NCBI GenBank assembly: GCA_017642935.1 | Contig: JAEPOK010000001.1 | Span: 682,001-746,000 of the forward strand | DNA from: Hyphomicrobiales bacterium | GTDB lineage: Bacteria > Pseudomonadota > Alphaproteobacteria > Rhizobiales > MH13 | DNA: 64,000 nucleotides | Direction of reading: 5' to 3' | In this document: positions 1 to 64,000 of the stretch, piece after piece | Layout: every line of letters starts with the position of its first letter | Position numbering within the stretch: the stretch's first letter is position 1 | Translations under genes and position numbers: made by a program | The notes under the pieces: model-generated | Told to the model about the DNA's origin: nothing | What the model saw: the letters and a program-made list of their open reading frames with translations, nothing else | Database searches by the model: none

Positions 1-739
1 CTTCGGCGTAGTCCTCAGAGGCAAAGCATGCTTCCGCGTCCACTAGGGCTTGTGCCTCAAGGCTTGAGTCGAGCGCTGCCGCAATTGCAGATTTGGCGGC
101 GCGTTGGGTGAGGGGGGCACGCGACAGGATCGTGGCGATGAGCTGTTCGGCTGATTCCTGGAAGGATTCGACCTCAACCAACTCGTCGACGAACCCAATC
201 CGCAGCGCGACGTCAGCGGAGATGGGATCAGCTGTGAAGAACAGTCGTTTTGTGGCGCCTGGACCGATCAAGCGAACAAGGTCGCGAACGCCATCGATCG
301 GATAGGCAAGGCCAAGCTTGGCGGCAGGTACGGCAAACCGCGCTGTCGATGCAGCAAGGCGGATATCGCAGGCTGCCGCCAGCCCAACACCACCGCCGAA
401 ACAGAAGCCTTCAATCAAGGCAAGTGTCGGCGTTTTTGCCTCGCGCAACGACGCAAAGGCCGCACCGTTGAAGGCTTCGTAGGCCTTCGCGCGGTCCACA
501 TCGGCGCGGTTATCGGCGAACTCAGAAATGTCGGCGCCGGAAACGAACGTGCCGTCGTGCCCGCGCAGGCTGATCAAATGGATGCTGGGATCAGCATCGG
601 CCTCCTGAACACGCGCCGAGAGCTCTTTCCACATGGCCAGAGAAATGGCGTTGCGCCGCGCCGGATTGCTGATTGTAAGGGCGGCATGGGCGCCCTCGAT
701 GTGATAGGTGATCACCCCAAGACTGTCCTTTTTGGCCAT
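1..739 (-). CDS. Enoyl-CoA hydratase/isomerase family protein, 3' end missing
   Basis: The product belongs to the crotonase superfamily, whose members hydrate or isomerise acyl-CoA thioesters in the cytoplasm. The translation from the ATG at 739 shows the crotonase hallmarks in order: ARRNAISLAMW, the oxyanion-hole segment GADISEF near residue 68, and the glycine-rich EGFCFGGGVGLA near residue 105. The gene runs off the left edge, so the C-terminus is not seen and the substrate cannot be told. It is divergent from cysE, with only 58 bp between the two start codons, so promoters for both must overlap in that gap. The family is secure and the exact reaction is not. Confidence 0.85.
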   Translation of the reverse strand, partial: MAKKDSLGVITYHIEGAHAALTISNPARRNAISLAMWKELSARVQEADADPSIHLISLRGHDGTFVSGADISEFADNRADVDRAKAYEAFNGAAFASLREAKTPTLALIEGFCFGGGVGLAAACDIRLAASTARFAVPAAKLGLAYPIDGVRDLVRLIGPGATKRLFFTADPISADVALRIGFVDELVEVESFQESAEQLIATILSRAPLTQRAAKSAIAAALDSSLEAQALVDAEACFASEDYAE

Positions 740-797
740 CAGCGTTGCACGCTCCCCGGTTGGCAAGTTGACACAGCCAGCTATAACGATCCTCACG

Positions 798-1691
798 ATG
801 AACAAACACAGCCATCCGAATGAAGCAGCAGCGCTTGAGTCTGCTGCGCCACTGATCGTTCCCCAGGACCCGATCTGGCGTGCGGTGCGCGATGACGCGT
901 TGGCCGCCGTCGATCGCGATCCGGCGACCGCGCCGATGTTCGACACGCTGGTGTTGAAACATGCGCGTCTGGAAGACGCGGTGATCGCGGTTCTTTGCTC
1001 GCGGCTTGCCGACGCGTTTTGGGCCGACCAGGCGCTGTGCAAGCTGCTGCATGAAGTGTTGGAAACATCGCCCGATGTGTTCGAGCATCTGGCCGCCGAT
1101 ATGCAGGCGGTTTTCGACCGCGATCCAGCATGCCACCGCTATGTCGAGCCTTTGGTGTATTTCAAAGGCTTCCAGGCGCTGCAGGCCCACCGCTTTTCGC
1201 ACGCGCTCTGGCAAGCCGGTCGCCAGGACATGGCACTCTATCTGCAAAGCCGGATCAGCGCCGTGTTTCAGGTGGATATCAATCCCGCCACGCAGATCGG
1301 CGGCGGTATCTTTTTTGATCACGCCACCGGGATTGTGATCGGTGAAACCGCGGTGATCGACGACAATGTCTCGATTATGCAGAACGTGACGCTGGGCGGC
1401 ACGGGCAAAGAGGGTGGCGATCGTCATCCGAAAGTGCGCTGCGGCGTGCTGGTTGGGTCCGGCGCCAAGGTTCTGGGCAATATCGAACTTGGTCAGGGAT
1501 CGCGCGTTGCCGCAAGTTCGGTGGTTCTTGATCCGGTTCCGCCACGCGCGACGGTGGCTGGTATACCAGCGAAAATCGTGAGCATCGCTGAGCCGCTTGG
1601 CCCGGACTGCATGCCCTCGCTCAACATGGATCAAACCGTGCCGCACGAACGTGACCACGAACGGCATGTGGATAGCGGCTCGGGCATCTGA
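798..1691 (+). CDS. cysE: Serine O-acetyltransferase
   Basis: CysE transfers acetyl from acetyl-CoA to L-serine, giving O-acetylserine, the direct precursor of cysteine. The 297-residue protein has the helical N-terminal domain (PIWRAVRDDALAA, then YVEPLVYFKGFQALQAHR) followed by the left-handed beta-helix built of hexapeptide repeats, with the catalytic region DINPATQIGGGIFFDHATG and the later GEGG-like turn GKEGGDRHPK. An upstream in-frame start at 708 would overlap the divergent gene, so I chose the ATG at 798, which begins MNKHSHPNEAAALE. It is followed by the DUF3126 gene, a common alphaproteobacterial arrangement. Confidence 0.95.
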   Translation: MNKHSHPNEAAALESAAPLIVPQDPIWRAVRDDALAAVDRDPATAPMFDTLVLKHARLEDAVIAVLCSRLADAFWADQALCKLLHEVLETSPDVFEHLAADMQAVFDRDPACHRYVEPLVYFKGFQALQAHRFSHALWQAGRQDMALYLQSRISAVFQVDINPATQIGGGIFFDHATGIVIGETAVIDDNVSIMQNVTLGGTGKEGGDRHPKVRCGVLVGSGAKVLGNIELGQGSRVAASSVVLDPVPPRATVAGIPAKIVSIAEPLGPDCMPSLNMDQTVPHERDHERHVDSGSGI

Positions 1692-1777
1692 GCGATCGCG
1701 CTGAGGGCGTTGCAACGCCGCCGCCATCGCGTTTACATGCACCCAACATTTTGATCGCGACACCCAAGGAGCAGGCT

Positions 1778-1990
1778 ATGCAGGCCGAGGAACTATCGAA
1801 GCTGGAAGCCTATTTGAAGCGCCTGTTTGATTCGCCGTCGATCGCCGTAAAGGCGCGGCCGCGCAAGGGCGATTCCGCGGAGGTCTATGTGGGCGATGAG
1901 TTTGTCGGCCTTATTCACAAGGACGACGAAGATGAGGACGATTTGTCCTACAATTTCACCATGGCCATTCTGGATTACGATTTGAACTAG
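1778..1990 (+). CDS. DUF3126 family small protein
   Basis: This 70-residue acidic protein matches the alphaproteobacterial DUF3126 family, whose function is unknown. The start is the ATG at 1778, preceded by the ribosome-binding site AAGGAG at about 1767. A TTG nine codons upstream has no better signal. The middle reads RPRKGDSAEVYVGDEFVGL and the C-terminus is very acidic (DDEDEDDLSYNF). It lies 86 bp after cysE in the same direction and may be cotranscribed with it. No signal peptide or membrane segment is present. Confidence 0.8.
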   Translation: MQAEELSKLEAYLKRLFDSPSIAVKARPRKGDSAEVYVGDEFVGLIHKDDEDEDDLSYNFTMAILDYDLN

Positions 1991-2008
1991 ATTGCCCTGC
2001 AGGCAATT

Positions 2009-2740
2009 CTACTGATTGCCGGCATAGTCCTGGCTGGAGCGGGCCAACATCAGCAAAAAGCCAAGAATGCTTTCATCAAGCTGACGCCACTCGTCCAGAA
2101 GCGTCGGTGAGAAGCGATAGGTCACGGTGAGCCCGTTGGTGAGGACGACGTCGCGGTAGCAGGTTTCCCAAACCGTCGCGCCGCCACCGGCACAGCGGGC
2201 GGCAAAGCCCGACCCTGTTGAGATGTCATAAAACACAGTCTCATCGACATAGCCTGCTTCGGGATCGAGCTGACGACGAACCAGGCCTGAGGATGTGTGC
2301 TCGATCGGGCCGACAAAGACCTCGCGGTAGACCGTGCCGAGCAGATCGGTCGTATCCATCGCGCCATCCACGTCGGAAATTCCAATGAACACGATGTTTT
2401 CGCGTGGCGTGGCACGCAGCGTTTCGGCGTCACCGAGCGGCGCCATAGTTGGCCAGGCGAGCGCCAGGTCGATGCCCGGCAGCACGCCATTGCGGTGCTG
2501 TTCGGCAAAGCGCAAATAACCGGTCGGCACGCGAAAATTGATGCCACCGACAACCAGTTCATAGGCCGCCGCTTCGCCGCGTTCCACGGTGCCGGTTGGA
2601 ACCACCAAGCCCATATGGCGCAGGCTCGCATGGCCGATGAACAGGGCGCTCAAAAGCACCAGTGCGCCGGTCAAAAGGGAGAATGGCAAGACGGCAAAGC
2701 CGCGATCATGCCGCAGAATAGGATGGTCAGCCTGGATCAT
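2009..2740 (-). CDS. Hypothetical membrane-anchored protein
   Basis: I do not recognise this 243-residue protein. It begins with a short basic segment, then one clear hydrophobic stretch at residues 17-37 (AVLPFSLLTGALVLLSALFI) that would anchor it in the inner membrane with the rest outside. The remaining part has beta-rich character, for example YELVVGGINFRVPTGYLRF. Two cysteines, in AARCAGG and WETCYRD, could form a disulphide in the periplasm. It is divergent from the small membrane protein at 2855, and a CtrA-like box lies between them. The reading frame is well supported by codon usage but the role is unknown. Confidence 0.7.
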   Translation of the reverse strand: MIQADHPILRHDRGFAVLPFSLLTGALVLLSALFIGHASLRHMGLVVPTGTVERGEAAAYELVVGGINFRVPTGYLRFAEQHRNGVLPGIDLALAWPTMAPLGDAETLRATPRENIVFIGISDVDGAMDTTDLLGTVYREVFVGPIEHTSSGLVRRQLDPEAGYVDETVFYDISTGSGFAARCAGGGATVWETCYRDVVLTNGLTVTYRFSPTLLDEWRQLDESILGFLLMLARSSQDYAGNQ

Positions 2741-2854
2741 GCCGTGAAAATACGGCGTTCTCGGTTAACACCTGGTTTACCATCCGGCACGGCGGTTGCA
2801 GCGCCCTGTTCGAAGCGCCCGGCAGTGGCGCAAAGTGAAACAGGGCCTTCCTCC

Positions 2855-3181
2855 ATGACCGAACCGCTTCTCTTCACCTATGCTGCGGCGTGCGGCTTTG
2901 TCGTCGCCGCGCTGCTCGCTACCGGCTACCAGCTCGTGGCCAATCGACCGGCGCGCTTTGAGATGGTGCGCGATGTGGCCGAAGCCTCGCTGTTTGGCGC
3001 GGTCGGGCGGGCACTTTTGGTGATTTGGGCGGCGCCTTACATCATCATGCGCAACGCGGTGCGCGGCCGCCTGATCGAACGTCGTCCGCTTGGATGGCTG
3101 GTCGCCAGCTTCTTCATCGCCGGGATTTGGAGCGTCTGCGCGGGCATCATTGTGCTCAGTTTTGCCATCGCCCTTGGGTGA
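2855..3181 (+). CDS. Small inner membrane protein of unknown function
   Basis: This 108-residue protein starts at the ATG at 2855 (MTEPLLFTYAAA). It has two strong hydrophobic segments, at about residues 7-27 and 83-106, and a weaker one around 48-65 (FGAVGRALLVIWAAPYIIM), so it is probably an integral membrane protein with two or three passes. Similar short proteins are seen in Rhizobiales, but I cannot assign a function. An upstream extension of the frame overlaps the divergent gene and is unlikely to be translated. It lies upstream of the gamma carbonic anhydrase gene with a gap of 93 bp. Confidence 0.65.
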   Translation: MTEPLLFTYAAACGFVVAALLATGYQLVANRPARFEMVRDVAEASLFGAVGRALLVIWAAPYIIMRNAVRGRLIERRPLGWLVASFFIAGIWSVCAGIIVLSFAIALG

Positions 3182-3274
3182 CAAAGCAAGGCCACTGCCT
3201 GTACCGTCCTGTGACACTGGCCAGGAGAGGTTTCATCCTGGAACAGGTGGCGCGAGGAAAGGAAAGGGACAGAC

Positions 3275-3808
3275 GTGGCGCTCTATGAACTTGATGGTGT
3301 GCGGCCGGACATAATCGACCCCGATAGCGTTTGGGTGGCACCCTCGGCGCGGGTGATCGGAAAGGTTCGCCTGCATCCTGGCGCCAATGTCTGGTTTGGC
3401 GCGGTGCTGCGTGGCGACAATGAGTGGATCGATGTCGGCCCGGACACCAATGTCCAGGACATGGTGATGATGCATACCGACCCGGGATTTCCGGTGACGA
3501 TCGGAAAAGGGTGCACGATTGGCCATAAGGCCATTCTTCATGGCTGCACGCTCGGCGACTACGCGTTGATCGGCATGGGCGCCACCGTGCTCAACGGCGC
3601 ATCCATAGGTGACAACGCCATCATCGGCGCCAATGCGCTGGTGTCGGAGCGCAAGAGCATCGCGAAGCGATCGCTGGCGGTCGGCGTGCCGGCGCGTGAG
3701 GTCAAAGAGCTTGGCGATGGCGCCTGTTCGATGCTGGAAAAGTCTGCTGCGCACTATGTGCAAAACGCGGCTCGGTTCCGCGATGGATTGAAGCGCATCG
3801 ACGATTGA
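3275..3808 (+). CDS. Gamma carbonic anhydrase family protein
   Basis: This 177-residue protein has the left-handed beta-helix of hexapeptide repeats typical of gamma-class carbonic anhydrase-like proteins (YrdA/PaaY group). The metal-ligand histidines sit in the expected places: MMHTDPG, then [12 protein letters not shown]. Such proteins bind zinc or iron in a trimer interface, and only some hydrate CO2, so catalytic activity is an inference. The start is GTG at 3275, preceded by a purine-rich AGGAAAGGAAAGG stretch. The beginning ([13 protein letters not shown]) fits family members. Confidence 0.9.
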
Positions 3809-3837
3809 TATCGGTGCTGTCCAACCAGGCGATCCGG

Positions 3838-4320
3838 CTAGGCTGAAATCGTCGGCTCTCGGCGGCCAATGGGATGCATCGCATCGCGGTGAAAGCCCTT
3901 GGACCCGGCGGCGCAAAGATAAAGACGCGCTATCTTCCATCCGTCCGGCGTGCGCCGGAAATCATGATGGTACTGCCCCCAAAGCTCACTGTTGGGTCTG
4001 CCATCCTGGTAGCGATGCCACGCATAGAGATAGGAAACGCTGCTCGCCGCATCCGGTCCGTTGACCGTTATCTGGATGTTGGAGATGTGGTGGCTTGTGG
4101 CGGCGAAAAAGCTTGCCAACCCACGCTCGACCATCGGGCTGATCTCGTCCAAGCCGGTCATCGTTGGAACATCTGGGCCGTAGTCGACGACCGCATCGGT
4201 GGTAAAAAGCGCCAAGACATTTTCCGCTTCAGCCCGGTCGAAGTGATAGCAGTAAGCATGGATCACGTCGGTGATGGCCGCTTTGTCGAGCAGGCCCTCC
4301 AGGCTTTGTGCGTGATCCAT
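3838..4320 (-). CDS. SnoaL-like / nuclear transport factor 2 family protein
   Basis: The 160-residue product has the pattern of SnoaL-like polyketide-cyclase/ketosteroid-isomerase fold proteins: an N-terminal helix with AITDVIHAYCYHFDRAEAENVLALF, the strand TDAVVDYG, the central ISNIQITVNGPDAASSVSYLYAWH and the final GWKIARLYL. Members are small cytoplasmic alpha+beta barrels, some being hydratases or isomerases of aromatic compounds. I chose the ATG at 4320 because it is preceded by GAGGAC, whereas the upstream extension shows no ribosome site. No obvious operon partner is present. The substrate is unknown. Confidence 0.8.
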   Translation of the reverse strand: MDHAQSLEGLLDKAAITDVIHAYCYHFDRAEAENVLALFTTDAVVDYGPDVPTMTGLDEISPMVERGLASFFAATSHHISNIQITVNGPDAASSVSYLYAWHRYQDGRPNSELWGQYHHDFRRTPDGWKIARLYLCAAGSKGFHRDAMHPIGRREPTISA

Positions 4321-4495
4321 TGGGTCCTCATCGCTACGCGTATTGGTGGGTGTCGGCTGAGGCAGCATCAGGTCTGACTCGATGCAGACCTTGGCATGGT
4401 GAAACCGTTGCGTCACTTCCGGTCTAAGCGCGGTCTTGGTGCCCGATGCCGTGCATAGCAAGAATGAGCCCTTTTAAGACATTGGACAATGCCGG

Positions 4496-5905
4496 CTACC
4501 CTGCACAACAGGAAAGTTTTTTCACATCCATATTGAAGGTTTGAGCAGCAAGTTTTAGTCCTTCAACGGTTGTCAGATATGGGAAAATCATTGCTCCCAA
4601 ATCATCGTAGGTCATGCCTGCTTTGATCGCTAAGACAGCTGTTTGGATGGAATCCGAGCCTTCGGGCGCAAGAATATGTGCACCTAGCAACTTCTTGGTT
4701 TCTCCGTCGGCAACCAGTTTGATGAGGCCACGTGTGTCTCGGGCGGCCAAGGCACGGGGCATATTATCGAGTGTGAGAATAGAGGTGAGCACGTTCTCGT
4801 ACTGCTCCATTGCCTGCGCTTCGGTGAGACCAACGCTGGCCATCTGTGGGTCGGTAAACACAACGGCAGGCATAGCCGAATTATCGTAGGAAAGGGAATT
4901 GCTCTTCATGGCATTTTTAGCGGCGACTTTCGCGCCATAAGCGGCCATGTAAACGAATTGGTCGCGTCCCGTGACATCGCCTGCCGCATAAACATTTTTG
5001 CGTGTGGTGCACATTTGCTCATCCACCTTTACGCCGCCAAACCGGTTGGTGTCGATGCCTGCGCCATCAAGGTTCAGGCTTTCCACATTGGGCGTGCGCC
5101 CCGTCGCCACCAAAACTTTTTCGGCTGAAATCTCGCGGGGATTTCCGCTCTCTTGAACCGTTAGAACGATCGAACCATCACGTTGCTCGATACGGCTGTA
5201 CGAAATGCCGCTGATGAGCGTGATGCCTTCATCTTCAAAATATCCAGTAAGAGCAATGCCAATTTCAGGCTCCGCTTCTGGGAGAAGGCCGCGACGACTG
5301 ATGATTGTCACTTTAACCCCAGCCCGCGCGAACACTTGGGCAATTTCTGCGCCGATATAGCCTGCCCCAATCACCAGAAGGGATTCAGGCAGTGTTTCCA
5401 GCTCAAGGGCGGTGGTACTGGTGAGGTAGGGTACGCCTTCAATCCCTTTTATTGATGGCAGAGCAGCTCGGGCTCCTGTGGCGATGATGACCTTGCTGGC
5501 GTTGATGACATCACCATCGACGAGGAGCGTTCCATCATCTGAAAATGCTGCTTTGCCGTCGAGATAGGAAACGGAGTTATAGGCTGGCAGCAGATCACTG
5601 TATTTCGCTTTGCGAAGGTCATCGACCAGTTCTTGTTTCTGTCGCACCACGGCTTGCCAATCGGTCACCTTCGCTGAAGCCTCGATACCGTTGAACCGTT
5701 CGGCAGCGCTTGCGATGTGCAATGTTTCGGCCGCGCGTATTAGAGCCTTTGACGGCACACAGCCGACATTGACGCACGTTCCCCCAATCGTGTCGTGGCC
5801 AATGAGAGCAACCTGCGCGCCTTCATCTGCCGCTGTAATTGCCGCAGAGAATCCAGCCGAACCCGCTCCAATGACGGCCACATCGAATGTGCTGTTGCCG
5901 CTCAT
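4496..5905 (-). CDS. merA: Mercuric reductase
   Basis: MerA is a cytoplasmic FAD disulphide oxidoreductase that reduces Hg(II) to volatile Hg(0) with NADPH. The 469-residue protein has the N-terminal FAD motif GAGSAGFSAA, the redox-active pair in GGTCVNVGCV (Cys44 and Cys49), a second nucleotide motif GAGYIGAEIA, and the C-terminal vicinal cysteines 466-467 (LSCCAG) that receive mercury and separate MerA from dihydrolipoyl dehydrogenase. There is no N-terminal heavy-metal domain. The ATG at 5905 overlaps the merF stop by four bases, implying translational coupling. GC content of this cassette looks lower than that of its neighbours, suggesting transfer. Confidence 0.95.
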   Translation of the reverse strand: MSGNSTFDVAVIGAGSAGFSAAITAADEGAQVALIGHDTIGGTCVNVGCVPSKALIRAAETLHIASAAERFNGIEASAKVTDWQAVVRQKQELVDDLRKAKYSDLLPAYNSVSYLDGKAAFSDDGTLLVDGDVINASKVIIATGARAALPSIKGIEGVPYLTSTTALELETLPESLLVIGAGYIGAEIAQVFARAGVKVTIISRRGLLPEAEPEIGIALTGYFEDEGITLISGISYSRIEQRDGSIVLTVQESGNPREISAEKVLVATGRTPNVESLNLDGAGIDTNRFGGVKVDEQMCTTRKNVYAAGDVTGRDQFVYMAAYGAKVAAKNAMKSNSLSYDNSAMPAVVFTDPQMASVGLTEAQAMEQYENVLTSILTLDNMPRALAARDTRGLIKLVADGETKKLLGAHILAPEGSDSIQTAVLAIKAGMTYDDLGAMIFPYLTTVEGLKLAAQTFNMDVKKLSCCAG

Positions 5906-6114
5906 GATGCTTGCGCCTTTGTCCTGCGCCACACAGCGTAAAGCGTGATGCCGATGAAGATTGCCAGAGCGGGAAAAAGCACAAAGTCGAGGTAGCCCAC
6001 GACCGCCGAAAGGCCGACCGCGCCAAGCAGCACCACCAAAGCAGGTGTGAAGCAACACAGTGCGGTAATGAGGGTGCCGACGATCCCTGTTGCAAGGAGT
6101 TTTTTGTTACTCAT
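5902..6114 (-). CDS. merF: Mercury transporter MerF, short form
   Basis: MerF is a two-helix inner membrane protein that passes Hg(II) into the cytoplasm. The 70-residue protein has two hydrophobic segments, at about residues 8-32 and 42-62, and the transport cysteine pair at 20-21 (ALCCFTPALV). Typical MerF proteins carry a second vicinal cysteine pair after the second helix. This copy ends in RRTKAQAS without it, at the point where merA begins. The ATG at 6114 was preferred over an upstream start because it aligns with family members. MerT and MerP are absent from this cassette. Confidence 0.88.
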   Translation of the reverse strand: MSNKKLLATGIVGTLITALCCFTPALVVLLGAVGLSAVVGYLDFVLFPALAIFIGITLYAVWRRTKAQAS

Positions 6115-6188
6115 GATCGTTGTCTCAAGCTTTTCTACGGCTGCGATAACCGCCAAGGAATTGACTGTTTTGTTCGCCTTGAGACTGG

Positions 6189-6219
6189 AGTATACAACCT
6201 GTAGTAACTACAGGAGCAA
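6189..6219 (-). promoter_or_regulatory. MerR operator and merFA promoter with 19-bp spacer
   Basis: On the minus strand a -35 element TTGCTC (6214-6219) and a -10 element TATACT (6189-6194) are separated by 19 bp, the long spacer that MerR-family activators untwist. A perfect palindrome CCTGTAG-TAA-CTACAGG (6198-6214) fills the spacer. It lies in the gap between divergent merR and merF, exactly where family knowledge predicts the operator. Confidence 0.9.
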
Positions 6220-6227
6220 GAGGAAAA

Positions 6228-6620
6228 ATGGGCTGGGCTATTGGCAAAGCATCTGAGCTTAGCGGTGTTGGTATCGAGACCATCCGCTACTATGAGCGCG
6301 AGGGCATCACATCGAAGCCGCCGCGCACATCTGCTGGGCGACGCGACTATGACGCGCAGACGATTTCGCAGTTACGATTTGTAAAGCGATGCCGAGAGCT
6401 TGGGTTCTCAATTCCAGACATCACTGAGCTTATGAAGCTCTCTTATTCGGATAAGCCCACCTGCGAAGAAGCAGGGAAGATCGGCACGGATAACTTAGCG
6501 CTTGTCCGTCAGAAAATTGCCGACCTAAAGTGTATGGAACAGGCATTGCAGGAACTCGTCGCGTCTTGCCGTACAGGACGGAAAGACTGCCCTATGCTCA
6601 AGAAGCTTTTCGCTGACTGA
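6228..6620 (+). CDS. merR: Mercury-responsive MerR transcription regulator
   Basis: MerR represses, then activates on Hg(II), the divergent merFA promoter. The 130-residue protein has the winged-helix start IGKASELSGVGIETIRYYEREG, a dimerisation helix (about residues 82-110), and cysteines at 79, 114 and 121 that match the mercury ligands of MerR (KPTCEEA, ASCRTGRKDCPML). The gap between the last two cysteines is seven residues, slightly shorter than in the Tn501 protein. The ribosome site AGAGGA precedes the ATG at 6228. Confidence 0.93.
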   Translation: MGWAIGKASELSGVGIETIRYYEREGITSKPPRTSAGRRDYDAQTISQLRFVKRCRELGFSIPDITELMKLSYSDKPTCEEAGKIGTDNLALVRQKIADLKCMEQALQELVASCRTGRKDCPMLKKLFAD

Positions 6621-6681
6621 ACTGTCGTTTTGTCCGCCTAGCAGCCGTTCCCAGAATGACGTTCCGGTCTGCATTTGCATC

Positions 6682-6716
6682 AAAAAATGGGCCGACGCTT
6701 GGGTGAGCGTCGGCCC
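6682..6716 (-). terminator. Intrinsic terminator after the protease gene
   Basis: An 11-bp perfect stem (6689-6699 with 6706-6716, arm GGGCCGACGCT) with a six-base loop is followed on the minus strand by a run of T (6682-6687). It lies between the convergent merR and transglutaminase-like genes and terminates the latter. Confidence 0.85.
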
Positions 6717-6785
6717 GCTGGCCCGATCTTTGGGGACGGGGAGGGTGGGGACGTGACCGGACCAGTTTTCCGTTTCGGCTAGGCG

Positions 6786-7361
6786 TTACACCCGGCCGTC
6801 ATTGATGGAGGCCCAGACGGTCTCGTCGAACTCCGACTGGCGCTTGATGTAGTGGTAGTTGGTTTCATCCCAGCGCAGGACGTTGGCTTCCTGGTTATCG
6901 AGGATGAAGTCACCGCGATCGGTGCGTACCGTCAGCACCGCATGACCTTCGCCAGAACGTTCACGCACCACGGTGATTAGCAGCGCCGAGGCCGGCCAGC
7001 CATTGTCGATGAGCATTTGGCGCTTCATCAGCACATAGTCTTCGCAGTCGCCGTAGGTCGTCGGCATCGTCCAGACTTCCGGATGGCCGTAGAGCTCGGC
7101 ATCGGTCACCGGTTGGATGGCCTGGTTGACGTGCGTGTTGACGGCCAGAAGATCGCGCCACGACGTTTCGCTTAGTTGAACCACGCTTGGCGATGCCGTG
7201 CGCTGCACGCAGATCGATGGCGTGCGTTGGCAAAGCTGCACGTAGCCAATCGGCGCGCTCGTCGCGCCGAGCACTTCCATATAGGGAAGTTCGGCATGGG
7301 CGACGCCCATTTGCCCCGCAAACAGTGTGCCTGCAATAATCCCAAGAACTTTGTTACGCAT
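6786..7361 (-). CDS. Bacterial transglutaminase-like cysteine protease (BTLCP family)
   Basis: The 191-residue protein has a cleavable signal peptide (MRNKVLGIIAGTLFAGQMGVAHA) and the catalytic triad of the BTLCP family: Cys106 in YGDCEDYVL, His140 in GHAVL, and Asp155 in ILDNQ. Family members such as LapG are periplasmic proteases that cleave adhesins in c-di-GMP-controlled biofilm release. Whether this copy is a LapG-type enzyme is not shown, since no LapD gene is adjacent. A downstream terminator closes the unit. Confidence 0.88.
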   Translation of the reverse strand: MRNKVLGIIAGTLFAGQMGVAHAELPYMEVLGATSAPIGYVQLCQRTPSICVQRTASPSVVQLSETSWRDLLAVNTHVNQAIQPVTDAELYGHPEVWTMPTTYGDCEDYVLMKRQMLIDNGWPASALLITVVRERSGEGHAVLTVRTDRGDFILDNQEANVLRWDETNYHYIKRQSEFDETVWASINDGRV

Positions 7362-7718
7362 GGAACCCCTCCTTGTTACAGGATCGGTTCTAGCACTGCC
7401 TTTTTACTTTGACGTTCAAGTTCAAATGGCAATATGAGGCAAATTATCGAAGTATTTATATTGTATTTGATTTGAGTTTTATTTGAGTTTGAATCGCCTT
7501 TGTGACGTGTTTGATGAAAGTTTGAATCAAATTTTGCCCGTGTGCCGATGCATCATACCGGCGCCTTGATAGGTGGCGATCCGCATTGCGCCACGGTCTC
7601 AAGATTGGAGGCTATGCCTAGGCCAGGCGCGCAACAAAAAAGCCGCGCTGTGGGCGCGGCTTGCAAAGCGAAACCTGTAAAAGAAATTTGGTGTTGGCTG
7701 CTGCCTAGGCGTTCGGCT
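7362..7718. other. Gene-free stretch upstream of the protease gene
   Basis: No coding region is supported here. The part at 7400-7530 is AT-rich with several GTTTGAATC/TTTGAGTTT echoes and probably holds the promoter of the minus-strand protease gene. The part at 7635-7662 holds the terminator of the PilZ gene. Confidence 0.5.
7635..7662 (-). terminator. Intrinsic terminator of the PilZ gene
   Basis: A stem AAGCCGCG/CGCGGCTT (7640-7647 with 7655-7662) is followed on the minus strand by six T. It lies 57 bp after the stop codon of the PilZ gene. Confidence 0.85.
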
Positions 7719-8330
7719 CTAGGAAACGAAGGCCGCCGATGTGTCGCCGTCTTTCTGAACGACCGCAAACTCCAGGGCGATCCCATCGTCCAGATGGCGC
7801 ACGACGCGGGCGCGCATATTGCCGAGCTGAACCATCGAATTGATCGCCGGGCGAACGGTCGTGCGCACAGCGGCACCGGACAAAGAAATGTCGAGCACGA
7901 CGCATTGGTAGTGGCGTCCATCCGACATGGTGATGCGCGAATAGGGATTTTCGACCGGCTGGCGTTCGTGGCGTCGATCCTCGGGCAGGTCGAGAATCTC
8001 TTTGTTGGCCAGATAGGTCAGCTGGGAGGCGAGTTTGTCCCGCTTGTGCGCGGAGGCTTTGATGGTCATCGCAAAGCCGCCACTGATGTGACGGGCAATG
8101 GTGCCTTCGACACGGCCAATATGATCGATGTAGGCGACCACCCGATCACCGATATTGCCGGTAACCGGCGAGACGATGCCAGCGCCGCCTGGCGACATAT
8201 CGATCACCTGGCAGGGATATTCCTGCCAATTGGGCAACATAAAGCGTCCAAGCAAGTTCACTTCGACGCGCTGGTATCGGCGGCGGTCGGCAGCTTGTGA
8301 AGATGCTATTTCAAGGGCGCTGGGCTGCAT
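7719..8330 (-). CDS. Tandem PilZ domain protein
   Basis: The 203-residue protein carries two PilZ domains, which bind cyclic di-GMP. The first has RRRYQRVEVN followed by DMSPGGAGI. The second has EDRRHERQPV followed by DISLSGAAV. Both keep the RxxxR and [D/N]xSxxG signatures, so both could bind the ligand. There is no output domain or membrane segment, so it probably acts by protein contact. I chose the ATG at 8330 (MQPSALEIAS). A TTG two codons upstream is possible. It faces away from the PAS gene by 147 bp. Confidence 0.88.
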   Translation of the reverse strand: MQPSALEIASSQAADRRRYQRVEVNLLGRFMLPNWQEYPCQVIDMSPGGAGIVSPVTGNIGDRVVAYIDHIGRVEGTIARHISGGFAMTIKASAHKRDKLASQLTYLANKEILDLPEDRRHERQPVENPYSRITMSDGRHYQCVVLDISLSGAAVRTTVRPAINSMVQLGNMRARVVRHLDDGIALEFAVVQKDGDTSAAFVS

Positions 8331-8477
8331 TGGCAATTCGCTTGACGGTGATCAGTCGAATTGCACCTTGAAGGCTTTAGGTAAATGCCAGCTAAACGCG
8401 GGCGCGCTTGTTGCGTTCTTTTGCCGGTTTATCGAAAAGCCGCCGAAAAGACTTGCATCGCGCCTTGCCGAGCGGGC

Positions 8478-9164
8478 TTAGGACCGGCCGCCTTCGATGA
8501 TCCGGAAGGCCTGGCGGCGCGCGGTGGCGCGCGATTCTGAAACGGTCGAATCGCGCACTGCAACGTCGAAGTCACCTTCGACCAGATCGCCCAAAGGCCC
8601 GTCATCGTTGAGGAAATCGGATTCCATCAGGGCGTCGGCATTCACCGCATGGCGCAGGAACGCCGGCTGCTCGTCCGGCCAAATGAGGCGCATCGAGGTG
8701 ATCTCGTGACGTTCGACCGGGTGAAGGCCGAGCCAGTAGTCAGAGTCCGATGGCGCGGCGATGCCAAGAATGCGCGGATAGTCTTTGCCGCCATAGCGCA
8801 GCGGCAGGAGCAGCATTTCAAACGGCGCGCGTTGGCCGCGCTGATTAATCCCGTGATAGCCGACGACAGCCGCTGCCGCGTCTTCGCGGATCGCCATCAA
8901 CATGGTGTCCAGCGCTTCAAGGTCCTCCTCATTCCAGTACTGACGGAAGGAGCGGCCCTTCAGCTCCCGGCAGTAGGCTGCGCAGAGCGATGAGCCAGCC
9001 AGGCGGTAAGAAAATTCGACCCCCGACACGTGCTCAAGGATGAAGACGTCGCTGAGCAGAGATTTGATCGCAGCCGGTTCAATGTCGCGGCGTTCTGGGG
9101 CAGGGCGGTCACCGCGCAGGTCCTGCCAGTATTGATAGAGCCGCTTGCTGCTAACAGATTTCAT
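8478..9164 (-). CDS. PAS-domain protein (PAS_5 type)
   Basis: The 228-residue protein resembles the alphaproteobacterial single PAS-domain family (PAS_5, formerly DUF1457). Visible features are the start LYQYWQDLRGDRPAPERRDIEPAA and the core FSYRLAGSSLCAAYCRELKGRSF. These are soluble sensory or regulatory proteins of uncertain partners, several encoded near c-di-GMP or cell-envelope genes. The ATG at 9164 fits family N-termini. The last 60 residues are low in predicted structure and end in RRQAFRIIEGG. The neighbouring PilZ gene is on the same strand, which hints at shared signalling but does not prove it. Confidence 0.8.
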   Translation of the reverse strand: MKSVSSKRLYQYWQDLRGDRPAPERRDIEPAAIKSLLSDVFILEHVSGVEFSYRLAGSSLCAAYCRELKGRSFRQYWNEEDLEALDTMLMAIREDAAAAVVGYHGINQRGQRAPFEMLLLPLRYGGKDYPRILGIAAPSDSDYWLGLHPVERHEITSMRLIWPDEQPAFLRHAVNADALMESDFLNDDGPLGDLVEGDFDVAVRDSTVSESRATARRQAFRIIEGGRS

Positions 9165-9595
9165 GACATCTCAACCAATGTTTACCTTTGTGTCTCACTT
9201 GGAGACAGGTGGTGGGGGTGTGTTGAGATGCTAATCAGCACGGATTTCCATGAAATGCAGGCGGTTGTGATGATTAACCTTAACAAGGCGTTATCATTGC
9301 CCTCGCCTGTGGATTGGGCGACGTTAACGCCTACACACACCTTCGGTTTTCTATTGAAACCAACACATCGACGGGCGGATTTGCCCCGTTTCGGCGCTCT
9401 TCCAGACTCGCGCTGAGGCAGAATTTTCCGACAAGGGGATGTGACCAGCCGCTGGCGAAAGCCGGCGGCTTTTTTTTGCCGAGCACGTGCGCCCATGACG
9501 GTCGCATCGTGAGCGGTGCGATCTATATAGGGGAAGCGGCTGGGCGTTGAGCAGCGTTGTGGCAACACACCAAGGTTTTTGAAAAGGCAGGCAGA
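9165..9595. other. Gene-free stretch with an orphan terminator
   Basis: No coding region is convincing in these 431 bp. The stretch contains several small inverted repeats and, on the plus strand, a strong terminator at 9447-9477 with no gene before it, so a small RNA is possible. The right end holds the ribosome site of the rhomboid gene. Confidence 0.5.
9447..9477 (+). terminator. Strong intrinsic terminator without an upstream gene
   Basis: A 10-bp stem (AGCCGCTGGC with GCCGGCGGCT, one G-T pair) closed by a GAAA tetraloop is followed by a run of seven to eight T. The nearest plus-strand gene upstream is merR, 2.8 kb away, so it probably ends a small RNA or attenuates the downstream rhomboid gene. 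Confidence 0.85.
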
Positions 9596-10390
9596 ATGGA
9601 GCCGATGAGACAATCAGGACAGGGTGGTGATGATGGCGCGATGCGCCCGGTGCCACCACGTCCGCCGCGTGAGCCGGCGTTCAACGTGCCGCCGCTCCTG
9701 TTGGGTCTGGTTTTGCTGTTCGCTGCCATTCACGCGCTTGTCTATCACGGACCGCAGACGCTCGGGACCGAGCTGTTTCTCAATTTTGCGTTCTTTCCGG
9801 CTCGCCTTCTGGCGTCGGACGAAGTTCTCAACCAGTTTTTCGTTGGCCCAGCTTGGCTGGGCTATCTGACCTTTGCCACCTATGGATTGCTACATGGCAG
9901 CTGGATGCATCTGGGTATGAACGCGCTTTGGCTGGTCACGTTCGGCGCTCCAGTGGTCCGCCGTCTGGGCACGCAGCGCTTTTTGCTGCTCCTGTTGCTC
10001 GGCACGATTGCTGGCGCGGCGACCCATGTGATCGTCCATTGGGGCAGTGCGGCGCCCTTGGTCGGCGCGTCGGCGGGCATTTCAGCGGTTATGGGCGGCG
10101 CGGCGCGGTTCGTGTTCGATCCGCGTGACCGGGGCATGTTTGCCTCCTTGCGGCATCCTGAACTGATGCGCGAGCGGCCAGTTCAATCCCTGCAAGATCT
10201 TTGGAGCAATCCGACCGTCCTAATGTTCTGCGGCATGTTGATCGTTTCCAACCTGCTTTTCGGCGCGGTTTCGGTTCCCGGCGGTGAAGGCGGATCAAGC
10301 ATAGCCTGGCAGGCCCATCTGGGCGGCTTTGCGCTTGGCTTTTTCGGTTTCCCGCTGTTCGATAAGCGTCCTCGCATCCGCGTCGTCTGA
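9596..10390 (+). CDS. Rhomboid family intramembrane serine protease
   Basis: The 264-residue protein has about six hydrophobic segments and the rhomboid catalytic features. These are the loop with WMHLGMNALWL, the nucleophile serine in VGASAGISAVMGG, and the general-base histidine in WQAHLGGFALGF. Rhomboids cleave transmembrane substrates within the inner membrane. The N-terminus is proline-rich (RPVPPRPPREPAF) and cytoplasmic. I chose the ATG at 9596, which follows AAAAGGCAGG. A TTG 13 codons upstream is less likely. The substrate is unknown. Confidence 0.92.
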   Translation: MEPMRQSGQGGDDGAMRPVPPRPPREPAFNVPPLLLGLVLLFAAIHALVYHGPQTLGTELFLNFAFFPARLLASDEVLNQFFVGPAWLGYLTFATYGLLHGSWMHLGMNALWLVTFGAPVVRRLGTQRFLLLLLLGTIAGAATHVIVHWGSAAPLVGASAGISAVMGGAARFVFDPRDRGMFASLRHPELMRERPVQSLQDLWSNPTVLMFCGMLIVSNLLFGAVSVPGGEGGSSIAWQAHLGGFALGFFGFPLFDKRPRIRVV

Positions 10391-10560
10391 TGACTGCGCC
10401 CGGCGTCTGAAACATCGCGACATGGCCCGTGAAGCAGGCGGCCAAAAGCCGGTCTTGCCAATCTGCTCAAGCTTGGCGCATGCTCGCTCTTTCAGGGCAG
10501 CCTTTCCAAGAAGCTGTCATGTAAAGGATCAACGCCTGCCAAGTTTAGGAGGGGGATGCC

Positions 10561-10992
10561 ATGCAAGTAAGCGCAATATTGGCCGAAAAAGGCCATGAGG
10601 TCGCAACCGCCAATCCCGAAACCACCATGATGGCCGTCATGGAAGACCTTTCGGAGAAAAACATCGGCGCCATCATCGTTACCAATGAGCGCCAATCGGT
10701 GGTCGGCATCATCTCCGAGCGCGATATTGTGCGGGCCTTGGCCCAGCATGGTGCAACGGTCTTCGACCAGCCGGTGGCAAACTACATGACGCAGTCGGTG
10801 GTCACCTGCTCAGAGCATGAATCCAGCCATGATTTGATGGGCAAAATGACAGCCGGGCGGTTCCGCCACGTGCCGGTTGTCTCCGATATGCGGCTGGTTG
10901 GTGTGATTTCGATCGGCGATATCGTCAAGGCGCGCATCGAAGAGGTTCAGCGCGAGGCCGAAGCCCTGCGCGACTACATCGCGTCCAGTTAA
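10561..10992 (+). CDS. Tandem CBS domain protein
   Basis: The 143-residue protein consists of two CBS motifs forming one Bateman module: the first about residues 10-65 (NIGAIIVTNERQSVVGIISERDIVRAL) and the second about 75-130 (FRHVPVVSDMRLVGVISIGDIVKARI). Such stand-alone modules bind adenine nucleotides and sense energy state, with partners that differ by organism. The strong ribosome site AGGAGG precedes the ATG at 10561. No partner gene is adjacent. Confidence 0.92.
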   Translation: MQVSAILAEKGHEVATANPETTMMAVMEDLSEKNIGAIIVTNERQSVVGIISERDIVRALAQHGATVFDQPVANYMTQSVVTCSEHESSHDLMGKMTAGRFRHVPVVSDMRLVGVISIGDIVKARIEEVQREAEALRDYIASS

Positions 10993-11004
10993 CAAGCTAG
11001 CCAG

Positions 11005-11235
11005 CTAGTCTGCCGATGAATCATCGCCTGCGGCGCTCTGATCGGTGTCTTCGTCATCGTCGATGCCAAGCAAAGGCACGCCCTGCGTGGTTGCTGCTTG
11101 GCCCAGTATGTTCTGCTGGTTCTGAGCATTGACAGAGTCTTCTGCTTGGACAGGCGAACCGAAGGTGAAGAGCGCGGCGATCAGCACGCTCATGAGCAGG
11201 CTTAGTCCAAGCAGTTTGCTGATTTCTTCCAACAT
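11005..11235 (-). CDS. Small hypothetical exported or membrane-anchored protein
   Basis: This 76-residue product has one hydrophobic segment (LLGLSLLMSVLIAALFTFG) ending in SPVQA-EDS, which could be a signal-peptide cleavage site. The C-terminus is rich in Asp, Ser and Ala (DDDEDTDQSAAGDDSSAD). I do not recognise it. AAGG lies five bases before the ATG at 11235. It sits downstream and convergent to the CBS gene. The case rests on codon usage and the start signal, so it could be spurious. Confidence 0.5.
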   Translation of the reverse strand: MLEEISKLLGLSLLMSVLIAALFTFGSPVQAEDSVNAQNQQNILGQAATTQGVPLLGIDDDEDTDQSAAGDDSSAD

Positions 11236-11414
11236 GGAACCTTGTCCGTCGTGGCAGCGCGGGGGTGGCTGCCGCCACGATTCAAGCTATCAACAAAGCC
11301 TTTCGGTCCGGTTAACCTTTGGTTAGAGCACTTTGCGATCTGGCTGATTCAGGTAAGCGCCGCAAAACGCTTGAATCTAGGGCGTGTCGCGGGTCAGCTT
11401 GATCGCATAGTGCC

Positions 11415-12419
11415 CTAGTGCGCCGACAATCGCTCGGTAAGGGCGGCGATGTCGTCCAAGGCGCGTGTGGCGGCTGCGCGACCAGCGGCAATGGCCTGAT
11501 CCGCCTTATGAAAATCGAACATGCCGATGCCCCCCACATGGGGCGCGATGGTGGTGTCAGGCGGATCGCCAGCCAACCGCATGCGCGTCAACCGATCTTG
11601 GATGATCGTGAACGACTGCATCATGACCGCTGGAATACCGCGCGGCCCGTCATCATCGTCGGCGCCAAACTGGCTGCGCAAAATTTTGCGAAACGGATTG
11701 GCAAAACCCGTCACGTCCTTCCAGCCGAATGTGGACTCGTCAGCGTCGTTGCGAGCGTCCTGCCCGACAGGATCGCCTTCAAAATCTGGAAGGTCGGGCA
11801 CGACACCGCCATGTGGCATGGTTTCTGGCGACAGGTTCACCGCAATCACCAGGCGTGCACCATAGGCCCGGCAAACCGAAACCGGCACCGGATTGACCAA
11901 CGCGCCATCCACCAAAGCCCGTCCATTGATCTCAATCGGATGAAACACGCCGGGCAGCGCGTAGGACGCCTGCATCAGCCGGATCAGATCGCCCCGCCGC
12001 AGCCAAATTTCATGGCCGGTCGCCAACTCCGCGGCGATGAACACGGTGCGGATCGGCAGCTCTTCCAAGCGCAATCCAGCCATATGAGCCGCGAGCCGCG
12101 CCTCAAGCCTTTTGCCTGCGATTAGCCCGTTCGAAAGCGGTGTCAGGTCAACAAGCGAAAACACGCGCCGTGAGGTGAGCGATAGGGCAAAAGCTTTGAG
12201 TTCTGCCAGCTTGCCGGCACTGAACGCACCGCCTGAGACGGCGCCAATCGACGTGCCGGCAATCACATCGGGCACGATGCCGTTTTCCGCCAGAACTTCC
12301 AGCACCCCGATATGCGCCCAACCCCGCGCGGCGCCACCGCCAAGCGCCAGACCAATTGTCGGGCGTCCATTGGTTTGGCTTTGAACGCTGCTGAGCGTGT
12401 CGTGGTGTGTGACGGGCAT
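11415..12419 (-). CDS. Patatin-like phospholipase family protein
   Basis: The 334-residue protein has the patatin catalytic dyad: the oxyanion loop GGGAARGWAHIG, the serine in GTSIGA (GxSxG), and the aspartate in LVDGALVNPVPV. Patatin-type hydrolases act on acyl esters of lipids; the E. coli relative RssA has a similar length and layout. The ATG at 12419 lies eight bases after the hisI stop, so it is probably the second gene of a hisI operon. No signal peptide is seen, implying cytoplasmic location. Confidence 0.9.
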   Translation of the reverse strand: MPVTHHDTLSSVQSQTNGRPTIGLALGGGAARGWAHIGVLEVLAENGIVPDVIAGTSIGAVSGGAFSAGKLAELKAFALSLTSRRVFSLVDLTPLSNGLIAGKRLEARLAAHMAGLRLEELPIRTVFIAAELATGHEIWLRRGDLIRLMQASYALPGVFHPIEINGRALVDGALVNPVPVSVCRAYGARLVIAVNLSPETMPHGGVVPDLPDFEGDPVGQDARNDADESTFGWKDVTGFANPFRKILRSQFGADDDDGPRGIPAVMMQSFTIIQDRLTRMRLAGDPPDTTIAPHVGGIGMFDFHKADQAIAAGRAAATRALDDIAALTERLSAH

Positions 12420-12427
12420 CGTGGACC

Positions 12428-12871
12428 CTATGATCCGCCGTAAAGCGTATCTTTGGAGACAAGCGGCTGCTCGTGCGTGTGCAACACCCAATCGCCGGTC
12501 TTGCTTTGCACCACGCGGTAAAAGCAGGACGCGAAGCCGTTGTGACAGGCGCTTCCGCGCCCTTCGACGCTGACCTCTACGATCAGCGCGTCCTGGTCAC
12601 AATCGACATAGAGCGCCTGCAGTTTTTGAAGTTCGCCACTCGATTCGCCCTTCTTCCAAAGCGATGCCCGCGAGCGCGACCAATAATGGGCGTATCCCGA
12701 CTGCAGGGTCGCCTGGATTGCGTCCGCATTCATATGCGCGACCATCAGGACCCGCTTTGTCGCATGATCGACGGCAACGGCCGTCACCAGGCCGTTTGCG
12801 TCGAAGCGCGGCGCGAAACGGTCGCCAAGTTCCTGAATTTCGGTTTCGGCAGACGGTGGCGGGAATGACAT
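12428..12871 (-). CDS. hisI: Phosphoribosyl-AMP cyclohydrolase
   Basis: HisI opens the adenine ring of phosphoribosyl-AMP in histidine synthesis. The 147-residue protein has the family blocks VLMVAHMNADAI, the magnesium/zinc site YVDCDQDALI, and CHNGFASCFYRV with the metal-binding cysteines. It lacks the HisE pyrophosphohydrolase domain that is fused in enterobacteria, as is usual in Rhizobiales. The start ATG is at 12871. It lies between folE and the patatin gene on the same strand. Confidence 0.94.
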   Translation of the reverse strand: MSFPPPSAETEIQELGDRFAPRFDANGLVTAVAVDHATKRVLMVAHMNADAIQATLQSGYAHYWSRSRASLWKKGESSGELQKLQALYVDCDQDALIVEVSVEGRGSACHNGFASCFYRVVQSKTGDWVLHTHEQPLVSKDTLYGGS

Positions 12872-12892
12872 GGCGGAACACGGTAAGGATTG

Positions 12893-12928
12893 AAAAAAGG
12901 ACAGCGTGACCGGTTGGCCGCGCTGCCC
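12893..12928 (-). terminator. Intrinsic terminator after folE
   Basis: On the minus strand a stem of about eight pairs (12899-12906 with 12921-12928, one G-T pair) enclosing a second small helix is followed by six T (12893-12898). It lies immediately after the folE stop, in front of hisI. Confidence 0.75.
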
Positions 12929-12936
12929 CAGCAACC

Positions 12937-13551
12937 CTATCCGCGCACAAGCGTCAAGAAGCGCACCTGTTCGTCGGCTTCTTCGAACACGCCGGTAAAG
13001 CGCGTCGTGATCGTCGAGGATCCGGCTTTGCGAATGCCGCGCATCGACATGCACATATGCTCGCCTTCCACCATCACGGCGACGCCGCGTGGCCCGAGAT
13101 ACTCTTCGATGGCCATAGAGATTTGTGCCGTCATCGCCTCTTGAGTCTGCAGGCGGCGCGCATAGGCGTCGACCAAACGGGCAAGCTTGGACAAGCCAAC
13201 GACACCGGCGCGCGGGTAATAAGCGATATGCGCCTTACCGACGAACGGCACCATGTGGTGTTCACAGTGCGAGTGAAAGGGGATGTCTTTGAGCAGGACG
13301 ATGTCCTGATAGCCTTCGACTTCCTCGAACACCCGGTCGAGAATCTCTTCAATATCAGCATCATAGCCGGAAAACAGTTCACCATAGGCCTTGGCGACGC
13401 GCTTGGGCGTGTCGATCAGACCCTCACGGGTCGGATCGTCGCCCGCCCAGGCGATCAGCGTGCGAACCGCCTCTTCGGCCTCTTCGCGCGACGGGCGCGC
13501 GTGGGCCGGGCGTGCCTCGGACGTTTTCAGGCTGTCGAGGATCGCGTCCAT
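12937..13551 (-). CDS. folE: GTP cyclohydrolase I
   Basis: FolE converts GTP to dihydroneopterin triphosphate, the first step to folate. The 204-residue protein shows the zinc and substrate site [20 protein letters not shown], the block [15 protein letters not shown], and the C-terminal [12 protein letters not shown] containing the other zinc cysteine. I chose the ATG at 13551 because GGAG lies six bases before it. A start at 13587 has no ribosome site. The gene is divergent from the Fe-S scaffold gene at 13769. Confidence 0.94.
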
Positions 13552-13768
13552 GATATTCTCCGGGTGGGATTGGTCTTTTTTGGTCATTGCACCGGAACGT
13601 ACGACATTGGCAGGAGTATGGACCAACCGGTCCAGCGTCTTCGGCTGGCGGTCGTGCCACGGTGCTGACACTATGCCGCCTCAACGCCCGATTGCATATG
13701 GAGCAGATCGGCCTACATTCCAGAGGCATCACAATAACGTTAGGTGGCGGCCTCGGCCGAACGCAAGC

Positions 13769-14230
13769 ATGCTTGACGATCTATATAGCGCACGACTGCT
13801 ATCGCTTTCGGCCAATATTCCCAATCTCGGCCGTCTGGACGCCCCGCAGGGCAGTTCAACACGTCATGCGCGGATGTGCGGTTCGGTGGTCACCGTCGAT
13901 GTTGTTCTCAATTCTGATGGTTTGGTCTGCGAGTTTGCGCAGGACGTCAAAGCCTGTGCGCTTGGACAAGCCTCGGCGGCCGTTTTGGGGGAAGGGGTTA
14001 TGGGTGCTTCGCCGAAGGAGGTCAGCCAGGCTCGCGACGGGCTTCGATCCCTGCTTGCTGGCGAGGATGTGGCGTTTGGTGACCGTTTTGCCGATCTGTC
14101 GATCTTTGAGGCGGTGCGTGACTACAAGGCGCGCCACGCGTCGGTGATGCTTGCCTTTGAAGCGACGGCGCAGGCCATGGAGCAAGCACTGGAAGAGGCA
14201 CCGGCAAGCCAGGCCGAACCGGTCTCGTGA
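13769..14230 (+). CDS. IscU/NifU-type iron-sulfur cluster scaffold protein
   Basis: The 153-residue protein resembles the IscU/NifU N-terminal scaffold family. It has the conserved cysteines in RHARMCGSVVTV and KACALGQASAAVL, and family spacing to the C-terminal helix (LSIFEAVRDYKARHA). The first conserved Cys is in MCGS rather than the canonical NPxCGD, as seen in the alphaproteobacterial variant group. It overlaps the yidD start by four bases (GTGA), indicating translational coupling. The frame could extend upstream into folE antisense, but the ATG at 13769 fits the family. Confidence 0.85.
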   Translation: MLDDLYSARLLSLSANIPNLGRLDAPQGSSTRHARMCGSVVTVDVVLNSDGLVCEFAQDVKACALGQASAAVLGEGVMGASPKEVSQARDGLRSLLAGEDVAFGDRFADLSIFEAVRDYKARHASVMLAFEATAQAMEQALEEAPASQAEPVS

Positions 14231-14529
14231 CGACGGTTCTCAGGGCTTTTATTCGCTTCTACCAGCTGACGCTTTCCTCGATCTTTGGGCGTACCTGCCG
14301 GCATATGCCTTCTTGTTCGGCTTACACCGACGAGGCGATTGCCCTGCACGGCGCATGGCCCGGCGTTTGGATGGGAGCGGCGCGCATCTGGCGTTGTCGG
14401 CCGCTTGGGTCATCCGGTCTAGACCCGGTGCCGGAACGCTTGAACCCGCAGGCGCGCTGGTATACGCCCTGGCGCTATGGGCACTGGACCGGCGCCCATA
14501 TACCCAAAGATCATCGGCTGCCGGACTAA
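14227..14529 (+). CDS. yidD: Membrane protein insertion efficiency factor YidD
   Basis: YidD is a small membrane-associated protein that helps YidC-dependent insertion of inner membrane proteins. The 100-residue product has the family signature FYQLTLSSIFGRTCRHMPSCSAYTDEAI with its three cysteines, and the later RIWRCRPLGSSGLDPVP. The start is GTG at 14227, overlapping the preceding stop codon. In many bacteria yidD sits beside rnpA and yidC. Here it is coupled with an Fe-S scaffold gene, an arrangement common in Rhizobiales, and it is followed by thrS. Confidence 0.94.
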   Translation: MTTVLRAFIRFYQLTLSSIFGRTCRHMPSCSAYTDEAIALHGAWPGVWMGAARIWRCRPLGSSGLDPVPERLNPQARWYTPWRYGHWTGAHIPKDHRLPD

Positions 14530-14594
14530 TCCAAGCCGGATCGAACATTTCGCGCTTACCTGCACTCGTAGGCAGGAGTTGAGCCAAAGGAGCG

Positions 14595-16583
14595 ATGACA
14601 ATGCCCTCTCTTACCATGCCTGATGGAACAGAGCGTTCGCTGGATGACGGTGCGACGGGCGCCGATCTGGCCGCGTCCATCTCCAAGTCTCTGGCCAAAA
14701 AGGCCGTCGCTGTCGCCGTTGACGGAACAGTCGGCGACCTGACCGATCCGCTGCCCGATGGGGCCAAGGTCGAGATCGTGACCCGCGATGATCCGCGCGC
14801 AACCGAGCTGATACGCCACGACGCTGCCCATGTGATGGCCGAGGCCGTGCAGGAGCTTTGGCCGGGCACGCAGGTCACCATCGGCCCGGTGATCGAGAAC
14901 GGCTTTTTTTACGATTTCTATCGTGACGAGCCGTTCACGACCGAGGATCTGCCGGTCATCGAGAAGAAGATGCGCGAGATCATTGCGCGCAACAAACCCT
15001 TCACCAAAGAAGTTTGGAGCCGCGATAAGACCGCAGAAGTTTTCAAGGAGAAGGGCGAGGACTTCAAAGTCGAGTTGCTCGACGCCATTCCTGACGGCGA
15101 AGACGTCAAAATCTATTTTCAAGGCGATTGGTTCGATCTCTGTCGGGGCCCGCACATGGCGACAACCGGGCAGATTGGCCAGGCTTTCAAGCTGATGAAG
15201 GTGGCCGGCGCTTATTGGCGCGGGGACAGCGACAACCAGATGCTGACCCGCATCTACGGTACCGCGTGGCAGGACGAGAAGGGGCTGAAAGCTTATCTGC
15301 ACATGCTCGAAGAGGCCGAGAAGCGCGACCATCGCAAGCTTGGCCGCGAGATGGATTTGTTTCATTTCCAGGAAGAGGGGCCGGGCACGGTTTTCTGGCA
15401 TCCCAAGGGCTGGACGCTGTTTCAGAACCTCACCAGCTATATGCGCCGGCGCATCGGCAAGGATGGCTACAAGGAGGTCAACGCGCCGCAAGTGCTCGAT
15501 AAATCGCTCTGGGAGACGTCGGGTCACTGGGGTTGGTACTCGGAGAACATGTTCGGCGTGAAGGCCGCTGACGCGCTCGTTGAGCCGGACGATGAGAACG
15601 CCGACCAGCGCGTGTTTGCGCTCAAGCCGATGAACTGCCCAGGGCACGTTCAGATCTTCAAGCACGGGCTGAAAAGCTATCGCGACCTGCCAATGCGGCT
15701 CGCCGAATTCGGCGCGGTCCATCGCTATGAGCCCTCTGGCGCTTTGCATGGCCTGCTGCGGGTGCGGGCGTTCACGCAGGACGATGCGCATGTGTTTTGC
15801 ACCGAGGACCAGCTGGAATCCGAAATTCTAAAGATCAACGATCTGATGATGTCGGTTTACGAGGATTTCGGTTTTGAAGAGGTCGAGGTGAAGCTCGCTA
15901 CTCGGCCAGAAAAACGCGTCGGCACCGACGCGGCCTGGGACCATGCCGAGGACATATTGAAGCGCGCGCTGGAGCGCATGGCGGCCGAAGACCCGCGCAT
16001 CAAGATCGGAATTAATGAAGGCGAGGGAACGTTTTATGGGCCAAAGTTCGAGTATACGTTGAAGGATGCCATTGGCCGCGATTGGCAGCTTGGCACCACG
16101 CAGGTGGACTTTAATCTGCCCGAACGGTTCGGCGCATTTTACGTCGACAAGGATGGCGACAAAGTGCAGCCGGTGATGGTGCATCGAGCGATCTGCGGAT
16201 CGTTGGAACGGTTCCTTGGCATTTTGATTGAGAGCTATGCCGGGCATTTCCCGCTCTGGCTGGCGCCGACGCAGGTGGTGGTCGCGACCATTACGCAGGA
16301 CGCGGACGCCTACGCCCAAGAGGTGTATGAGGCGCTTTTGGCCAATGATTTCAACGCTGAACTCGATAATCGCAACGAGAAAATCAACTACAAGGTGCGC
16401 GAGCACTCGCTGCAAAAAGTGCCGGTGATCCTGGTGGTCGGCAATCGCGAGGCCGAAGAGCGCTCGGTGAATGTGCGCCGCTTGGGCGTCAAGCATCAAA
16501 CGGCGATGAGCCTGGATGAGGCACTTGCTAGCCTCAAAAAGGAAGCGACACCGCCGGATTTGGCCAGAAAATCAGAGGCTTAG
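14595..16583 (+). CDS. thrS: Threonyl-tRNA synthetase
   Basis: ThrS charges tRNA-Thr and edits mis-charged serine. The 662-residue protein has the full bacterial layout: an N-terminal TGS domain (residues 1-65), the editing domain with [11 protein letters not shown] (about 70-230), the class II catalytic core with motif 2 [16 protein letters not shown] and the zinc site MNCPGHV, and the C-terminal anticodon domain from about residue 545. The ATG at 14595 is preceded by AAAGGAG. A terminator follows. No leader T-box or thrS operator hairpin was evident in the 65-bp upstream gap. Confidence 0.97.
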
Positions 16584-16588
16584 AGCAA

Positions 16589-16619
16589 ACGCCCGGTGCT
16601 TAAGCGCCGGGCGTTTTTT
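16589..16619 (+). terminator. thrS intrinsic terminator
   Basis: An 11-bp stem ACGCCCGGTGC/GCGCCGGGCGT with a TTAA loop is followed by six T. It overlaps the last codons of the convergent carboxymuconolactone decarboxylase-like gene (stop at 16600). Confidence 0.92.
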
Positions 16620-17001
16620 CATCCAACTCGGCAAAGGCCTCCTTGGCCACGGCCAGCGCGTTGAGGGCGGCAGGAAACCCCGCGTAAACTGCGATTTGTA
16701 TCAGGATTTCAACCACTTGCTCGCGTGAAAGGCCGACGCGCAAACCTGCCTGGATGTGCACTTTCAGCTGCGGCGCGGCATTGCCGATTGCAGCCAGCGC
16801 GGCGATGGTGGTGATCTGACGGTCGCGTAGCGCCAGGTCCTCGCGACCATAAACATCGCCAAAGGCGAAATCGCTGACAAAATTGGCAAATTCCGGTGCG
16901 ATATCGGCCATGGCGTCCTTCACGGCGCCATAGGCATCCGGATGAAGTTCGTCCAAAATGCGTGTGCCGCGGGCGCGTCGATCATCCAGTGGGTCGGTCA
17001 T
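16600..17001 (-). CDS. Carboxymuconolactone decarboxylase family protein
   Basis: The 133-residue protein has the CMD fold pattern: FGDVYGREDLALRDRQITTIAALAAIG, then HIQAGLRVGLSREQVVEILIQIAVYAGFPAALNAL. It lacks the CxxC motif of AhpD peroxiredoxin reductases, so it is closer to the gamma-carboxymuconolactone decarboxylase type. The actual substrate is unknown. The upstream region holds four copies of a TCGCGACAAA-type element that may be operators. Its 3' end is shared with the thrS terminator. Confidence 0.88.
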   Translation of the reverse strand: MTDPLDDRRARGTRILDELHPDAYGAVKDAMADIAPEFANFVSDFAFGDVYGREDLALRDRQITTIAALAAIGNAAPQLKVHIQAGLRVGLSREQVVEILIQIAVYAGFPAALNALAVAKEAFAELDEKTPGA

Positions 17002-17039
17002 GCAGTTTCACTCGTTTGGCGTTGAGGGACAAAATGTAA

Positions 17040-17134
17040 TCGCGACGAAAGCCTTTTCGTCGTGCCCTTGTCGCGTCAATCGTCTGGAACAACGGCCCTT
17101 TGGTCGCGACAAACACACATTCAGTCGCGACAAA
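17040..17134. repeat. Four copies of a TCGCGACAAA element
   Basis: Within 95 bp upstream of the CMD-family gene are TCGCGACGAAA (17040-17050), its inverse TTGTCGCGTCA (17069-17079), GTCGCGACAAA (17103-17113) and AGTCGCGACAAA (17123-17134). The core TCGCGA is palindromic. The cluster looks like a set of protein-binding sites and lies between two minus-strand genes. Confidence 0.6.
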
Positions 17135-17142
17135 GTCCCGCG

Positions 17143-18225
17143 TTATTGGGCAACCAGCTCTTCTTCGCGATTGACGCCGGAGACGACGGCGAACTCGCGG
17201 CTGAACACCTGGCCGTCATGGCGCGCGATGATCGTGTAATCGCCTTCGGATAGCACCATGGTTGGGAAGGCGCCGACGAACTCACGCACAATGTCACCAC
17301 CTGGGTTCAAGACGCTCCAAGCGGTGTTGGGCAGCGCCTCGCCATTAGGTTCGTTGACCAGTTTCAGCGTGATTTGGGCTGCGTTGTGGAACATCACCGC
17401 TTCGGTCAACTGCCCTGGTTCGACATCGATCTGGGCGCGGACGATGGCGTTCACATCGCCATAGCGGCTCACCACCGTGTAGCGCCCGGCTGGAACAACC
17501 AAGATGGCTTGCTCATCAATGTCGCGGGCCAGCGGGCGGGCGGTTTCAAAATCCTCGACCGTTTCAGGAAAGACCTGAAACGACACCGCTTCATTGGGCA
17601 GGAAGTTGTCGCTGGAGATTGCGGCGCGTAGCGCCATTCCCCCAGCGTTGAGATTGAAAACCTCCGTCAGACCCTGAGGACCGACGGTCAGAGGTCGGGA
17701 GAGTGTTGCCAGGCCATAGGACACGTGCACGACATAGCTGCCGGGTGGGACATCGGCGTTAAGCGTGCCACCCTGCGAGTTCAGCACCAGGTCCTCGTCA
17801 TCAACCTCATCATCACCAAGCGCGTAGATGGTCCAGATCAGATCGCGCTGGAGCGGGGGACCATCTTCGTTGAGGATTGCGGTGAATTGCACCGGCACGC
17901 CGGCGGCGTCCAGATCGGGTATAACGACCTCAAAACTCGGTTCGGCAAGCGGTGAAACGGCATTGGGATCAAGCGCTTGCGGCGATCCAGCATCCGGGTT
18001 GAACGGGTCTGGGGCCGGCGATTGGCCAGGCTGCAACGGCGTTGAGACGATTTCTGCGGGTCGCGCGACCGGATTGGGCGGCGTTTCGCGGATCACTGCG
18101 TCCTGCGCTAAGGCTCTACCGGATGGAACGAGAAAAGCAGCGCCCGCCACCAGAATAACGGCGAGTATACCGGCTGCAGAGCGCTCCATTGGGGTGGCCT
18201 GGTGGGTGAGGGGTTTGTGAAGCAT
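17143..18225 (-). CDS. Hypothetical exported protein with repeated beta domains
   Basis: I do not recognise this protein of about 360 residues. It has a hydrophobic segment (ILAVILVAGAAFLVPSG) ending in ALA-QDA, which looks like a signal peptide. A proline-rich linker follows (PVARPAEIVSTPLQPGQSPAPDPFNPD). Then come repeated beta-sandwich-like units with related phrases (GSYVVHVSYG, GRYTVVSRYGDVNAIVR, GDYTIIARHDGQVFSREF), resembling carboxypeptidase-regulatory or PEGA-type folds. The ATG at 18225 is my choice and one at 18189 is possible. It is probably periplasmic. Confidence 0.7.
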   Translation of the reverse strand: MLHKPLTHQATPMERSAAGILAVILVAGAAFLVPSGRALAQDAVIRETPPNPVARPAEIVSTPLQPGQSPAPDPFNPDAGSPQALDPNAVSPLAEPSFEVVIPDLDAAGVPVQFTAILNEDGPPLQRDLIWTIYALGDDEVDDEDLVLNSQGGTLNADVPPGSYVVHVSYGLATLSRPLTVGPQGLTEVFNLNAGGMALRAAISSDNFLPNEAVSFQVFPETVEDFETARPLARDIDEQAILVVPAGRYTVVSRYGDVNAIVRAQIDVEPGQLTEAVMFHNAAQITLKLVNEPNGEALPNTAWSVLNPGGDIVREFVGAFPTMVLSEGDYTIIARHDGQVFSREFAVVSGVNREEELVAQ

Positions 18226-18442
18226 CAATCCGTTCGACCGTCTGGGTATGGCGATTTCAAGGTGGTGCAGGTAGTGCAGGGGCGAGAGCCCGGCGACAGC
18301 GCGACTCACCACCCGCGTGATCAGCGCCGCTTGGGCAAAACCTTTGCCAAAGAGGTTGTCTGGCTTCAAGGTTACTGACTGGCAAGCTGGCACATTCAGG
18401 TCCGATGAGGCGGAAAATCGCAGGCCAATGGAGAGAAATTTG

Positions 18443-19024
18443 ATGGGTGAACCGACAGCGCTCGACCAGTTGCAGACACGGCGGACCGTCACGGCCGCCT
18501 TTCTAGAGGCGCCCGGGCCGTCGGCGGATGAGTTGCACACGCTGATCACCATTGCGATGCGGGTTCCTGACCATGGCAAGCTGGCGCCCTGGCGTTACAT
18601 CGCGCTCGATCAATCCACGCGGCGAACGCTGGCGCCGAAGCTGCGCGCGCTGCGCGAAGTGGACGAGCCGGACCTGCCGGTGGAAAGCCGCGACAAGGTC
18701 GACAGCATTTTCGTCCAAGCGCCGCTCTGCCTGGTGGTTGTGAGCACGGCTGCCGAGCACGTCAAAATCCCGATTTGGGAACAGGAGCTTTCCGCCGGAG
18801 CAAGCGCCATGAACCTTATCCATGGTGCCCATGCGATGGGCTACAGCGCCCAGTGGCTGACCGGTTGGGCGACCTACAATGGCGATGCCAAAGCACTGCT
18901 TGGCGTCCAACCGGAGGAAAAGGTCGTTGGGTTCCTTCACATCGGCACGGCGAGCGCGCCGCCGACCGAACGGCCAAGGCCAGCTGTTGAGGACCATTTG
19001 ACAGTTCTTTCTGTCGAGGCCTGA
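18443..19024 (+). CDS. Nitroreductase family protein (YdjA-like)
   Basis: The 193-residue protein has the FMN-dependent nitroreductase pattern: QTRRTVTAAFLEAPGPSADEL, the FMN-phosphate region RVPDHGKLAPWRYI, and GASAMNLIHGAHAMGYSAQWLTG. The length and N-terminal motif are those of the compact YdjA subgroup. GGAGAG precedes the ATG at 18443. It is followed after four bases by a flavin reductase gene, so the pair probably forms a flavin-dependent redox operon. The physiological substrate is unknown. Confidence 0.9.
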   Translation: MGEPTALDQLQTRRTVTAAFLEAPGPSADELHTLITIAMRVPDHGKLAPWRYIALDQSTRRTLAPKLRALREVDEPDLPVESRDKVDSIFVQAPLCLVVVSTAAEHVKIPIWEQELSAGASAMNLIHGAHAMGYSAQWLTGWATYNGDAKALLGVQPEEKVVGFLHIGTASAPPTERPRPAVEDHLTVLSVEA

Positions 19025-19028
19025 CACG

Positions 19029-19634
19029 ATGTTCTATTCGCCGCAGGACGGCCATCCGTTTCGCCACAACCCTTTCAAGGCGTTGGTTGCGCCGCGCCCC
19101 ATCGGCTGGATCGCAACACGCGCCAAGAACGGCGAGGAGAACCTTGCGCCCTATAGTTTTTTCAACGCCGTCAGCGATGAACCGTTGATTGTGATGTTTT
19201 CATCGGGCGGTGAAAAAGATTCCCTCACCTTTGCGCGTGAAAGCGGCTGCTTCGTTGCCCACAGCGTGTCTGAGGCGATGTTCGATACCATGAACCAAAG
19301 CTCGGCGACCTATCCGCGCGGCGTCAGCGAAATCGCCGCAACCGGGCTTCAGTGTGTCGATGCTGAGAAGGTGGATGCGCCACGGCTTGTCGATGCGCCC
19401 TCGGCGCTGGAATGCGTGGTGACGCAAGTTCAGCAGCCGCTCGACCGCAACGGCAATGCCAGCAGCTACTGGATGGTGTTTGGCGAAGTGGTCGGCGTCC
19501 ACATTCATGACGACTATCTCACCGACCAGGGTCGATTTGATTCGACCAAGGCCGCGTTGATGGCCCGCTGTGGCTATCTTGATTACGCGATTGCCGATCA
19601 TATCGTCGAAAAGAAACGGCCCAAGGAGCCCTAA
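19029..19634 (+). CDS. Flavin reductase-like FMN-binding protein
   Basis: The 201-residue protein belongs to the flavin reductase/FMN-binding split-barrel family, with NPFKALVAPRPIGWIATRAKNGEENLAPYSFFNAVSDEP near the start and the FMN-contact stretch around KDSLTFARES. Members reduce free flavin or use bound FMN. Pairing with the nitroreductase gene four bases upstream suggests a joint redox role. No membrane segment is present. The C-terminus is charged (VEKKRPKEP). Confidence 0.9.
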   Translation: MFYSPQDGHPFRHNPFKALVAPRPIGWIATRAKNGEENLAPYSFFNAVSDEPLIVMFSSGGEKDSLTFARESGCFVAHSVSEAMFDTMNQSSATYPRGVSEIAATGLQCVDAEKVDAPRLVDAPSALECVVTQVQQPLDRNGNASSYWMVFGEVVGVHIHDDYLTDQGRFDSTKAALMARCGYLDYAIADHIVEKKRPKEP

Positions 19635-19723
19635 CGCGCTGAAATCACTGCGCCTCGCCCACGCGTTAAGGGTGCATTTACCATAACGGCTCCACAGTTG
19701 CGGGTAACTTGCGGAGTGGTGCG

Positions 19724-20863
19724 GTGCAGTCTTTTCTGTCCCTGTTTTCAGTGCCCGACACGGCGTTAGCGCGCCCGAGCGATCCGGCACGCGCGACGCC
19801 GGCGCCGCAGCGCATCGAACAGGCTTTCGCCAACGCTTCGGCGGCGACCGGACTGCCGTTCGATTTCTTCATGACCACGGCGATGCGCGAGAGCAGCCTT
19901 GATGTGAACGCGGCAGCGACCACCTCCTCGGCGCGCGGTCCCTTCCAGTTCATTGAGCAGACCTGGCTCGGCATGGTTCATGAGCATGGCGAGGCTTTGG
20001 GTCTTGCCGAAGAGGCGGCGGCGATTGAGCGCCGCTCCGATGGACGGTTCCTGGTCGATAATCCGCAAACCCGTGAAGCGGTTCTGGCGATGCGCCACGA
20101 CCCGCAGCTTTCGGCGGTTATGAGTGGGCTCTATCTGCAGGAAAACGCGGGCGATCTGCAAAACGCGCTGGGCCGGCCGGTAACCGTGGGCGAGGGCTAT
20201 GTGGCCCATGTGTTTGGTCCGTCGGGTGCTTCGCGCTTGATCTCGCTTGCAGAACAGCAGCCTAACCGTGTGGCGGCCGATGTTTTTCCGACCCAGGCTG
20301 CGGCCAATCGCGGTCTTTTCTATGACCGTTCTGGTGAGCCGGTGTCCGTGCGCCAGCTTTACGACCGCTTGGTGGATGGCTTCCCCACCGACACCGTCTC
20401 CACCGATACGCGTCTTGCAGGCACCAGTCTTACCGCGCGACCTGAGACCGTCGCCGCGCCGGTGCCGCGCGATCCAAGCCAACCCGTGGTGCTTGAACCG
20501 GCCGGCTTCGATGCTCTGCCGGAGGCCGCGCCGCCAGATCAGTTCGCCCAGATGGGCTTGTTCTCGCCGGCCGGTCGCGGCTCGGTGCCGTTTTTTGCCG
20601 CCCTCTATCGCCCTGATGGCGTGCAGGCGCCGGAGATCGCCGAAGATTTGGTGGCCACGCACGATTCGCCTTCACCTGGAATGGAAGGCCAACAGCCTTT
20701 TGGCGATCAGCGCGCGCCTGTGGTGCCCAATCCCGTGTCGCGCCCGCAAGAGGTTGGCCCGCCACTTGATCTGGTCGGGTTCGTTCAATCCGGCCAGTTG
20801 ACGCAAACCTACCGCAACCCAGCGGCGATCCGTGCGGGCTCGGAGTTGGTGCCACCGGTATGA
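19724..20863 (+). CDS. Lytic-transglycosylase-like (SLT domain) protein
   Basis: The N-terminal 200 residues resemble a lysozyme-like transglycosylase fold. The candidate catalytic glutamate is in TTAMRESSLDVNA, followed by SARGPFQFIEQTWL and GEGYVAHVFGPSGASRLI. The rest (about 180 residues) is a proline- and valine-rich tail with little structure. I chose GTG at 19724, which has CGGAG seven bases upstream. A TTG at 19709 is possible. No clear signal peptide is visible, which is odd for an enzyme acting on peptidoglycan. It overlaps the DUF2336 gene by four bases. Comparable proteins occur near flagellar or chemotaxis genes in Rhizobiales. Confidence 0.78.
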   Translation: MQSFLSLFSVPDTALARPSDPARATPAPQRIEQAFANASAATGLPFDFFMTTAMRESSLDVNAAATTSSARGPFQFIEQTWLGMVHEHGEALGLAEEAAAIERRSDGRFLVDNPQTREAVLAMRHDPQLSAVMSGLYLQENAGDLQNALGRPVTVGEGYVAHVFGPSGASRLISLAEQQPNRVAADVFPTQAAANRGLFYDRSGEPVSVRQLYDRLVDGFPTDTVSTDTRLAGTSLTARPETVAAPVPRDPSQPVVLEPAGFDALPEAAPPDQFAQMGLFSPAGRGSVPFFAALYRPDGVQAPEIAEDLVATHDSPSPGMEGQQPFGDQRAPVVPNPVSRPQEVGPPLDLVGFVQSGQLTQTYRNPAAIRAGSELVPPV

Positions 20864-22101
20864 TTGTCGATGCGTTTTTGGAGTGGTCGCAGCGCGCCCC
20901 GCGTGAACGCAGGATTGAGGCGGCCGATGCTCTGGCCCGATCCTATCTGCATTCCCCGCTTGATGATGCCGATCGCCGGCAGGTGCTGACCGGGCTTTTC
21001 GCGCTGCTCGATGATCCGTGCGTTGAGGTCCGCGAGCGGTTGGCGAGCGTTTTTGCTGACCGGCGCGATGCGCCACGTGCGCTTGTCCTGCGCCTCATCG
21101 ATGATGTGCCGTCAGTCAGCGCGGCTTTGTTTGCGCGCTCGCCGGTGCTTTTGACGACCCATCTTATCGAGGCCCTGCAGCGCGGTGAGCCGCGCTTGGA
21201 TGAGGCGATTGCGCAGCGAATGGGTCTTGATCAGGCGACCATCAGTTGGATCCTCCAAAAGGCAGGCGTTGCAGCCTGCAAGGCGCTTGTCGGCAACCCT
21301 TATGTTCAGTTGTCGGGTGAGGAACTATCCAGATTCATTGACCGTTTCAGCGGCGATCTGGAAGCGCTGGATGCTCTGCAGGCGAACCGACGGCTGTCGC
21401 CGGAACATCAATGTCTGCTTGTGGCGCGTTGTGCTGAAGCCTATCAGTCCAATGAATTTGTGCGCGCCTTGGTGCCGGACAAGCGGTTGGAGCGCTTGAC
21501 GGGCGCGGCGCGCGAGCGAGCGCTTCTTGCCGTTCTCATGCGCCTTGATGGCAAGGCCTGTTGGCAGGCTGCTGGCGCGCTTCATGGGCGTGGCATCATC
21601 ACCCCGGCTTTCGTGCTGCGGGTGGCGCTTTCGGGACATATTCCGACGCTGGAGGCGATGGTCGCCCGGCTATGTGATGTATCGATGGACCGGGTGCGCA
21701 GCGCTTTTGTCCATCCGCGTCCGGTGGTCGCCGCGACGCTGCTCAAAAAAACCGGCCTCAATGACGACGTGCGCAACGTGCTTTCGATGGCCTTGGTGAT
21801 GGCCCGCGAATTGGCTCGCGCGGATGTGGATTGGACGCCATCCTTTTTCGCCGAAACGCTGATCGAGGTCGTCGATCAGCGCAGCGTCGAACAGGTCATC
21901 GATGGCGTTGCCGCGAACGGTCCGATCGATGCGACGGTCGCGCTTTGCCACAGCATTGCCGCCGACATCATGCAGGCGGACGCACGTGCCTACACGGTGG
22001 CAAGCCGCGTGCCTGACGTAACCGACCTGGAAGAAATGTTTGCCGAAGCCTCGCCGGAGGTTCAGGTGGACGTGGCGATCACCGACGCGATCGCGGCCTA
22101 A
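20860..22101 (+). CDS. DUF2336 domain protein
   Basis: The 413-residue protein matches the alphaproteobacterial DUF2336 family: an all-helical, HEAT-like repeat region (RRIEAADALARSYLHSPLDDADRRQVLTGLFALLDDPCVEVRERLA), with conserved LARSPVLL-like and AGVAACKALVGNP segments. Its function is unsettled, though family members turn up in signalling and motility contexts. The ATG at 20860 overlaps the previous stop (ATGA), implying coupling with the transglycosylase-like gene. A convergent HPt gene follows after 15 bp. Confidence 0.85.
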   Translation: MIVDAFLEWSQRAPRERRIEAADALARSYLHSPLDDADRRQVLTGLFALLDDPCVEVRERLASVFADRRDAPRALVLRLIDDVPSVSAALFARSPVLLTTHLIEALQRGEPRLDEAIAQRMGLDQATISWILQKAGVAACKALVGNPYVQLSGEELSRFIDRFSGDLEALDALQANRRLSPEHQCLLVARCAEAYQSNEFVRALVPDKRLERLTGAARERALLAVLMRLDGKACWQAAGALHGRGIITPAFVLRVALSGHIPTLEAMVARLCDVSMDRVRSAFVHPRPVVAATLLKKTGLNDDVRNVLSMALVMARELARADVDWTPSFFAETLIEVVDQRSVEQVIDGVAANGPIDATVALCHSIAADIMQADARAYTVASRVPDVTDLEEMFAEASPEVQVDVAITDAIAA

Positions 22102-22116
22102 CCGAATTTACGCTGG

Positions 22117-22638
22117 TTAGGCGGCCTTGCTGTCTTCCTCTTCGACCTTGGCGATCATTTCCGCCCCGGCCTTGGACAGTTCATCGGCAAGTGTGGTTGC
22201 AATGGAATTGTCTTCGCCAGCCTTGGTTTCGCGGGCGATGGCGCGGATGGCCTTGATGTATTTTTCCATGAACGCGTCGGGCACCTCGCGCTCGCCCATC
22301 GCATCCATGATGTCGCAAAAGACGCCGGCGATCTTGCCGACCGACGGGAAGCCTAAGGTGGACGCCTGGCCGCGCATGTCATGGGCGGTGCGGTAGAGGT
22401 CGCCGCGCGCCTCTTTGGTGAAGCCGGTGTCTTTGTTCTGCTGCCAGACTTTCATCAGGCGCTGCACTTCCTCGTCCATCCAGTCGGCAAAGTTCACGGA
22501 TAGACGTTCAACGGCCTGTTCGGCTTTCTTGATCGGATCGAACTGGGCATCGCGACCGGTCAGCTTGCGGACTTTTTTCTGCAAGGTGTTGGGCGGGGTG
22601 ATCGTTTGATAGCCACCCTTTTTGATCGTCTCGTCCAT
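22117..22638 (-). CDS. Histidine phosphotransfer (HPt) protein
   Basis: The 173-residue helical protein contains the HPt signature RTAHDMRGQASTLGFP, with His86 the likely phosphoryl acceptor. Stand-alone HPt proteins shuttle phosphate between receivers in a phosphorelay. Here two receiver proteins follow on both strands. GAGG lies six bases before the third of three consecutive ATG codons, so I chose 22638. The long N-terminal extension (to about residue 45) is basic. Confidence 0.82.
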   Translation of the reverse strand: MDETIKKGGYQTITPPNTLQKKVRKLTGRDAQFDPIKKAEQAVERLSVNFADWMDEEVQRLMKVWQQNKDTGFTKEARGDLYRTAHDMRGQASTLGFPSVGKIAGVFCDIMDAMGEREVPDAFMEKYIKAIRAIARETKAGEDNSIATTLADELSKAGAEMIAKVEEEDSKAA

Positions 22639-22751
22639 CATCATCCTCGAAAATTGGCCCTTGTGTACCGACGCTTCTGAACACTAAGCCAAAAGGGTTG
22701 CCATAGCGTTAGGCGTTGCGGTGCAGGTCAGGTCCATTGGCCGCCAGTTGG

Positions 22752-23306
22752 TCAGGTTTCGACGGCATCGTCGATTTCCTGGAACTCTTCGTCTTCATCG
22801 GTATCGTCTTGCCGCTTCTTTTCGCCGACATAGTTCGGGTGGACAAAGCGCCGGCGGTCAGGTCCGAAAAATCTTTGGGTGCGGATGAAGGGACGCGGCT
22901 TCACGATGCAGTTCTCCAACCGCAGATAGAGCTGTTTGGCCGATATCGGCTTGCACAGGAACTCCGTCACGCCGGCGTCGCGCGCCTGGATGACGCGGCT
23001 GCGCTCGGTATAGGCCGAGAGCATGATGATCGGCGTGTAGGGGTTGTCGCTGGTCTCAGGATTGCGGACCGCCGCCGTCAGCTCCAGCCCGTCAAAGACC
23101 GGCATCACCCAGTCGGTGATGATGATGTCGACTGGCTGCTGTTGGAAGACTTCCAGCGCCGAGGCACCGTCTTCGGCCTCCAGCACGTGGCGCACGCCAA
23201 GCCCTTGCAACAGCGAGCGCAACAGACGCCGCATGTAGAGCGAGTCATCAACCAGCAAGACGCTGATTTGGGACAGATCTTGAGGCAAAGCCGGCGCACT
23301 TCCCAT
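22752..23306 (-). CDS. Response regulator receiver protein A
   Basis: The 184-residue protein is a CheY-like receiver: acidic pocket Asp20-Asp21 (LLVDDSLYMRRLLRSLL), phosphoryl acceptor Asp65 ([15 protein letters not shown]), conserved Ser97, and Lys119 in FLCKPISAKQL. A 50-residue C-terminal tail is charged and ends in acidic DEDEEFQEIDDAVET, with no DNA-binding domain. It is a close paralogue of the divergent receiver at 23486, sharing the stretch [13 protein letters not shown]. The ATG at 23306 was chosen over an upstream start with no ribosome signal. Confidence 0.92.
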   Translation of the reverse strand: MGSAPALPQDLSQISVLLVDDSLYMRRLLRSLLQGLGVRHVLEAEDGASALEVFQQQPVDIIITDWVMPVFDGLELTAAVRNPETSDNPYTPIIMLSAYTERSRVIQARDAGVTEFLCKPISAKQLYLRLENCIVKPRPFIRTQRFFGPDRRRFVHPNYVGEKKRQDDTDEDEEFQEIDDAVET

Positions 23307-23485
23307 GATGGAACGGACGTTAGGATGCTCCAATCCTGTTAGCAGACGCTTAACTTGACGATCCGCATTGCTCGGCTGTTGCGTCCAGGGCACCGTTTTC
23401 CGTCCATCTCCGGCATTTTACAGGGCGAGTTAAGCCTCACCTAACCGGCGTAGGCTTAGGTGCAAATACAATCTTTGATTGCAGG

Positions 23486-24010
23486 ATGGTTGTATTGCAT
23501 CTGGACCTATCGAGACTGCGGATACTGCTTGCCGATGACTCGGCGTTTATGCGCCGCCTTGTGCGCTCGCTGCTCAACGGGCTGGGCATTCGCAGTGTGA
23601 TCGAGGCGGAGGACGGCGTTGCCGCGCTTCAGGCATTCGAGCAAAACGAAGTCGATATCATCATCACCGATTGGGTGATGCCGGTCTTTGACGGGCTGGA
23701 ACTGGCCCAAGCTGTGCGCGACCCGCAGAGCAGGAACCCGCACATCCCCATCCTTATGCTCTCTGCGCACGCAGAACTTAGCCGTGTCATCCTGGCCCGT
23801 GATGCGGGTGTGAGCGGCTTTCTCACCAAACCAATCTCGGCAAAAATGCTGCGCCTGCGCCTGGAAAGCTGCGTCTTGAATCCGCGCGCGATCGCGACGG
23901 CTTCTAGGTCAGGTGTCAGCGAACCTGACGATCAATCCGGCAGCGACATGCCGGCAATGACGGTCGAAGACACCACTTTGGAGGACGATCTCACCCTCGA
24001 CCCGGTCTAA
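23486..24010 (+). CDS. Response regulator receiver protein B
   Basis: The 174-residue receiver has Asp17-Asp18, phosphoryl acceptor Asp62 ([15 protein letters not shown]), Ser93 and Lys115 ([11 protein letters not shown]). It is the paralogue of the divergent receiver A, and the pair probably arose by duplication. The C-terminal tail is acidic with no output domain. The 3' end overlaps the convergent nadK gene by four bases. The 179-bp gap between the two receivers contains a CtrA-like box at 23430-23444. Confidence 0.92.
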
Positions 24011-24786
24011 AATCCGGAAAACTGCTCGTTCAAGATGCGTTCTTCGAGCGAATGGTGTGGATCGAAGAGCATGTTGGCGGAGTCCGTGCGGCACTCGACG
24101 ACATCGACGCGCACCACCGAACGGGTCTCCTGGGCATCGGCGGCAACGGCGACGGGCCGCTTCTCGGCTTCCAAGACATCAAAGCGGACCTTGGCGATGG
24201 ACGGCAGGATCGCGCCGCGCCAGCGCCGTGGCCGAAATGGGCTGATCGGTGTCAGCGCCAGCATGCTGGCGGTGATCGGCAGGATCGGACCGTGGGCGGA
24301 GAGATTGTAGGCGGTGGAGCCGGCCGGTGTTGCGACCAGCGCGCCATCGCAGATCAACTCTTCCAGGCGTACCCGGTCATCGACCGAGATTTTCAGCTTG
24401 GCGGCCTGATAGGTCTGCCGCAGCAAGGAAACCTCGTTGAGCGCGCGGGCTTCATGGAGCGCACCATCCTTGTCCCAGGCATTCATCGCCAACGGATGGA
24501 TGGTGGTCGGATAGGCCGCAGCGAGCCGTTCGGTCAGGCCTTCCTCGGCATACTCGTTCATCAGAAAACCGACCGAGCCACGGTTCATGCCGTAAATCGG
24601 GATGCCAGTGTTCATGAACTCATGCAGCGCCGACAGCATCAGCCCGTCGCCGCCAAGCGCGACGATGACATCGCAATTGGCCAGATCATGGGCACCATAG
24701 CGGGTCTGAAGGCGCGCCTTGGCCTGCTGCGCTTCGTCCACCGAACTTGCCATGAAGCCGATGCGGGAAAAGGAGGTCTGCGACAT
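24007..24786 (-). CDS. nadK: NAD kinase
   Basis: NadK phosphorylates NAD to NADP. The 259-residue protein has the GGDG nucleotide motif at residues 45-48 ([14 protein letters not shown]), the second conserved block LNEVSLLR, and [22 protein letters not shown]. The ATG at 24786 ([11 protein letters not shown]) matches the usual start in Alphaproteobacteria. Upstream extension has no support. The gene ends inside the last codons of receiver B on the other strand. Confidence 0.95.
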
Positions 24787-25028
24787 GGGAGGCTCAAATG
24801 CGCGGGTGAAGGAAGGCCATAAAACAGGGCGCCGAGGTGTGTCGCTTAAATGGCACGGTATGGCAAGAATGATTGCCGTTTTGACCGAAATCGGCGGCAC
24901 TGCCCTCGCGGTGTCACAGTTGGGCGATGTATAGTTTGCCTTCGCGGACAGTTGCGGTCTGCTTTTCCCGATTCGAAACCCATAAAGACGGCCCCGACCT
25001 GAACGGGCGCTGGCCTTGAGGTCCCCTC

Positions 25029-26885
25029 ATGTTCGCCTGGTTTGAGCGACGCCTTGATCCGTTTCCCGCCGAGCAGCCGGTCACACCACCGGCCACGCTG
25101 CTGGCGTTTTGTGCGCACTACACCCGTGGTGCGTGGCCGGCCGTGCTGACAGCATCGGCGCTGTCGTTCTTCATCGGTATCGGCGAAGTCTACGTCTATT
25201 CGTTCCTCGGTCAGGTGGTGGACTGGCTGGTGACCAGCGAGCGGGAGAGTTTTTTGGCCGATGAGGGCAGCACGCTGCTGTGGATGGCGTTTTTGATGCT
25301 CCTCGTCCTGCCAGCGGCAGTCATCTGGCAAACGCTGATCGTCCACCAAACGCTGCTTGGCAACTATCCCATGCGTATCCGCTGGTGGGCGCACCGTTAT
25401 CTGCTCGGGCAAAGCCACGCGTTCTACGCCAATGATTTTGCAGGCCGCGTCGCCACCAAGGTGATGCAAACGGCGCTGGCCGTGCGCGAAAGCGTGCTGA
25501 AGCTGTTTGACGTTCTGGTCTATGTCGTTGCCTTCTTCATCGGCACGCTTTTCGTGGCGGCCTCGGCCGACATTCGCTTGCTCATCCCGATGTTGGTCTG
25601 GCTGGTGCTTTACCTCGCCATCATGGTCTATTTCGTGCCGCGTTTGCGCGATGTGGCGCAGATCCAGGCCGATAAGCGCTCGGATATGACCGGGCGGATC
25701 GTCGACAGCTACACGAACATCACCACGGTCAAACTCTTTGCCCATTCAGGGTCTGAAGAGGAGTATGCGCGTGAGGCCATGGATCCGTTCTTGCAGGCCG
25801 TGCACGCGCAGATGCGGCTCTCCAGCTGGTTCAACATTCTGCTCTATTCGCTGAACATGTTGCTCCTGTTCGCGCTGGGCGCGATGTCGATTTGGTTTTG
25901 GCTGACCGGCGCGATCTCGGTCGGTGCGATAGCCGTCGCGATGGGTCTGGCGCTGCGCCTAAATGGCATTTCCCAGTGGATCATGTGGGAGATGGCGGCG
26001 CTGTTTGAGAACATCGGCACCGTCTATGATGGCATGGCCATGCTCTCCACGCCGCGCCTGGTTCAGGATAAGCCCGATGCGCCGGTCATGCATGTGGATC
26101 GCGGTGAGATCAGGTTTGAGAACGTCGCCTTCCACTATGGCAAAGACGATGGCGTGATGGAGAACCTCAACCTCACCATCGCGCCGGGCGAGAAGGTGGG
26201 CCTTATCGGACGCTCCGGCGCCGGCAAGACGACGCTGGTCAATCTGCTCTTGCGTTTGCACGATGTGGAAACGGGCAGGGTGCTGATCGACGGTCAGAAC
26301 ATTGCCGAGGTTCAGCAGGAAACCTTGCGGCGCCATATTGGTGTGGTCACGCAGGACACGGCTTTGCTGCATCGTTCTGTGCGCGAGAACATCGCCTATG
26401 GCCGGCCCGATGCGTCCGAGGCTGATGTTCGCCGGGCCGTGGAAATGGCGCGGGCGGACAGCTTTGTCTACGATCTGGAAGACATGGCTGGGCACAAAGG
26501 GCTCGATGCGCAGGTTGGCGAACGCGGGGTCAAACTCTCCGGCGGTCAGCGCCAGCGCATTGCGATTGCGCGCGTGCTGTTGAAAAACGCACCGATCCTT
26601 TTGCTCGACGAGGCGACGTCGGCGCTCGACACCGAGGTTGAGGCGGCGATCCAGGACAGTCTTTACGAGCTTATGGCTGGGAAGACCGTGATCGCCATTG
26701 CCCACCGGCTGTCGACGATTGCTGAGTTGGACCGGCTGATCGTGATGGATAAGGGCCAGATCATCGAGGATGGTACCCATGCCAGCTTGCTTGAAGCCGG
26801 CGGCCTTTACAGCCAGCTGTGGCGCCGCCAGTCCGGCGGTTTCTTGACCGAAACCCAGCCGCCAAAGGTGGATGCGGCGGAGTAG
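25029..26885 (+). CDS. ABC exporter, fused permease and ATPase
   Basis: The 618-residue half-transporter has an N-terminal transmembrane domain with about six helices (residues 40-330) and a C-terminal ATPase. The ATPase has Walker A GRSGAGKTT near residue 394, the Q-loop in VVTQDTALLHRSV, the signature LSGGQRQR near 502, Walker B ILLLDEATSALD, and the H-loop AIAHRLSTI. It is of the MsbA/LmrA-like type IV exporter class and probably works as a homodimer at the inner membrane. The cargo cannot be inferred. Confidence 0.93.
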   Translation: MFAWFERRLDPFPAEQPVTPPATLLAFCAHYTRGAWPAVLTASALSFFIGIGEVYVYSFLGQVVDWLVTSERESFLADEGSTLLWMAFLMLLVLPAAVIWQTLIVHQTLLGNYPMRIRWWAHRYLLGQSHAFYANDFAGRVATKVMQTALAVRESVLKLFDVLVYVVAFFIGTLFVAASADIRLLIPMLVWLVLYLAIMVYFVPRLRDVAQIQADKRSDMTGRIVDSYTNITTVKLFAHSGSEEEYAREAMDPFLQAVHAQMRLSSWFNILLYSLNMLLLFALGAMSIWFWLTGAISVGAIAVAMGLALRLNGISQWIMWEMAALFENIGTVYDGMAMLSTPRLVQDKPDAPVMHVDRGEIRFENVAFHYGKDDGVMENLNLTIAPGEKVGLIGRSGAGKTTLVNLLLRLHDVETGRVLIDGQNIAEVQQETLRRHIGVVTQDTALLHRSVRENIAYGRPDASEADVRRAVEMARADSFVYDLEDMAGHKGLDAQVGERGVKLSGGQRQRIAIARVLLKNAPILLLDEATSALDTEVEAAIQDSLYELMAGKTVIAIAHRLSTIAELDRLIVMDKGQIIEDGTHASLLEAGGLYSQLWRRQSGGFLTETQPPKVDAAE

Positions 26886-26910
26886 GGTGGGCATCCTATG
26901 CCCATGTCAT

Positions 26911-26929
26911 CCTCGGACTTGATCCGAGG
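26911..26929. repeat. REP-like palindrome
   Basis: The palindrome CCTCGGA-CTTGA-TCCGAGG follows the ABC exporter gene. Its wording (ATCCTCGGACTTGATCCGAGG-like) is that of a dispersed intergenic repeat common in alphaproteobacterial chromosomes; it may also end transcription. Confidence 0.65.
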
Positions 26930-26966
26930 CGTACCGCCGTTCTGACGGCATGGAGTGGGGGATGTA

Positions 26967-27042
<76 letters not shown>

Positions 27043-27114
27043 ACGATGCGCATGGAAGCGATGCGACCCGCCATACTGCGCGTCGGCCTGCCGCGCAAGA
27101 CTTTGTTTGTGCCG

Positions 27115-27987
27115 CTAAGCGCTTCGCGCGATGTACATAGCGAGCACCGCAGCGTTCGACACGTTGAGGCTGGCCAGTGCTTCGCCTGTCAGCGGAAGCT
27201 TGGCGACCACACTGCAGGTCGCCATGGTTTTTTGCCGAAGCCCTTTTCCTTCGGACCCCAAGACGAGCGCGATGGGCTGATCGGGCGCCTTCCGAAAGGC
27301 TTTTAGCGCGGCCGGAAGTTCGGTTGACGCCTCACCGTCCAATCCGACGACCAGCGTTCCGGCGGCTTTCAGTTCTTCCAAGCTGTCGGCAAGATTGCGC
27401 ACGGTGAGGATCGGCACCAGCTCGAACGCGCCGGAGGCCGCCTTGGCGAGCGTTGCGGTTTCGCGCGCGGCGTGGCGGGTGGTCGTGATCAATGCGTCGG
27501 CATCGAACGCGGCGGCGGAGCGCAGGATCGCGCCGACATTGTGCGGATCGGTGACCTGATCGAGCACGATGGAGAAACTGGGGTAGGGGGCTTCCAGCGG
27601 CTGCTCGGGTAGCGGCTTAATCAGCGCGGCGATGCCCTGATGCACCGTATCCTCGCCGAGCAACTCATCGAGCGCTTTGGGGTGAACGGTTTCAACTTCG
27701 ATGGAGGGATGCGGCTCAATCTCCAAGCGCTGCAGTGCGTTGGGTGTTGCCATCAATTTGAAGATTTTGCGCCGTGGATTGCCAAGTGCGGCGCGCACTG
27801 CATGCAGGCCGTGTACATGGTAGGGCACGTCGCGTTCCGGCGTATCCGCCTTGGGCTTGGCGGCGAACCGTTTCTGGCGCTGCGCTTTGGTTTCCCCGCC
27901 CTTTTTGGCCGCTTTGGAGGCCTTCAACCGCTGAAAGCTGGAACGAGGTTTAGCAGACCCTTTGGTGGGGCCGGTGTCATCTGTCAT
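27115..27987 (-). CDS. rlmB: 23S rRNA Gm2251-type 2'-O-methyltransferase (TrmH/SpoU family)
   Basis: The 290-residue SPOUT methyltransferase has a lysine-rich N-terminal extension (about 50 residues, many KxxK) followed by the substrate-binding domain (HVHGLHAVRAALGN), then the three SpoU motifs: LDQVTDPHNVGAILRSA, VLGSEGKGLR and LNVSNAAVLAMY, which form the trefoil knot and bind S-adenosylmethionine. RlmB modifies the peptidyl-transferase loop; the exact target here is inferred from family. Confidence 0.92.
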   Translation of the reverse strand: MTDDTGPTKGSAKPRSSFQRLKASKAAKKGGETKAQRQKRFAAKPKADTPERDVPYHVHGLHAVRAALGNPRRKIFKLMATPNALQRLEIEPHPSIEVETVHPKALDELLGEDTVHQGIAALIKPLPEQPLEAPYPSFSIVLDQVTDPHNVGAILRSAAAFDADALITTTRHAARETATLAKAASGAFELVPILTVRNLADSLEELKAAGTLVVGLDGEASTELPAALKAFRKAPDQPIALVLGSEGKGLRQKTMATCSVVAKLPLTGEALASLNVSNAAVLAMYIARSA

Positions 27988-28117
27988 GCTGATCAGCCTG
28001 GCTGGGAGAAAAGATTGGCGAGGAGGCTGTTAGCAGTGGTGCGAACGGATTGACAGCGCAGGTGCGAATGTTGATAACGCGCGGGCTTCGCAAGAGGCAC
28101 ACGCCAGGGAGCTTCGT

Positions 28118-28202
28118 GGAGGAGTGTCCGAGTGGTTAAAGGAGACGGACTGTAAATCCGTTCGCTTAGCGTACGCTGGTTCGAATCCAGCCTCCTCCAC
28201 CA
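28118..28202 (+). tRNA. tRNA-Tyr(GTA)
   Basis: An 85-nt class II tRNA with acceptor stem GGAGGAG/CTCCTCC, anticodon GTA in ACTGTAAAT, a long variable arm, T-arm GGTTCGAATCC and encoded CCA. Confidence 0.97.
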
Positions 28203-28437
28203 AGCTGCTTTCGCAGAAAGCGGCGTGGTCGTGGCGGGTGATTGTGGAACAATCACCGAGAACGACATCCCCCTTGGTCCTGGGTTTTCAGCCCAACCGG
28301 GCATCCTTGTTGCTCTAGGGCTTCTGCGGTTGTTTCGAAGGAACAGAGCAAAGAAAGATACCCAACCGCATGGGTGCATAACCTGGTCGATTTGGATTGA
28401 CGGCCCGTCCCACAACGCCCATCTTGCGACCGTGATC

Positions 28438-28511
28438 GCGGGTATAGCTCAATGGTAGAGCAGCAGCCTTCCAAGCTGAATATGCGGGTTCGATTCCCGC
28501 TACCCGCTCCA
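28438..28511 (+). tRNA. tRNA-Gly(TCC)
   Basis: A 74-nt tRNA with acceptor stem GCGGGTA/TACCCGC, anticodon TCC in the loop CTTCCAA, T-arm GGGTTCGATTCCC and encoded CCA. It follows tRNA-Tyr, as in the widespread tRNA-Tyr/Gly/tuf neighbourhood. Confidence 0.96.
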
Positions 28512-28648
28512 TTCCCTGACGATCTCCCTTTTCCTTGTGCCGGCGTCTGCCTACGGGTCAGTTGGACTTTCCCCCATTTGCCGTTAGGGTTCTCGCCTGC
28601 TCGTGGGCTGACGGGCAAGGTTGGGTTGCGTAATCGGGGTTTGGGGCA

Positions 28649-29107
28649 ATGAAAAAGCTGATCATTTGTGGGGTCGCCGCATTGGCGCTGTCGGGGTGCG
28701 CGACGGTGACGCGCGGGACGACCAATGAGGTGCATTTTGAAAGCACGCCGTCGGGCGCGACGGTTCTGACCTCGCTGCAACAAACCTGCGTCACGCCCTG
28801 CATGCTTGACGTGCCGCGCAACCAGAGCTTCACAGCGACCTTCAACCTTGAAGGTTTTGAGCCGCGTGTCGTCCCTGTGACGACGCAGGTCGCTGGCTCC
28901 GGGGCGGCCGGTATGGCGGGTAATTTGATCTTGGGCGGCGTTGTCGGTGCGGTTGTCGATGCGTCGACAGGCGCTATGAATGATCATTACCCCAACCCGG
29001 TGATCGTCACATTTGGCGATGTGGTCGATCCGGCGGCTGCCCCGGCGGCGAGCGATGCGGCACCAACACCGACGGCACCTGCTGGCACAGCAACGCCCAC
29101 CTCATAG
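28649..29107 (+). CDS. PEGA-like lipoprotein
   Basis: This 152-residue protein has a lipoprotein signal peptide with lipobox LSGC (Cys17). A PEGA-like beta unit follows (HFESTPSGATVLTSLQQTCVTPCMLDVPRN). A glycine-rich hydrophobic hairpin comes next (AGNLILGGVVGAVVDASTGAM), and the tail is rich in alanine, proline and threonine. It would sit in the outer membrane or periplasm. Similar lipoproteins have often been mislabelled as translation factor-related because of their position next to tuf. The role is unknown. Confidence 0.82.
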   Translation: MKKLIICGVAALALSGCATVTRGTTNEVHFESTPSGATVLTSLQQTCVTPCMLDVPRNQSFTATFNLEGFEPRVVPVTTQVAGSGAAGMAGNLILGGVVGAVVDASTGAMNDHYPNPVIVTFGDVVDPAAAPAASDAAPTPTAPAGTATPTS

Positions 29108-29256
29108 CGTCCCAACGTCTTTTCTGACTGGTCCGCCGGCCATCGCCCGTCGGAAACCTCTTGCCTGTTGGGGCCTAAAGCCTTATGTGCGCGGCTCAAG
29201 CGTAGCGGCTCTCGTTTACGCCCTCCCGACAACCGCCCAGCCGAAGGAAAATCGCC

Positions 29257-30432
<1,176 letters not shown>

Positions 30433-30454
30433 AGGCACCGCCTCAGGGGTAATA

Positions 30455-30484
30455 ACAGGCGGCCTTCGGGCCGCCTGTTTTCGT
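30455..30484 (+). terminator. tuf intrinsic terminator
   Basis: A 10-bp perfect stem (ACAGGCGGCC/GGCCGCCTGT) with a TTCG tetraloop is followed by TTTTCGTTT, 22 bp after the tuf stop. Confidence 0.93.
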
Positions 30485-30518
30485 TTATGCTGCCGAAAAC
30501 AATAACGGGAGGTCTGCC

Positions 30519-30863
30519 ATGCGTCTGAACCATGTTGCTTTGACGGTCGCGGATCGCGAACGCTCGGCCGCCTTTTATGCGCGCTATTTCGGCCTGGATC
30601 AGCGCGTGCATGAGGACGACCACTTGCTCATTCTCGCCAGCGTGTCGGGGTGCCTTCTTGCGCTGAGTGAGGGCACACCTGTGGTCGATGTGCCACGCAC
30701 CACCCATTTCGGCTTTCAGTGCGACAGCGTCGATGAGGTGATGGTTGCGCGACAACGCTTTTCGGACGATGGGATTGTCGAAGCCGAATGGCAGGATCAT
30801 GGACCGACACGGGTTCAGGTTTTCGACCCGGACGGCTACCGCGTGGAGCTCTACGCTTTCTAA
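30519..30863 (+). CDS. VOC family (glyoxalase/bleomycin-resistance fold) protein
   Basis: The 114-residue protein is a single vicinal-oxygen-chelate domain: NHVALTVADRERSAAFYARYFGL at the start and the C-terminal VFDPDGYRVELYAF, with potential metal ligands His5 and Glu near the end. Members include glyoxalase I, dioxygenases and antibiotic-binding proteins. The substrate cannot be told. The next gene begins 16 bp downstream, so it is likely cotranscribed. Confidence 0.88.
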   Translation: MRLNHVALTVADRERSAAFYARYFGLDQRVHEDDHLLILASVSGCLLALSEGTPVVDVPRTTHFGFQCDSVDEVMVARQRFSDDGIVEAEWQDHGPTRVQVFDPDGYRVELYAF

Positions 30864-30879
30864 CCTTTTTAAGGACCCT

Positions 30880-32067
30880 ATGACGGACCCCAGCAACCGC
30901 AAGCCAAGCCTGGCGACGCGCGTGGCGCAGGCGCTGCATTTTGTCGAAGACGAGACCGGCGCTGTCGTGCCGGGCATTCAGCCGGCCGCCACCTATGCGC
31001 GTGATGAGAATTACGATATCCGCAAGCCCTATTGGTACCGCCGCGATGGCAGCCAAACGACGGCGCACGCCGAGGCGGTCATAGCTGAGTTGGAGGGCGC
31101 TAAGGAGTCGCTTCTCTTCGCGTCAGGCATGTCGGCGGCAACCGCCGTTATCGAGCATCTGCCGACCGGCGCCCATGTGGTGGCGCCGGAGGTGATGTAT
31201 CACGGCGTGCGCATGCAGCTGCTGGCCTATGAGGCGAATGGCCGGATCACGCTGTCCAGCTACACGGCGGGCAATCTGGATGAGCTGGCCGCCGCCGTGC
31301 GCCCCGGCGAAACACAGCTTGTGTGGGTGGAAACGCCCAATAACCCCAATTGGGAAGTGACCGATATTCAGGCCGCCGCTGATATAGCGCATGGGGCAGG
31401 GGCTAAGCTGATCACCGACTGCACCGGCACGCCACCGAATATCACCCGGGCGCTCGACTTTGGGGCCGACATCTCGTTTCACTCGGCCACTAAGTACCTG
31501 GGCGGACACTCGGATGTCACCGCCGGCGTGCTCTCGGTACGTGAAACGGGCGGCGAGGGCGGTTTTTGGGACGAGATTGCTCTCATTCGCAAGCTGCAGG
31601 GCACCGTGCTGCAATCCTTCGATGCCTGGCTTTTGGTGCGCGGCATGCGCACGCTGTTTCTGCGGGTCGAGAAAGCCAGCGCCAACGCCATGGCCATCGC
31701 GAAACACTTTGACGGTCACCCAGCGCTGGACGCCGTGCTTTATCCTGGGCTGCCTTCCGATCCGGGTCACGCGGTTGCCAAGCGTCAGACCAGTGGGCTA
31801 TTCGGTGGCATGCTGTCGATTATCGTCAAGGGCAGCGAGCAGGCCGCCATCGATGTTTGTCGCTTTACCGAGGTGTTCTATCCGGCGACTTCGCTGGGCG
31901 GCGTTGAGAGCCTGATCGAACATCGCAAGACGGTGTCAGGCGAAGGCTTTCCAGTGCATCCGCGCCTTTTGCGGCTTTCCATCGGGATCGAGGATGCCGA
32001 CGATCTGATCTACGACTTGGAACAGGCGCTGGCCCGGGCAGGGGCAGGCGGGGAGGCGTCCACCTGA
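30880..32067 (+). CDS. PLP-dependent Cys/Met metabolism enzyme (cystathionine beta-lyase/gamma-synthase family)
   Basis: The 395-residue protein belongs to the trans-sulphuration fold-type I enzymes. It shows the PLP-site lysine in HSATKYLGGHSD and other family blocks (LLFASGMSAATAVIEH, WVETPNNPNWEV, GGVESLIEHR). Whether it is a cystathionine beta-lyase, gamma-synthase or a methionine lyase-like enzyme is not decidable from the sequence. The ATG at 30880 is preceded by AAGGAC. Its stop overlaps the following CatB-like gene by one base (TGATG). Confidence 0.9.
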   Translation: MTDPSNRKPSLATRVAQALHFVEDETGAVVPGIQPAATYARDENYDIRKPYWYRRDGSQTTAHAEAVIAELEGAKESLLFASGMSAATAVIEHLPTGAHVVAPEVMYHGVRMQLLAYEANGRITLSSYTAGNLDELAAAVRPGETQLVWVETPNNPNWEVTDIQAAADIAHGAGAKLITDCTGTPPNITRALDFGADISFHSATKYLGGHSDVTAGVLSVRETGGEGGFWDEIALIRKLQGTVLQSFDAWLLVRGMRTLFLRVEKASANAMAIAKHFDGHPALDAVLYPGLPSDPGHAVAKRQTSGLFGGMLSIIVKGSEQAAIDVCRFTEVFYPATSLGGVESLIEHRKTVSGEGFPVHPRLLRLSIGIEDADDLIYDLEQALARAGAGGEAST

Positions 32068-32729
32068 TGCCTTTTCCACCACCGGACACACTGCACCCGA
32101 TTACACTGCCTGATGGTTCGATCCATAAGGGCACGGTTTTCTTGCAGGCGGCGATCGATCATCCAAGTTGGGAGATCGGCCGCTACACCTACGCCTCGGC
32201 GCACCAGCCGCCAGAGAATTGGGCTATGGCGCTTGCGCCCTATTTGTTTGGCGGCAACCGAGAGAGGCTGGTGCTCGGCAGCTTCTGCCAAATTGCCGAC
32301 GGCGTGCAGTTCATCACCTCGTCCGCCAACCACCGCATGGACGGGATTTCAACTTATCCCTTCGCCGTTTTCGACGGTCTTGAAGGCGGTGTGGACTATG
32401 ATCGACCGAGCATGCCCACCGGCACGAAAGATACGGTGATCGGCCATGATGTATGGATCGGAACAGGCGCGACGGTCCTGCCCGGCGCGCGCCTTGGCAA
32501 TGGCGTGATCATCGGCGCTGGGGCCGTGGTGGGCGGCACTGTGCCCGACTATGCGATCGTTGCGGGCAACCGCGCAGAAGTGGTGAAAATGCGCTTTGAT
32601 GAGGCGACCATCACCCGCCTCAACGCAATCGCCTGGTGGGATTGGCCGATTGAGACGATCTTGAAAAACGAAGCGGCCATTGTCGGCGCTGATATCGAGG
32701 CGTTAGAAGCGGTTGCGCCGTCAAACTAG
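32067..32729 (+). CDS. CatB-like hexapeptide-repeat O-acetyltransferase
   Basis: The 220-residue protein has left-handed beta-helix hexapeptide repeats in the C-terminal half (TVIGHDVWIGTGATVLPGARLGNGVIIGAGAVV) and resembles the CatB/xenobiotic acyltransferase family. A candidate catalytic histidine lies in TSSANHRMDGIS. Such enzymes acetylate chloramphenicol or other acceptors, and the natural acceptor here is unknown. It is translationally coupled with the upstream PLP enzyme gene. The next feature is the tRNA-Trp gene carrying the island. Confidence 0.88.
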   Translation: MPFPPPDTLHPITLPDGSIHKGTVFLQAAIDHPSWEIGRYTYASAHQPPENWAMALAPYLFGGNRERLVLGSFCQIADGVQFITSSANHRMDGISTYPFAVFDGLEGGVDYDRPSMPTGTKDTVIGHDVWIGTGATVLPGARLGNGVIIGAGAVVGGTVPDYAIVAGNRAEVVKMRFDEATITRLNAIAWWDWPIETILKNEAAIVGADIEALEAVAPSN

Positions 32730-32763
32730 CTCTTGAAATCTGTGCACTTGGCGCGTAATCAAC

Positions 32764-32808
32764 GCGCGTGATGCGCCAGCGTTTTCTCGCGATCTGCGCA
32801 TCACGCGC
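32764..32808. repeat. 13-bp inverted repeat upstream of tRNA-Trp
   Basis: GCGCGTGATGCGC (32764-32776) is matched exactly by GCGCATCACGCGC (32796-32808) with a 19-base loop. A second smaller hairpin (GCAAAAGT/ACTTTTGC, 32845-32865) lies next to it. There is no T-run, so terminator function is uncertain. Confidence 0.7.
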
Positions 32809-32877
32809 AAGACGCACAGTCGTTGTTGTGCGCAATTTCGGAGCGCAAAAGTCGGCAACTTTTGCTGAAGTTGCTCT

Positions 32878-32953
32878 AGGGGTATAGCTCAGTTGGTAGA
32901 GCGACGGTCTCCAAAACCGTAGGTCGCGGGTTCGAACCCTGCTGCCCCTGCCA
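32878..32953 (+). tRNA. tRNA-Trp(CCA), attachment site of the island
   Basis: A complete 76-nt tRNA with acceptor stem AGGGGTA/TGCCCCT, anticodon CCA in ACGGTCTCCAAAACCGT, T-arm GGGTTCGAACCC and encoded CCA. Its last 50 bases are duplicated at 57362-57411. Confidence 0.97.
32904..32953 (+). repeat. Left attachment repeat (attL)
   Basis: These 50 bases, from the anticodon stem to the CCA end of tRNA-Trp, are identical to 57362-57411. Outside these limits the two copies diverge at once. Downstream of attL, TTACACAA (33027-33034) and TTGCACA (33037-33043) resemble arm-type integrase sites seen near the right end. Confidence 0.9.
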
Positions 32954-33067
32954 TTTTCCCATTAAAATCAGTATTATACCTGTCGCTTTCTGGTGCTCGT
33001 GCGTTAGAATCGCCCTGACACAACCCTTACACAAAATTGCACATGTGATTGATGGGGAACAGAGGCG

Positions 33068-34294
33068 ATGGACAAGCACACCATTCTCGATGGCAAAGTG
33101 CATTTGTATCGGCGCAACACCGGCCCGACCTGGCAGTGTTCGGCCTATTTGGGCGGCAAAAATCAACGTGTGAGTACGAAAGAAACCAGCCTCGCGCGCG
33201 CCAAGGATTTCGCGGAGGACTGGTTTTTCACACTACGCGATATGCAGCGGCGTGGTGAGAATCTCGGGGAACCAACCTTCAAGCTAGCGGCGGATCGCTT
33301 TCAGGCAGAATACGAAGCCCTGACCGACGGTGATCGCAATGCACGCTGGGTCAATGACCACTATCGGCGGCTCCGGCTCCACCTGGTTCCCTTTTTTGGC
33401 AGCTACGGCCTATCGAAGGTTACGTCAGGTTTGATCCAGGAATACCGGCTTAAGCGGCTAAAGCCGCCAGTCGAAGGTGCTGAGGCGAACGAAGATGGCG
33501 AAGATGCCAAACCTTGGAAGCCGCCCTCTCGCAGCACGCTCCATCATGAAATGGTGACGCTGCGCCTGGTGCTGAAGACCGCGATCCGGCATGGATGGCT
33601 CACACATCTACCCGATATGTCGACCCCCTACCGGTCTGCCGGAAAGGTGGTTCATCGTGGCTGGTTCTCACCCGAGGAATACAAACGCCTCTACGAGTCC
33701 ACGCGCGCCAACATCCAACAGATGAAGAACGCCAAGCACCGCTATCTGGCCGAACAGCTACACGACAAAGTGCTGTTCATGGCCAACACCGGCCTCCGCC
33801 CCGACGAGATCAATGTGCTGGAATACCGTGATGTCGAGATCGTCGAAGACGAAGACAGCGGCGAGACCATCCTGGTCATCCAGGTGCGCGGCAAGCGCGG
33901 CGTCGGCTATTGCAAATCAACCGCCGGTGCCGTGTTTCCCTTCCAGCGACTGGTGAAGCGCAACCAACCGCAACCGACCGATCGCGTGTTTCCCCATGAT
34001 CACAAGAAGGCTTTCAACCGCATCTTGCATGACCTCGAGTTGAAGACCGATCGCCAAGGCAATCAACGGACCTTCTACTCACTGCGGCACAGCTACATTT
34101 CCTTTCGACTATTAGAAGGCGCAGACATCTACCAGATCGCCAAAAACTGCCGCACCAGCGTGGAGATGATTGAGCAGCATTATGCGGTCCATTTGAAAAA
34201 CGCGATCGATGCGCGAGCGGTGAACCGGCGGCAAAGCAAGTCAGGCAAAGGCAATGAAGCGCGCTGGTTGGAGCTAAATACGCATCTAACTTGA
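33068..34294 (+). CDS. Tyrosine integrase of the island
   Basis: The 408-residue protein is a site-specific tyrosine recombinase. The N-terminal arm and core-binding parts cover about residues 1-190. The catalytic domain shows Arg244 (NTGLRPDEI), the second arginine Arg340 (TFYSLRHSYIS) and the nucleophile Tyr372 (IEQHYAVHL). It is transcribed away from tRNA-Trp, whose 3' half is duplicated at the other end, so it is the enzyme expected to have integrated the element. No excisionase was recognised nearby. Confidence 0.93.
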   Translation: MDKHTILDGKVHLYRRNTGPTWQCSAYLGGKNQRVSTKETSLARAKDFAEDWFFTLRDMQRRGENLGEPTFKLAADRFQAEYEALTDGDRNARWVNDHYRRLRLHLVPFFGSYGLSKVTSGLIQEYRLKRLKPPVEGAEANEDGEDAKPWKPPSRSTLHHEMVTLRLVLKTAIRHGWLTHLPDMSTPYRSAGKVVHRGWFSPEEYKRLYESTRANIQQMKNAKHRYLAEQLHDKVLFMANTGLRPDEINVLEYRDVEIVEDEDSGETILVIQVRGKRGVGYCKSTAGAVFPFQRLVKRNQPQPTDRVFPHDHKKAFNRILHDLELKTDRQGNQRTFYSLRHSYISFRLLEGADIYQIAKNCRTSVEMIEQHYAVHLKNAIDARAVNRRQSKSGKGNEARWLELNTHLT

Positions 34295-34342
34295 ACGCTC
34301 ATTGAGAATGCCACGTGCAGGAGGATGGCGCGAGGCAATCGA

Positions 34343-34645
34343 TCAAACCTCGCTCGCCTCTTTGTCAACCGGCTTACCTTTTGGTGCCAATACGCGCATG
34401 ATCAAAATGGCATCGTCTTCAATTTTGTACAGCGTTTGGTGGCGACGCGTGACTTGCCGTCGAATGCCTGGTGCCAGGTCGGTCCTGGCTTCGCCCGACA
34501 ATGGAAACTCCGCTAGATGCGACCAGCCCTTTTCAACGTCAGCAATAAGCTGATCTGCTGCAGCTGGATTGTCGGCAGCGATAAACAGCCAAATCTCGAA
34601 GAGGTCCTCTTCGGCTTGCGGTGTGAGTAGGAGCCTTAGAGGCAT
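34343..34645 (-). CDS. parE: ParE/RelE-type toxin
   Basis: The 100-residue protein has the RelE/ParE fold pattern (LTPQAEEDLFEIWLFIAADNPAAADQLI, then PGIRRQVTRRHQTLYKIEDDAILIMRVL). ParE toxins poison DNA gyrase and RelE toxins cut mRNA; the helix pattern favours ParE. It lies nine bases downstream of the ParD-like antitoxin gene and would be cotranslated. As island cargo it would help retain the element. Confidence 0.88.
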   Translation of the reverse strand: MPLRLLLTPQAEEDLFEIWLFIAADNPAAADQLIADVEKGWSHLAEFPLSGEARTDLAPGIRRQVTRRHQTLYKIEDDAILIMRVLAPKGKPVDKEASEV

Positions 34646-34654
34646 GCAGTGGAA

Positions 34655-34933
34655 TTAACTGTCGTCTTGATCTGCTTGCAGTCGCTTGCGAGCCTCTGAC
34701 AGAAACTTGGATTTGTCCCACGGCTTCGGTGCGCCACTGGCCAACCCTTCTTGCAAGAGCACGCGAACTTCCTCTCGCGTATAGCCATGAAAATCACGCC
34801 GTTCCTTCCATTCGCGTAGCGCGTCACGCACAACCTCACTGCTACTAGCGTAATTACCCTCAGCAACCGCCGCGTCGACAATCGAGGCGAGTTCTGGGGT
34901 CAGTGAGATGCTGCGCTTATCTACTGTGGCCAT
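34655..34933 (-). CDS. parD: ParD-type ribbon-helix-helix antitoxin
   Basis: The 92-residue protein begins with a ribbon-helix-helix DNA-binding motif (KRSISLTPELASIVDAAVAEGNYASSSEVVRDALREW), typical of the ParD/CC2985 family, and continues with a C-terminal toxin-wrapping tail (REEVRVLLQEGLASGAPKPWDKSKFL). It would neutralise the toxin and repress its own promoter. GGAG precedes the ATG at 34933. Confidence 0.9.
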   Translation of the reverse strand: MATVDKRSISLTPELASIVDAAVAEGNYASSSEVVRDALREWKERRDFHGYTREEVRVLLQEGLASGAPKPWDKSKFLSEARKRLQADQDDS

Positions 34934-34959
34934 ATCAAATATTCTCCATTTGTTCTCAT

Positions 34960-34978
34960 GGTACTACTTTTTCGTACC
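34960..34978. promoter_or_regulatory. Candidate ParD operator
   Basis: The inverted repeat GGTAC-N9-GTACC lies 27 bp upstream of the antitoxin start, where autoregulatory ParD binding is expected. The assignment rests on position and symmetry only. Confidence 0.45.
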
Positions 34979-35004
34979 GCGCACAAATGGAAACTGACAG
35001 TTGT

Positions 35005-36009
35005 TCAGCTTGGCTTGTGAGGCGGCTCGTTAAACCGGCGATAGACCCAGGTCTTGAGCCGAGCCGCTACGCCGCCTAAGTCGACGTCGCTGCTAGCAAC
35101 CCCTGTTTCCGGCAAACGATTGATAAACATGCGCCGTTCAATGGCTTCAATACGCTGTTTGGTGGTGGGGTGAGAGGCAAAAAAACTGCTGGCATCCGCG
35201 TTGAGCATAAAATGTCGGAAGTCAGCGGCAGCTTTGCTGTTGGTTTTGAGCGCGGACGTTTTGCGTAGCGCGCCAGCCATCGCTTCAGGACTGACCAAAC
35301 GAGCTCCAATCGCATCGGCCCAATATTCCCGACGGCGCGACATCCGCATCAACTCCAGTTCAGACAATGGGGTGAACACCCAACGGGCAAATTGTTTGAG
35401 ACCGCGCCAGCGCAAAAACCAGGTCAGCGCGTCTTGCACAGCGACAGCGTAGGTCATGCGCGCCATGTCATGGTTCGCGATGTGCGCCAACTCATGCGCC
35501 ATGACGGCTTGCATTTCGTCTTTCGTTAGCTTGTTGATTGCACCACTGGAAAACGCCACCAATGCCTCGTCTTGTTTGAGCCCCATGGCAAAGGCATTGA
35601 TGCTGTCGTCCGGAAACCACCCCACCCACTTGATACGCGGAAGGTCGAGTTGCCGCGCGAAGTGATTGAGGTGCTGATGGATCGGATGGGTATCAGCAAA
35701 CAGGGTCACACCTAACGGATGACTGCCATTGTTCGCTGCCGCCCAGGCTTGTCTGCCTGCGAAGGTTTGACCGCCAAGGATCGCCCATACTGGTGTTGCG
35801 ACCAATGCGAATAGGTTGCCGAAAGACGCAGTGGCCAAGGCCAGCGGCACTGTGGTGATCAAGGCCAGTGGCCCCATCACCATGGCACTGCTCATTAGGG
35901 CGGTGGTGGTGGCCGTCGCCCCCCATAACGCGCCCAAAGTCGCCAACCCAGCCATGAGCAGCACCGTCAGCGGCAAATAGTTCCTAAAGCCCTTTGGGTT
36001 GATGGCCAT
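35005..36009 (-). CDS. M48 family (HtpX-like) membrane metalloprotease
   Basis: The 334-residue protein has two hydrophobic N-terminal segments (about residues 10-35 and 42-75) and the zinc site HELAH at 172-176, with the third ligand glutamate in RRREYWADAIGARL. This is the HtpX/Ste24 architecture, a membrane-embedded protease for misfolded membrane proteins. The ATG at 36009 overlaps the upstream TraG-type gene by 26 bases, so both are probably translated from one message. An HtpX-like gene attached to a mobilisation module is unusual. Confidence 0.9.
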   Translation of the reverse strand: MAINPKGFRNYLPLTVLLMAGLATLGALWGATATTTALMSSAMVMGPLALITTVPLALATASFGNLFALVATPVWAILGGQTFAGRQAWAAANNGSHPLGVTLFADTHPIHQHLNHFARQLDLPRIKWVGWFPDDSINAFAMGLKQDEALVAFSSGAINKLTKDEMQAVMAHELAHIANHDMARMTYAVAVQDALTWFLRWRGLKQFARWVFTPLSELELMRMSRRREYWADAIGARLVSPEAMAGALRKTSALKTNSKAAADFRHFMLNADASSFFASHPTTKQRIEAIERRMFINRLPETGVASSDVDLGGVAARLKTWVYRRFNEPPHKPS

Positions 36010-37723
36010 GGGTTGCGCCCTTTCCGGTTTGTTGTCGCGCGACGGCCACCGGGTCGGTGAACCAGGGATGAAGCTTGGCTTGCACCGGTGGAACACCGCG
36101 TAAGAAGTGGATCGCTTGGCGCGGCTGGGCCAAGTCGGTGGCAGCCAGTTGGTTGATGACCTCTTCCGGCTTCAAGAGCCGTCTCCCAGTGAGCTGCACC
36201 GTGTCACCAATGCTGTAGGAGGCGGCTCCACCGCTGACCGCTGGGCTGACGCTTGGTTGGTCATAGGCGACTGTCGTATCGCCCAGATAGTCAGAGATCA
36301 GCTTGGCGGTATGCGGATCGTCGGTGCCGAAGAACGTCTTCACCTCAGCTTGGAGGAACGACTTCCAGGTGGTGGGGTACTTTTGCTCTAAGGTCGGGAG
36401 GTCTTGTAGGAAGAACCACAACCGGGCTCCAGCACTGGCATGGGTGCGCAGCGCACTGACAAACCGATCATCGGCATCTAGCCCCAAGAACTCGTCGAGC
36501 ACGAACAATACCGGCGTATCCGGCTGACGTGGATTCGTCAGCATCGCATCCAGCGCGCAGGCAAACACCATGCGGACGAAGGTGCCGTAGGTGCTCAGCT
36601 CGTCGAACGGCAGCACCAAATAAACGGTGGTGGGCTCGTCCTTCAGCTGTTGGAAAGTAAAATCGGAGCGTGCCGTGGCGGCTCGCAAACCCGGGGTATC
36701 CCACATCCGTAAATGCTGACTAAGACTATCGATCAGACGCGGTTGGCCGACATCGCTGGTTTTGGTCAGGACGTTTTGTGCACCATTGCGCACGGCGGGC
36801 GGCAGGCGCGGATCAGTCATGGCGTGCAATAGGCGATAGAAGTCCTCATTGAGCGTAGAAACCGTATCCCGGATGGTGCCGAAGGTGCGGTACTCGGTTG
36901 GCGCAAAGCAGGCGGTGAACTCCAACACCGCCGACAAGAACCCAATCGCTTCGTTGTCAAAAAACCGCTGCCGATCGTCATCAGTACGCGGGTAGATCAT
37001 CTCCGCCAGCTTCAAGGCAGACGGGGCGTCGGTGACCTGATCAAGCGGATTGAAGGCAGCGGTCTTGCCCCCGAAAGCAGGCAGGCCGAACGGATTGAGG
37101 ATATGCACTGGCCCAATGTGCGCCTCCCGCCAAGCAGCTGTGGCAGCCGCCAACTCGCCCTTTGGATCAAGCACCACCGCACTACCTTGATAACGCAGCA
37201 GATTGGGGATGATCTGCATCGTGCCCTTACCGGTGCGGGTTGGCGCAACGGTCAACAAGTGGCTTTCACCCTGCCAATAAACCGACGAGCTATCATGCGT
37301 TGTGCCCAGCCACAGTCCCGGGCCAACATCCGGTATGTCCGGTTCAAGCAAGTTGGCATGGGCTAGGTGTTCACTGGTGGCCCAGTGTGCCCCGCCATGA
37401 ATCGGTGTTGGGTTGCGGCGCAGTTCGTCATTGCGAGCCCGTGTCGCCGCCGCTTGTTCCGCCGCCATGAGTATCCCGTCATACTCACGACCGTCTTTGA
37501 TGGCCGCAACAACCGCCGCAATAGTGATGGGGTCATAACCGCGTTGCCGCAGCTTCTTTTTAACAGACGAGGCGGTAATCGACCGTCCAAACGTCATGCC
37601 CATGCGAATAGTGTCGGTGATGTCGCGCGTACTGAGATCACTCATCATCCCAGAGCGACTATCCAACTCAATAATCGGTGGCAGACGCATCTTGGTTAGG
37701 TCTTTCCACGGATCGTCGCTCAT
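35984..37723 (-). CDS. traG: TraG/VirD4-type coupling ATPase
   Basis: Coupling proteins bring the relaxase-DNA complex to a type IV secretion channel. The 579-residue protein has Walker A PTRTGKGT at 161-168 and Walker B PVLFVLDE at 404-411, with the T4CP blocks NLLRYQGSAVVLDPKGELAA and GARLWFFLQDLPTLEQKYP. Unlike VirD4, the first 150 residues show no transmembrane segment, so it may be soluble or anchored by the overlapping M48 partner. It is divergent from the relaxase gene across the candidate oriT. Confidence 0.92.
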   Translation of the reverse strand: MSDDPWKDLTKMRLPPIIELDSRSGMMSDLSTRDITDTIRMGMTFGRSITASSVKKKLRQRGYDPITIAAVVAAIKDGREYDGILMAAEQAAATRARNDELRRNPTPIHGGAHWATSEHLAHANLLEPDIPDVGPGLWLGTTHDSSSVYWQGESHLLTVAPTRTGKGTMQIIPNLLRYQGSAVVLDPKGELAAATAAWREAHIGPVHILNPFGLPAFGGKTAAFNPLDQVTDAPSALKLAEMIYPRTDDDRQRFFDNEAIGFLSAVLEFTACFAPTEYRTFGTIRDTVSTLNEDFYRLLHAMTDPRLPPAVRNGAQNVLTKTSDVGQPRLIDSLSQHLRMWDTPGLRAATARSDFTFQQLKDEPTTVYLVLPFDELSTYGTFVRMVFACALDAMLTNPRQPDTPVLFVLDEFLGLDADDRFVSALRTHASAGARLWFFLQDLPTLEQKYPTTWKSFLQAEVKTFFGTDDPHTAKLISDYLGDTTVAYDQPSVSPAVSGGAASYSIGDTVQLTGRRLLKPEEVINQLAATDLAQPRQAIHFLRGVPPVQAKLHPWFTDPVAVARQQTGKGATHGHQPKGL

Positions 37724-37820
37724 ATACGCACCACTGTATTGTCTCCACCAATACTATCGGCAGACAACAACGTGATCGTGCAATTGGGACATGTCCTTAT
37801 CTCGTAACAGCGCACTTACA

Positions 37821-37934
37821 TGTTGCCAGACCTGTATTACAGGTTGGCAACATTGCCGTGGCCGGACGGGCGTGCGCGGCACGCGGTCCGGCCACGGAAC
37901 TGCGCTTGGGGCCGTTGTTCGGCCTGGCCCCAAG
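37821..37934. other. Candidate origin of transfer (three hairpins)
   Basis: Between the divergent coupling ATPase and relaxase genes lie three hairpins in a row. The first is a near-perfect 15-bp repeat (37821-37852, arms TGTTGCCA and TGGCAACA outermost). The second has perfect 12-bp arms (CCGTGGCCGGAC and GTCCGGCCACGG, 37856-37897). The third has 9-bp arms (CTTGGGGCC and GGCCCCAAG, 37905-37934). The position next to a relaxase and the hairpin richness are those of oriT sites, but the nick site cannot be fixed. Confidence 0.65.
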
Positions 37935-37975
37935 ACCCCTCAGGCCACCAAGCCGCTGGCGTGGTCATAAATCTC

Positions 37976-39127
37976 ATGCAGGACGGAAATCTCCACTGCC
38001 ATGTGAAGAACATTACGCGGCGCGGCAAAGACGGACGCCTACGCTCAGTCGTAGCTAAGGCCGCCTACAACAGTGGTGAAGCGTTGCCGATTGAACGGGA
38101 AGACCGCACCACCACGCTGCCAACCCGGCACGACGTGGTGTACACGGCGGTGATTACGCCGAAGGGCGCACCGGCGTGGGCACGCGAACGTGCCCAGCTG
38201 TGGAATGCCGTTGAAGCCAATGTGAAACGCAAGGATGGCCGTCTGGCCAAAGAAGTGGTGGTGGCCATCACCCGAGGAATTCCGCCTGAACAATGGCCAG
38301 AGCTGGCCGCCGATTATGTCCAGCCTTGGTTGGATGAGGGTCAGATTGCGGATGTAGCGATCCATGAAGATGGCTCGCTGCACAATCCGCACTTGCATGT
38401 CCTCCTTACCGTTCACGCCCTGCAGCCGAACGGCTTTGGGCGTAAACTGCCAACCGTGAATCAAAAAGCGTTCGTCAAGACCGCGCGGACGCACTGGGCT
38501 GACCTCACGAATGCGTATCTCAAGGCCAACGGGCTGAGCGTCCGCGTGGACGCGCGGAGCTACAAAGCCCGTGGGATTGCGGCGCAGCCCACCCAGCATC
38601 GCGGGCCAAACCCTGCCGAACGCAGGGCCCGACGTGCCCGGTTGCAAAACCAATCTCAACCCACGCAAGGAGCCACCACGATGGCCCGTAAGTCACCAGA
38701 CCCAACCGTAACGACCGATCGCCGTTGGTTTGAGCAGGCCGTGGATGGGCTTGCCGCAGCCGACGAGCGGCAGCCTGCAAAACCTGACCAGCAAGTTGAA
38801 CAATCTGGCCCCGCAGCTGAACTGCAAGCGTTGACCGCCGATGCACCCGATGCGGTACGAGAGGCTCTAGCCGCTGAGATTGCCTACCAACAGCAATTGG
38901 CAGCAGTTGCTGATGAACGCACTCAGCGGCTGGACTTACTGCATGAACGATTGGAGCCTGATCAGCGTGCAGCCTTGGAGCGGTACTTGGGCGAACAGCG
39001 GCAGAACTATCAGGATTACCCGCAGCCTGAACCCGGTCCCGATGGTGAACCGATGCTGCCCAGCAGCTTGGATCGCGCACGACGGCGGATGACCGATGAC
39101 TATGAGCGTGAAGAGCCTGAGCGGTAG
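37976..39127 (+). CDS. MobA/MobL-type relaxase
   Basis: The 383-residue protein resembles MobA/MobL relaxases: VKNITRRGKDGRLRSVVAKAAYNSGE near the start and the metal-binding histidine cluster HNPHLHVLLT. A candidate nicking tyrosine is the Tyr in VAKAAYNSGE. The C-terminal part is charged and helical. I chose the ATG at 37976 because the earlier extension reads through the candidate oriT hairpins. It would nick oriT and pilot the strand. Confidence 0.85.
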   Translation: MQDGNLHCHVKNITRRGKDGRLRSVVAKAAYNSGEALPIEREDRTTTLPTRHDVVYTAVITPKGAPAWARERAQLWNAVEANVKRKDGRLAKEVVVAITRGIPPEQWPELAADYVQPWLDEGQIADVAIHEDGSLHNPHLHVLLTVHALQPNGFGRKLPTVNQKAFVKTARTHWADLTNAYLKANGLSVRVDARSYKARGIAAQPTQHRGPNPAERRARRARLQNQSQPTQGATTMARKSPDPTVTTDRRWFEQAVDGLAAADERQPAKPDQQVEQSGPAAELQALTADAPDAVREALAAEIAYQQQLAAVADERTQRLDLLHERLEPDQRAALERYLGEQRQNYQDYPQPEPGPDGEPMLPSSLDRARRRMTDDYEREEPER

Positions 39128-39189
39128 GTCGTTCGTCACGATCCTTTCCTGAAGCGTCCAACCACCAATGACACGGATTGGGAGAACCT

Positions 39190-39306
39190 GACCCCAGCCA
39201 GCCACCGGTCAAGGGAGCTTCCGCACCAGACCGAGAACCCCCTGGCCCAGTGTCTTGAAGGCTGGGGTCGGCCCTTTCCCAACCGGTCACACAGGGTGGC
39301 CGGTCA
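39190..39306. repeat. Inverted repeat and CCGGTCA copies upstream of the ardA region
   Basis: GACCCCAGCC (39190-39199) is matched by GGCTGGGGTC (39260-39269). CCGGTCA occurs three times, at 39205, 39283 and 39300. This 200-bp gap between the relaxase and the small gene probably holds the control region of the antirestriction operon. Confidence 0.5.
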
Positions 39307-39328
39307 AACCAAAGGAAAGGATCAAACC

Positions 39329-39538
39329 ATGACGAACAAACAAACCAACTCAAAGACTCCGACGCACGAAGTCTTCCACGTGATCGGTGACGGCGACAAA
39401 GCCCGCTGGACGAAGATCGGGGTCGGCTGGGCTCATCAAGACCAGGACGGCCTAAACATGGTGATCAATTACACCCCGCTGGTGGCTGGACGTACTGTGG
39501 TCCGCAAGGTCAAGCCGAAGCAGGAGGCCGCCGCATGA
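39329..39538 (+). CDS. Small mobile-element protein next to ardA
   Basis: The 69-residue protein (HEVFHVIGDGDKARWTKIGVGWAHQDQDGLNMVINYTPL) matches a small family that I know only as companions of ardA in integrative and plasmid elements. It is a hydrophilic cytosolic protein without a recognised domain. The ATG at 39329 was preferred over one 11 codons upstream. It overlaps the ardA start by four bases (ATGA). Confidence 0.75.
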   Translation: MTNKQTNSKTPTHEVFHVIGDGDKARWTKIGVGWAHQDQDGLNMVINYTPLVAGRTVVRKVKPKQEAAA

Positions 39539-40046
39539 GCCAGTCTCCGCAAACCAACTGGGCGAAGTCCGTGTACTTCGCTCAGCCTTACAGCCTTGAT
39601 GCCATCGGGTTCTACTTCACCTCGCCGGAGGAATATCGAAACTGTGTCGATGACAATCGCAATGCCTTAGGCAGGCCCATTGAAGAGTACGAACTGCAAT
39701 ACATCGATGGCGAACGGCAGGCTTTTTTCAGTGCATTGCGGATCAATCAAGCCAACTTGGGCGACTGGTTTGATCTACTCGACGCTCTTGGTAATGACCA
39801 AGATCGCTATTTGGTGGCCTGCCATCTGGCTGAATACGGCTATGAAATGGATCAGCTCGCGGACCACTGGGATGACCATTACGTGTATCGTGGCAGCATC
39901 GCTGACTATGCCGAAGACCTCATCCGAGACTGCGAGGACTTGCCGGATCGCATCACCGCTTCATCGATTATAAGCGATTGGGGCGTGACCTCACACACGA
40001 AGGTTGGGTTTATGAGGTCGAGCCAGAGTTGCTGATTGTAGGTTGA
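39535..40046 (+). pseudogene. ardA: ArdA antirestriction gene with a frameshift
   Basis: ArdA is a DNA-mimicking acidic protein that blocks type I restriction enzymes. The first 140 residues fit (VYFAQPYSLDAIGFYFTSPEEY, IADYAEDLIRDCEDLPDRIT). The frame then leaves the family and would stop at 40035. Reading from the -1 frame near 39958 restores the expected C-terminus, RFIDYKRLGRDLTHEGWVYE, ending at 40046. This is a one-base loss, a sequencing error, or programmed shifting. If the element is read as it stands, the protein lacks its last segment. Confidence 0.75.
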
Positions 40047-40164
40047 ACAATTTGCTGCCTGGCCAACGAAAACCCAGAAAATTGGGGATATTGACCAAGT
40101 TCGCGACAATGTCTCAGGTGGCCACTTCCAGCTTGGTAGATCGCGGCAACAGGCCGGTTGAGCA

Positions 40165-41046
40165 TTATCGGCATGCCGGTAGCGGAATCTGAATTGGTTC
40201 TGGATTCCCGACAAAGGTTAGCGGCCTTGCGCTAACCTGGACGTGGCGATCGCTGCGCGATATCCGATCCCCATTCAAAGATGCAGAAAACGCGCAGCCA
40301 GCATTCTCTGCCGCCGCAAAGAGCACTTGCCTGCTAATATTGTTCTGATCATCGTCGGAACAATCGACCAAAGTCACAGAAGCATCGGTGACAAATCGAT
40401 TGCCAGTCTTAGCAATGACTTCTGCAGATAGCTCGGCAACGTGACTGTTAATGGTTCCAAACGCGCGACCAGGGCAAAGGCCCATCTGATCCGTTCTTGC
40501 CATGCGCTGTGACTGATGGCCGGCTCTGGGAACTGTGAAATGTAGCCGCGTGATGTCATCCTGATGTTCTGCGGCTAGACCGCCGAAGAAAGCACTTTCC
40601 AGACCTGACATGATGTCTGCGTTCGGCTCTTGCCCATTGACCTGCGCGGTGACCTCCGGTCTGGGGAGGTAGCTCTCTATGGGATCATCTTCGGTTCGGT
40701 CCGACCGTTCTAAGCGATCTCTTTCGAGAAAATAGCGGTTAATCTGTTCAACATTGCGCTCCACGCACTCTCGAGAGTCACGGGTGAACTCACCCTTTAA
40801 TTCTTGGTCGAGTCTATCGAGGATCGAGGGATACTCCTCCCTACGAATGGTGAAATCCCCTGCTACGCCTCGGCGCAGCAGTCGAATGCCCGCATCCCCT
40901 TCTGATGATATCTCTACACCCATGCCCAAAAGGCAGAGGCGTAAAGACTGCGTCATCATATCTTCATACGTCGGCTGGCTTTGTGCAGCAGCATGCCCGA
41001 CACTGAACAATATTAATGAGACGGCTAAAAATATAACTCGATTCAT
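40165..41046 (-). CDS. Hypothetical secreted protein
   Basis: I do not recognise this 293-residue protein. It has a signal peptide (MNRVIFLAVSLILFSVGHAAA-QSQ) and seven cysteines or so, with repeated charged stretches such as RLDQELKGEFTRDSRECVERN. The GAGAGG ribosome site supports the ATG at 41046. It would be periplasmic or secreted. No homologous fold is visible and no neighbour points to a function. Confidence 0.75.
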   Translation of the reverse strand: MNRVIFLAVSLILFSVGHAAAQSQPTYEDMMTQSLRLCLLGMGVEISSEGDAGIRLLRRGVAGDFTIRREEYPSILDRLDQELKGEFTRDSRECVERNVEQINRYFLERDRLERSDRTEDDPIESYLPRPEVTAQVNGQEPNADIMSGLESAFFGGLAAEHQDDITRLHFTVPRAGHQSQRMARTDQMGLCPGRAFGTINSHVAELSAEVIAKTGNRFVTDASVTLVDCSDDDQNNISRQVLFAAAENAGCAFSASLNGDRISRSDRHVQVSARPLTFVGNPEPIQIPLPACR

Positions 41047-41117
41047 CTTTGCCTCTCTCCGCTTGGATTTCATTACTTCCAAGTAAGAGCTGGCATTTTT
41101 ATTACAAGAAAGGCCTG

Positions 41118-41549
41118 CTACCTTTCCCGCTCTTCCAACACTCGCCGTTTCAAAAAACAAGCCATCCGTTCCCGCAATGTCGGCGTCACATCCGGTTGAA
41201 TGCTGCGCCAATAGGCTTGGCGATCTTTTTCTCGCAGATAGTCCATTCGACGTTGGATGATGCGTTCTTCATAATAGCCGCGCACTTGAGCTGACTGGTT
41301 CTTGACCAGTTTCAGAGCCTCGCGTTCGGCCCGGCTTGGCCACCATTTGACCGTTGCTCGGTCAAAGAGCTCGCGTTCATAGGTCGCCATCTGTCCTAAG
41401 CGACTGTCGTCGAGTGATTTTTCTTTTGGGAAGTTGGGTTCAGCATGAGACAGCGAAGAAGACCGCTTATTAAGCGTGTCGATCGCTTGTACATACCAAG
41501 GACGCGCAGGCCGTGGTTCCAGTATCGGATCGTCGTCTGCCTCAGCCAT
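41118..41549 (-). CDS. Hypothetical basic protein
   Basis: This 143-residue product (start ATG 41549, MAEADDDPILEPRPARPWYVQAID) is hydrophilic and basic, with a helical region rich in Arg and Glu (ERELFDRATVKWWPSRAEREALKLVK) and no signal or membrane segment. It has no recognised domain. It follows the 36-residue membrane peptide gene and the integrase-like gene on the same strand, so the three may form one message. The start could be further upstream. Confidence 0.55.
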   Translation of the reverse strand: MAEADDDPILEPRPARPWYVQAIDTLNKRSSSLSHAEPNFPKEKSLDDSRLGQMATYERELFDRATVKWWPSRAEREALKLVKNQSAQVRGYYEERIIQRRMDYLREKDRQAYWRSIQPDVTPTLRERMACFLKRRVLEERER

Positions 41550-41614
41550 CACTGTATCCCCGAGAGCTTGCAGCCGGCTAGCTAAGCACATCGGATATCC
41601 GATGTTCGTCGACG

Positions 41615-41725
41615 CTAAAGCGGCAGTGTGAGTAATCGCCAAATCAAAATTGCAGCAACCGCGAGCACAGTCCAGCTCAGTATTTCTCTTAGTAAGGGCC
41701 ACAATAATCGAAAGAGGGTTTGCAT
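41615..41725 (-). CDS. 36-residue single-pass membrane peptide
   Basis: A short frame with the strong ribosome site GGAGG eight bases before its ATG (41725) encodes MQTLFRLLWPLLREILSW followed by TVLAVAAILIWRLLTLPL, almost entirely hydrophobic, one membrane pass. It begins 12 bp after the integrase-domain gene stop. The start signal and hydrophobicity support it as real, but its role is unknown. Confidence 0.7.
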   Translation of the reverse strand: MQTLFRLLWPLLREILSWTVLAVAAILIWRLLTLPL

Positions 41726-41737
41726 CGTCAATCCCTC

Positions 41738-42595
41738 CTATTCGCCGAGATAAACGCGAGTGATGCTCAGCCGTGCATGGCCGAGCTCCGCCGAGATCAG
41801 CCGACGCGCGGCGATTGCTTGCGCCTGCTCAGCCGGTGATAGGTCAACATGCCGCTTGCCGCCCGCCAGTGAGCAAGGCTGCCCCACCAGTTCGAGATAA
41901 CGGGTTTGGGCATAGCGGTGGCGCAGGCCATGCACATTCTTGATCTCGTGCTTGGCCAGCTGTGTTTCAAACACCTTGCGCCAGCCGATGTAGGACTTGT
42001 CCGCCGGAATGAGCGAGCCGTTGCCCACAAGTATGGAAACCTGATCTAGCAACGTGCGCTGTGCCGCTGTGCGGATCGGAATAAAGCGACCGCGCCCGCC
42101 CTTGGTCCAAGACGGTTTGAGGGCCAGGACCGTGCCTTTATCGGCGACACGCACGCGCAGCTTCAAAGCTTCCTCGAACCGCAGACCGAACAACTCCATC
42201 AAGTTGAGTGAAGCCTGCATCCGAGGGTTGCGCAGTGTTGTTGTTTTGACGGTGGTTTGAGCTCGGTTTGTTCGAGCACCTTCACGTAAAGGTAGCCCCA
42301 ATTCGGCATTGGTCCTTGGCATGACCGATGCCTTGTTGACCTTGGCGGCCCACCAGCGCAGCCAACCTAGGCGGTTCTTGATGGTACCGTTGCTCAGGCC
42401 GTTGGTCTGCCAAGTGCTGACGAGTTTTTGAATATGTTTGGGCTTGAGGGAGTTGGCCCTGGGCAGTTTGAACCCCAGCCCATGGAGTTCATTGGCAATC
42501 GCAACCAAGCCGCGCCGCCGATTGGCTTGGGTGGCCAATGCCCCGTCGCGATTGTGCTTGGTCAAGCGCACCAGAGCCAGTGCTAGGTTGTTCAT
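41738..42595 (-). CDS. Integrase-domain tyrosine recombinase
   Basis: The 285-residue protein has the N-terminal SAM-like core-binding domain (KHIQKLVSTWQTNGLSNGTIKNRLGWLRWW) and a catalytic domain with Arg in FGLRFEEALKL, HGLRHRYAQTRY, and the nucleophile Tyr in SITRVYLGE. It fits the Integrase_1-type family found on mobile elements. It is one of four tyrosine recombinases in this island. I prefer the ATG at 42595 (MNNLALALV), though a GTG five codons earlier is possible. Confidence 0.87.
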   Translation of the reverse strand: MNNLALALVRLTKHNRDGALATQANRRRGLVAIANELHGLGFKLPRANSLKPKHIQKLVSTWQTNGLSNGTIKNRLGWLRWWAAKVNKASVMPRTNAELGLPLREGARTNRAQTTVKTTTLRNPRMQASLNLMELFGLRFEEALKLRVRVADKGTVLALKPSWTKGGRGRFIPIRTAAQRTLLDQVSILVGNGSLIPADKSYIGWRKVFETQLAKHEIKNVHGLRHRYAQTRYLELVGQPCSLAGGKRHVDLSPAEQAQAIAARRLISAELGHARLSITRVYLGE

Positions 42596-42739
42596 GGCTC
42601 TGGCTTTCACGTTGTTATTTGATTGTTGCTAAGTGTTATTGGTCACCGCCAGGCCTTAGCTCTGGTCGGTTCGCCGCAAGCGGCGATATTGACCGCATTG
42701 GTGCATCGGTGACGGTCGTCATCGATGACCAGCGCGCAC

Positions 42740-42762
42740 AAAAAAAGCCCCGTGTTGGGGCT
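42740..42762 (-). terminator. Intrinsic terminator of the orphan unit
   Basis: On the minus strand the stem AGCCCC/GGGGCT with a five-base loop is followed by seven T (42740-42746), and an outer pair CGCGCAC/GTGCGCG extends the structure to 42733-42770. Confidence 0.85.
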
Positions 42763-42893
42763 GGTGCGCGGTCATGATGCCCAGATGGGCGGTCGCGGAG
42801 CCAATGGCGTCACGCGTCAGGTCAGTGGGTCAGATTAAGGTGGCATTTGAGTCTCCTTTTGATTGAGGACAGTTAAGCGGTTTTCGTTACCCG

Positions 42894-42929
42894 CTATGGA
42901 AATGCGTTCACGGTCACCTGGTACGGCAT
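42894..42929 (-). CDS. Mini-frame MPYQVTVNAFP
   Basis: AAAAGGAG six bases before an ATG gives an 11-residue frame (MPYQVTVNAFP) on the minus strand. A second AAAGGAG before ATG at 42844-42846 gives MPP only. Both lie inside the orphan unit and may be leader or regulatory frames. Translation is not shown. Confidence 0.3.
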   Translation of the reverse strand: MPYQVTVNAFP

Positions 42930-43120
42930 CACGTGCTCCTTTTCGGTCAAATTGTGGGAAAGATGACGTGCGCTAGCTTTCTGGCACGTTACTGAAATCA
43001 TGGCACAAAACGCGGAAAAATGCAATCAAAAGTTGCATATTTGCGGCGTCTGTTGCTGGCATTTGCCGGGCATTTACCGTCAGCCATCAAATATCGTCGG
43101 AATGCGTTGCTGACGTTGAA

Positions 43121-43152
43121 GGTAGTGACGGGGCCGGTGCCCCGTCACTACC
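43121..43152. repeat. Perfect 14-bp hairpin
   Basis: GGTAGTGACGGGGC and GCCCCGTCACTACC are separated by CGGT. It lies 76 bp past the end of the XerD-like recombinase gene. There is no T-run on either side, so it is a structured end or protein-binding site rather than a classic terminator. Confidence 0.75.
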
Positions 43153-43227
43153 CAAATCGCGCAAGCAACATTGTTTGTCAGATGAATTGAGCGGTGCGCT
43201 GATCGCGCCCATTGTCCCATTCTTAGC

Positions 43228-43830
43228 TCACAGCCGCGTCCACATCCGTTCGGCCATCAGCCGTTCCTCCGGCCCAATCGCGTCCAGATAGATGGCGGTG
43301 GTCGACAGGGCGGCATGGCCTAGCCAGCGTTGCACCAGTGTCAGCGGTACACCTGACCGGATCGCATGAACGCCAAACCCATGACGCAGCCCACGCGGAC
43401 ACGCTTGAATGCCAGATATCTCCGCCGCTGCCATCACCTGCTTGACGTGTCGCCATGCATGACCCCGATGCCACGGCCACAGATAGGGGCATTCTGACGA
43501 TGGCTGCCGCTGGTCCAGCTTGTGCGATGCCACCAACAAATCAATCAGCATGGTTGGAATCGGCACCTCCCGGATCACCAGCCGCTCGCGCTTCTTGAGT
43601 GACCGGATGGCCACGACGCCCTCGCGCGATTGGATGGCAGCTGGTGACAGGTTCAGGGCTTCGGTGATGCGGCAACCGGTAAAGAGCAACGTCTCGCAGA
43701 GGGTGCGCACGGGTGGGCTCGCTTGGCGGGCCGCGACCAGAAAACGCTGCCGTTCATCCGCGTTGAGATACTTGCGGGCCGCGTTCGGCGCATACAGGGC
43801 CTGATACGCGGGAAATACGTGCTGCGTCAT
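43228..43830 (-). CDS. XerD-like tyrosine recombinase
   Basis: The 200-residue protein contains only the catalytic domain of a tyrosine recombinase: Arg in FTGCRITEALNL, RGLRHGFGVHA, the histidine in WLGHAALSTT, and the nucleophile Tyr in TTAIYLDA. It lacks the N-terminal core-binding domain, as in short plasmid-resolution or switch recombinases. Its start lies 55 bp from a 22-bp inverted repeat that looks like its target. Recombinases of this shape can invert DNA. Confidence 0.87.
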   Translation of the reverse strand: MTQHVFPAYQALYAPNAARKYLNADERQRFLVAARQASPPVRTLCETLLFTGCRITEALNLSPAAIQSREGVVAIRSLKKRERLVIREVPIPTMLIDLLVASHKLDQRQPSSECPYLWPWHRGHAWRHVKQVMAAAEISGIQACPRGLRHGFGVHAIRSGVPLTLVQRWLGHAALSTTAIYLDAIGPEERLMAERMWTRL

Positions 43831-43885
43831 GCGCGAAGCTTTCTGTTTTGTTGCTCTTTTTTGCCTCCCTTTGCGGGCTAAGTAC

Positions 43886-44040
43886 GCGACAGAATTGGGA
43901 AAACTGTCGCGTCTGGAAAAAAGCCTAGGCCACCAACGGCCATCGGCTGGTCAAGTCTCATGCTAGGCCAATCTGGGTGGCCTAATCAAGCAAAAATCAA
44001 ATTGGAATCAATGATGTAACAGTTTTCCCAATTCTGTCGC
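43886..44040. repeat. 22-bp perfect inverted repeats flanking a 111-bp segment
   Basis: The 22 bases at 43886-43907 (beginning GCGACAGAATTGGG) are the exact reverse complement of 44019-44040 (ending CCCAATTCTGTCGC). The left copy extends to an 8-bp self-palindrome CGCGACAG/CTGTCGCG at its ends. Inside lie a second inverted pair TAGGCCACC (43926-43934) and GGTGGCCTA (43976-43984). A recombinase gene starts 55 bp to the left and a small membrane-protein gene 33 bp to the right, so an invertible promoter switch is possible. Confidence 0.85.
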
Positions 44041-44073
44041 AGCTTCTTCATCGCGCGTCAGAAGGACATCCCA

Positions 44074-44415
44074 ATGTCTGAGAATTCACAGAACCACGAC
44101 CGGGATTCGCGGATCACACCGCCGCCATTGCCGCCGCACAACCGACCATCATCAGACAATGCACTGCCACCATGGCAGCCGTTACTCATTTTGGGAGCTG
44201 CGCTGGCAGCCGGACTGTTCGTCTTCGTTCAGGAAACCCGCGTGTTTGGGGAGAGCTGCTACCACATCGGCGACATTACGATGCAGACCACCTGTCTCGA
44301 TCGGGAGGTTTACATGGGAGCTTGGGTCGTTGCGGTAGGGTTGGTTGGACTGGGTGCTATTGGGGCGATCAAGGAAAGTACACGAGGATCAACGCGATTG
44401 CCGCCCGATCGGTGA
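44074..44415 (+). CDS. Small PPPLPP membrane protein 1
   Basis: This 113-residue product has a hydrophilic N-terminus with ITPPPLPPHNRP, then two hydrophobic segments (about residues 36-54 and 83-100) separated by a short loop with two cysteines (SCYHIGDITMQTTCLD) that could form a disulphide. It would be an inner membrane protein with both termini on the same side. The same TPPPLPP motif in the same position recurs in the next gene. I do not recognise it. It lies directly right of the inverted-repeat segment. Confidence 0.68.
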   Translation: MSENSQNHDRDSRITPPPLPPHNRPSSDNALPPWQPLLILGAALAAGLFVFVQETRVFGESCYHIGDITMQTTCLDREVYMGAWVVAVGLVGLGAIGAIKESTRGSTRLPPDR

Positions 44416-44595
44416 CGGTAGAGCGTGCACCCCATGTCAGCAGGCCGGTTCAAGACGACCGCGTGCGAAGTAACCGATTGCGATAGCGGCCCAACCGCCG
44501 AGGCCTTTTGGCCACAGAAAACGGTAAAGGGAGCCACCCATTCAATGTGAATGACGGCGTGCCCCGGCCTCATCTAAGAACCAAGAGCCAAATCG

Positions 44596-44823
44596 ATGTC
44601 CAACGACCCTCTCAAACGTGACGATTCAAGCAACACTCCGCCACCATTGCCGCCTCAGGAGTTCCGCGCCAACCAGCCAAAGCGATCAGCAAATCTGCCG
44701 ATGATTCTCTTGGTTGTGATCGGCGTGGCGTTAGCGTTTTTCATTCAGCAATCTGGCGCAATTGATCAGGCATTTGATGATCTGATGGCACAGATTTTTG
44801 GTCGAAACCTATTGCCGTACTGA
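44596..44823 (+). CDS. Small PPPLPP membrane protein 2
   Basis: This 75-residue product has an N-terminus KRDDSSNTPPPLPPQEF similar to the one in the preceding gene, followed by one hydrophobic segment (about residues 34-51). A short amphipathic tail completes it. The shared TPPPLPP motif suggests the two have a common ancestry or a common partner with a proline-binding domain. The function is unknown. The 180 bp between the two genes contains no other frame. Confidence 0.65.
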   Translation: MSNDPLKRDDSSNTPPPLPPQEFRANQPKRSANLPMILLVVIGVALAFFIQQSGAIDQAFDDLMAQIFGRNLLPY

Positions 44824-45166
44824 AGACCGAAGCAATTTACTTGCCCGCCGCCTGGTGAGACCAGTCAGTTGCAACCGGCAGGCTGCAAAAAAGAAAAGCG
44901 GCAATGCAGTCGCCGGCGTCACCTACCACCTAACGATGCCGGAGGCTCGTGGGTACGGGGAGTATGAGATGATTGCAATTGGAACCGCTAGAAAAACCTA
45001 AGTTGCCAGCGGCCCAACCACCCCTTCTTTATCGACCTCCAATCCCAATTGCGCTCGGCCAACTGCGTAGGAGGGTTTGCCTGGAGTTGTGCATCGGCGA
45101 TGGATTTTCACTATCTGTTGCAGTAACTTTGCCATTCGCCGAAGCACATGAGGGAGTGGCACAAAA
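44824..45166. other. Gene-free stretch between small membrane and exported genes
   Basis: No convincing gene, RNA or repeat is seen in these 343 bp. A plus-strand frame at 44973-45206 overlaps the following gene in another frame and lacks family-like features. Confidence 0.4.
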
Positions 45167-45439
45167 ATGGTTCAGAAATCGGCAATCGCACTGTTATTCG
45201 CACTGATGTTTTATCCAGCCAATTCCGGTGCCCAAACGCGCTTTGTACCCGATGTTTCACCGTACTCTCTGATCAATGATGGTTATGAGCTTGTTTCCAC
45301 GAGCCTTCACGAGAGCATGGTGTCAGATTCAAGTTACGTTTTACTATTTTTCGTCAAACAAGGCAGAGGGCCAGATTCGATTATCGCATGTCGTCACATG
45401 ATCGCTCGTAATGATATCAGCTGTTTTGAATATGAGTAG
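45167..45439 (+). CDS. Small hypothetical secreted protein
   Basis: This 90-residue protein has a signal peptide (MVQKSAIALLFALMFYPANSGA-QTR), followed by a compact domain ending in HMIARNDISCFEYE with two cysteines that may pair. The ribosome site GAGGGAG precedes the ATG at 45167. It would be periplasmic or secreted and is unrecognised. Confidence 0.68.
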   Translation: MVQKSAIALLFALMFYPANSGAQTRFVPDVSPYSLINDGYELVSTSLHESMVSDSSYVLLFFVKQGRGPDSIIACRHMIARNDISCFEYE

Positions 45440-45524
45440 AAGGGCAGACGGAGAATTAGGTGAGGCCGAGTTATATGAGACATATAGATGTCGTTAATGT
45501 GTTGTGACGTCTTCGCCAGGTCTA

Positions 45525-47243
45525 TTAAAGGGGACGAAACCGCATGCCATCTAGAACGAGGTCGGTACCTTCCCTTTGAAATCTGCCGCGACGCACTTCG
45601 GGAGGCGAAAAGGCACCCGAACCCGGGGTGGTCATAATCAGGGTGTTCCCGGAAACCTCATAAGTGCCCCAAACAATTGGATTGTTAGCGGTTAGGTGGC
45701 GACCAATAACTCCAGTACTTCTGACAACAAGCCCAAATCGACCATCGCGAGTAAACAAGATTTGTCGACTGGGTGTGCCAAAAGTGTCCATTGTGGTGTT
45801 GGGTCGTTCAGCAATCCACTCCCCTACTACGGCCTCTATTCCTTGAAGATTCTGTGCCTCCGCAATGATTTCTCGATCAGCGGTAGGCTCATTTCGGTTC
45901 TTCAAATCATTGCAAACCCCTCTGAGCCGTCCAATTGCATCGGCGGAACCGTTCAATGGTATCGAACCACGATAAAGAGCAGAGTGGATGAGGACAGAAC
46001 GTTCCGCCTCTAACGCTTCTAGAAATGCTGTTGGGACCGTCGTGACAGAATTTAGCATTCTACCATCGAGCTCATCTGGAGCGGCTACAGGTGGCTCAAG
46101 ATCCGCTCGCCAGGAAATTTCGTTTTCAGGAAAGGCCAAAAATACACGATCTCCGGTATACGCTCCTCCTGCGAAACTAGCCGTCGACAATCTGATCAGG
46201 CCGTCATCTCTGCAATACAAGGAGAAGGATATGTGAATCCATTCATCTGCATAGTTTGCTGAGGCGAACGGAAAACCCGCGACATTGAATAACCAGTCCC
46301 CCCACTGACCTTGAGACCATTCTTCGGTTTGCCCCATCTCGTATTCGGAACCGTTGTAGTAGTAAGTCGTTCGCCCCAGCCGCCCATGAATGATAATCGG
46401 GACGAGTGTCTGGCCGCCTACAAACTCATTAGCGATGCTTACAGTAAAACCGCCAGTTGCTAGGATTAGCTTTGGCTCAAAAGCCCGATGCCCTAACTGG
46501 TACAGATTGATTGGACAACCTGCTGATCCGCAGAACAGAGCGGAGTCGGTAAAAACCATGTATTCATTATGCAGATTGTCTTGGGGCGATAGGTTGATCG
46601 GAAATATCTCTAACTCGTCCTCGGAAACGCCAGAGCCGGCTAGACTGGCGATTGCGTGCTGCTTTACCGCTTCTATTTCACGGTTAACCCATGCCGTATG
46701 CGCCTGCGCACGAGCTGTCTCGTGGATAGCCTCGATGAGCTCTACCGCCCCCTCATATGCTGATCTGATCTTAGGTGAAACTTGGTCGGCAAAATCACTA
46801 CCGAGCTCTTGGCCGCCATATAAACAGGCAGTGCTCACAGCTCCGACGCAGGCCGCATAGCCTAATGGCGTTGCTCCGTTGGCAGGGACACACAACGCGG
46901 TAGCGGCTGCAAGTCCACATACACGGTAACCTACGGTGCCAAGCAAGGTGGATGAGCTGGCATCAACTACAGTTTCGAGTACTGGAATGCCATCTTTAAT
47001 TCGTGCTGAGGTTCCCACAATTGTTTGGGCCTCACCCACGAAGCGTGCCGCTCGCCCAACTGGTGTATTGCTCGCAAAGGTTTGCCCGTGCTCGGATGCA
47101 GCATCAAGTATGAACAGTGGTATTTCGAGTTCTTCGGAGACGCTGCTTTCTTCAGCGAAGCTGACTGATATGAGGCTTATCAAAAAAGTCACGATCAACG
47201 CAGCTTGTGCGATGTGGCTTCGCGTTTTTTGCTTGACCAACAT
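45525..47243 (-). CDS. Large hypothetical exported protein
   Basis: This 572-residue protein has a signal peptide (about residues 1-30, AALIVTFLISLISVSFA-EES). It continues with a region of glycine-rich hydrophobic helix (LLGTVGYRVCGLAAATALCVPANGATPLGYAACVGAVSTA at about 100-140, cysteine-rich), a middle domain, and a beta-rich C-terminal domain (GTYEVSGNTLIMTTPGSG, GRFQREGTDLVLDGMRF) resembling a lipocalin-like fold. I do not recognise it. An alternative start lies ten codons upstream. It is divergent from a lipoprotein gene, with the two chosen starts only 28 bp apart. Confidence 0.72.
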   Translation of the reverse strand: MLVKQKTRSHIAQAALIVTFLISLISVSFAEESSVSEELEIPLFILDAASEHGQTFASNTPVGRAARFVGEAQTIVGTSARIKDGIPVLETVVDASSSTLLGTVGYRVCGLAAATALCVPANGATPLGYAACVGAVSTACLYGGQELGSDFADQVSPKIRSAYEGAVELIEAIHETARAQAHTAWVNREIEAVKQHAIASLAGSGVSEDELEIFPINLSPQDNLHNEYMVFTDSALFCGSAGCPINLYQLGHRAFEPKLILATGGFTVSIANEFVGGQTLVPIIIHGRLGRTTYYYNGSEYEMGQTEEWSQGQWGDWLFNVAGFPFASANYADEWIHISFSLYCRDDGLIRLSTASFAGGAYTGDRVFLAFPENEISWRADLEPPVAAPDELDGRMLNSVTTVPTAFLEALEAERSVLIHSALYRGSIPLNGSADAIGRLRGVCNDLKNRNEPTADREIIAEAQNLQGIEAVVGEWIAERPNTTMDTFGTPSRQILFTRDGRFGLVVRSTGVIGRHLTANNPIVWGTYEVSGNTLIMTTPGSGAFSPPEVRRGRFQREGTDLVLDGMRFRPL

Positions 47244-47271
47244 TGGCGTCTCGTTCTGACTAATGTGCAAC

Positions 47272-48087
47272 ATGCGTTACACATTCATCCTATTGATTGC
47301 AATTGTGGTGGCTGGCTGTTCGGATTCATTGACTCCGGCAGAAGAAAGAGTGGTTGCAGCGCAAAACTGGCGCCTTGAGGCTGCCCAGCAAGCGACCACC
47401 AGTCACTTTGGCCTGCCGAAAGAGGTAGAACGCGTGATGGGGCGTGACTGGTCTCGCTTCTTTCAACGCAGCTTGCTCGTTCAATTTGAGAACTTCATCG
47501 TGTTCTATGATTTTTTGACAGACGCGGGGATACGCCTCGATTTTGAAGGCCAAGAAATAGTCAAGGTCGCGCCATTTTTGGGCGATGCGGTTCGTGAAGA
47601 TCAATTCATTCCTTACACAGAGAACGCGCGTCGATCTGGAACGCATTGGAATCCTAGTGGTGGAGCATCAGCCCTAGTCCTATTCACTCTAAACTTTGAT
47701 GGGTTCGAAAACGGAGATTTTGACGAAGGTCCAGGCATGCCAGCAACACCTTCAGCCAAGGCGGACGTAATGGCGAGCATCCTACTTACGAACTTCCATG
47801 CAGATTTGATGGACTATACTCCGGATTGCACCTCTCCGCTTTACCTTGAGCACGCTTCGACGGTTGGACCAGAGCTGGAAGATTTGTTTGAATTCTTGGA
47901 ATGGCGGCCCGAGGTTGTGAACAAATATCCGGACGGTGAGCGTATCATCTACTACGGCTATTACATCGGCAATCCAGCTTTCATTGTTGAAGTGGCGTCC
48001 ACCGGGCGCGATGAAAACTGCACTATCCTAGCATCAGCCCATCGACCAATTGTTGATGTGGATTATGTGTTTGGCCCGCAGGAGTAG
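47272..48087 (+). CDS. Hypothetical lipoprotein
   Basis: This 271-residue protein begins with a lipoprotein signal peptide ending in the lipobox VAGC-SDS. The rest is acidic and has three further cysteines (for example TPDCTSPLYLEH, RDENCTILASA). No fold is recognised. An ATG three codons earlier (47263) is equally possible. It is divergent from the large exported protein gene at 28 bp, an arrangement seen in pairs that share a promoter region. It may act with the neighbouring exported proteins at the cell surface. Confidence 0.72.
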   Translation: MRYTFILLIAIVVAGCSDSLTPAEERVVAAQNWRLEAAQQATTSHFGLPKEVERVMGRDWSRFFQRSLLVQFENFIVFYDFLTDAGIRLDFEGQEIVKVAPFLGDAVREDQFIPYTENARRSGTHWNPSGGASALVLFTLNFDGFENGDFDEGPGMPATPSAKADVMASILLTNFHADLMDYTPDCTSPLYLEHASTVGPELEDLFEFLEWRPEVVNKYPDGERIIYYGYYIGNPAFIVEVASTGRDENCTILASAHRPIVDVDYVFGPQE

Positions 48088-48129
48088 CATTCATTCATGT
48101 CTGCGTCTTGATTTGGCCAAACCACCAGA

Positions 48130-48525
48130 CTACCGAAACGCGTAATAGCCATGCCAAGCTAACGCGATGTCGCGGAACGTCCATTCCTGCAGCCGCCCAT
48201 GCTGCGGGCTTGAGCGGTGTGGGCACTTTGCGAGCCCTGAATCCTGCTTGAACTTCTGAAACCACGCCAAAGACTTCGGGCGGCCACGCCCGTTTAGCTC
48301 GATTTGGCGGATGTGATGACCATTGGCCCAACGGCTTTCCGGGTTGGGTTCAGTGGTGTGATCGAGAATGTATGCGCGGAGGTCGTGAACGAGCTGTTCG
48401 CGCGGATCGCGGGCCAGGTCTTCACGCAAGGCGGCCACCGCTTGGTCGGCGGCTTGCTTGGCAGTTTGGGCGAGCAGGTCTTCAAGTTGGTCAGGCGCAA
48501 GAATGAGCGCGGGTTGTGCTTTCAT
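48130..48525 (-). CDS. Hypothetical protein downstream of an integrase
   Basis: This 131-residue protein (start ATG 48525, MKAQPALILAPDQLEDLLAQ) has an N-terminal helical region and a C-terminal basic region (GRGRPKSLAWFQKFKQDSGL), suggesting DNA or protein binding. It lies downstream of an integrase gene after its terminator, in the position where excisionases or accessory regulators often lie. I cannot assign it. A start a few codons upstream is possible. Confidence 0.55.
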   Translation of the reverse strand: MKAQPALILAPDQLEDLLAQTAKQAADQAVAALREDLARDPREQLVHDLRAYILDHTTEPNPESRWANGHHIRQIELNGRGRPKSLAWFQKFKQDSGLAKCPHRSSPQHGRLQEWTFRDIALAWHGYYAFR

Positions 48526-48553
48526 GGTTCGGGCTTTCATTGGGTTTCGGCAT

Positions 48554-48576
48554 AAAAAAAGCACCGGAACGGTGCT
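48554..48576 (-). terminator. Intrinsic terminator after the second integrase gene
   Basis: On the minus strand the stem AGCACCG/CGGTGCT with a GAA loop is followed by seven T (48554-48560). It closes the integrase gene at 48643 and lies in front of the hypothetical gene. Confidence 0.85.
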
Positions 48577-48642
48577 GCATTGGAGGCATAAGGTCTCCAG
48601 ATGTTAGAATCCTGTGGCGTTCCGTGCGAACGGTCAAGAACT

Positions 48643-50007
48643 TTAGACGCCTAGCAGCTCGCCCAGACGGTCAGTCACTGGACGCATGGGATCAACAAAT
48701 CCCAGGTCGTAAATCATGGTGGTGGCAAGGTTTCCGCGATGATCGACGTAGTGCGAGACATCCTCGCGACGGACCCCCTGGCCAACCAGCATCAGCGAAA
48801 TCGCAATACGTTTAAGGTCATACAATTGGAAGTGCTCTGGCACCCCGTCCAGCTGTTTGAATTTGGCCAACTGCCGCTTGAAATTGTCACGCGGTTGCGT
48901 GGCATCGGTTTGCGAAGGAAACACGAAACGTGAGCCGGGATAGAGCTGTCGTTGCGCTCTGACGATGTCCGCGACCCGTCGATGGATGGGGATAGAGCGA
49001 AAGGCATACTCATAAGGTTGCCGAGAGAGCTTGATGCCTTTGGTGTTGTGCTTGTGCCAAATCAGCCGCTCTAGGTCGAAGTGGCTGAATTCGGCTTCGC
49101 GTAGCTCTTTGGGCCGGGCCATCGTCAGAAACAGAATGCCCATGAAGTGGCAAAGCTCCTGCATCTGTTTCTGGCTCACCAGTTCGCGGCCATGTGCCAA
49201 GGCTGTGAGGCGTTTCTCGGTGCCAGTGCCAATGACAGCGGGGAGCGGGTCGAATTGGGGCTGGAAGATATGCCGCGCGATGGCTTGGATTTCAGTGGAG
49301 CTGTAGTCCCGTCGCTGCCTGATGCTTTTGCGTAAGCTCAGCGGGTCGCACGGGTTGCGCATGTCGACCAACTGCATGCGGATGGCCCAATTGAAGAGGG
49401 ACTTGGCCGACGAATAAGCTCGGTTGTGTGTCGCTGCTCCAGTAAACTGGGAGAGGTAACTACTGATATCGGCGGGTTTGATTTTGGTTGCAACATAGTC
49501 TCCAAGAACGGAGTCGAGGTCGCGGTAGCTTGCATGGCGGCAAGCTTTGCGAGCCGACACCCTTGAGCGACGCAGTCGACGGCACAACAGCGATGCCATG
49601 CTATAGCGGTGAGATTCGGACCAGCCGCCACTATTCGCTACCCAAAACTGGTCGATGATGCGGCTTAAAGTCAGTGGCTTGTCATCTGAGTACCCCAGAG
49701 ATTTGAGGTCGGGATTCTCGCCGTTCGTCAACTGCGCCTTCCGCTGGCTCACCAGCAAGCGGGCGGACGCGACATTCATGTTGGCCGGGTCACCGAGTTT
49801 GATGCGACGACGTTTGCCGCCCCATTCAAACGAATGAACAAAGCATTTGTGGCCTTGTACGGTTACCCGCAGTCCCAAACCCGGGATAGCTCCGCCTCGA
49901 ACTTTGCCGTCCAGTGAGAGTGGGCTGTCCCAAAACAGTTCTTGATCTTTGCCCGCTGGGCAAATCGCGCTTCCTACAAAAGTATCGTTCAAATATAATT
50001 TAGGCAC
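48643..50007 (-). CDS. Second tyrosine integrase (DUF4102-type)
   Basis: The protein of about 454 residues has the N-terminal arm-binding domain of the DUF4102 kind (PGLGLRVTVQGHKCFVHSF, KRRRIKLGDPANMNVASAR) and a catalytic domain with Arg in TMARPKELREAEF, YDLKRIAISLML in the HxxR position, and the nucleophile Tyr in TTMIYDLG. I chose GTG at 50007 since AAAGGAG lies upstream and MPKLYLNDTFVGSA fits family starts; an ATG 11 codons earlier is possible. A tRNA-Ala fragment with flanking repeats lies just upstream, as expected for its attachment region. Confidence 0.88.
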   Translation of the reverse strand: MPKLYLNDTFVGSAICPAGKDQELFWDSPLSLDGKVRGGAIPGLGLRVTVQGHKCFVHSFEWGGKRRRIKLGDPANMNVASARLLVSQRKAQLTNGENPDLKSLGYSDDKPLTLSRIIDQFWVANSGGWSESHRYSMASLLCRRLRRSRVSARKACRHASYRDLDSVLGDYVATKIKPADISSYLSQFTGAATHNRAYSSAKSLFNWAIRMQLVDMRNPCDPLSLRKSIRQRRDYSSTEIQAIARHIFQPQFDPLPAVIGTGTEKRLTALAHGRELVSQKQMQELCHFMGILFLTMARPKELREAEFSHFDLERLIWHKHNTKGIKLSRQPYEYAFRSIPIHRRVADIVRAQRQLYPGSRFVFPSQTDATQPRDNFKRQLAKFKQLDGVPEHFQLYDLKRIAISLMLVGQGVRREDVSHYVDHRGNLATTMIYDLGFVDPMRPVTDRLGELLGV

Positions 50008-50009
50008 TT

Positions 50010-50260
50010 CATGTAAATCTCCTTTAAAGAAAATATACATTTATTGCAGTAATTGCGCAACTTAAAAATGTACTTAGTGCGAACTATTCGCAATGAATTC
50101 AGTATGTTACCGTGGTCAGCCTGGTTTAAAATCTGTTCCACGATGCGATTTGCACGCAGGAGGTCATCGGTTCGACTCCGTTCAGGTCCACCATTTAAAA
50201 CAATAACCTATGATAGAAACACATCACCTCATCGCTTTCATGTAAATCTCATGTAAATCC
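50010..50260. repeat. Direct repeats flanking the tRNA-Ala fragment
   Basis: CATGTAAATCTC occurs at 50010-50021 and 50239-50250, and CATGTAAATCC at 50250-50260. They bracket the tRNA-Ala 3' fragment at 50149-50193 and lie beside the integrase start. This is the layout of arm-type integrase binding sites around a core crossover. Confidence 0.65.
50149..50193 (+). other. tRNA-Ala(TGC) 3' fragment, remnant attachment core
   Basis: The 45 bases (TTTGCACGCAGGAGGTCATC and following, ending in TCCACCA) match the 3' part of a tRNA-Ala(TGC) gene from the anticodon loop. The 5' half is missing and the T-stem has a mismatch, so it is not a working tRNA. It is best read as the core of an attachment site for the second integrase. 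Confidence 0.75.
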
Positions 50261-50282
50261 GAACTGTGCGATCGCCTGCTCT

Positions 50283-50310
50283 CCGCCTCAAGGCGGTTTT
50301 TGTGTTTTTT
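50283..50310 (+). terminator. Plus-strand intrinsic terminator
   Basis: The stem CCGCC-TCAA-GGCGG is followed by TTTTTGTGTTTTTT. It stands between the attachment remnant and the NACHT gene with no plus-strand gene before it, so it may insulate the island's right part from read-through. Confidence 0.75.
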
Positions 50311-50576
50311 GAGGAGGGTAGAACGTTGCTGGCCTTGACCCGCTGCGCCACCGGTCGCTTGGGCTTGGGAACAGCTAAGCACAGCTGTCGGCTGGCTGAG
50401 CCGGAGGGATGGATGAAACGGTCGACGAGTTTGAATTGTTGGGCTGTCCTGTGACTTGAAGCGAAAGGTTGCAATTGAGCACTCAATCAAACGCTTCCGT
50501 TTGAATGTTGATAAATTATAGGAATGATAGGCGGCGCATGAGAAACACATCGTAAGATGTTGTTCAAATACGTCGA

Positions 50577-53500
50577 ATGAGATGTTATCGTCGGTTTGTG
50601 AGTTATGTTTCCCGTAGAATTCGGGTCAGCGATGATGCTGACAACTGGCGTGAAATTTCCGACATCGAGTTTGCTGCGCTCGACGGCCCCCTTATACTGG
50701 TTGGCGAGCCGGGCTCAGGCAAGTCGGATACTGCGAGCGCGATATGTACATTGCGGCAAGGCGTCCTTCTTGAAGCCTATCGTGTGGCGTCCAGTGTTCC
50801 GCTCCCTCAGTTAGCCACAGGTTCTTATACCGTTATCGATGGCTTTGATGAAGTGCCTGCGAGCTCGGCTCATCAACCCATCGAGTTGGCACTGGAACGA
50901 CTTCATTCTCAAGGCATAGAGGCTTTTGTCATTACTTGCCGAGCGGCAGATTTGGCCGCAGTTCAAAAAGAGCGGGCGATTGTGGCTTGGACAGGCAGGA
51001 AGCCCGTCATTGGCCATCTTCAACCTCTCAATGACAACGAAGTTGCGTCAGTGGTTGAAGGTTTGGGGACGTTTTCTTCTTCTGGCGATGAGTTTGTAAA
51101 AGAGGCACATAACCGCCACGCCATTGAGCTGGCGCGCAACCCCCAATCGCTGCGCTTGTTGATCGCGGCGATCGGTGCTGACGGCTGGCCAAGCACGAGA
51201 ACCGAGATTTATGAGCGCGCTTGCGTGGACTTCGTTCAAGAGCGCAACAGGTATCATCGCTCACAATCGCCGACCGTGCCTGATAGCCAGGAGTTGCTTA
51301 GCATTGCCGGTTTTGTGTGTGCTCAATTACTACTCGGCGGTGTGAGGGGAATAGACCTCGACAACCAGAACAGTGACGACCAATTTCTGCCTACCGCTAC
51401 CTTTGCCGGTGGTTCTTTCTCAATTGAAAGCATTAGGTCAGCCGCATCTACGCTGCTGTTTCGTTCGGTGGGAAACGACAAAGTCGAGCCCATGCACCGC
51501 ACAGTGGCTGAGTATCTCGCTGCACGCTGGCTGGTGTCAGCACAACAAGCCGGGAGTCTTTCCTACAGACGCCTGGAATCGGCCATCTATGTTGAAGGAA
51601 CCGTACCAACTTCCCTACGAGGTCTACATGCTTGGATGGCGACGCTGCACCGATCTCGCACAAACAAACTCTCAAGCCATGACCCCTATGGTTGCCTGCG
51701 CTACGGTGACGTTAGTCAGTTCTCGGATGTACAGATCAGGGTCCTGATTGAGCAACTCCAGGATTTGGCCGCCATTGATCCTTACTTCCGAGGTGAGGAT
51801 TGGGATGCGCCAGTGGCGGCCGGGCTTGTACGACATGCTGTTCGGGATGAAGTCGTCCAATTGATCAGTTCACCCGACGTCCCATTCGGATTGTCATCGG
51901 TAGTGCTTCAGTCTCTTAAGGGCGTGGCACTCGCAGCTTCAGTTCGCGAAGACCTCAGACGAGTCGTACTCAACGATGCGATGGTCTTTTCAGTGCGGTC
52001 CAGAGCACTTGAAGCGTTAGAGGAAAGCGGAGAACCGGAAGACTGGGTGGCCCTATCAAGCAGCTTGTCTTCCAACGATACGCTCGATTCCGCACGGTTG
52101 GCTGTGGAAATCATTATCCGCCATCCAGATGATTTCTCCGGTGACAAGGTTGCAGAAGTTGTTCTGAACAATGACCGCCTAAATGCGCGTGAGGATGGGC
52201 GTACGATATTAGGAATAGACTTTCGATTGTGGCCAGTTCTGCGTGTTGACCAGCTACAGACGGCCATACAAGCGATCTCAGCGGAATTGCCATCCGACCC
52301 ACACAGCCGCACCGACTATCAGCAACGCGTCGAAGACCGTGTTCAAGCCGCTGTTATAGTTCTGCTCTCGAAAAGCAGTGAGCCAACAGCTTCCCAGTTT
52401 TGGGGGTGGGTATGTAACACGAGCCGCTTTGGCTATCAGGCAAAGAAGTTCGACGAGTTCTCAATCGAGTACTTCAGCGAAAGGCCTGAATTGCGGCGGG
52501 CGATCCAAGAGTTGGTTTTGGTCAACGCTGGTGAAGACGGCACTCGCGCTGCATTGTTTCGACTTCGCGATGTAGCCTCGGGACTGACGCCCAACGAAGA
52601 TGACGTTGTCTACCACATGGCGAAGCTGTGTTCGAGGAATTCAGATTCTGAGAACTTGATAGAACAATGGCGAGAGTTGGCTCATTGGGCGGCAGGCTCG
52701 TCAGGTTTCGCTGGCGATTCCTGGATGCGTGCTCGCGAACTCGCCACCCTGCGGCCCGAGTTGAACGCCGTCTTAGATGAAATTGAAAATCGTCCACGGC
52801 CAGCCTGGGAAATCGAAGAAGAAAAACGTCAACGCGTTGAGGAAGCAAAACAGCGTCGGCGGGATGAGCTTCGTCGGAAGAAATTCGCAGACGTCGCAGA
52901 TTCTGTTCGTGATGGAAGCCACCTGCACAATTTGCATCAAATCGCGCAGGCTTACCTTGGCCTCTTTGGCGAAGTACGCGAGATTGAAGACCCAGCGGAG
53001 CGTGTTGCCTGGTTGGTCGGTGATACGAACCTACAAATGGCACGCGATGGACTACTGGCGGCCTGTCAACGCGAGGACTTACCAAGCCCGCGTGAAATGG
53101 CTGAGCTCTCGGTCCAAGAACAGAAAACTTACTTCCTGGAACGGATTATCCTTGCCGCGTGCGCTGCCCATCAAGCGAGCGGTCATGCTCTAGAAGACCT
53201 CCCGCCTTCTGCCTTGTGGTGTGCTTTAGCGGCTTGCAGTTGGGGGCTGTATTCTCATGACGACAAGGCAATTGAAGCACTGCAGGAGCAGCTCGAGGAC
53301 CTCCTGCTTCAAGATGATCAGGAGACAGAGCAGTTCCTTCGCGATTCAATCGAGCCCGCGCTCTTTGCCTCTGAGCAACATGTGTCAGGCTTGCATGAGT
53401 TGGCTAGTGATCAGCGTTTCACCAAGCATGCCGAGTCCTTGACATTGGAGTGGTTGGAAAACAGCGAGAGAGTATCGGACCAGCCACTCAAACAGCTACT

Positions 53501-54596
53501 GGAAACCGCACTGTCAGTTTGTGACAAAACTGCACTTTCCGATCTTGTCGCAAGAAAGCTGGAAAACGACGATTTTCCGTCGGACGAGCACAAACGTCGG
53601 TGGATGGCTGCAGCATTCGCGGTTGATTTTGAGCGTTTTCGATCAGATTTGGAATCGTTCGCACAGCAAGACCAGGCAACACTTCATGCGTTGCGGGACC
53701 TGAGCTGGGGAGCAAACAGTGGTGAACAGACGAAACTGAAGCGATCCGTCGGCCAACTCACCTTTGTCATTACCCACTATGCTGCAGCATATCAGATAAC
53801 TGAACTTCCTCGAGGCGGATGGGCGGGCACGCACCCTTATGAGCAAGCTCAGTATATCGCTGGCTGCATCAACGAACTGGGCTCACATCTGACCGATGCG
53901 GCTCACTCAGCTCTTGAGCAGATTGTCGATGGCGGCATGCTTGGGAACCACATCGACAATGCGCGCCATGTTTTGGCGGAACACACGCGTTCGCTGGCAG
54001 ATGCGGCTTGGCGTGCCAACACGCTTCAAAGCATACGCCCAGTACTCCTTGCTGGTCCACCACAGACCATTGACGACCTTCAAAGCCTCGTGATGTCGGA
54101 GCTCGTGTCAGCACAGGAGCGAGTTCGCGACGGTACGTTCAATAGTGTTCAGCCCTTCTGGAATGACAATCAACCACACGACGAGAACTATTGCCGTGAT
54201 CGCCTGGCCGAACACCTCGAACCCTACCTGCTCCCATACGGTGTCAGGGTGCATAGCGAGGGGACGATGCCTGACCGGCGACGCTGTGATCTCTTGTGCA
54301 CTATTGGCGAATTGGACCTTCCGATTGAAATCAAAGGTCAGTGGCATCCCAATCTTTGGAATGCTGCCTGTGAGCAGTTGGAGGACAATTACGCGCGCAA
54401 TTACCGAAGTGATGGGCGGGGAATTTATGCGGTGGTTTGGTTTGGCGATGTTGCTGGCAGGAACCCGCCTGGAATTCGAACGATCGGTAGGCCGAATTCA
54501 GCTGCTGATTTGATGACAATGTTGCAGAGTCAGTCGCCTCGACCTTTGAACGCCAAAACCCAACTGTTTGTACTCGACGTGTCTCAGCCTATTTGA
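50577..54596 (+). CDS. NACHT-type NTPase with C-terminal PD-(D/E)XK nuclease-like domain
   Basis: This 1339-residue protein has Walker A at residues 43-50 (VGEPGSGKS), Walker B YTVIDGFDEVP at 84-94, the sensor FVITCRA, and NPQSLRLL, the pattern of bacterial NACHT/STAND NTPases. A long helical-repeat middle follows, with a charged helix near residues 745-790. The C-terminus carries a nuclease-like motif, Glu1228, Asp1238 (RRRCDLLC), Glu1251 and Lys1253 (IEIKGQ), as in PD-(D/E)XK enzymes. Known bacterial NACHT and Avs proteins recognise phage and trigger an effector, so a phage-defence role is inferred. In most of them the effector is N-terminal. The start lacks a clear ribosome site. Confidence 0.82.
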   Translation: MRCYRRFVSYVSRRIRVSDDADNWREISDIEFAALDGPLILVGEPGSGKSDTASAICTLRQGVLLEAYRVASSVPLPQLATGSYTVIDGFDEVPASSAHQPIELALERLHSQGIEAFVITCRAADLAAVQKERAIVAWTGRKPVIGHLQPLNDNEVASVVEGLGTFSSSGDEFVKEAHNRHAIELARNPQSLRLLIAAIGADGWPSTRTEIYERACVDFVQERNRYHRSQSPTVPDSQELLSIAGFVCAQLLLGGVRGIDLDNQNSDDQFLPTATFAGGSFSIESIRSAASTLLFRSVGNDKVEPMHRTVAEYLAARWLVSAQQAGSLSYRRLESAIYVEGTVPTSLRGLHAWMATLHRSRTNKLSSHDPYGCLRYGDVSQFSDVQIRVLIEQLQDLAAIDPYFRGEDWDAPVAAGLVRHAVRDEVVQLISSPDVPFGLSSVVLQSLKGVALAASVREDLRRVVLNDAMVFSVRSRALEALEESGEPEDWVALSSSLSSNDTLDSARLAVEIIIRHPDDFSGDKVAEVVLNNDRLNAREDGRTILGIDFRLWPVLRVDQLQTAIQAISAELPSDPHSRTDYQQRVEDRVQAAVIVLLSKSSEPTASQFWGWVCNTSRFGYQAKKFDEFSIEYFSERPELRRAIQELVLVNAGEDGTRAALFRLRDVASGLTPNEDDVVYHMAKLCSRNSDSENLIEQWRELAHWAAGSSGFAGDSWMRARELATLRPELNAVLDEIENRPRPAWEIEEEKRQRVEEAKQRRRDELRRKKFADVADSVRDGSHLHNLHQIAQAYLGLFGEVREIEDPAERVAWLVGDTNLQMARDGLLAACQREDLPSPREMAELSVQEQKTYFLERIILAACAAHQASGHALEDLPPSALWCALAACSWGLYSHDDKAIEALQEQLEDLLLQDDQETEQFLRDSIEPALFASEQHVSGLHELASDQRFTKHAESLTLEWLENSERVSDQPLKQLLETALSVCDKTALSDLVARKLENDDFPSDEHKRRWMAAAFAVDFERFRSDLESFAQQDQATLHALRDLSWGANSGEQTKLKRSVGQLTFVITHYAAAYQITELPRGGWAGTHPYEQAQYIAGCINELGSHLTDAAHSALEQIVDGGMLGNHIDNARHVLAEHTRSLADAAWRANTLQSIRPVLLAGPPQTIDDLQSLVMSELVSAQERVRDGTFNSVQPFWNDNQPHDENYCRDRLAEHLEPYLLPYGVRVHSEGTMPDRRRCDLLCTIGELDLPIEIKGQWHPNLWNAACEQLEDNYARNYRSDGRGIYAVVWFGDVAGRNPPGIRTIGRPNSAADLMTMLQSQSPRPLNAKTQLFVLDVSQPI

Positions 54597-54843
54597 GAGC
54601 TTTAGCCAAACCGGTATTCGTAAAACTGAGCAAGAGGTTGCTAGATTCGCGTCAACAATTCCCACTATAGAAGGCTATTTGAATGACCAAGCGCAACCTC
54701 AAGTTAATTTGACCGAGGTTATATCCTCCAGGCTGTACGGGGTGTGCTTGCCCAAATTGAACTCATCGCTTTGGATACTTGAGAACGCCGTGCTAAAGAT
54801 GCACTGATAGTGTAGGCCTTGGCATCAATGCGGGTAAGTGAAA

Positions 54844-55575
54844 ATGGTAATGGCAAGTGAATTGGTAGCTCGCGAGGAGCGTGATTTAGCCTGGCATCGT
54901 CGCAAAGGACGTATCCGTGATGGAGAATTTCAAGGCCTCCCGGTGCTTCACTTCGACGACAATGAGCACTCTGGTTTTTTCTATAAATCTCGCACAAGGA
55001 AAACGGGGATTTGCCTTCATTACACTGAAGGCTATTTGGGGGGCGATATTTCGTATCTTACCCGCCACGATTATAAAGTGAGCGTACCATTCTTGATCGG
55101 GCAGAGCGGAAAAATCGTGCAGCTATTCGACCCTGACTATTGGTCATATCATTTGGGACGTGGCGCAATAGGCGGAAACACGCGTGGCTCAAAGGCATTG
55201 ATTGGCATTGAGTTGAACTCGGTTGGACACATTGAAAAATCTGGTGACTTGATGTTCACGTATTGGGGAAATGAGTACTGCCGCGCGACAGAAACAAATT
55301 ATTACACAAAATTACGTTCTGCCTATCGCGGGTATGAGTATTATGCTGCATTTACTGCCTTACAATACAAAAGCTTAAATGCTCTCCTGGATGCCTTATG
55401 CGATAAATACGATATTCCACGTCGATTCCTGAACCTTTCGACGCGGTTTGAGCCATTCGCAAGATCGGAAGAAGCAGCCAAATTTCGAGGTATCTCAAGC
55501 CACGTGAATTATCGTAGTACGGGGAAGCGAGATATCGGTCCAGCATTTGAATGGCACCGCATTGGTGCGAACTGA
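54844..55575 (+). CDS. N-acetylmuramoyl-L-alanine amidase-like protein without signal peptide
   Basis: The 243-residue protein has the amidase_2 (PGRP-like) layout. The first zinc histidine is in TGICLHYTEGY, then FLIGQSGKIVQLFDPDYWSYHLGRG and LIGIELNSVGH. The remaining ligands are in SSHVNYRSTGKRDIGPAF (His, then Asp). These enzymes cut the bond between N-acetylmuramate and L-alanine in peptidoglycan. It has no signal peptide, so it would need another route, or lysis, to reach the wall. Its stop overlaps the next gene's start (TGATG), so they are coupled. Confidence 0.85.
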   Translation: MVMASELVAREERDLAWHRRKGRIRDGEFQGLPVLHFDDNEHSGFFYKSRTRKTGICLHYTEGYLGGDISYLTRHDYKVSVPFLIGQSGKIVQLFDPDYWSYHLGRGAIGGNTRGSKALIGIELNSVGHIEKSGDLMFTYWGNEYCRATETNYYTKLRSAYRGYEYYAAFTALQYKSLNALLDALCDKYDIPRRFLNLSTRFEPFARSEEAAKFRGISSHVNYRSTGKRDIGPAFEWHRIGAN

Positions 55576-56237
55576 TGGCACCACCGAACTTTGATTGGGA
55601 GCAAGATGGCTTGCGGAAGCATGACTTTATATCGTTTAACAAAGCGATTTTGCTAAACCTAATTAATCGGATAAATCGAGAGACTGCGCAACAAACCAAC
55701 AAACCAGTTATTGAAATCACTCTTGAAGACGTCTGTGCTATCTTCAATGCAGAAGCTGGACTGACGCCTGGTGGTTATGTTGATACAACCCATATTCACT
55801 CTCTGGGCGAGCACGGGGTCCTTCCGCTACCAAAGAACATTGATTTCTGGGTTGATAGTGCTCCAAGCTGGCACCAGCCTATGTCTGTGGATACCAATCT
55901 CTATTATTTTTTTTCGTACTGCGCATCGATCAAGAACAAAGCGTTCAAGGTGATCGAGTTTTTGCATCTATATAGAGCTCTGTTTGAACAAGAGTTCTCG
56001 AAAAATGACCGGAGAATGCAAGCTTTAATTTTAGCCGGCGTGATCCATGGGTATTTCGAAGTAGGCACTTACCGATCCAAAACCGTACCGCTTGGGTATC
56101 TGCTGGATAATTACCGTTCTGGCACCAGATTGGCCCAGATGATGGGCAACACTGACTATGATCGAGCAGGTGCTGCGATTCTTGCTAACCGCGAAAGAAA
56201 CCTTCTGGTCGGTATGGGCTGGGCAACTGAACCTTAG
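55575..56237 (+). CDS. Unknown protein coupled to the amidase
   Basis: The 220-residue protein starts at the ATG overlapping the amidase stop. It begins hydrophilic, and the middle reads CAIFNAEAGLTPGGYVDTTHIHSLGEHGVLPLP, with a Glu/His-rich pattern that could hint at a lysozyme-like or transglycosylase-like catalytic region. No signal peptide is present. I cannot assign a family. Strict coupling with the amidase gene suggests joint action on the cell wall. Confidence 0.6.
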   Translation: MAPPNFDWEQDGLRKHDFISFNKAILLNLINRINRETAQQTNKPVIEITLEDVCAIFNAEAGLTPGGYVDTTHIHSLGEHGVLPLPKNIDFWVDSAPSWHQPMSVDTNLYYFFSYCASIKNKAFKVIEFLHLYRALFEQEFSKNDRRMQALILAGVIHGYFEVGTYRSKTVPLGYLLDNYRSGTRLAQMMGNTDYDRAGAAILANRERNLLVGMGWATEP

Positions 56238-56274
56238 TATGCGACCCGCGCATGGAGATTGAGACACTTCGCAA

Positions 56275-57033
56275 CTACAGGCTGCGAAAAGCGTCTGTTA
56301 AGCGTTCAGTTGGTCGGTATGATATGTCGGCCTGGTAATCATAGTTTCTCTGGTCGTTTAAAAACACGGTGTAGATCCGAATATCCAATAGGACTGGTAG
56401 GTTTTGACCCTGCCAATCTTCGGTCGACGCCCCAACGATTTCGACATTTACCGATCCGCCCCGCCGTCCCGGAACTGGAACCGAAATGGTCGCTCCGGAG
56501 GACAGAGCATTGCGATACCCTACCAGGGTCGAATCTGCCGTGATCGCACCGGCTACCAATACAAGTCTAAACGGTGAGTTTTCTTCTGCTGCTGCATCAA
56601 GGAACCAGCGAGTCCCAAGATCTACACCGCGCGCCTCTCGCCGGTTGATTGCTGAACTTAGTGCGTCGTGTGTGTCGGTAATGGTTTCTCTGCGTCCATT
56701 GTTCAACTCGATGAACGCTTGACCAGCGACCTCCAACTCTACCTGAGCTTGAACAGCGGCGGACAGGCTGCCTTCCACTGTGATCCCACGAATACTACTG
56801 GCGCGAATTCGGTCAAACGAGTTATCGTTAACAACGAACCGCTGAAATTCAGGTCCCAAATTCGCAAGGATACTCAAAGAGTCATCGCGTGTGTCCAACA
56901 GATACAGATCGCCCACACCCAACAGGCCGGTGTTTAAAAAACCTCGGTCAGTTTTGACGTGCGAAAGGTTGATGCTCGCAGATTGGCAGCCAAGCATAGT
57001 GAGGCAAAGAAAAACTACCACAAAGCGCATCAT
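56275..57033 (-). CDS. Hypothetical lipoprotein convergent to the amidase pair
   Basis: This 252-residue protein has a lipoprotein signal peptide with lipobox MLGC-QSA. The mature part is polar and beta-rich (GVGDLYLLDTRDDSLSILANLG). It would be anchored in the periplasm. GGAG precedes the ATG at 57033. It is convergent to the amidase-partner gene, with only 38 bp between the stop codons. A function is not recognised; an immunity or surface role is possible. Confidence 0.7.
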   Translation of the reverse strand: MMRFVVVFLCLTMLGCQSASINLSHVKTDRGFLNTGLLGVGDLYLLDTRDDSLSILANLGPEFQRFVVNDNSFDRIRASSIRGITVEGSLSAAVQAQVELEVAGQAFIELNNGRRETITDTHDALSSAINRREARGVDLGTRWFLDAAAEENSPFRLVLVAGAITADSTLVGYRNALSSGATISVPVPGRRGGSVNVEIVGASTEDWQGQNLPVLLDIRIYTVFLNDQRNYDYQADISYRPTERLTDAFRSL

Positions 57034-57361
57034 GAATTTCTCCATCATCCGTCAATACGTCTGAGTTGATGATTGCATGAAGGTTGTCTGTTTTAAATTG
57101 TCAATTTTGAAAAATTTCGTTGCTCCATCGGATATCACGAAAGTCTTAGTGACTCGCCAGGCATTGCTGAGCACTCACTCTCGTTGCTACGCCCAAATCT
57201 GGTTTGCTGATAACCCTATTGTCCGTGAGACTGGCTCATAGCGCGTGGAATTGAGCAATCAGAAGCGTAGAAACGACCACAAAGCTTTGCACAAAAACTT
57301 GCACAACAATGCTATACATTGCCAAAAAACAAATAAAAACAATATTTTGCACTAAGATATC

Positions 57362-57411
57362 ACGGTCTCCAAAACCGTAGGTCGCGGGTTCGAACCCTGC
57401 TGCCCCTGCCA
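57362..57411 (+). repeat. Right attachment repeat (attR)
   Basis: The 50 bases from the anticodon stem to CCA are an exact copy of the 3' part of tRNA-Trp at 32904-32953. To its left, TTGCACAA occurs at 57287-57294 and 57299-57306, with TTGCACTAA at 57347-57355, resembling the arm-type motif near attL. Confidence 0.9.
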
Positions 57412-57540
57412 CTTGCGCGGACGGTATCAACAACAGCTTTTGGAAAACGAGGCATTGTCTCGGTATCATCGGCGCCGCCGCACAGCAGTGAATCCGACCG
57501 CCACCTTGGGCCGCAAAAACCGGAAATGGCATGGTTGAGT

Positions 57541-57711
57541 TCAGCGGCAAGCTGAGGCGGGCCGTTCCACCATGGATTGGTGGGACGCGATGCCGATCCC
57601 GTCGTAGAAGGCGGAGAGCGTTACGTCGTGACCGTCTCTCCTCAAAAAGAAGGCCACGCTCAGTCCAACGATGCCCGAGCCGATGACAGCGATGGAGACG
57701 GGGCTGTTCAA
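57541..57711 (-). pseudogene. Truncated FAD-dependent oxidoreductase fragment (DadA-like)
   Basis: From a TTG at 57711 the minus strand encodes NSPVSIAVIGSGIVGLSVAF followed by FLRRDGHDVTL, the N-terminal Rossmann FAD motif of a D-amino-acid dehydrogenase-like protein, then loses similarity and stops at 57541. A DadA-type enzyme would be about 420 residues, so this is a remnant. It lies between the island's right end and putA. Confidence 0.6.
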
Positions 57712-57786
57712 CGCGATCGCGCCTTTGTCGCCAGCGCTAAATCACTGAGCGTGGTCGATCGACAGCTCATCCTATCTGCGTTTGCA

Positions 57787-60700
57787 TCAGGCAACCCGGC
57801 GTGGGTTGCTACGCTCTCCAGCGAGGAGCGCGGCATTGCCGCCAGCGGCCGTCGTATCGACGCAAAGATGGCGCTCCAGACAGGCATGCGCCTTATCCGG
57901 ATGCCCCGTGATGAGCGGGATGATCGGTCCTTGGCGTTGGGAAAGCGCTTCTGCGTAAGCACGCGCGGCAGTCTCTTCTCCCCACCAGATCAACCCGCCA
58001 AAGGGCGGCAGATCATGCAAATCCATCGGGTCAAGCACGCCATTGATGCAAACGGCTTGGCCTCCAAGTGCCACTGTGGCAGCACATTGCAGGGCAACAG
58101 CCTCGGGGCCGGGGCCTGCACACATGAGCGGGGCTCGGGGCAGGGTGGTCAACCTGTTGAGCTCGCCTGTTGGTCCTGGAAGGATTTGCGTTTGACTGAG
58201 GACCGACCGGGTATCCAATGCACGCAATGCCTTTTTGAGAGCGCCAATGTCCGTCGGTGTCGCCCAGTCCGCCGAAATTTGCGGGGCGGGTGAGGCGGTG
58301 AAACGGGTCAGATAATGTGGTCCACCGGCCTTCGGCCCGGTCCCCGATAGACCTTCGCCGCCAAAAGGCTGGCTGCCGACGATTGCGCCAATCTGATTGC
58401 GATTGGCGTAGATGTTGCCGGCATCAACTGCGTCGGCGATGGTCTGCACACGGTCGTCGATCCTTGTGTGCAGGCCGAAGGTCAAACCATAGCCGGTCGC
58501 GTTGATGGCCGCGATGACACGGTCAATCTCATCGGCCTTGAAGGTCGCGACATGGAGGACAGGTCCAAAGACCTCCTCTTCCAAGTCGTCAATGCCGGAC
58601 ACGCTGATGAGGGCCGGCCCGACGAAAGACCCCAAATTAGGTGCCTCACGTCGATGGATCAGCCGACCGTCACGCGCAGCGGCGTCGATATAGGCGTTGA
58701 TCCTAACTGCGGCCGTCTCTGAGATAATGGGCCCGATATCGGTTGCGATGTCCCACGGGTTACCAAGAACCAGTTCGTCCATTGCCCCAGCTAGGCGCTC
58801 CAGGAAGGGCGCGGCGATATCCTCTTGAAGATAGAGGCAGCGCAGCGCCGAACAGCGCTGACCGGCCGACTGGAACGCGGAGACGATGATGTCGCGAACG
58901 GCCTGTTCGGGCAGGGCCGTGCTGTCGACAATCATCGCATTGAGCCCGCCGGTTTCGGCAATTAGGGGCGTGCCCGGCGCGCAGCCGGTGGCCATGGCCG
59001 ACTGGATGCGGCGCGCCGTTGCCGTTGAGCCGGTGAAGGCCACGCCGCCCACCCGCGGGTCGGAGGTCAAGGCGGTACCGATCTGGCTTCCCGTTCCTGG
59101 CAGGAACTGAAGGGCCGCGTGCGGCACACCCGCCTGATGAAGCTTTTGGACGGCCCAGGCGGCAATTGCGGGCGTCGTTTCGGCGGGCTTGGCAAGCACG
59201 GCGTTGCCCGCAGCCAGTGCCGCTGCGACCTGGCCACTGAAGATCGCAAGCGGGAAATTCCAGGGGCTGATGCAGGTGAAGACACCCCGGGCCGGCGTTT
59301 CGAGCGTCTCGGCCTCACGCGCATAGTAGCGCAGAAAATCCACCGCCTCGCGAAGTTCTGCGACAGCATCACCAAGTGTCTTGCCCGCTTCTGCCGCGAG
59401 CAACGCAAAAGCCTCTCCGAATTCTGCCTCAAACATATCCGCGGCGCGGCGCAGCACAGTGGCGCGGTCGGAGGGTGGGGCTGTCCAAGGGCTTGCGGCT
59501 GACAGAGCGGTTGCCACATCGTCGGCGGATGCTAACTCTGTTGAGCCAATGATTTCACCGGAGCTTGGGTCGGCAATGGCTTCAGATATGCCGCCGATGG
59601 GTGTCCCAGCGATGATCGGGCCGACCGTTAGGCCGGCCGGGCGCTGACGCGCTGCATCGATACGGGAGAGTTCGTTGACATCACTTAGATCGAAACCGGC
59701 TGCATTGCGGCGATCAGGTGCGAACAGCTCCGGCCCTGTCGTGACAGTGGACCCGCCTGAGGACATATCTGTCGCCAACTGCTCAAAAGGACAGGCCGCC
59801 ACGACTGATGCAGGAACGGATTTATCGACGATCTGGTTGACGAAGGAGGAGTTGGCGCCGTTTTCGAGCAGGCGCCGCACCAGGTAAGCGAGGAGATCAC
59901 GATGGGCGCCGACTGGCGCGTAGATCCGGCATCGCGTTCCCTTGTCGGCAAGGACAAGATCATGCAGCGCCTCGCCCATGCCATGCAGCCGCTGAAATTC
60001 GAACGCTTCGCGCGGCAGGTCTTCGGCCATCTCCAAAACCGCGGCCACGGAATGGGCGTTGTGTGTCGCGAATTGCGGGTAGATGCGGTCGGTCAACCGC
60101 AAGAGCTTTTGCGCCAGTCCGATATAGCTGACATCGCTCGCAGCCTTTCGCGTAAAGACTGGAAAGCCGTCCAGGCCCTGAACCTGCGCATGTTTGATTT
60201 CCATGTCCCAGTAGGCGCCTTTGACCAGCCGAACCATGATCCGCCGGTCATGCGTTTCAGCCATCCGGTGGAGTTCGTCGATTACGCCGCCGGCGCGCTG
60301 CCCGTAGGCCTGAACGACCACACCGAAGCCGCTCCACCCGGCAAGCCTCGGATCCGCAAGCGTGGCCTCTACGACCTTTAACGATAGAGCCAGGCGGTTG
60401 GCCTCTTCGGCATCGATGTTAAGCCCCATTCCGGCGTCGGCAGCCTGCCGTGCTAGCCCGGTCAATACCGGCACCAGTTCAGTCATCACGCGGTCGGTTT
60501 GTGCCACCTCGTAGCGCGGATGAAGGGCGGACAGTTTGACCGAAATTCCTGGGTTGATCGTGATGTCCGGGCCTTTGCATGCGGCGCTGATGTGAGCGAT
60601 GGCATCGCGGTAGGCGCGGGCATAGCGTTGCGCGTCGGCGGCCGTGATCGCTCCTTCGCCCAGCATGTCGTAGGAATAGGTGTAACCGTTTGCCTCCATT

Positions 60701-61245
60701 CCGCGTGCACGCTGCATTGCAGCGCCTATGTCTTCGCCAAGGACAAATTGCCGACCCATCTGTTTGATGGCAGCAGCAACGGCGGTACGGATGACCGGTT
60801 CGCCGAGGCGGCGCACCATGGAGCGCAGCGTCCCGGCCACGCCCGGTTCTGCGTCATCCAACACACGCCCTGTCAGCAACAGCCCCCATGTCGAAGCGTT
60901 GACAAGCGGTGAGCTGGACTGACCCAGATGGTCAGACCAGTTGGATGGCGCGATCTTGTCCTCAATCAGCGCGTCGATTGTCTTGGGATCCGGCACACGC
61001 AGAAGTGCCTCGGCAAGACACATTAGGGCGACGCCTTCGCTGGTGGATAGGCCGTACTCGGCCAGAAAGGTTTCCATGAGGCCGGGTCTGGATGCCTCGC
61101 GGATTTGCTCCACCAAGGACGTAGCTCTTGTGACGATTGCGGCCCGCGAGCCCGGTTCCAGCTGCGCAGTTCGTTCAAGGTCGCCAAGAACGTCGGCTTC
61201 GCTACGCCGCTTGTTCTCGTCCCAGGCTTGGTTGATGTCGATCAT
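57787..61245 (-). CDS. putA: Bifunctional proline dehydrogenase / P5C dehydrogenase
   Basis: PutA oxidises proline to glutamate in two steps. The 1152-residue protein has the FAD-dependent proline dehydrogenase barrel (about residues 100-470, ending with [33 protein letters not shown]) and an aldehyde dehydrogenase domain (from about 540), with catalytic Cys in [14 protein letters not shown] and Glu in [12 protein letters not shown]. The N-terminal ribbon-helix-helix DNA-binding domain of enteric PutA is absent, so control probably falls to the divergent Lrp-type regulator. I chose the ATG at 61245; a GTG four codons earlier is possible. Confidence 0.95.
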
Positions 61246-61362
61246 TGACACGCTCACTCAGGTTGCGCGCTTTCTACCATTTTACGAAGAGCCGTTTCGA
61301 CTGTAGGCTGACCAATGAAGGGCAAAAAGCCCAAAGTATGACTGAAAAGAAGACGATTCTTG

Positions 61363-61833
61363 ATGCTGAAAAATGAGCGCTTGGACGAAATTGACCATCG
61401 AATCCTGGGCGCGTTGGCGGCCGATGGGCGGATTTCGATGACAGCACTCGGCTTGGAAGTTGGTCTCTCCAAAACCCCGGTCACGGCTCGCGTGAGGCGG
61501 CTGGAGTCGCTTGGTGTGATTACGGGCTATCGGGCTGAGCTCTCGGCAAGCAAACTTGGGCTTGAGCATGTCGCCTTTTTGGAGGTGAAGCTCTCCGATA
61601 CGCGGCAGCAGGCTTTGTCCGACTTCAACGACGCAGTGCGCCTCATCCCCGAGGTGGAATCCTGCCACATGATTGCCGGCGGATTCGATTATCTGCTCAA
61701 AGTCAGAACCACGGATATCGCCGCCTATAGACGAGTTTTGGGTGAGCAGATCTCGCAGCTGCCGCACCTTGCATCCACATCAACCTTCGTGTCTATGGAA
61801 AGCGTCCTTGAGCTGGGCGGGTTGCAGCTCTGA
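61363..61833 (+). CDS. Lrp/AsnC family regulator, probable PutR
   Basis: The 156-residue protein has the AsnC-type helix-turn-helix (IDHRILGALAADGRISMTALGLEVGLSKTPVTARVRRLE) and the ligand-binding RAM domain (HVAFLEVKLSDTRQQALSDF, ESCHMIAGGFDYLLKVRTTD). In Agrobacterium and other rhizobia a divergent Lrp-type gene (PutR) activates putA in response to proline. Position and length match. The ATG at 61363 was chosen. A TTG one codon earlier is possible. Confidence 0.9.
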   Translation: MLKNERLDEIDHRILGALAADGRISMTALGLEVGLSKTPVTARVRRLESLGVITGYRAELSASKLGLEHVAFLEVKLSDTRQQALSDFNDAVRLIPEVESCHMIAGGFDYLLKVRTTDIAAYRRVLGEQISQLPHLASTSTFVSMESVLELGGLQL

Positions 61834-61910
61834 ACCCGGATCGCGCGCCATCGACCCGGGTCCGTTGATCAGCGGACGGAAGCAAGTTGGATGAGCGCGT
61901 CGGTAAGGCC

Positions 61911-61928
61911 TAGACCACCATTGGTCTA
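61911..61928. terminator. Hairpin between converging regulator genes
   Basis: TAGACCA and TGGTCTA form a 7-bp hairpin with CCAT as loop in the gap between the lrp-type and lacI-type genes. A second hairpin (GTCCG/CGGAC, 61860-61877) lies nearby. There is no T-run, so terminator function is uncertain. Confidence 0.45.
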
Positions 61929-62000
61929 CGCCGTTTGAGGTTTGTCCTTGCGACACCGGTTGCGCGGCCTCGCCGTTGAGAAGCGCCTGCGTACGTCTGA

Positions 62001-63005
62001 CTAGCCGATGGCGCGGCAAGATTCGCGGATCTGGAGCAGCGGTTTGATCCGGATGACCTCGCCCCTGGGTTCGTTGCCTGCAAATTGAGAGAGCAACAGT
62101 TTTGCCGTCTGCTGGCTGTGTGCGGCAATATCAGGTGACAGCGCCGTTATCGATGGCGTCCATCCTTCGGCCGGGTGATGCCCGTCAAAACAGATGACTG
62201 AAACATCATCGGGCACCCGAAGCCCCATATTCTTCAATCCCTCCATGGTGCCTTTCAGCTGGGCAATGGTCAGACAGATAATCGCGGTCGGCGGGGCCGG
62301 CAGAGACATAAGCTGCTGGACCGCCGAGTAGGCTTGTTTGCGTTTAAAAATCGATTGCTGCATCAGCTCTTCACGAGGCTCCACGCCATCACTGGATAGC
62401 ACCGACCGGAACGCATCGTAACGTTCGTAGGATGCCGAAATCGTCGGGCGTCCGGCGAGAAAGGCAATCTGTTTATGGCCAAGTCGCAACAAATAGCGTG
62501 TGACGAGTTGAGCGCCGTAAACATTATCATCGGTCACCGTATCGAAGCCCGTGCCCGGTAGAACTCGGTCCACAAGGACCACCGGACCGCGCACGGTCTT
62601 CACAAAACGATCCGCATAACCCTCGCCAAGGCTGGTGGGCGCGATGATAAGGCCAGCCACCTTGTGCGCCATCATCAGGGCAATCTCCCGAAATTCCCGT
62701 TCGGGATCATCACCGCTGCTTGCAAACAGCATATGGTAGCCGCGGTCTGACAAAGCCTGCTGCATGGCGCGCGCCAGATGCGCCGCCCATGGCACGGCAA
62801 TATCGGGCACGACCAGGCCGACGGTTGTTGAGGTTCCCTTGCGCAGATTTCGTGCGATGAGATCGGGCTGGTAGCCGGCCTCGGAAATTGCGTCCCAAAC
62901 CCGTTTCTGCAGCGTTTCGCTCACCGGCGCTGCGCCAGAAAGGGTTGCTGACACGGTTGTCACCGATACATCGGCCAACCGCGCTACGTCCTTCATTGTT
63001 GCCAA
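62001..63005 (-). CDS. LacI-type transcription regulator
   Basis: The 334-residue protein has the LacI headpiece (MKDVARLADVSVTTVSATLSGAAPVSETLQKRV) and a periplasmic-binding-like effector domain (VGLVVPDIAVPWAAHLARAM, YLLRLGHKQIAFLAG). Such regulators respond to a sugar or similar ligand. The TTG at 63005 gives the usual MATxKDVA start and has AGGAG upstream; an ATG three codons inside is less favoured. It is divergent from a family 5 binding-protein gene that it probably controls. Confidence 0.9.
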   Translation of the reverse strand: MATMKDVARLADVSVTTVSATLSGAAPVSETLQKRVWDAISEAGYQPDLIARNLRKGTSTTVGLVVPDIAVPWAAHLARAMQQALSDRGYHMLFASSGDDPEREFREIALMMAHKVAGLIIAPTSLGEGYADRFVKTVRGPVVLVDRVLPGTGFDTVTDDNVYGAQLVTRYLLRLGHKQIAFLAGRPTISASYERYDAFRSVLSSDGVEPREELMQQSIFKRKQAYSAVQQLMSLPAPPTAIICLTIAQLKGTMEGLKNMGLRVPDDVSVICFDGHHPAEGWTPSITALSPDIAAHSQQTAKLLLSQFAGNEPRGEVIRIKPLLQIRESCRAIG

Positions 63006-63130
63006 TCGATCAGCTCCTGCCAGGCGGCATGCTCATCCCATGCACGCGCCCCAGTTGCAATTCACGCAATAGGGTTACGGTGTTGCTTTTAGTGCCACTG
63101 CGCTCTTGCATCAACCGCAACCTCTGCTAG

Positions 63131-63216
63131 AAACGTATCGTTACGCGTAAACAATATGCCAACAAAAATAGGCGTTCTTGAAGTTAGCGAACCAGAACAA
63201 CGTAACGATTTGCGTT
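63131..63216. promoter_or_regulatory. Two candidate LacI-type operators
   Basis: AACGTAA-CGAT-TTGCGTT (63199-63216) is an imperfect palindrome with 6 of 7 matched arm bases. AAACGTA-TCGT-TACGCGT (63131-63148) is weaker, with the core CGTA/TACG. Both lie in the gap between the divergent lacI-type and transporter genes. Confidence 0.55.
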
Positions 63217-63241
63217 GTGTCATAACCGGGAGACAATGACC

Positions 63242-64000
63242 ATGCGATCACTCAGATACATTATCGTGCCAGGGTTGGCGGCCACGCTGCTGGCCGCAAG
63301 CACGATGGCCGCGGCTGCACAGGAAACCCTGCGCCTGCGAATGAACGGCGACATCAATGTGATGGATCCGATCGCAACCACGAACTTCACGATTCGTAAC
63401 GCCTCCTATTTGATCTATGACACCCTGTTTGCGCTGGATGCTGACTACGCGGTTCAGCCGCAGATGGCCGGGGGTTACGAGCTGTCCGACGATGGGATGA
63501 CCTACACCATCACGCTGCGTGACGGTTTGATGTTCCACGACGGATCACCTGTGACGGCAGCAGATGCTGTTGCATCGCTGGAACGCTGGGCGGAAGTCGA
63601 TGGTCTTGGCCGCATTCTCTTTTCAAAGATGGACACCATCACCGCCAGTGATGATGACACGTTCGTCATTCAGATGGCTGAACCTTGGGGCCTAGTGCTC
63701 GATGCGCTCGCGAAGATATCCTCCAACGTACCTGTGATCATGCCGGCCCGATTGGCAGCGACGCCAGCCAGCGAAGCGGTGAGCGAGCCGATCGGCTCCG
63801 GCCCATATCGCATTGTGATGGATGAGTGGGTCCCTGGTAGCATCGCGGTGTTCGAGCGGTTTGATGATTATGTGCCGCGCTCAGAGCCTGCCAGCATGGC
63901 TGCTGGTGGCAAGATTGCCCATTTTGATCGGGTTGAGCTGATCCACATTCCCGATACTGCCACGGCCATCGACGCGCTCATTGCTGGCGAGATCGACTGG
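63242..64000 (+). CDS. Family 5 solute-binding protein of an ABC transporter, 3' end missing
   Basis: The protein starts with a signal peptide (MRSLRYIIVPGLAATLLAASTMAAAA-QET) and shows the SBP_bac_5 (dipeptide/oligopeptide/nickel type) pattern: PIATTNFTIRNASYLIYDTLFALDADYAVQPQMA, then YTITLRDGLMFHDGSPVTAADAVASLERW. It binds solutes in the periplasm for a multi-subunit importer whose other genes would follow outside the window. GGGAGA precedes the ATG at 63242. The ligand is unknown. The LacI-type regulator would control it. Confidence 0.9.
   Translation, partial: MRSLRYIIVPGLAATLLAASTMAAAAQETLRLRMNGDINVMDPIATTNFTIRNASYLIYDTLFALDADYAVQPQMAGGYELSDDGMTYTITLRDGLMFHDGSPVTAADAVASLERWAEVDGLGRILFSKMDTITASDDDTFVIQMAEPWGLVLDALAKISSNVPVIMPARLAATPASEAVSEPIGSGPYRIVMDEWVPGSIAVFERFDDYVPRSEPASMAAGGKIAHFDRVELIHIPDTATAIDALIAGEIDW

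What the first reader, a model, noticed from the sequence alone, without database searches (positions are those of the whole stretch)
43886..44040. Possible recombinase-controlled invertible switch
Two exact 22-bp inverted copies flank 111 bp between a catalytic-only tyrosine recombinase gene and a gene for a small membrane protein. The left repeat also has palindromic outer arms CGCGACAG/CTGTCGCG, like a crossover site with binding arms, and the inner segment has its own inverted pair. Inversion would flip a promoter or a control site between two orientations, as in fim-type switches. An alternative is a small element with 22-bp terminal inverted repeats, but no target duplication is visible.
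Basis: partly seen in the sequence, partly recalled or inferred. Interest (0 to 1): 0.65.

Follow-up and report, generated by a model that had tools for sequence, protein, structure and literature searches.

The report
Tiny invertible promoter switch beside recombinase
A 130-base piece of DNA between a small recombinase gene and genes for membrane or exported proteins is very probably a flip switch that points a promoter one way or the other; dozens of related bacteria carry the same design, and in two pairs of related species the piece is seen in opposite orientations.

Summary
The 22-bp repeats are parts of two 27-bp near-palindromic sites (11-bp arm, 5-bp core, 11-bp arm; 43885-43911 and 44015-44041), cores TGGGA/TCCCA, 130 bp apart, upstream of a 200-aa catalytic-domain-only tyrosine recombinase. 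Of 77 homologous loci (this one included), 43 have two such sites upstream in inverted orientation, mostly 129-136 bp apart; 13 others have inverted sites flanking the recombinase gene. Cores differ between loci but are reverse-complementary within a locus in 40 of 41 core-blind cases (2.1 expected). In two pairs of related species the segment is precisely inverted between collinear flanks. A promoter-like motif recurs in the segment, mostly facing the recombinase; the divergent gene beyond usually encodes an exported or membrane protein. Best model: inversion aims one promoter at the recombinase or at the divergent genes (here 44074-45439). It works like fim switches but fails curated cut-offs for FimB/FimE-type invertases and XerC/D. 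Inversion at this locus, promoter activity and phenotype are untested. The switch is cargo of a 24.5-kb mobilizable island at tRNA-Trp.

The parts
43885..43911 (.). Left recombination site, 11-5-11 dyad CGCGACAGAAT-TGGGA-AAACTGTCGCG; core 43896-43900
44015..44041 (.). Right recombination site, inverted relative to the left: TGTAACAGTTT-TCCCA-ATTCTGTCGCA; core 44026-44030
43901..44025 (.). Invertible segment between the two cores (inferred here; the homologous segment is seen inverted in L061 and in L035/L090)
43960..43989 (-). Predicted promoter facing the recombinase: TTGATT (43984-43989), 18-bp spacer, TAGCAT (43960-43965)
   Evidence: family motif, leave-one-out p=0.02; not found by a plain sigma-70 scan
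43926..43984 (.). Inner inverted pair TAGGCCACC 43926-43934 / GGTGGCCTA 43976-43984; role unknown
43228..43830 (-). Tyrosine recombinase, 200 aa, catalytic domain only; catalytic residues R54, K79, R146 (box II), R149, H172, Y181
44074..44415 (+). Divergent gene, 113-aa small membrane protein; presumed output of the switch
   Evidence: no relative found
44596..44823 (+). 75-aa small membrane protein with a similar N-terminus (TPPPLPP); probably same transcript
   Evidence: grouping inferred
45167..45439 (+). 90-aa protein with a signal-peptide-like N-terminus; possibly same transcript
   Evidence: grouping inferred

Best explanation
A self-contained promoter-inversion (phase-variation) switch. 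The adjacent 200-aa tyrosine recombinase binds two 27-bp dyad sites, exchanges strands within the matched 5-bp cores (perhaps 5-7 bp), and inverts the roughly 130-bp segment between them. The segment carries one promoter. In the orientation sequenced here it points at the recombinase gene, so the divergent membrane-protein genes (44074 onward) are off from this promoter. After inversion it would point at those genes and leave the recombinase without it. Shown by comparison in relatives: paired sites, matched cores, conserved spacing, precise inversion. Inferred: that this recombinase does the cutting, that the motif is an active promoter, that the divergent genes are the output, and that the switch is active in this strain.
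For: Paired inverted sites upstream of the recombinase in 43 of 77 loci, layout following the recombinase tree. Reverse-complementary cores in 40 of 41 core-blind two-site loci, 2.1 expected on re-pairing, none in controls. Tight spacing with helical periodicity. Two between-species inversions with collinear flanks and one inversion of the recombinase gene in the gene-flanking class, one flank only. Catalytic residues invariant apart from K/R for the box II histidine. Shared promoter-like motif. Divergent genes enriched for exported or membrane proteins, 23/35 against 30/108.
Against: No inversion seen in the window's own strain; only one orientation is available. A plain promoter scan finds nothing in the window. 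The promoter motif faces the recombinase in 23 of 24 well-scored segments, which is unexpected if that state drives its own exit. Some divergent genes are not exported. The site matrix was trained on part of the loci it was tested on.
Confidence: 0.7

Rival explanations
1. An invertible segment whose main function is to control the recombinase itself (a self-limiting timer); the divergent genes have their own promoter and are not the real output.
For: The promoter motif almost always faces the recombinase; the divergent genes are mostly unrelated to each other and some are not exported.
Against: The gene beyond the switch is usually divergent, starts close to the distal site and is enriched for exported or membrane proteins.
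Confidence: 0.17
2. The sites serve multimer resolution or another element-maintenance reaction of plasmids and islands, and inversion is a by-product without a regulatory role.
For: Related recombinases with a single site or none lie next to parA and rep genes on plasmids; this locus is on a mobilizable island.
Against: A second, inverted site with matched core and fixed spacing is not needed for resolution, and the paired layout is a largely separate part of the tree.
Confidence: 0.09
3. The switch is real in the family but locked or dead in this genome.
For: Only one orientation is available; box II residue is R, the minority state (12 of 77).
Against: Open reading frame and other catalytic residues intact, sites and cores intact.
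Confidence: 0.12
4. A miniature transposable element with 22-bp terminal inverted repeats.
For: Terminal inverted repeats are present.
Against: Single copy in the genome, no target duplication, fixed position upstream of one recombinase family with variable sequence.
Confidence: 0.01

Closest known systems
fim-type promoter switches (fimS with FimB/FimE; ipuS, hyxS in uropathogenic E. coli)
   Same: Short promoter-bearing segment between inverted repeats, inverted by tyrosine recombinases usually encoded close by, controlling surface proteins (PMC6083910, PMC5386303). FimB/FimE are also catalytic-domain-sized, about 200 aa (NCBIfam models 198-200 positions).
   Different: fimS is 314 bp (PMC5763102 abstract) and ipuS 260 bp with 7-bp repeats; here about 130 bp with full 27-bp dyad sites. 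The promoter motif here faces the recombinase gene itself. Scores far below the invertase-model cut-offs.
RecV-controlled switches of Clostridioides difficile (cwpV, flagellar switch)
   Same: Tyrosine recombinase inverting a short upstream segment that controls cell-surface functions (PMC5386303, PMC2784873).
   Different: Those act after transcription initiation and RecV serves several loci; here the recombinase gene adjoins its switch and a promoter motif is aimed at it.
XerC/XerD-dif and plasmid multimer-resolution recombinases
   Same: Nearest sequence and fold relatives; 11-bp arms around a short centre; single-site relatives on plasmids beside parA/rep.
   Different: N-terminal domain missing; two inverted sites instead of one; box II histidine replaced by K/R; below XerC/XerD cut-offs.
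Hin-type switches with the recombinase gene inside the invertible segment
   Same: The 13 gene-flanking relatives have inverted sites on both sides of the recombinase gene.
   Different: Hin is a serine recombinase; these are tyrosine recombinases, and the window has the upstream layout, not this one.

Membership tests
Invertible switch of a tyrosine recombinase (functional class) | Two recombination sites in inverted orientation with identical crossover core | tested here: met
   TGGGA/TCCCA; conserved pattern in relatives
Invertible switch of a tyrosine recombinase (functional class) | Both orientations exist | tested here: inconclusive
   Shown between related species; not seen for the window's own locus
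Invertible switch of a tyrosine recombinase (functional class) | Promoter inside the segment, output changes with orientation | tested here: inconclusive
   Family motif p=0.02 in the window; plain scan negative; transcription not testable
FimB/FimE-type DNA invertases (NCBIfam NF007370, NF007371) | Score above the curated cut-off | tested here: not met
   23.3 and 31.7 bits against 221 and 222
XerC / XerD | Score above the curated cut-off and full length with N-terminal domain | tested here: not met
   57.8 and 73.1 bits against 335 and 330; only the C-terminal part matched
Tyrosine recombinase superfamily (Phage_integrase, PF00589) | Pfam gathering score and catalytic residues | tested here: met
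   63.8 bits against 27.1; R54, K79, R149, H172, Y181 invariant; fold match
Plasmid multimer-resolution systems | Resolves directly repeated sites in multimers | not testable with these tools
   Single-site relatives sit by parA/rep on plasmids, but resolution needs an experiment
Miniature inverted-repeat element | Several copies and a target duplication | tested here: not met
   Single copy, no duplication

The most novel reading that the evidence does not exclude
A widespread, so far undescribed class of very short promoter switches, best represented in Alphaproteobacteria, in which one invertible promoter serves either the recombinase or the divergent envelope genes, so that flipping the output on removes the recombinase's own promoter; core sequences diversify while staying matched in each locus.
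Probability: 0.5. Interest if true: 0.75.

Novelty: new variant of a known kind. Interest (0 to 1): 0.62.

Why it matters
Inversion surveys have had little to say about Alphaproteobacteria (0 of 4 datasets positive in PMC5903667). A compact module of recombinase, two sites and a promoter, found in many genomes and on mobile elements, would point to phase variation of envelope proteins in environmental bacteria. The matched-but-varying cores also supply a natural set of possibly orthogonal recombinase-site pairs, and the promoter that faces the recombinase poses a testable question of how such a switch avoids locking itself.

Tried and rejected
Miniature-element reading: rejected (single copy, no target duplication). 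Klebsiella and other enterobacterial plasmid hits: about 30% identical, judged outside this subfamily and not used as a population test. Phage collection: only distant integrases. Search for the repeat, and for relatives of the recombinase, in viral contigs: nothing. The divergent protein has no relative in the other 248 genomes searched of the order and no Pfam, PADLOC or PHROGs hit. An internal terminator was considered: the one match is at chance level. IHF sites: modest enrichment only, 14 of 42 segments against 5.7 in shuffles, maximum 13.

Full report
Observation. The exact 22-bp inverted repeat is present at 43886-43907 and 44019-44040. It is the longest exact inverted repeat with arms within 400 bp in the window and occurs nowhere else in the genome. 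It lies between a recombinase gene on the minus strand (43228-43830) and a divergent small membrane-protein gene (44074-44415). The recombinase matches only the catalytic domain of the tyrosine recombinases.

What the repeats are. Inspection of relatives showed near-palindromes upstream of the homologous recombinase gene with about 11-bp arms and a 5-bp centre. In the window the left repeat is the site CGCGACAGAAT-TGGGA-AAACTGTCGCG (43885-43911), and the right one TGTAACAGTTT-TCCCA-ATTCTGTCGCA (44015-44041). The cores are reverse complements and their centres are 130 bp apart. A weight matrix of the arms only, with the core left out, was trained on the relatives and used for scanning.

Family survey. 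Relatives were gathered from the plasmid collection, genome contigs, and searches of the order, class and phylum. Of 77 loci, window included, 43 have the inverted pair upstream, 13 have it flanking the recombinase gene, 14 have one site, 6 none and 1 another layout. The layout follows the recombinase tree (9 changes against 30.6 in shuffles; many inner branches are weak). A core-blind test took the two best sites in the 400 bp upstream: 41 loci had two, and in 40 the cores were reverse complements, against a mean of 2.1 (maximum 8) when partners were re-paired. Downstream regions and shuffled upstream regions gave no two-site hit. The matrix was trained on part of these loci, so the finding of sites is partly circular; the core match is not, because the core was not in the matrix. 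Spacing is mostly 129-136 bp and shows periodicity near a helical turn, which fits a constrained synapse; relatedness of loci makes that p-value optimistic.

Inversion in nature. In one genus, L058/L059/L062 and L061 share collinear flanks, but the segment between the cores is inverted in L061: 125 of 126 bases match L058 on the opposite strand. BLAST of 14-kb regions gives 94% and 92% identity on one strand for the two flanks and 97% over 158 bp on the other strand for the switch. In a second genus, L035 (Rhodobium orientis) and L090 carry segments 90.5% identical over all 126 bp in opposite orientation, with syntenic flanks. Other homologous pairs have the same orientation (L044/L103, L104/L119, L098/L104, L054/L058). 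In the gene-flanking class, L134 and L136 share one flank directly while the recombinase gene is inverted. These are between-species comparisons. They show that precise inversion has occurred, not how often, and not in the window's strain.

Promoter. Segments share a TTGnnn-N16-18-TAnnnn motif, often with the -35 at offset 36-38. The leave-one-out model was started from hand-picked hits on the recombinase-facing strand. With it, 24 of 42 segments reach p<=0.1, 23 of them facing the recombinase, and the window scores p=0.02. A plain sigma-70 scan of the window finds no promoter, so the window promoter rests on the family motif. The strong bias toward the recombinase-facing state is unexplained: if that state expresses recombinase it should flip away. 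Weak promoter activity, biased recombination or selection against the other state in culture are all possible.

Output genes. The divergent gene usually starts within about 200 bp of the distal site. With a crude hydrophobicity test, 23 of 35 such ORFs have an N-terminal hydrophobic or TM segment against 30 of 108 background ORFs. ORFs were called mechanically, so both counts are approximate. Examples include an outer-membrane beta-barrel protein (L040), lipoprotein-like and small membrane proteins. A few are not exported (L035/L090 ELM1-like, L107 nucleotidyltransferase-like). The window's output gene has no known relative.

Recombinase. R54, K79, R149, H172 and Y181 are invariant across the 77 loci; the box II histidine position is K in 65 and R in 12, the window among the latter. 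The model (mean pLDDT 88.9) resembles Xer recombinases and phage-integrase catalytic domains. The protein fails curated cut-offs for XerC, XerD and the FimB/FimE-type invertases. It works like a fim recombinase but is not filed as one.

Setting. A 50-bp exact copy of the 3' end of tRNA-Trp (32904-32953) recurs at 57362-57411. With an integrase-like gene next to the tRNA (Pfam hit just under its cut-off), a coupling protein and a MobA/MobL relaxase, this marks a 24.5-kb integrative mobilizable element that carries the switch. The host is probably an alphaproteobacterium of the Hyphomicrobiales: the genome G063, of the same order as the window, holds an 8018-base contig of the same length and match as the Rhodobium orientis record; this is inference.

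Literature. Eight library searches returned no paper that describes this module, judged from titles and abstract openings; the library lacks most subscription journals. PMC5903667 reports no inversion signal in 4 alphaproteobacterial datasets. Comparisons with fim, ipuS and RecV switches draw on PMC5386303 and PMC6083910, the abstracts of PMC5763102 and PMC2784873 as listed, and general knowledge.

Verdict. The switch reading is supported by comparison; promoter flipping is likely; activity in this strain and the phenotype are unknown.

Noticed in passing
32904-57411: A 24.5-kb island bounded by a 50-bp exact repeat of the tRNA-Trp 3' end, with integrase-like gene 33068-34294, M48 peptidase 35005-36096, coupling protein 35984-37723 and MobA/MobL relaxase 37820-39127: an integrative mobilizable element that carries the switch.
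   Followed up: partly
41738-42610: A second recombinase (Phage_int_SAM_2 plus Integrase_1); N-terminally similar proteins (by eye) are encoded a few kb from the switch in L035, L042 and L090, so the two may travel together.
   Followed up: no
L129-L131, L134-L136, L074, L076, L078: A sister layout with the inverted sites flanking the recombinase gene, so that the gene itself would invert; L134 and L136 differ in its orientation relative to one shared flank.
   Followed up: partly
L044, L101, L103, L112, L113 (divergent genes): Five switches in one part of the recombinase tree control related small exported proteins without a Pfam family in those tested.
   Followed up: partly
43121-43152: A 14-bp perfect hairpin with a 4-base loop downstream of the recombinase gene, probably its terminator.
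   Followed up: no
family-wide: The predicted promoter faces the recombinase in 23 of 24 well-scored segments, unexpected for a state that should switch itself off.
   Followed up: partly

Follow-up and report, generated by a model that had tools for sequence, protein, structure and literature searches.

The gene at 50577-54596 (+) raises the question of what a bacterial NTPase of the NACHT type does with a nuclease-like domain at its far, C-terminal end, and whether such a protein is new. A preliminary description of the window (by which is meant the whole 64,000-nucleotide stretch of DNA analysed) had seen in it a NACHT NTPase that ends in a nuclease-like domain, with a repeat region between the two, and this architecture is backed both by the alignment of the family and by the predicted folds described below. 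In the open reading frame list of the window the gene is a single intact frame with an ATG start and no internal stop, encoding 1339 amino acids, and the frame is likewise open in the source assembly.

Family identity and architecture

The protein matches NCBIfam NF058535, 'NACHT domain-containing antiphage protein EruA', at 1141.6 bits against a cut-off of 1000, with residues 13-1336 aligned to positions 1-1318 of the 1318 in this equivalog model, i.e. at full length. Since the model covers the whole protein, the possibility of a novel orphan is rejected; the window protein is a divergent member of EruA and no new system. In this regard, the defence role that had been proposed agrees with the curated family name, and the antiphage role of the family is known only through that name; neither the source paper of NF058535, nor experiments on the window protein, nor descriptions of antiphage EruA or HyoA were found in the PMC literature searched. 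The EruA of PMC12839154, in the portion of that paper available, is a SlyA-family regulator which has only the name in common, and the DefensePredictor study (PMC13092281) reports P-loop NTPase and PD-(D/E)XK systems, with 'Eru' absent from its main text. PADLOC gave no match to the window protein beyond mad8 at 0.016, and searching the PDB by sequence gave no relative of it, the family alignments giving weak matches, mostly to P-loops.

The layout is in three parts, with an NLR-type NACHT motor (residues ~1-480), an alpha-solenoid (481-1139) and a C-terminal PD-(D/E)XK domain (Table 1). In an alignment of 88 distinct full-length copies, the window protein counted in, its identity to the remaining 87 ranges from 19 to 28% (median 22%); no copy exceeds 28%, and the gene stands on a branch of its own. 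Twenty columns are invariant, and their distribution follows the three parts: 10 of the 446 in residues 35-480, none of the 659 in the solenoid and 10 of the last 200.

Table 1. Features of the gene and of the adjoining element (window positions)
Feature	Position	Strand	Basis
EruA-family NACHT-solenoid-nuclease gene, 1339 aa plus stop	50577..54596	+	ORF; NCBIfam NF058535
NACHT nucleotide-binding domain, residues 35-220	50679..51236	+	conserved residues; NLRP3 NACHT fold match
Walker A, residues 43-50 (K49)	50703..50726	+	G46, G48, K49 in 88/88
Walker B, residues 84-92 (D88, D91, E92)	50826..50852	+	D88, E92 in 88/88; D91 in 87/88
HD1/winged-helix/HD2 part of NLR motor, residues 221-480	51237..52016	+	conservation; NOD2 fold match
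Alpha-solenoid, presumed sensor, residues 481-1139	52017..53993	+	helical model; karyopherin matches; no invariant column
C-terminal region, PD-(D/E)XK nuclease fold, residues 1140-1339	53994..54593	+	model; structural neighbours
E1203, start of first helix of nuclease core	54183..54185	+	88/88
Predicted nuclease active-site stretch, residues 1228-1253 (E1228, D1238, E1251-x-K1253)	54258..54335	+	each 88/88
Q1267-L1268 ... Y1272 motif, residues 1267-1272	54375..54392	+	Q, L 88/88; Y 87/88
Tyrosine recombinase of adjoining mobile element	48643..50040	-	Arm-DNA-bind_3 2e-8; Phage_integrase 2.1e-5

The NACHT motor

The Walker A of the window protein reads VGEPGSGKS and its Walker B VIDGFDE, and both fall inside residues 35-220, where a NACHT core had been predicted. 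R122, like the invariant Walker residues of Table 1, is identical in 88/88 copies, and H307, E312 and W353, all within residues 221-480, are also invariant. We take K49 to belong to Walker A, D88/D91/E92 to Walker B and H307 to be the winged-helix histidine, and the subdomain names for residues 221-480 are likewise taken over from NLR structures. An AlphaFold model of residues 3-428 matches NLRP3 NACHT with Z 16.4 (rmsd 4.1 over 359 residues), and one of residues 3-481 matches NOD2 with Z 16.2 (rmsd 3.7 over 350 residues), the structural matches to NLRP3, NLRC4 and NOD2 spanning Z 16.2-16.4; Foldseek matches the motor to NLRC4 at E 6.5e-8. With the NLRP3 and NOD2 matches, the motor model has the NBD-HD1-WHD-HD2 fold of NLR-type STAND NTPases, and the protein has the Walker A, Walker B and winged-helix histidine of NACHT/NLR-type STAND NTPases. 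Profile searches for NACHT and nuclease families, which had been proposed as a check, divided: Pfam gave no match of the window protein to NACHT (PF05729) or to a nuclease family at E 1, and NCBIfam gave the full-length match to NF058535. At E 0.01 Pfam NACHT matches 8 of the 18 members of group A1 (best 8.7e-7), the window protein not being one of them.

The C-terminal nuclease

Members of the PD-(D/E)XK superfamily have an acidic residue, a D and a (D/E)-x-K on an alpha-beta-beta-beta-alpha-beta core. In the window protein, E1228, D1238 and E1251-x-K1253 lie where such a site had been suggested, and six tail residues (these four with E1203 and Q1267) are identical in all copies. Given that they are retained in 88/88 at an overall identity of just 19-28% between the window protein and the rest, the PD-(D/E)XK residues are not there by chance. 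Structure prediction, also put forward in the preliminary description, found a nuclease fold at the C-terminus: the AlphaFold model of residues 1092-1339 (pLDDT 90.5, pTM 0.81) has a core in the order helix-strand-strand-strand-helix-strand (helix 1203-1221, strands 1224-1227, 1239-1243 and 1246-1254, helix 1263-1269, strand 1282-1288) with the conserved residues placed on it. Its structural neighbours are of the restriction type, namely BamHI (Z 8.5), OkrAI (8.2), Can2 (7.6), EndoMS (6.8) and the McrBC chain 6hz4_N (6.4), Z values of 6-8.5 being rated middling by the structure-comparison tool, and Foldseek gave no nuclease match to the tail model at E 0.001 or better (best 7e-3). From the 88-copy alignment, the model and its neighbours, the window protein has both the residues and the core of the superfamily, and its C-terminal domain has a complete, invariant predicted active site.

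Reversed domain order

As far as the published accounts were available, effectors of STAND proteins are N-terminal (PMC12169576; PMC10907252) and the C-terminus is the usual position of the sensor (PMC12169576), and against this rule the earlier opinion that the reverse order is worth attention was justified. The P-loop of the window protein is at residue 43, with about 40 residues ahead of it and only 7 further open codons upstream of the ATG, and across the family the whole open frame ahead of the Walker A lysine is ≤135 residues in 85/88 copies, one of them cut by a contig start. A hidden N-terminal effector, missed through a wrong start, is rejected on these figures. Of the three longer frames, those of L064 and L088 owe their length to frame overhang, the partner being a gene of its own alongside, and that of L070 is a true in-frame fusion. 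The argument uses open frames, rather than the rule-picked starts of the other copies, which favoured ~33 residues before the P-loop. Since an N-terminal effector would not fit in 85/88, the reversed order is a trait of the family; the tripartite plan of Avs and bNACHT proteins, with the effector N-terminal to the STAND motor and the sensor C-terminal, is not that of the window protein. The nuclease-at-tail order is no discovery of this window, the family being named already. What it means is that a NACHT motor, with the nuclease at the tail in each of the 88 distinct full-length copies, has no need of an N-terminal effector.

Proposed function

The window gene is likely to be a one-gene antiphage system, encoding an NLR-like protein of the EruA type in which the solenoid would sense infection and the nuclease would then cut DNA in an abortive response. 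The solenoid is helical in the structure model, its karyopherin matches having Z about 10 and mostly large rmsd. At rest, an ADP-bound motor together with the solenoid would keep the protein inactive. The solenoid may then recognise a phage-made protein or a host component altered by infection, upon which ATP exchange would lead to oligomerisation, and the C-terminal nucleases, now clustered, would end the infection by cutting phage DNA, host DNA or both, with the cell itself probably dying. As the gene is a lone branch of ≤28% identity, it may act on a different range of phages than its relatives do, and may differ from them even in activity.

The AAA_14-DUF4143 partner

In 40 of the 83 copies having enough upstream sequence, an AAA_14-DUF4143 ATPase gene abuts the NACHT gene upstream (in L070 the two are fused, the only such case), and this partner bears its own nuclease-like E...D...ExK signature. 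The Thauera linaloolentis copy (L056) is one such two-gene relative. In the window neither the partner proteins (E 1e-5) nor the partner profile (E 1e-3) found a match, and the two-gene arrangement is absent from the window's clade as a whole. The genome encodes another DUF4143 protein at C2:338442-338924, which was rejected as a partner, being only about 25% identical to partners, and a weak DUF4143 neighbour downstream of a Paracoccus plasmid copy (43 bits) was left out of the count. When genes near the family were compared with ORFs five genes away, only PDC-S01, which is the DUF4143 partner, stood out among the PADLOC families listed (25 of 184 and 25 of 196), occurring in 31/139 near ORFs; PF13635 is likewise in 31/139 near ORFs and is missing from the Pfam families listed (25 of 97) for 105 far ORFs, both sets having been called mechanically and containing false ORFs. 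No paper on DUF4143 together with NACHT was found in the PMC literature searched.

The presence, in about half of the copies, of a second ATPase that itself bears a nuclease-like signature would fit a role for the PD-(D/E)XK domain as a sensor or DNA-binding end (of DNA ends or modified DNA, for example), with cutting a by-product or dependent on the partner and the NACHT motor a McrBC-like loader, as would the C-terminal sensor of STAND proteins (PMC12169576, in the text available) and structural neighbours that include McrBC chains, EndoMS and Holliday-junction resolvases. We regard this as unlikely, however, since every catalytic residue is present without variation in 88/88, which is unneeded in a pure binding domain, and since the variable solenoid is the more natural, if presumed, sensor.

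Within the preferred reading, that of a solenoid sensor and a nuclease effector, a broader picture is put forward tentatively. EruA-type proteins may be 'inverted' NLRs, with the solenoid sensor in the middle, transmission in two directions and the nucleases clustered at the rim, not the hub; about half would act with the second ATPase, in a wider immune complex of two ATPases and two nucleases, of which the window's clade would be a self-sufficient version without the partner. Clades with and without the partner can serve as a natural comparison.

Genomic setting

Of the mobile island proposed for this region, the adjoining integrase, the drop in G+C and the mobilisation genes stand; an att pair and an empty site were not found. 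The tyrosine recombinase gene (Arm-DNA-bind_3 above its cut-off; Phage_integrase at 24.8 bits against a cut-off of 27.1) is absent from four relatives of the same genus and family (G001-G004). The G+C is about 48-56% between 44 and 57 kb, compared with about 60% over the greater part of the window, and the interval at 36-44 kb holds genes for MobA/MobL and VirD4/TraG together with two more of integrase type; the integrase-type gene at 41738-42610 had no match in four relatives, in a search without a positive control that says little. A repeat search around the island gave no convincing att pair. The sole genome match within 3 mismatches to a tRNA/tmRNA 3'-end-like stretch (50149-50193) is itself, its covariance matches being far below threshold, so that the stretch is left unassigned, and no empty site is readable in the relatives' contigs G003:C17 and G001:C216, which end about 1 kb or less past putA. 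PADLOC found no defence gene among seven window neighbours (best LmuC at 0.057).

Relatives are carried by 28 plasmid records, 17 of them typed conjugative. With the Citrobacter copy as query, 30 of 5426 E. coli genomes gave matches, and the two E. coli loci read are integrase islands adjoining tRNA-Asn and tRNA-Thr. Among 61 genomes searched by kinship, the family is present only in the window's own. From the plasmid records, the E. coli islands and this lone presence, the family spreads on mobile DNA; in viral_contigs a first scan found no relative and an alignment-based scan 8 loci. That the same architecture mainly targets incoming plasmids or competing mobile elements, as exclusion by an integrase-bearing element, would suit the integrase beside the gene, the mobilisation genes some 11-15 kb off, the relatives on conjugative-typed plasmids and the transfer genes near two of the loci (L130, L131), but is rather improbable, as the curated name is antiphage and placement on mobile DNA, where phage-defence genes too usually sit, does not discriminate between phage and plasmid targets.

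Comparison with known systems

The closest comparison for the proposed antiphage protein is with EruA itself; against NF058535, two copies from E. coli reach 1129.8 and 1203.9. The window protein is set apart by its low identity to the other 87 copies, and it has no partner gene. In the two E. coli loci read, an LA2681-HEPN gene follows the copy at a distance of 12 bp; the window has none, and among 124 sequences, many of them short, such a neighbour occurs only in L046, L122 and L123. HyoA (NCBIfam NF058534), a NACHT antiphage protein whose model of 1430 positions is 112 longer than that of EruA, is a distant relative with no match in the window genome at E 0.001. Its cut-off was passed in 5 of the 7 genomes whose proteins matched EruA weakly, and four of seven long distant proteins examined have an E-L-K motif at the end with Q...Y behind it, one of the other three having its C-terminus cut by the locus end.

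Avs4 has a STAND motor with a long repeat region and an N-terminal nuclease. Its structure (PDB 8dgf) matches the window motor at Foldseek E 7e-6, and the two differ in that the window protein has only its short leader ahead of the P-loop. The clade 6 bacterial NACHT proteins bNACHT25 and bNACHT32 likewise combine NACHT with a PD-(D/E)XK DNase, a nuclease residue of which is required for defence (PMC12169576, in the part available), but their nuclease is N-terminal where that of the window protein is C-terminal. The EruA family is, in this respect, a clean test of how oligomerisation reaches a distant C-terminal nuclease.

A divergent member of the EruA family

The NACHT-nuclease gene of the window is a single, intact open reading frame for a protein of 1339 residues, which matches the NCBIfam profile NF058535, 'NACHT domain-containing antiphage protein EruA', with 1141.6 bits over the whole length of the model (protein residues 13-1336). 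NF058535 is an equivalog model with a cut-off of 1000 bits and, since the full-length match exceeds this value, the protein belongs to the EruA family. The profile search proposed in the preliminary description was thus fruitful in NCBIfam, whereas Pfam, like PADLOC, returned almost no matches for the window protein. In other words, the protein is a new but divergent EruA of an already named family, and the full-length match lessens its novelty. The source genome, a draft assembly of 3.74 Mb in 17 contigs, holds one match to the family.

Conservation and predicted structure

From 117 loci, 88 distinct full-length reading frames were aligned, the window's included. Between the window protein and the 87 others, identity ranges from 19 to 28%, with a median of 22%. 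There are 20 invariant columns: seven in residues 35-220, three in 221-480, none of the 659 in 481-1139 and ten in the last 200 residues. In the motor, K49, D88, E92, R122, H307 and E312 are found in all 88 copies and D91 in 87; in the tail, E1203, E1228, D1238, E1251, K1253, Q1267, L1268, G1282, W1288 and V1332 are invariant. The search patterns partly preselected the P-loop and GIYxxxW columns, a selection from which the catalytic residues are free. Judged from the alignment, motor and enzyme are both fixed, whereas the middle between them is free and changes fast.

The model of residues 1092-1339 (71 aligned sequences; pLDDT 90.5, pTM 0.81) runs helix, three strands, helix, strand, which is the order of the PD-(D/E)XK core, and the invariant residues sit on that core. 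Foldseek ranked PspGI, a CRISPR-associated cOA-activated DNA nuclease and a McrBC chain highest, with no match at E <= 0.001. A second structural alignment gave BamHI (Z 8.5, rmsd 4.0 over 145), OkrAI (8.2), Can2 (7.6), BglII (6.9), EndoMS (6.8) and many further restriction-type nucleases, Z values which, by the tool's own warning, may alone reflect merely a common arrangement. Because these matches combine with an invariant active site, the predicted PD-(D/E)XK fold of the tail is taken as established. The candidate site that had been placed at 1228-1253 is therefore upheld, as is the nuclease fold, for which structure prediction had been the suggested check.

Residues 1-1100 (69 sequences; pLDDT 88.0, pTM 0.72) resemble NLRC4 (Foldseek E 6.5e-8) and Avs4 (E 7e-6), and within residues 3-481 stretches of 350-385 residues align with NLRP3, NLRC4 and NOD2 (Z 16.2-16.4). 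Together with the invariant motor residues, these NLR-type matches bear out the initial assignment as a NACHT NTPase. Beyond the motor the model is a helical solenoid, whose karyopherin matches mostly have a large rmsd and indicate a common arrangement only.

By sequence and predicted fold, then, the window protein has a motor, a solenoid and an intact nuclease site, and the curated family name supports an antiphage role. It is likely that the solenoid would sense infection and ATP would drive oligomerisation, whereupon the tail nucleases would become active and destroy DNA, aborting the infection.

Genomic setting and distribution

Features in the window and at related loci (L numbers denote loci of EruA-type relatives)
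Feature	Position	Strand	Remark
VirD4/TraG coupling protein	35984-37723		left of NACHT gene
MobA/MobL	37820-39127		left of NACHT gene
Integrase-type gene	41738-42610		left of NACHT gene
Integrase-type gene, separate	43228-43830		left of NACHT gene
Integrase	48643-50040	-	left of and divergent from NACHT gene
Direct repeat, 21 nt, 90%	50008-50028 and 50237-50257		integrase start; past tRNA-like stretch
tRNA- or tmRNA-like 3' end	50149-50193		TTTGCA ... GGTTCGACTCC ... CCA; between integrase and NACHT gene
NACHT-nuclease gene	50577-54596	+	
Amidase_2 gene	54838-55575		directly right of NACHT gene
ORF	55551-56237		no Pfam match over cut-off; overlaps Amidase_2 gene
ORF	56275-57048		no Pfam match over cut-off; right of NACHT gene
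putA	57787-61257		right of NACHT gene
LA2681-HEPN gene, E. coli	L122:24029-25633		12 bp after EruA-type gene
LA2681-HEPN gene, E. coli	L123:19034-20648		12 bp after EruA-type gene; annotated as two pieces
LA2681-HEPN gene, Citrobacter	L046:12976-14577		immediately behind EruA-type gene
Apparent in-frame fusion, AAA_14-DUF4143 and NACHT-nuclease	L070:7522-13077		1852 aa; Thermoanaerobaculia MAG

The coupling protein, MobA/MobL and two separate integrase-type genes at 35984-43830 make up a mobilisable element or its remnants, and the tRNA-like stretch is a possible attachment-site scar. G+C falls to ~48-56% across 44-57 kb, against ~60% for most of the window. The neighbouring genes and this dip fit an integrated element, as the suggested mobile island would have it, but its ends were not found. 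The Amidase_2 gene and overlapping ORF (54838-56237) have no relatives among the other EruA-type loci compared.

In a sample of the window's phylum comprising 398 genomes, its own included, 67 have an EruA match at E <= 0.001, many of them short, and ten, again with the window's own, exceed the cut-off. The protein is sporadic, since in a sample drawn by kinship it occurs in the window's own genome only (1/61). Genome contigs gave at least 78 loci in several phyla and viral contigs eight; tblastn gave 28 plasmid records (17 typed conjugative) and one phage record. With a Citrobacter copy as DNA query, matches were obtained in 30 of 5426 complete E. coli genomes, and in 24 of the 30 they span 80% or more of the query. 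The two E. coli loci that were read are integrase islands of small size, adjoining tRNA-Asn and tRNA-Thr, and both their proteins exceed the EruA cut-off. Some copies are interrupted, in a Kordiimonas MAG by a stop codon (L011, L033) and in two E. coli genomes (H64, H66) by an annotated IS3-family transposase gene that lies within the match. On a Paracoccus plasmid typed conjugative (L130), the EruA-type gene adjoins a divergent DUF4143 gene and lies ~10-12 kb from a gene annotated CBASS phospholipase.

A second ATPase in other clades

A same-strand AAA_14-DUF4143 gene stands directly upstream in 37 of the 88 copies, and Pfam confirms the domains in all five tested and in 30-31 of the ORFs near the NACHT gene. 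In the 30 pairs measured, 2-84 bases (median 18.5) separate its stop from the conserved R13 codon behind it, so that the two genes abut or overlap. Three further partners (L064 and L088, missed by the position rule, and the fused L070) bring the count to 40 of the 83 copies with enough upstream sequence, which is too short in L014, L018, L047, L090 and L107. The 40 loci are L012, L013, L036, L038, L039, L044, L049-L057, L059-L061, L064, L065, L067, L070, L073, L075-L077, L082, L083, L087, L088, L093, L095-L098, L102-L105 and L110.

Besides Walker A and B residues, the partner has the signature E329...D357...E370-x-K372 (L049 numbering; 28-30 of 30). From one locus to another it is better conserved than the NACHT protein, with a median identity of 53% vs 33% (higher in 435/435 pairs, 30 loci). 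On trees, its presence changes eight times at first scoring and five after correction, against ~28 in shuffles. The window falls in a fully supported 21-row set lacking the partner, alone on a long branch, with a top identity of 28% to a Mesorhizobium copy. Since partnered (L049, 1067.9; L098, 1046.1) as well as unpartnered proteins exceed the EruA cut-off, with L053 (968.8) below it, the name is uninformative on any need for the partner. What lies downstream instead, in the loci read from E. coli and Citrobacter, is an LA2681-HEPN gene; the window has neither partner.

Reversed domain order

According to PMC12169576, STAND proteins carry their effector at the N-terminus and their sensor at the C-terminus, an order qualified as 'usually' so in PMC10907252; in bNACHT25/32, too, the PD-(D/E)XK DNase is N-terminal (PMC12169576). 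The preliminary description held the order here to be reversed, and indeed, in 85 of the 88 copies, the frame before the Walker A lysine is no longer than 135 residues (the remaining three are accounted for). All 88 carry the nuclease at the end, where 82-186 residues separate K1253 from the close of the frame. In the distantly related group, five of seven genomes exceed the cut-off of HyoA (NF058534), another NACHT antiphage family, and four of seven long proteins examined have an ELK motif near the end with Q...Y behind; of the three that do not, one is truncated where its locus ends. The reversed order is therefore probably common to the whole group. More unusual than the window protein itself is this inversion together with a second, optional ATPase, a question for the whole family rather than the window.
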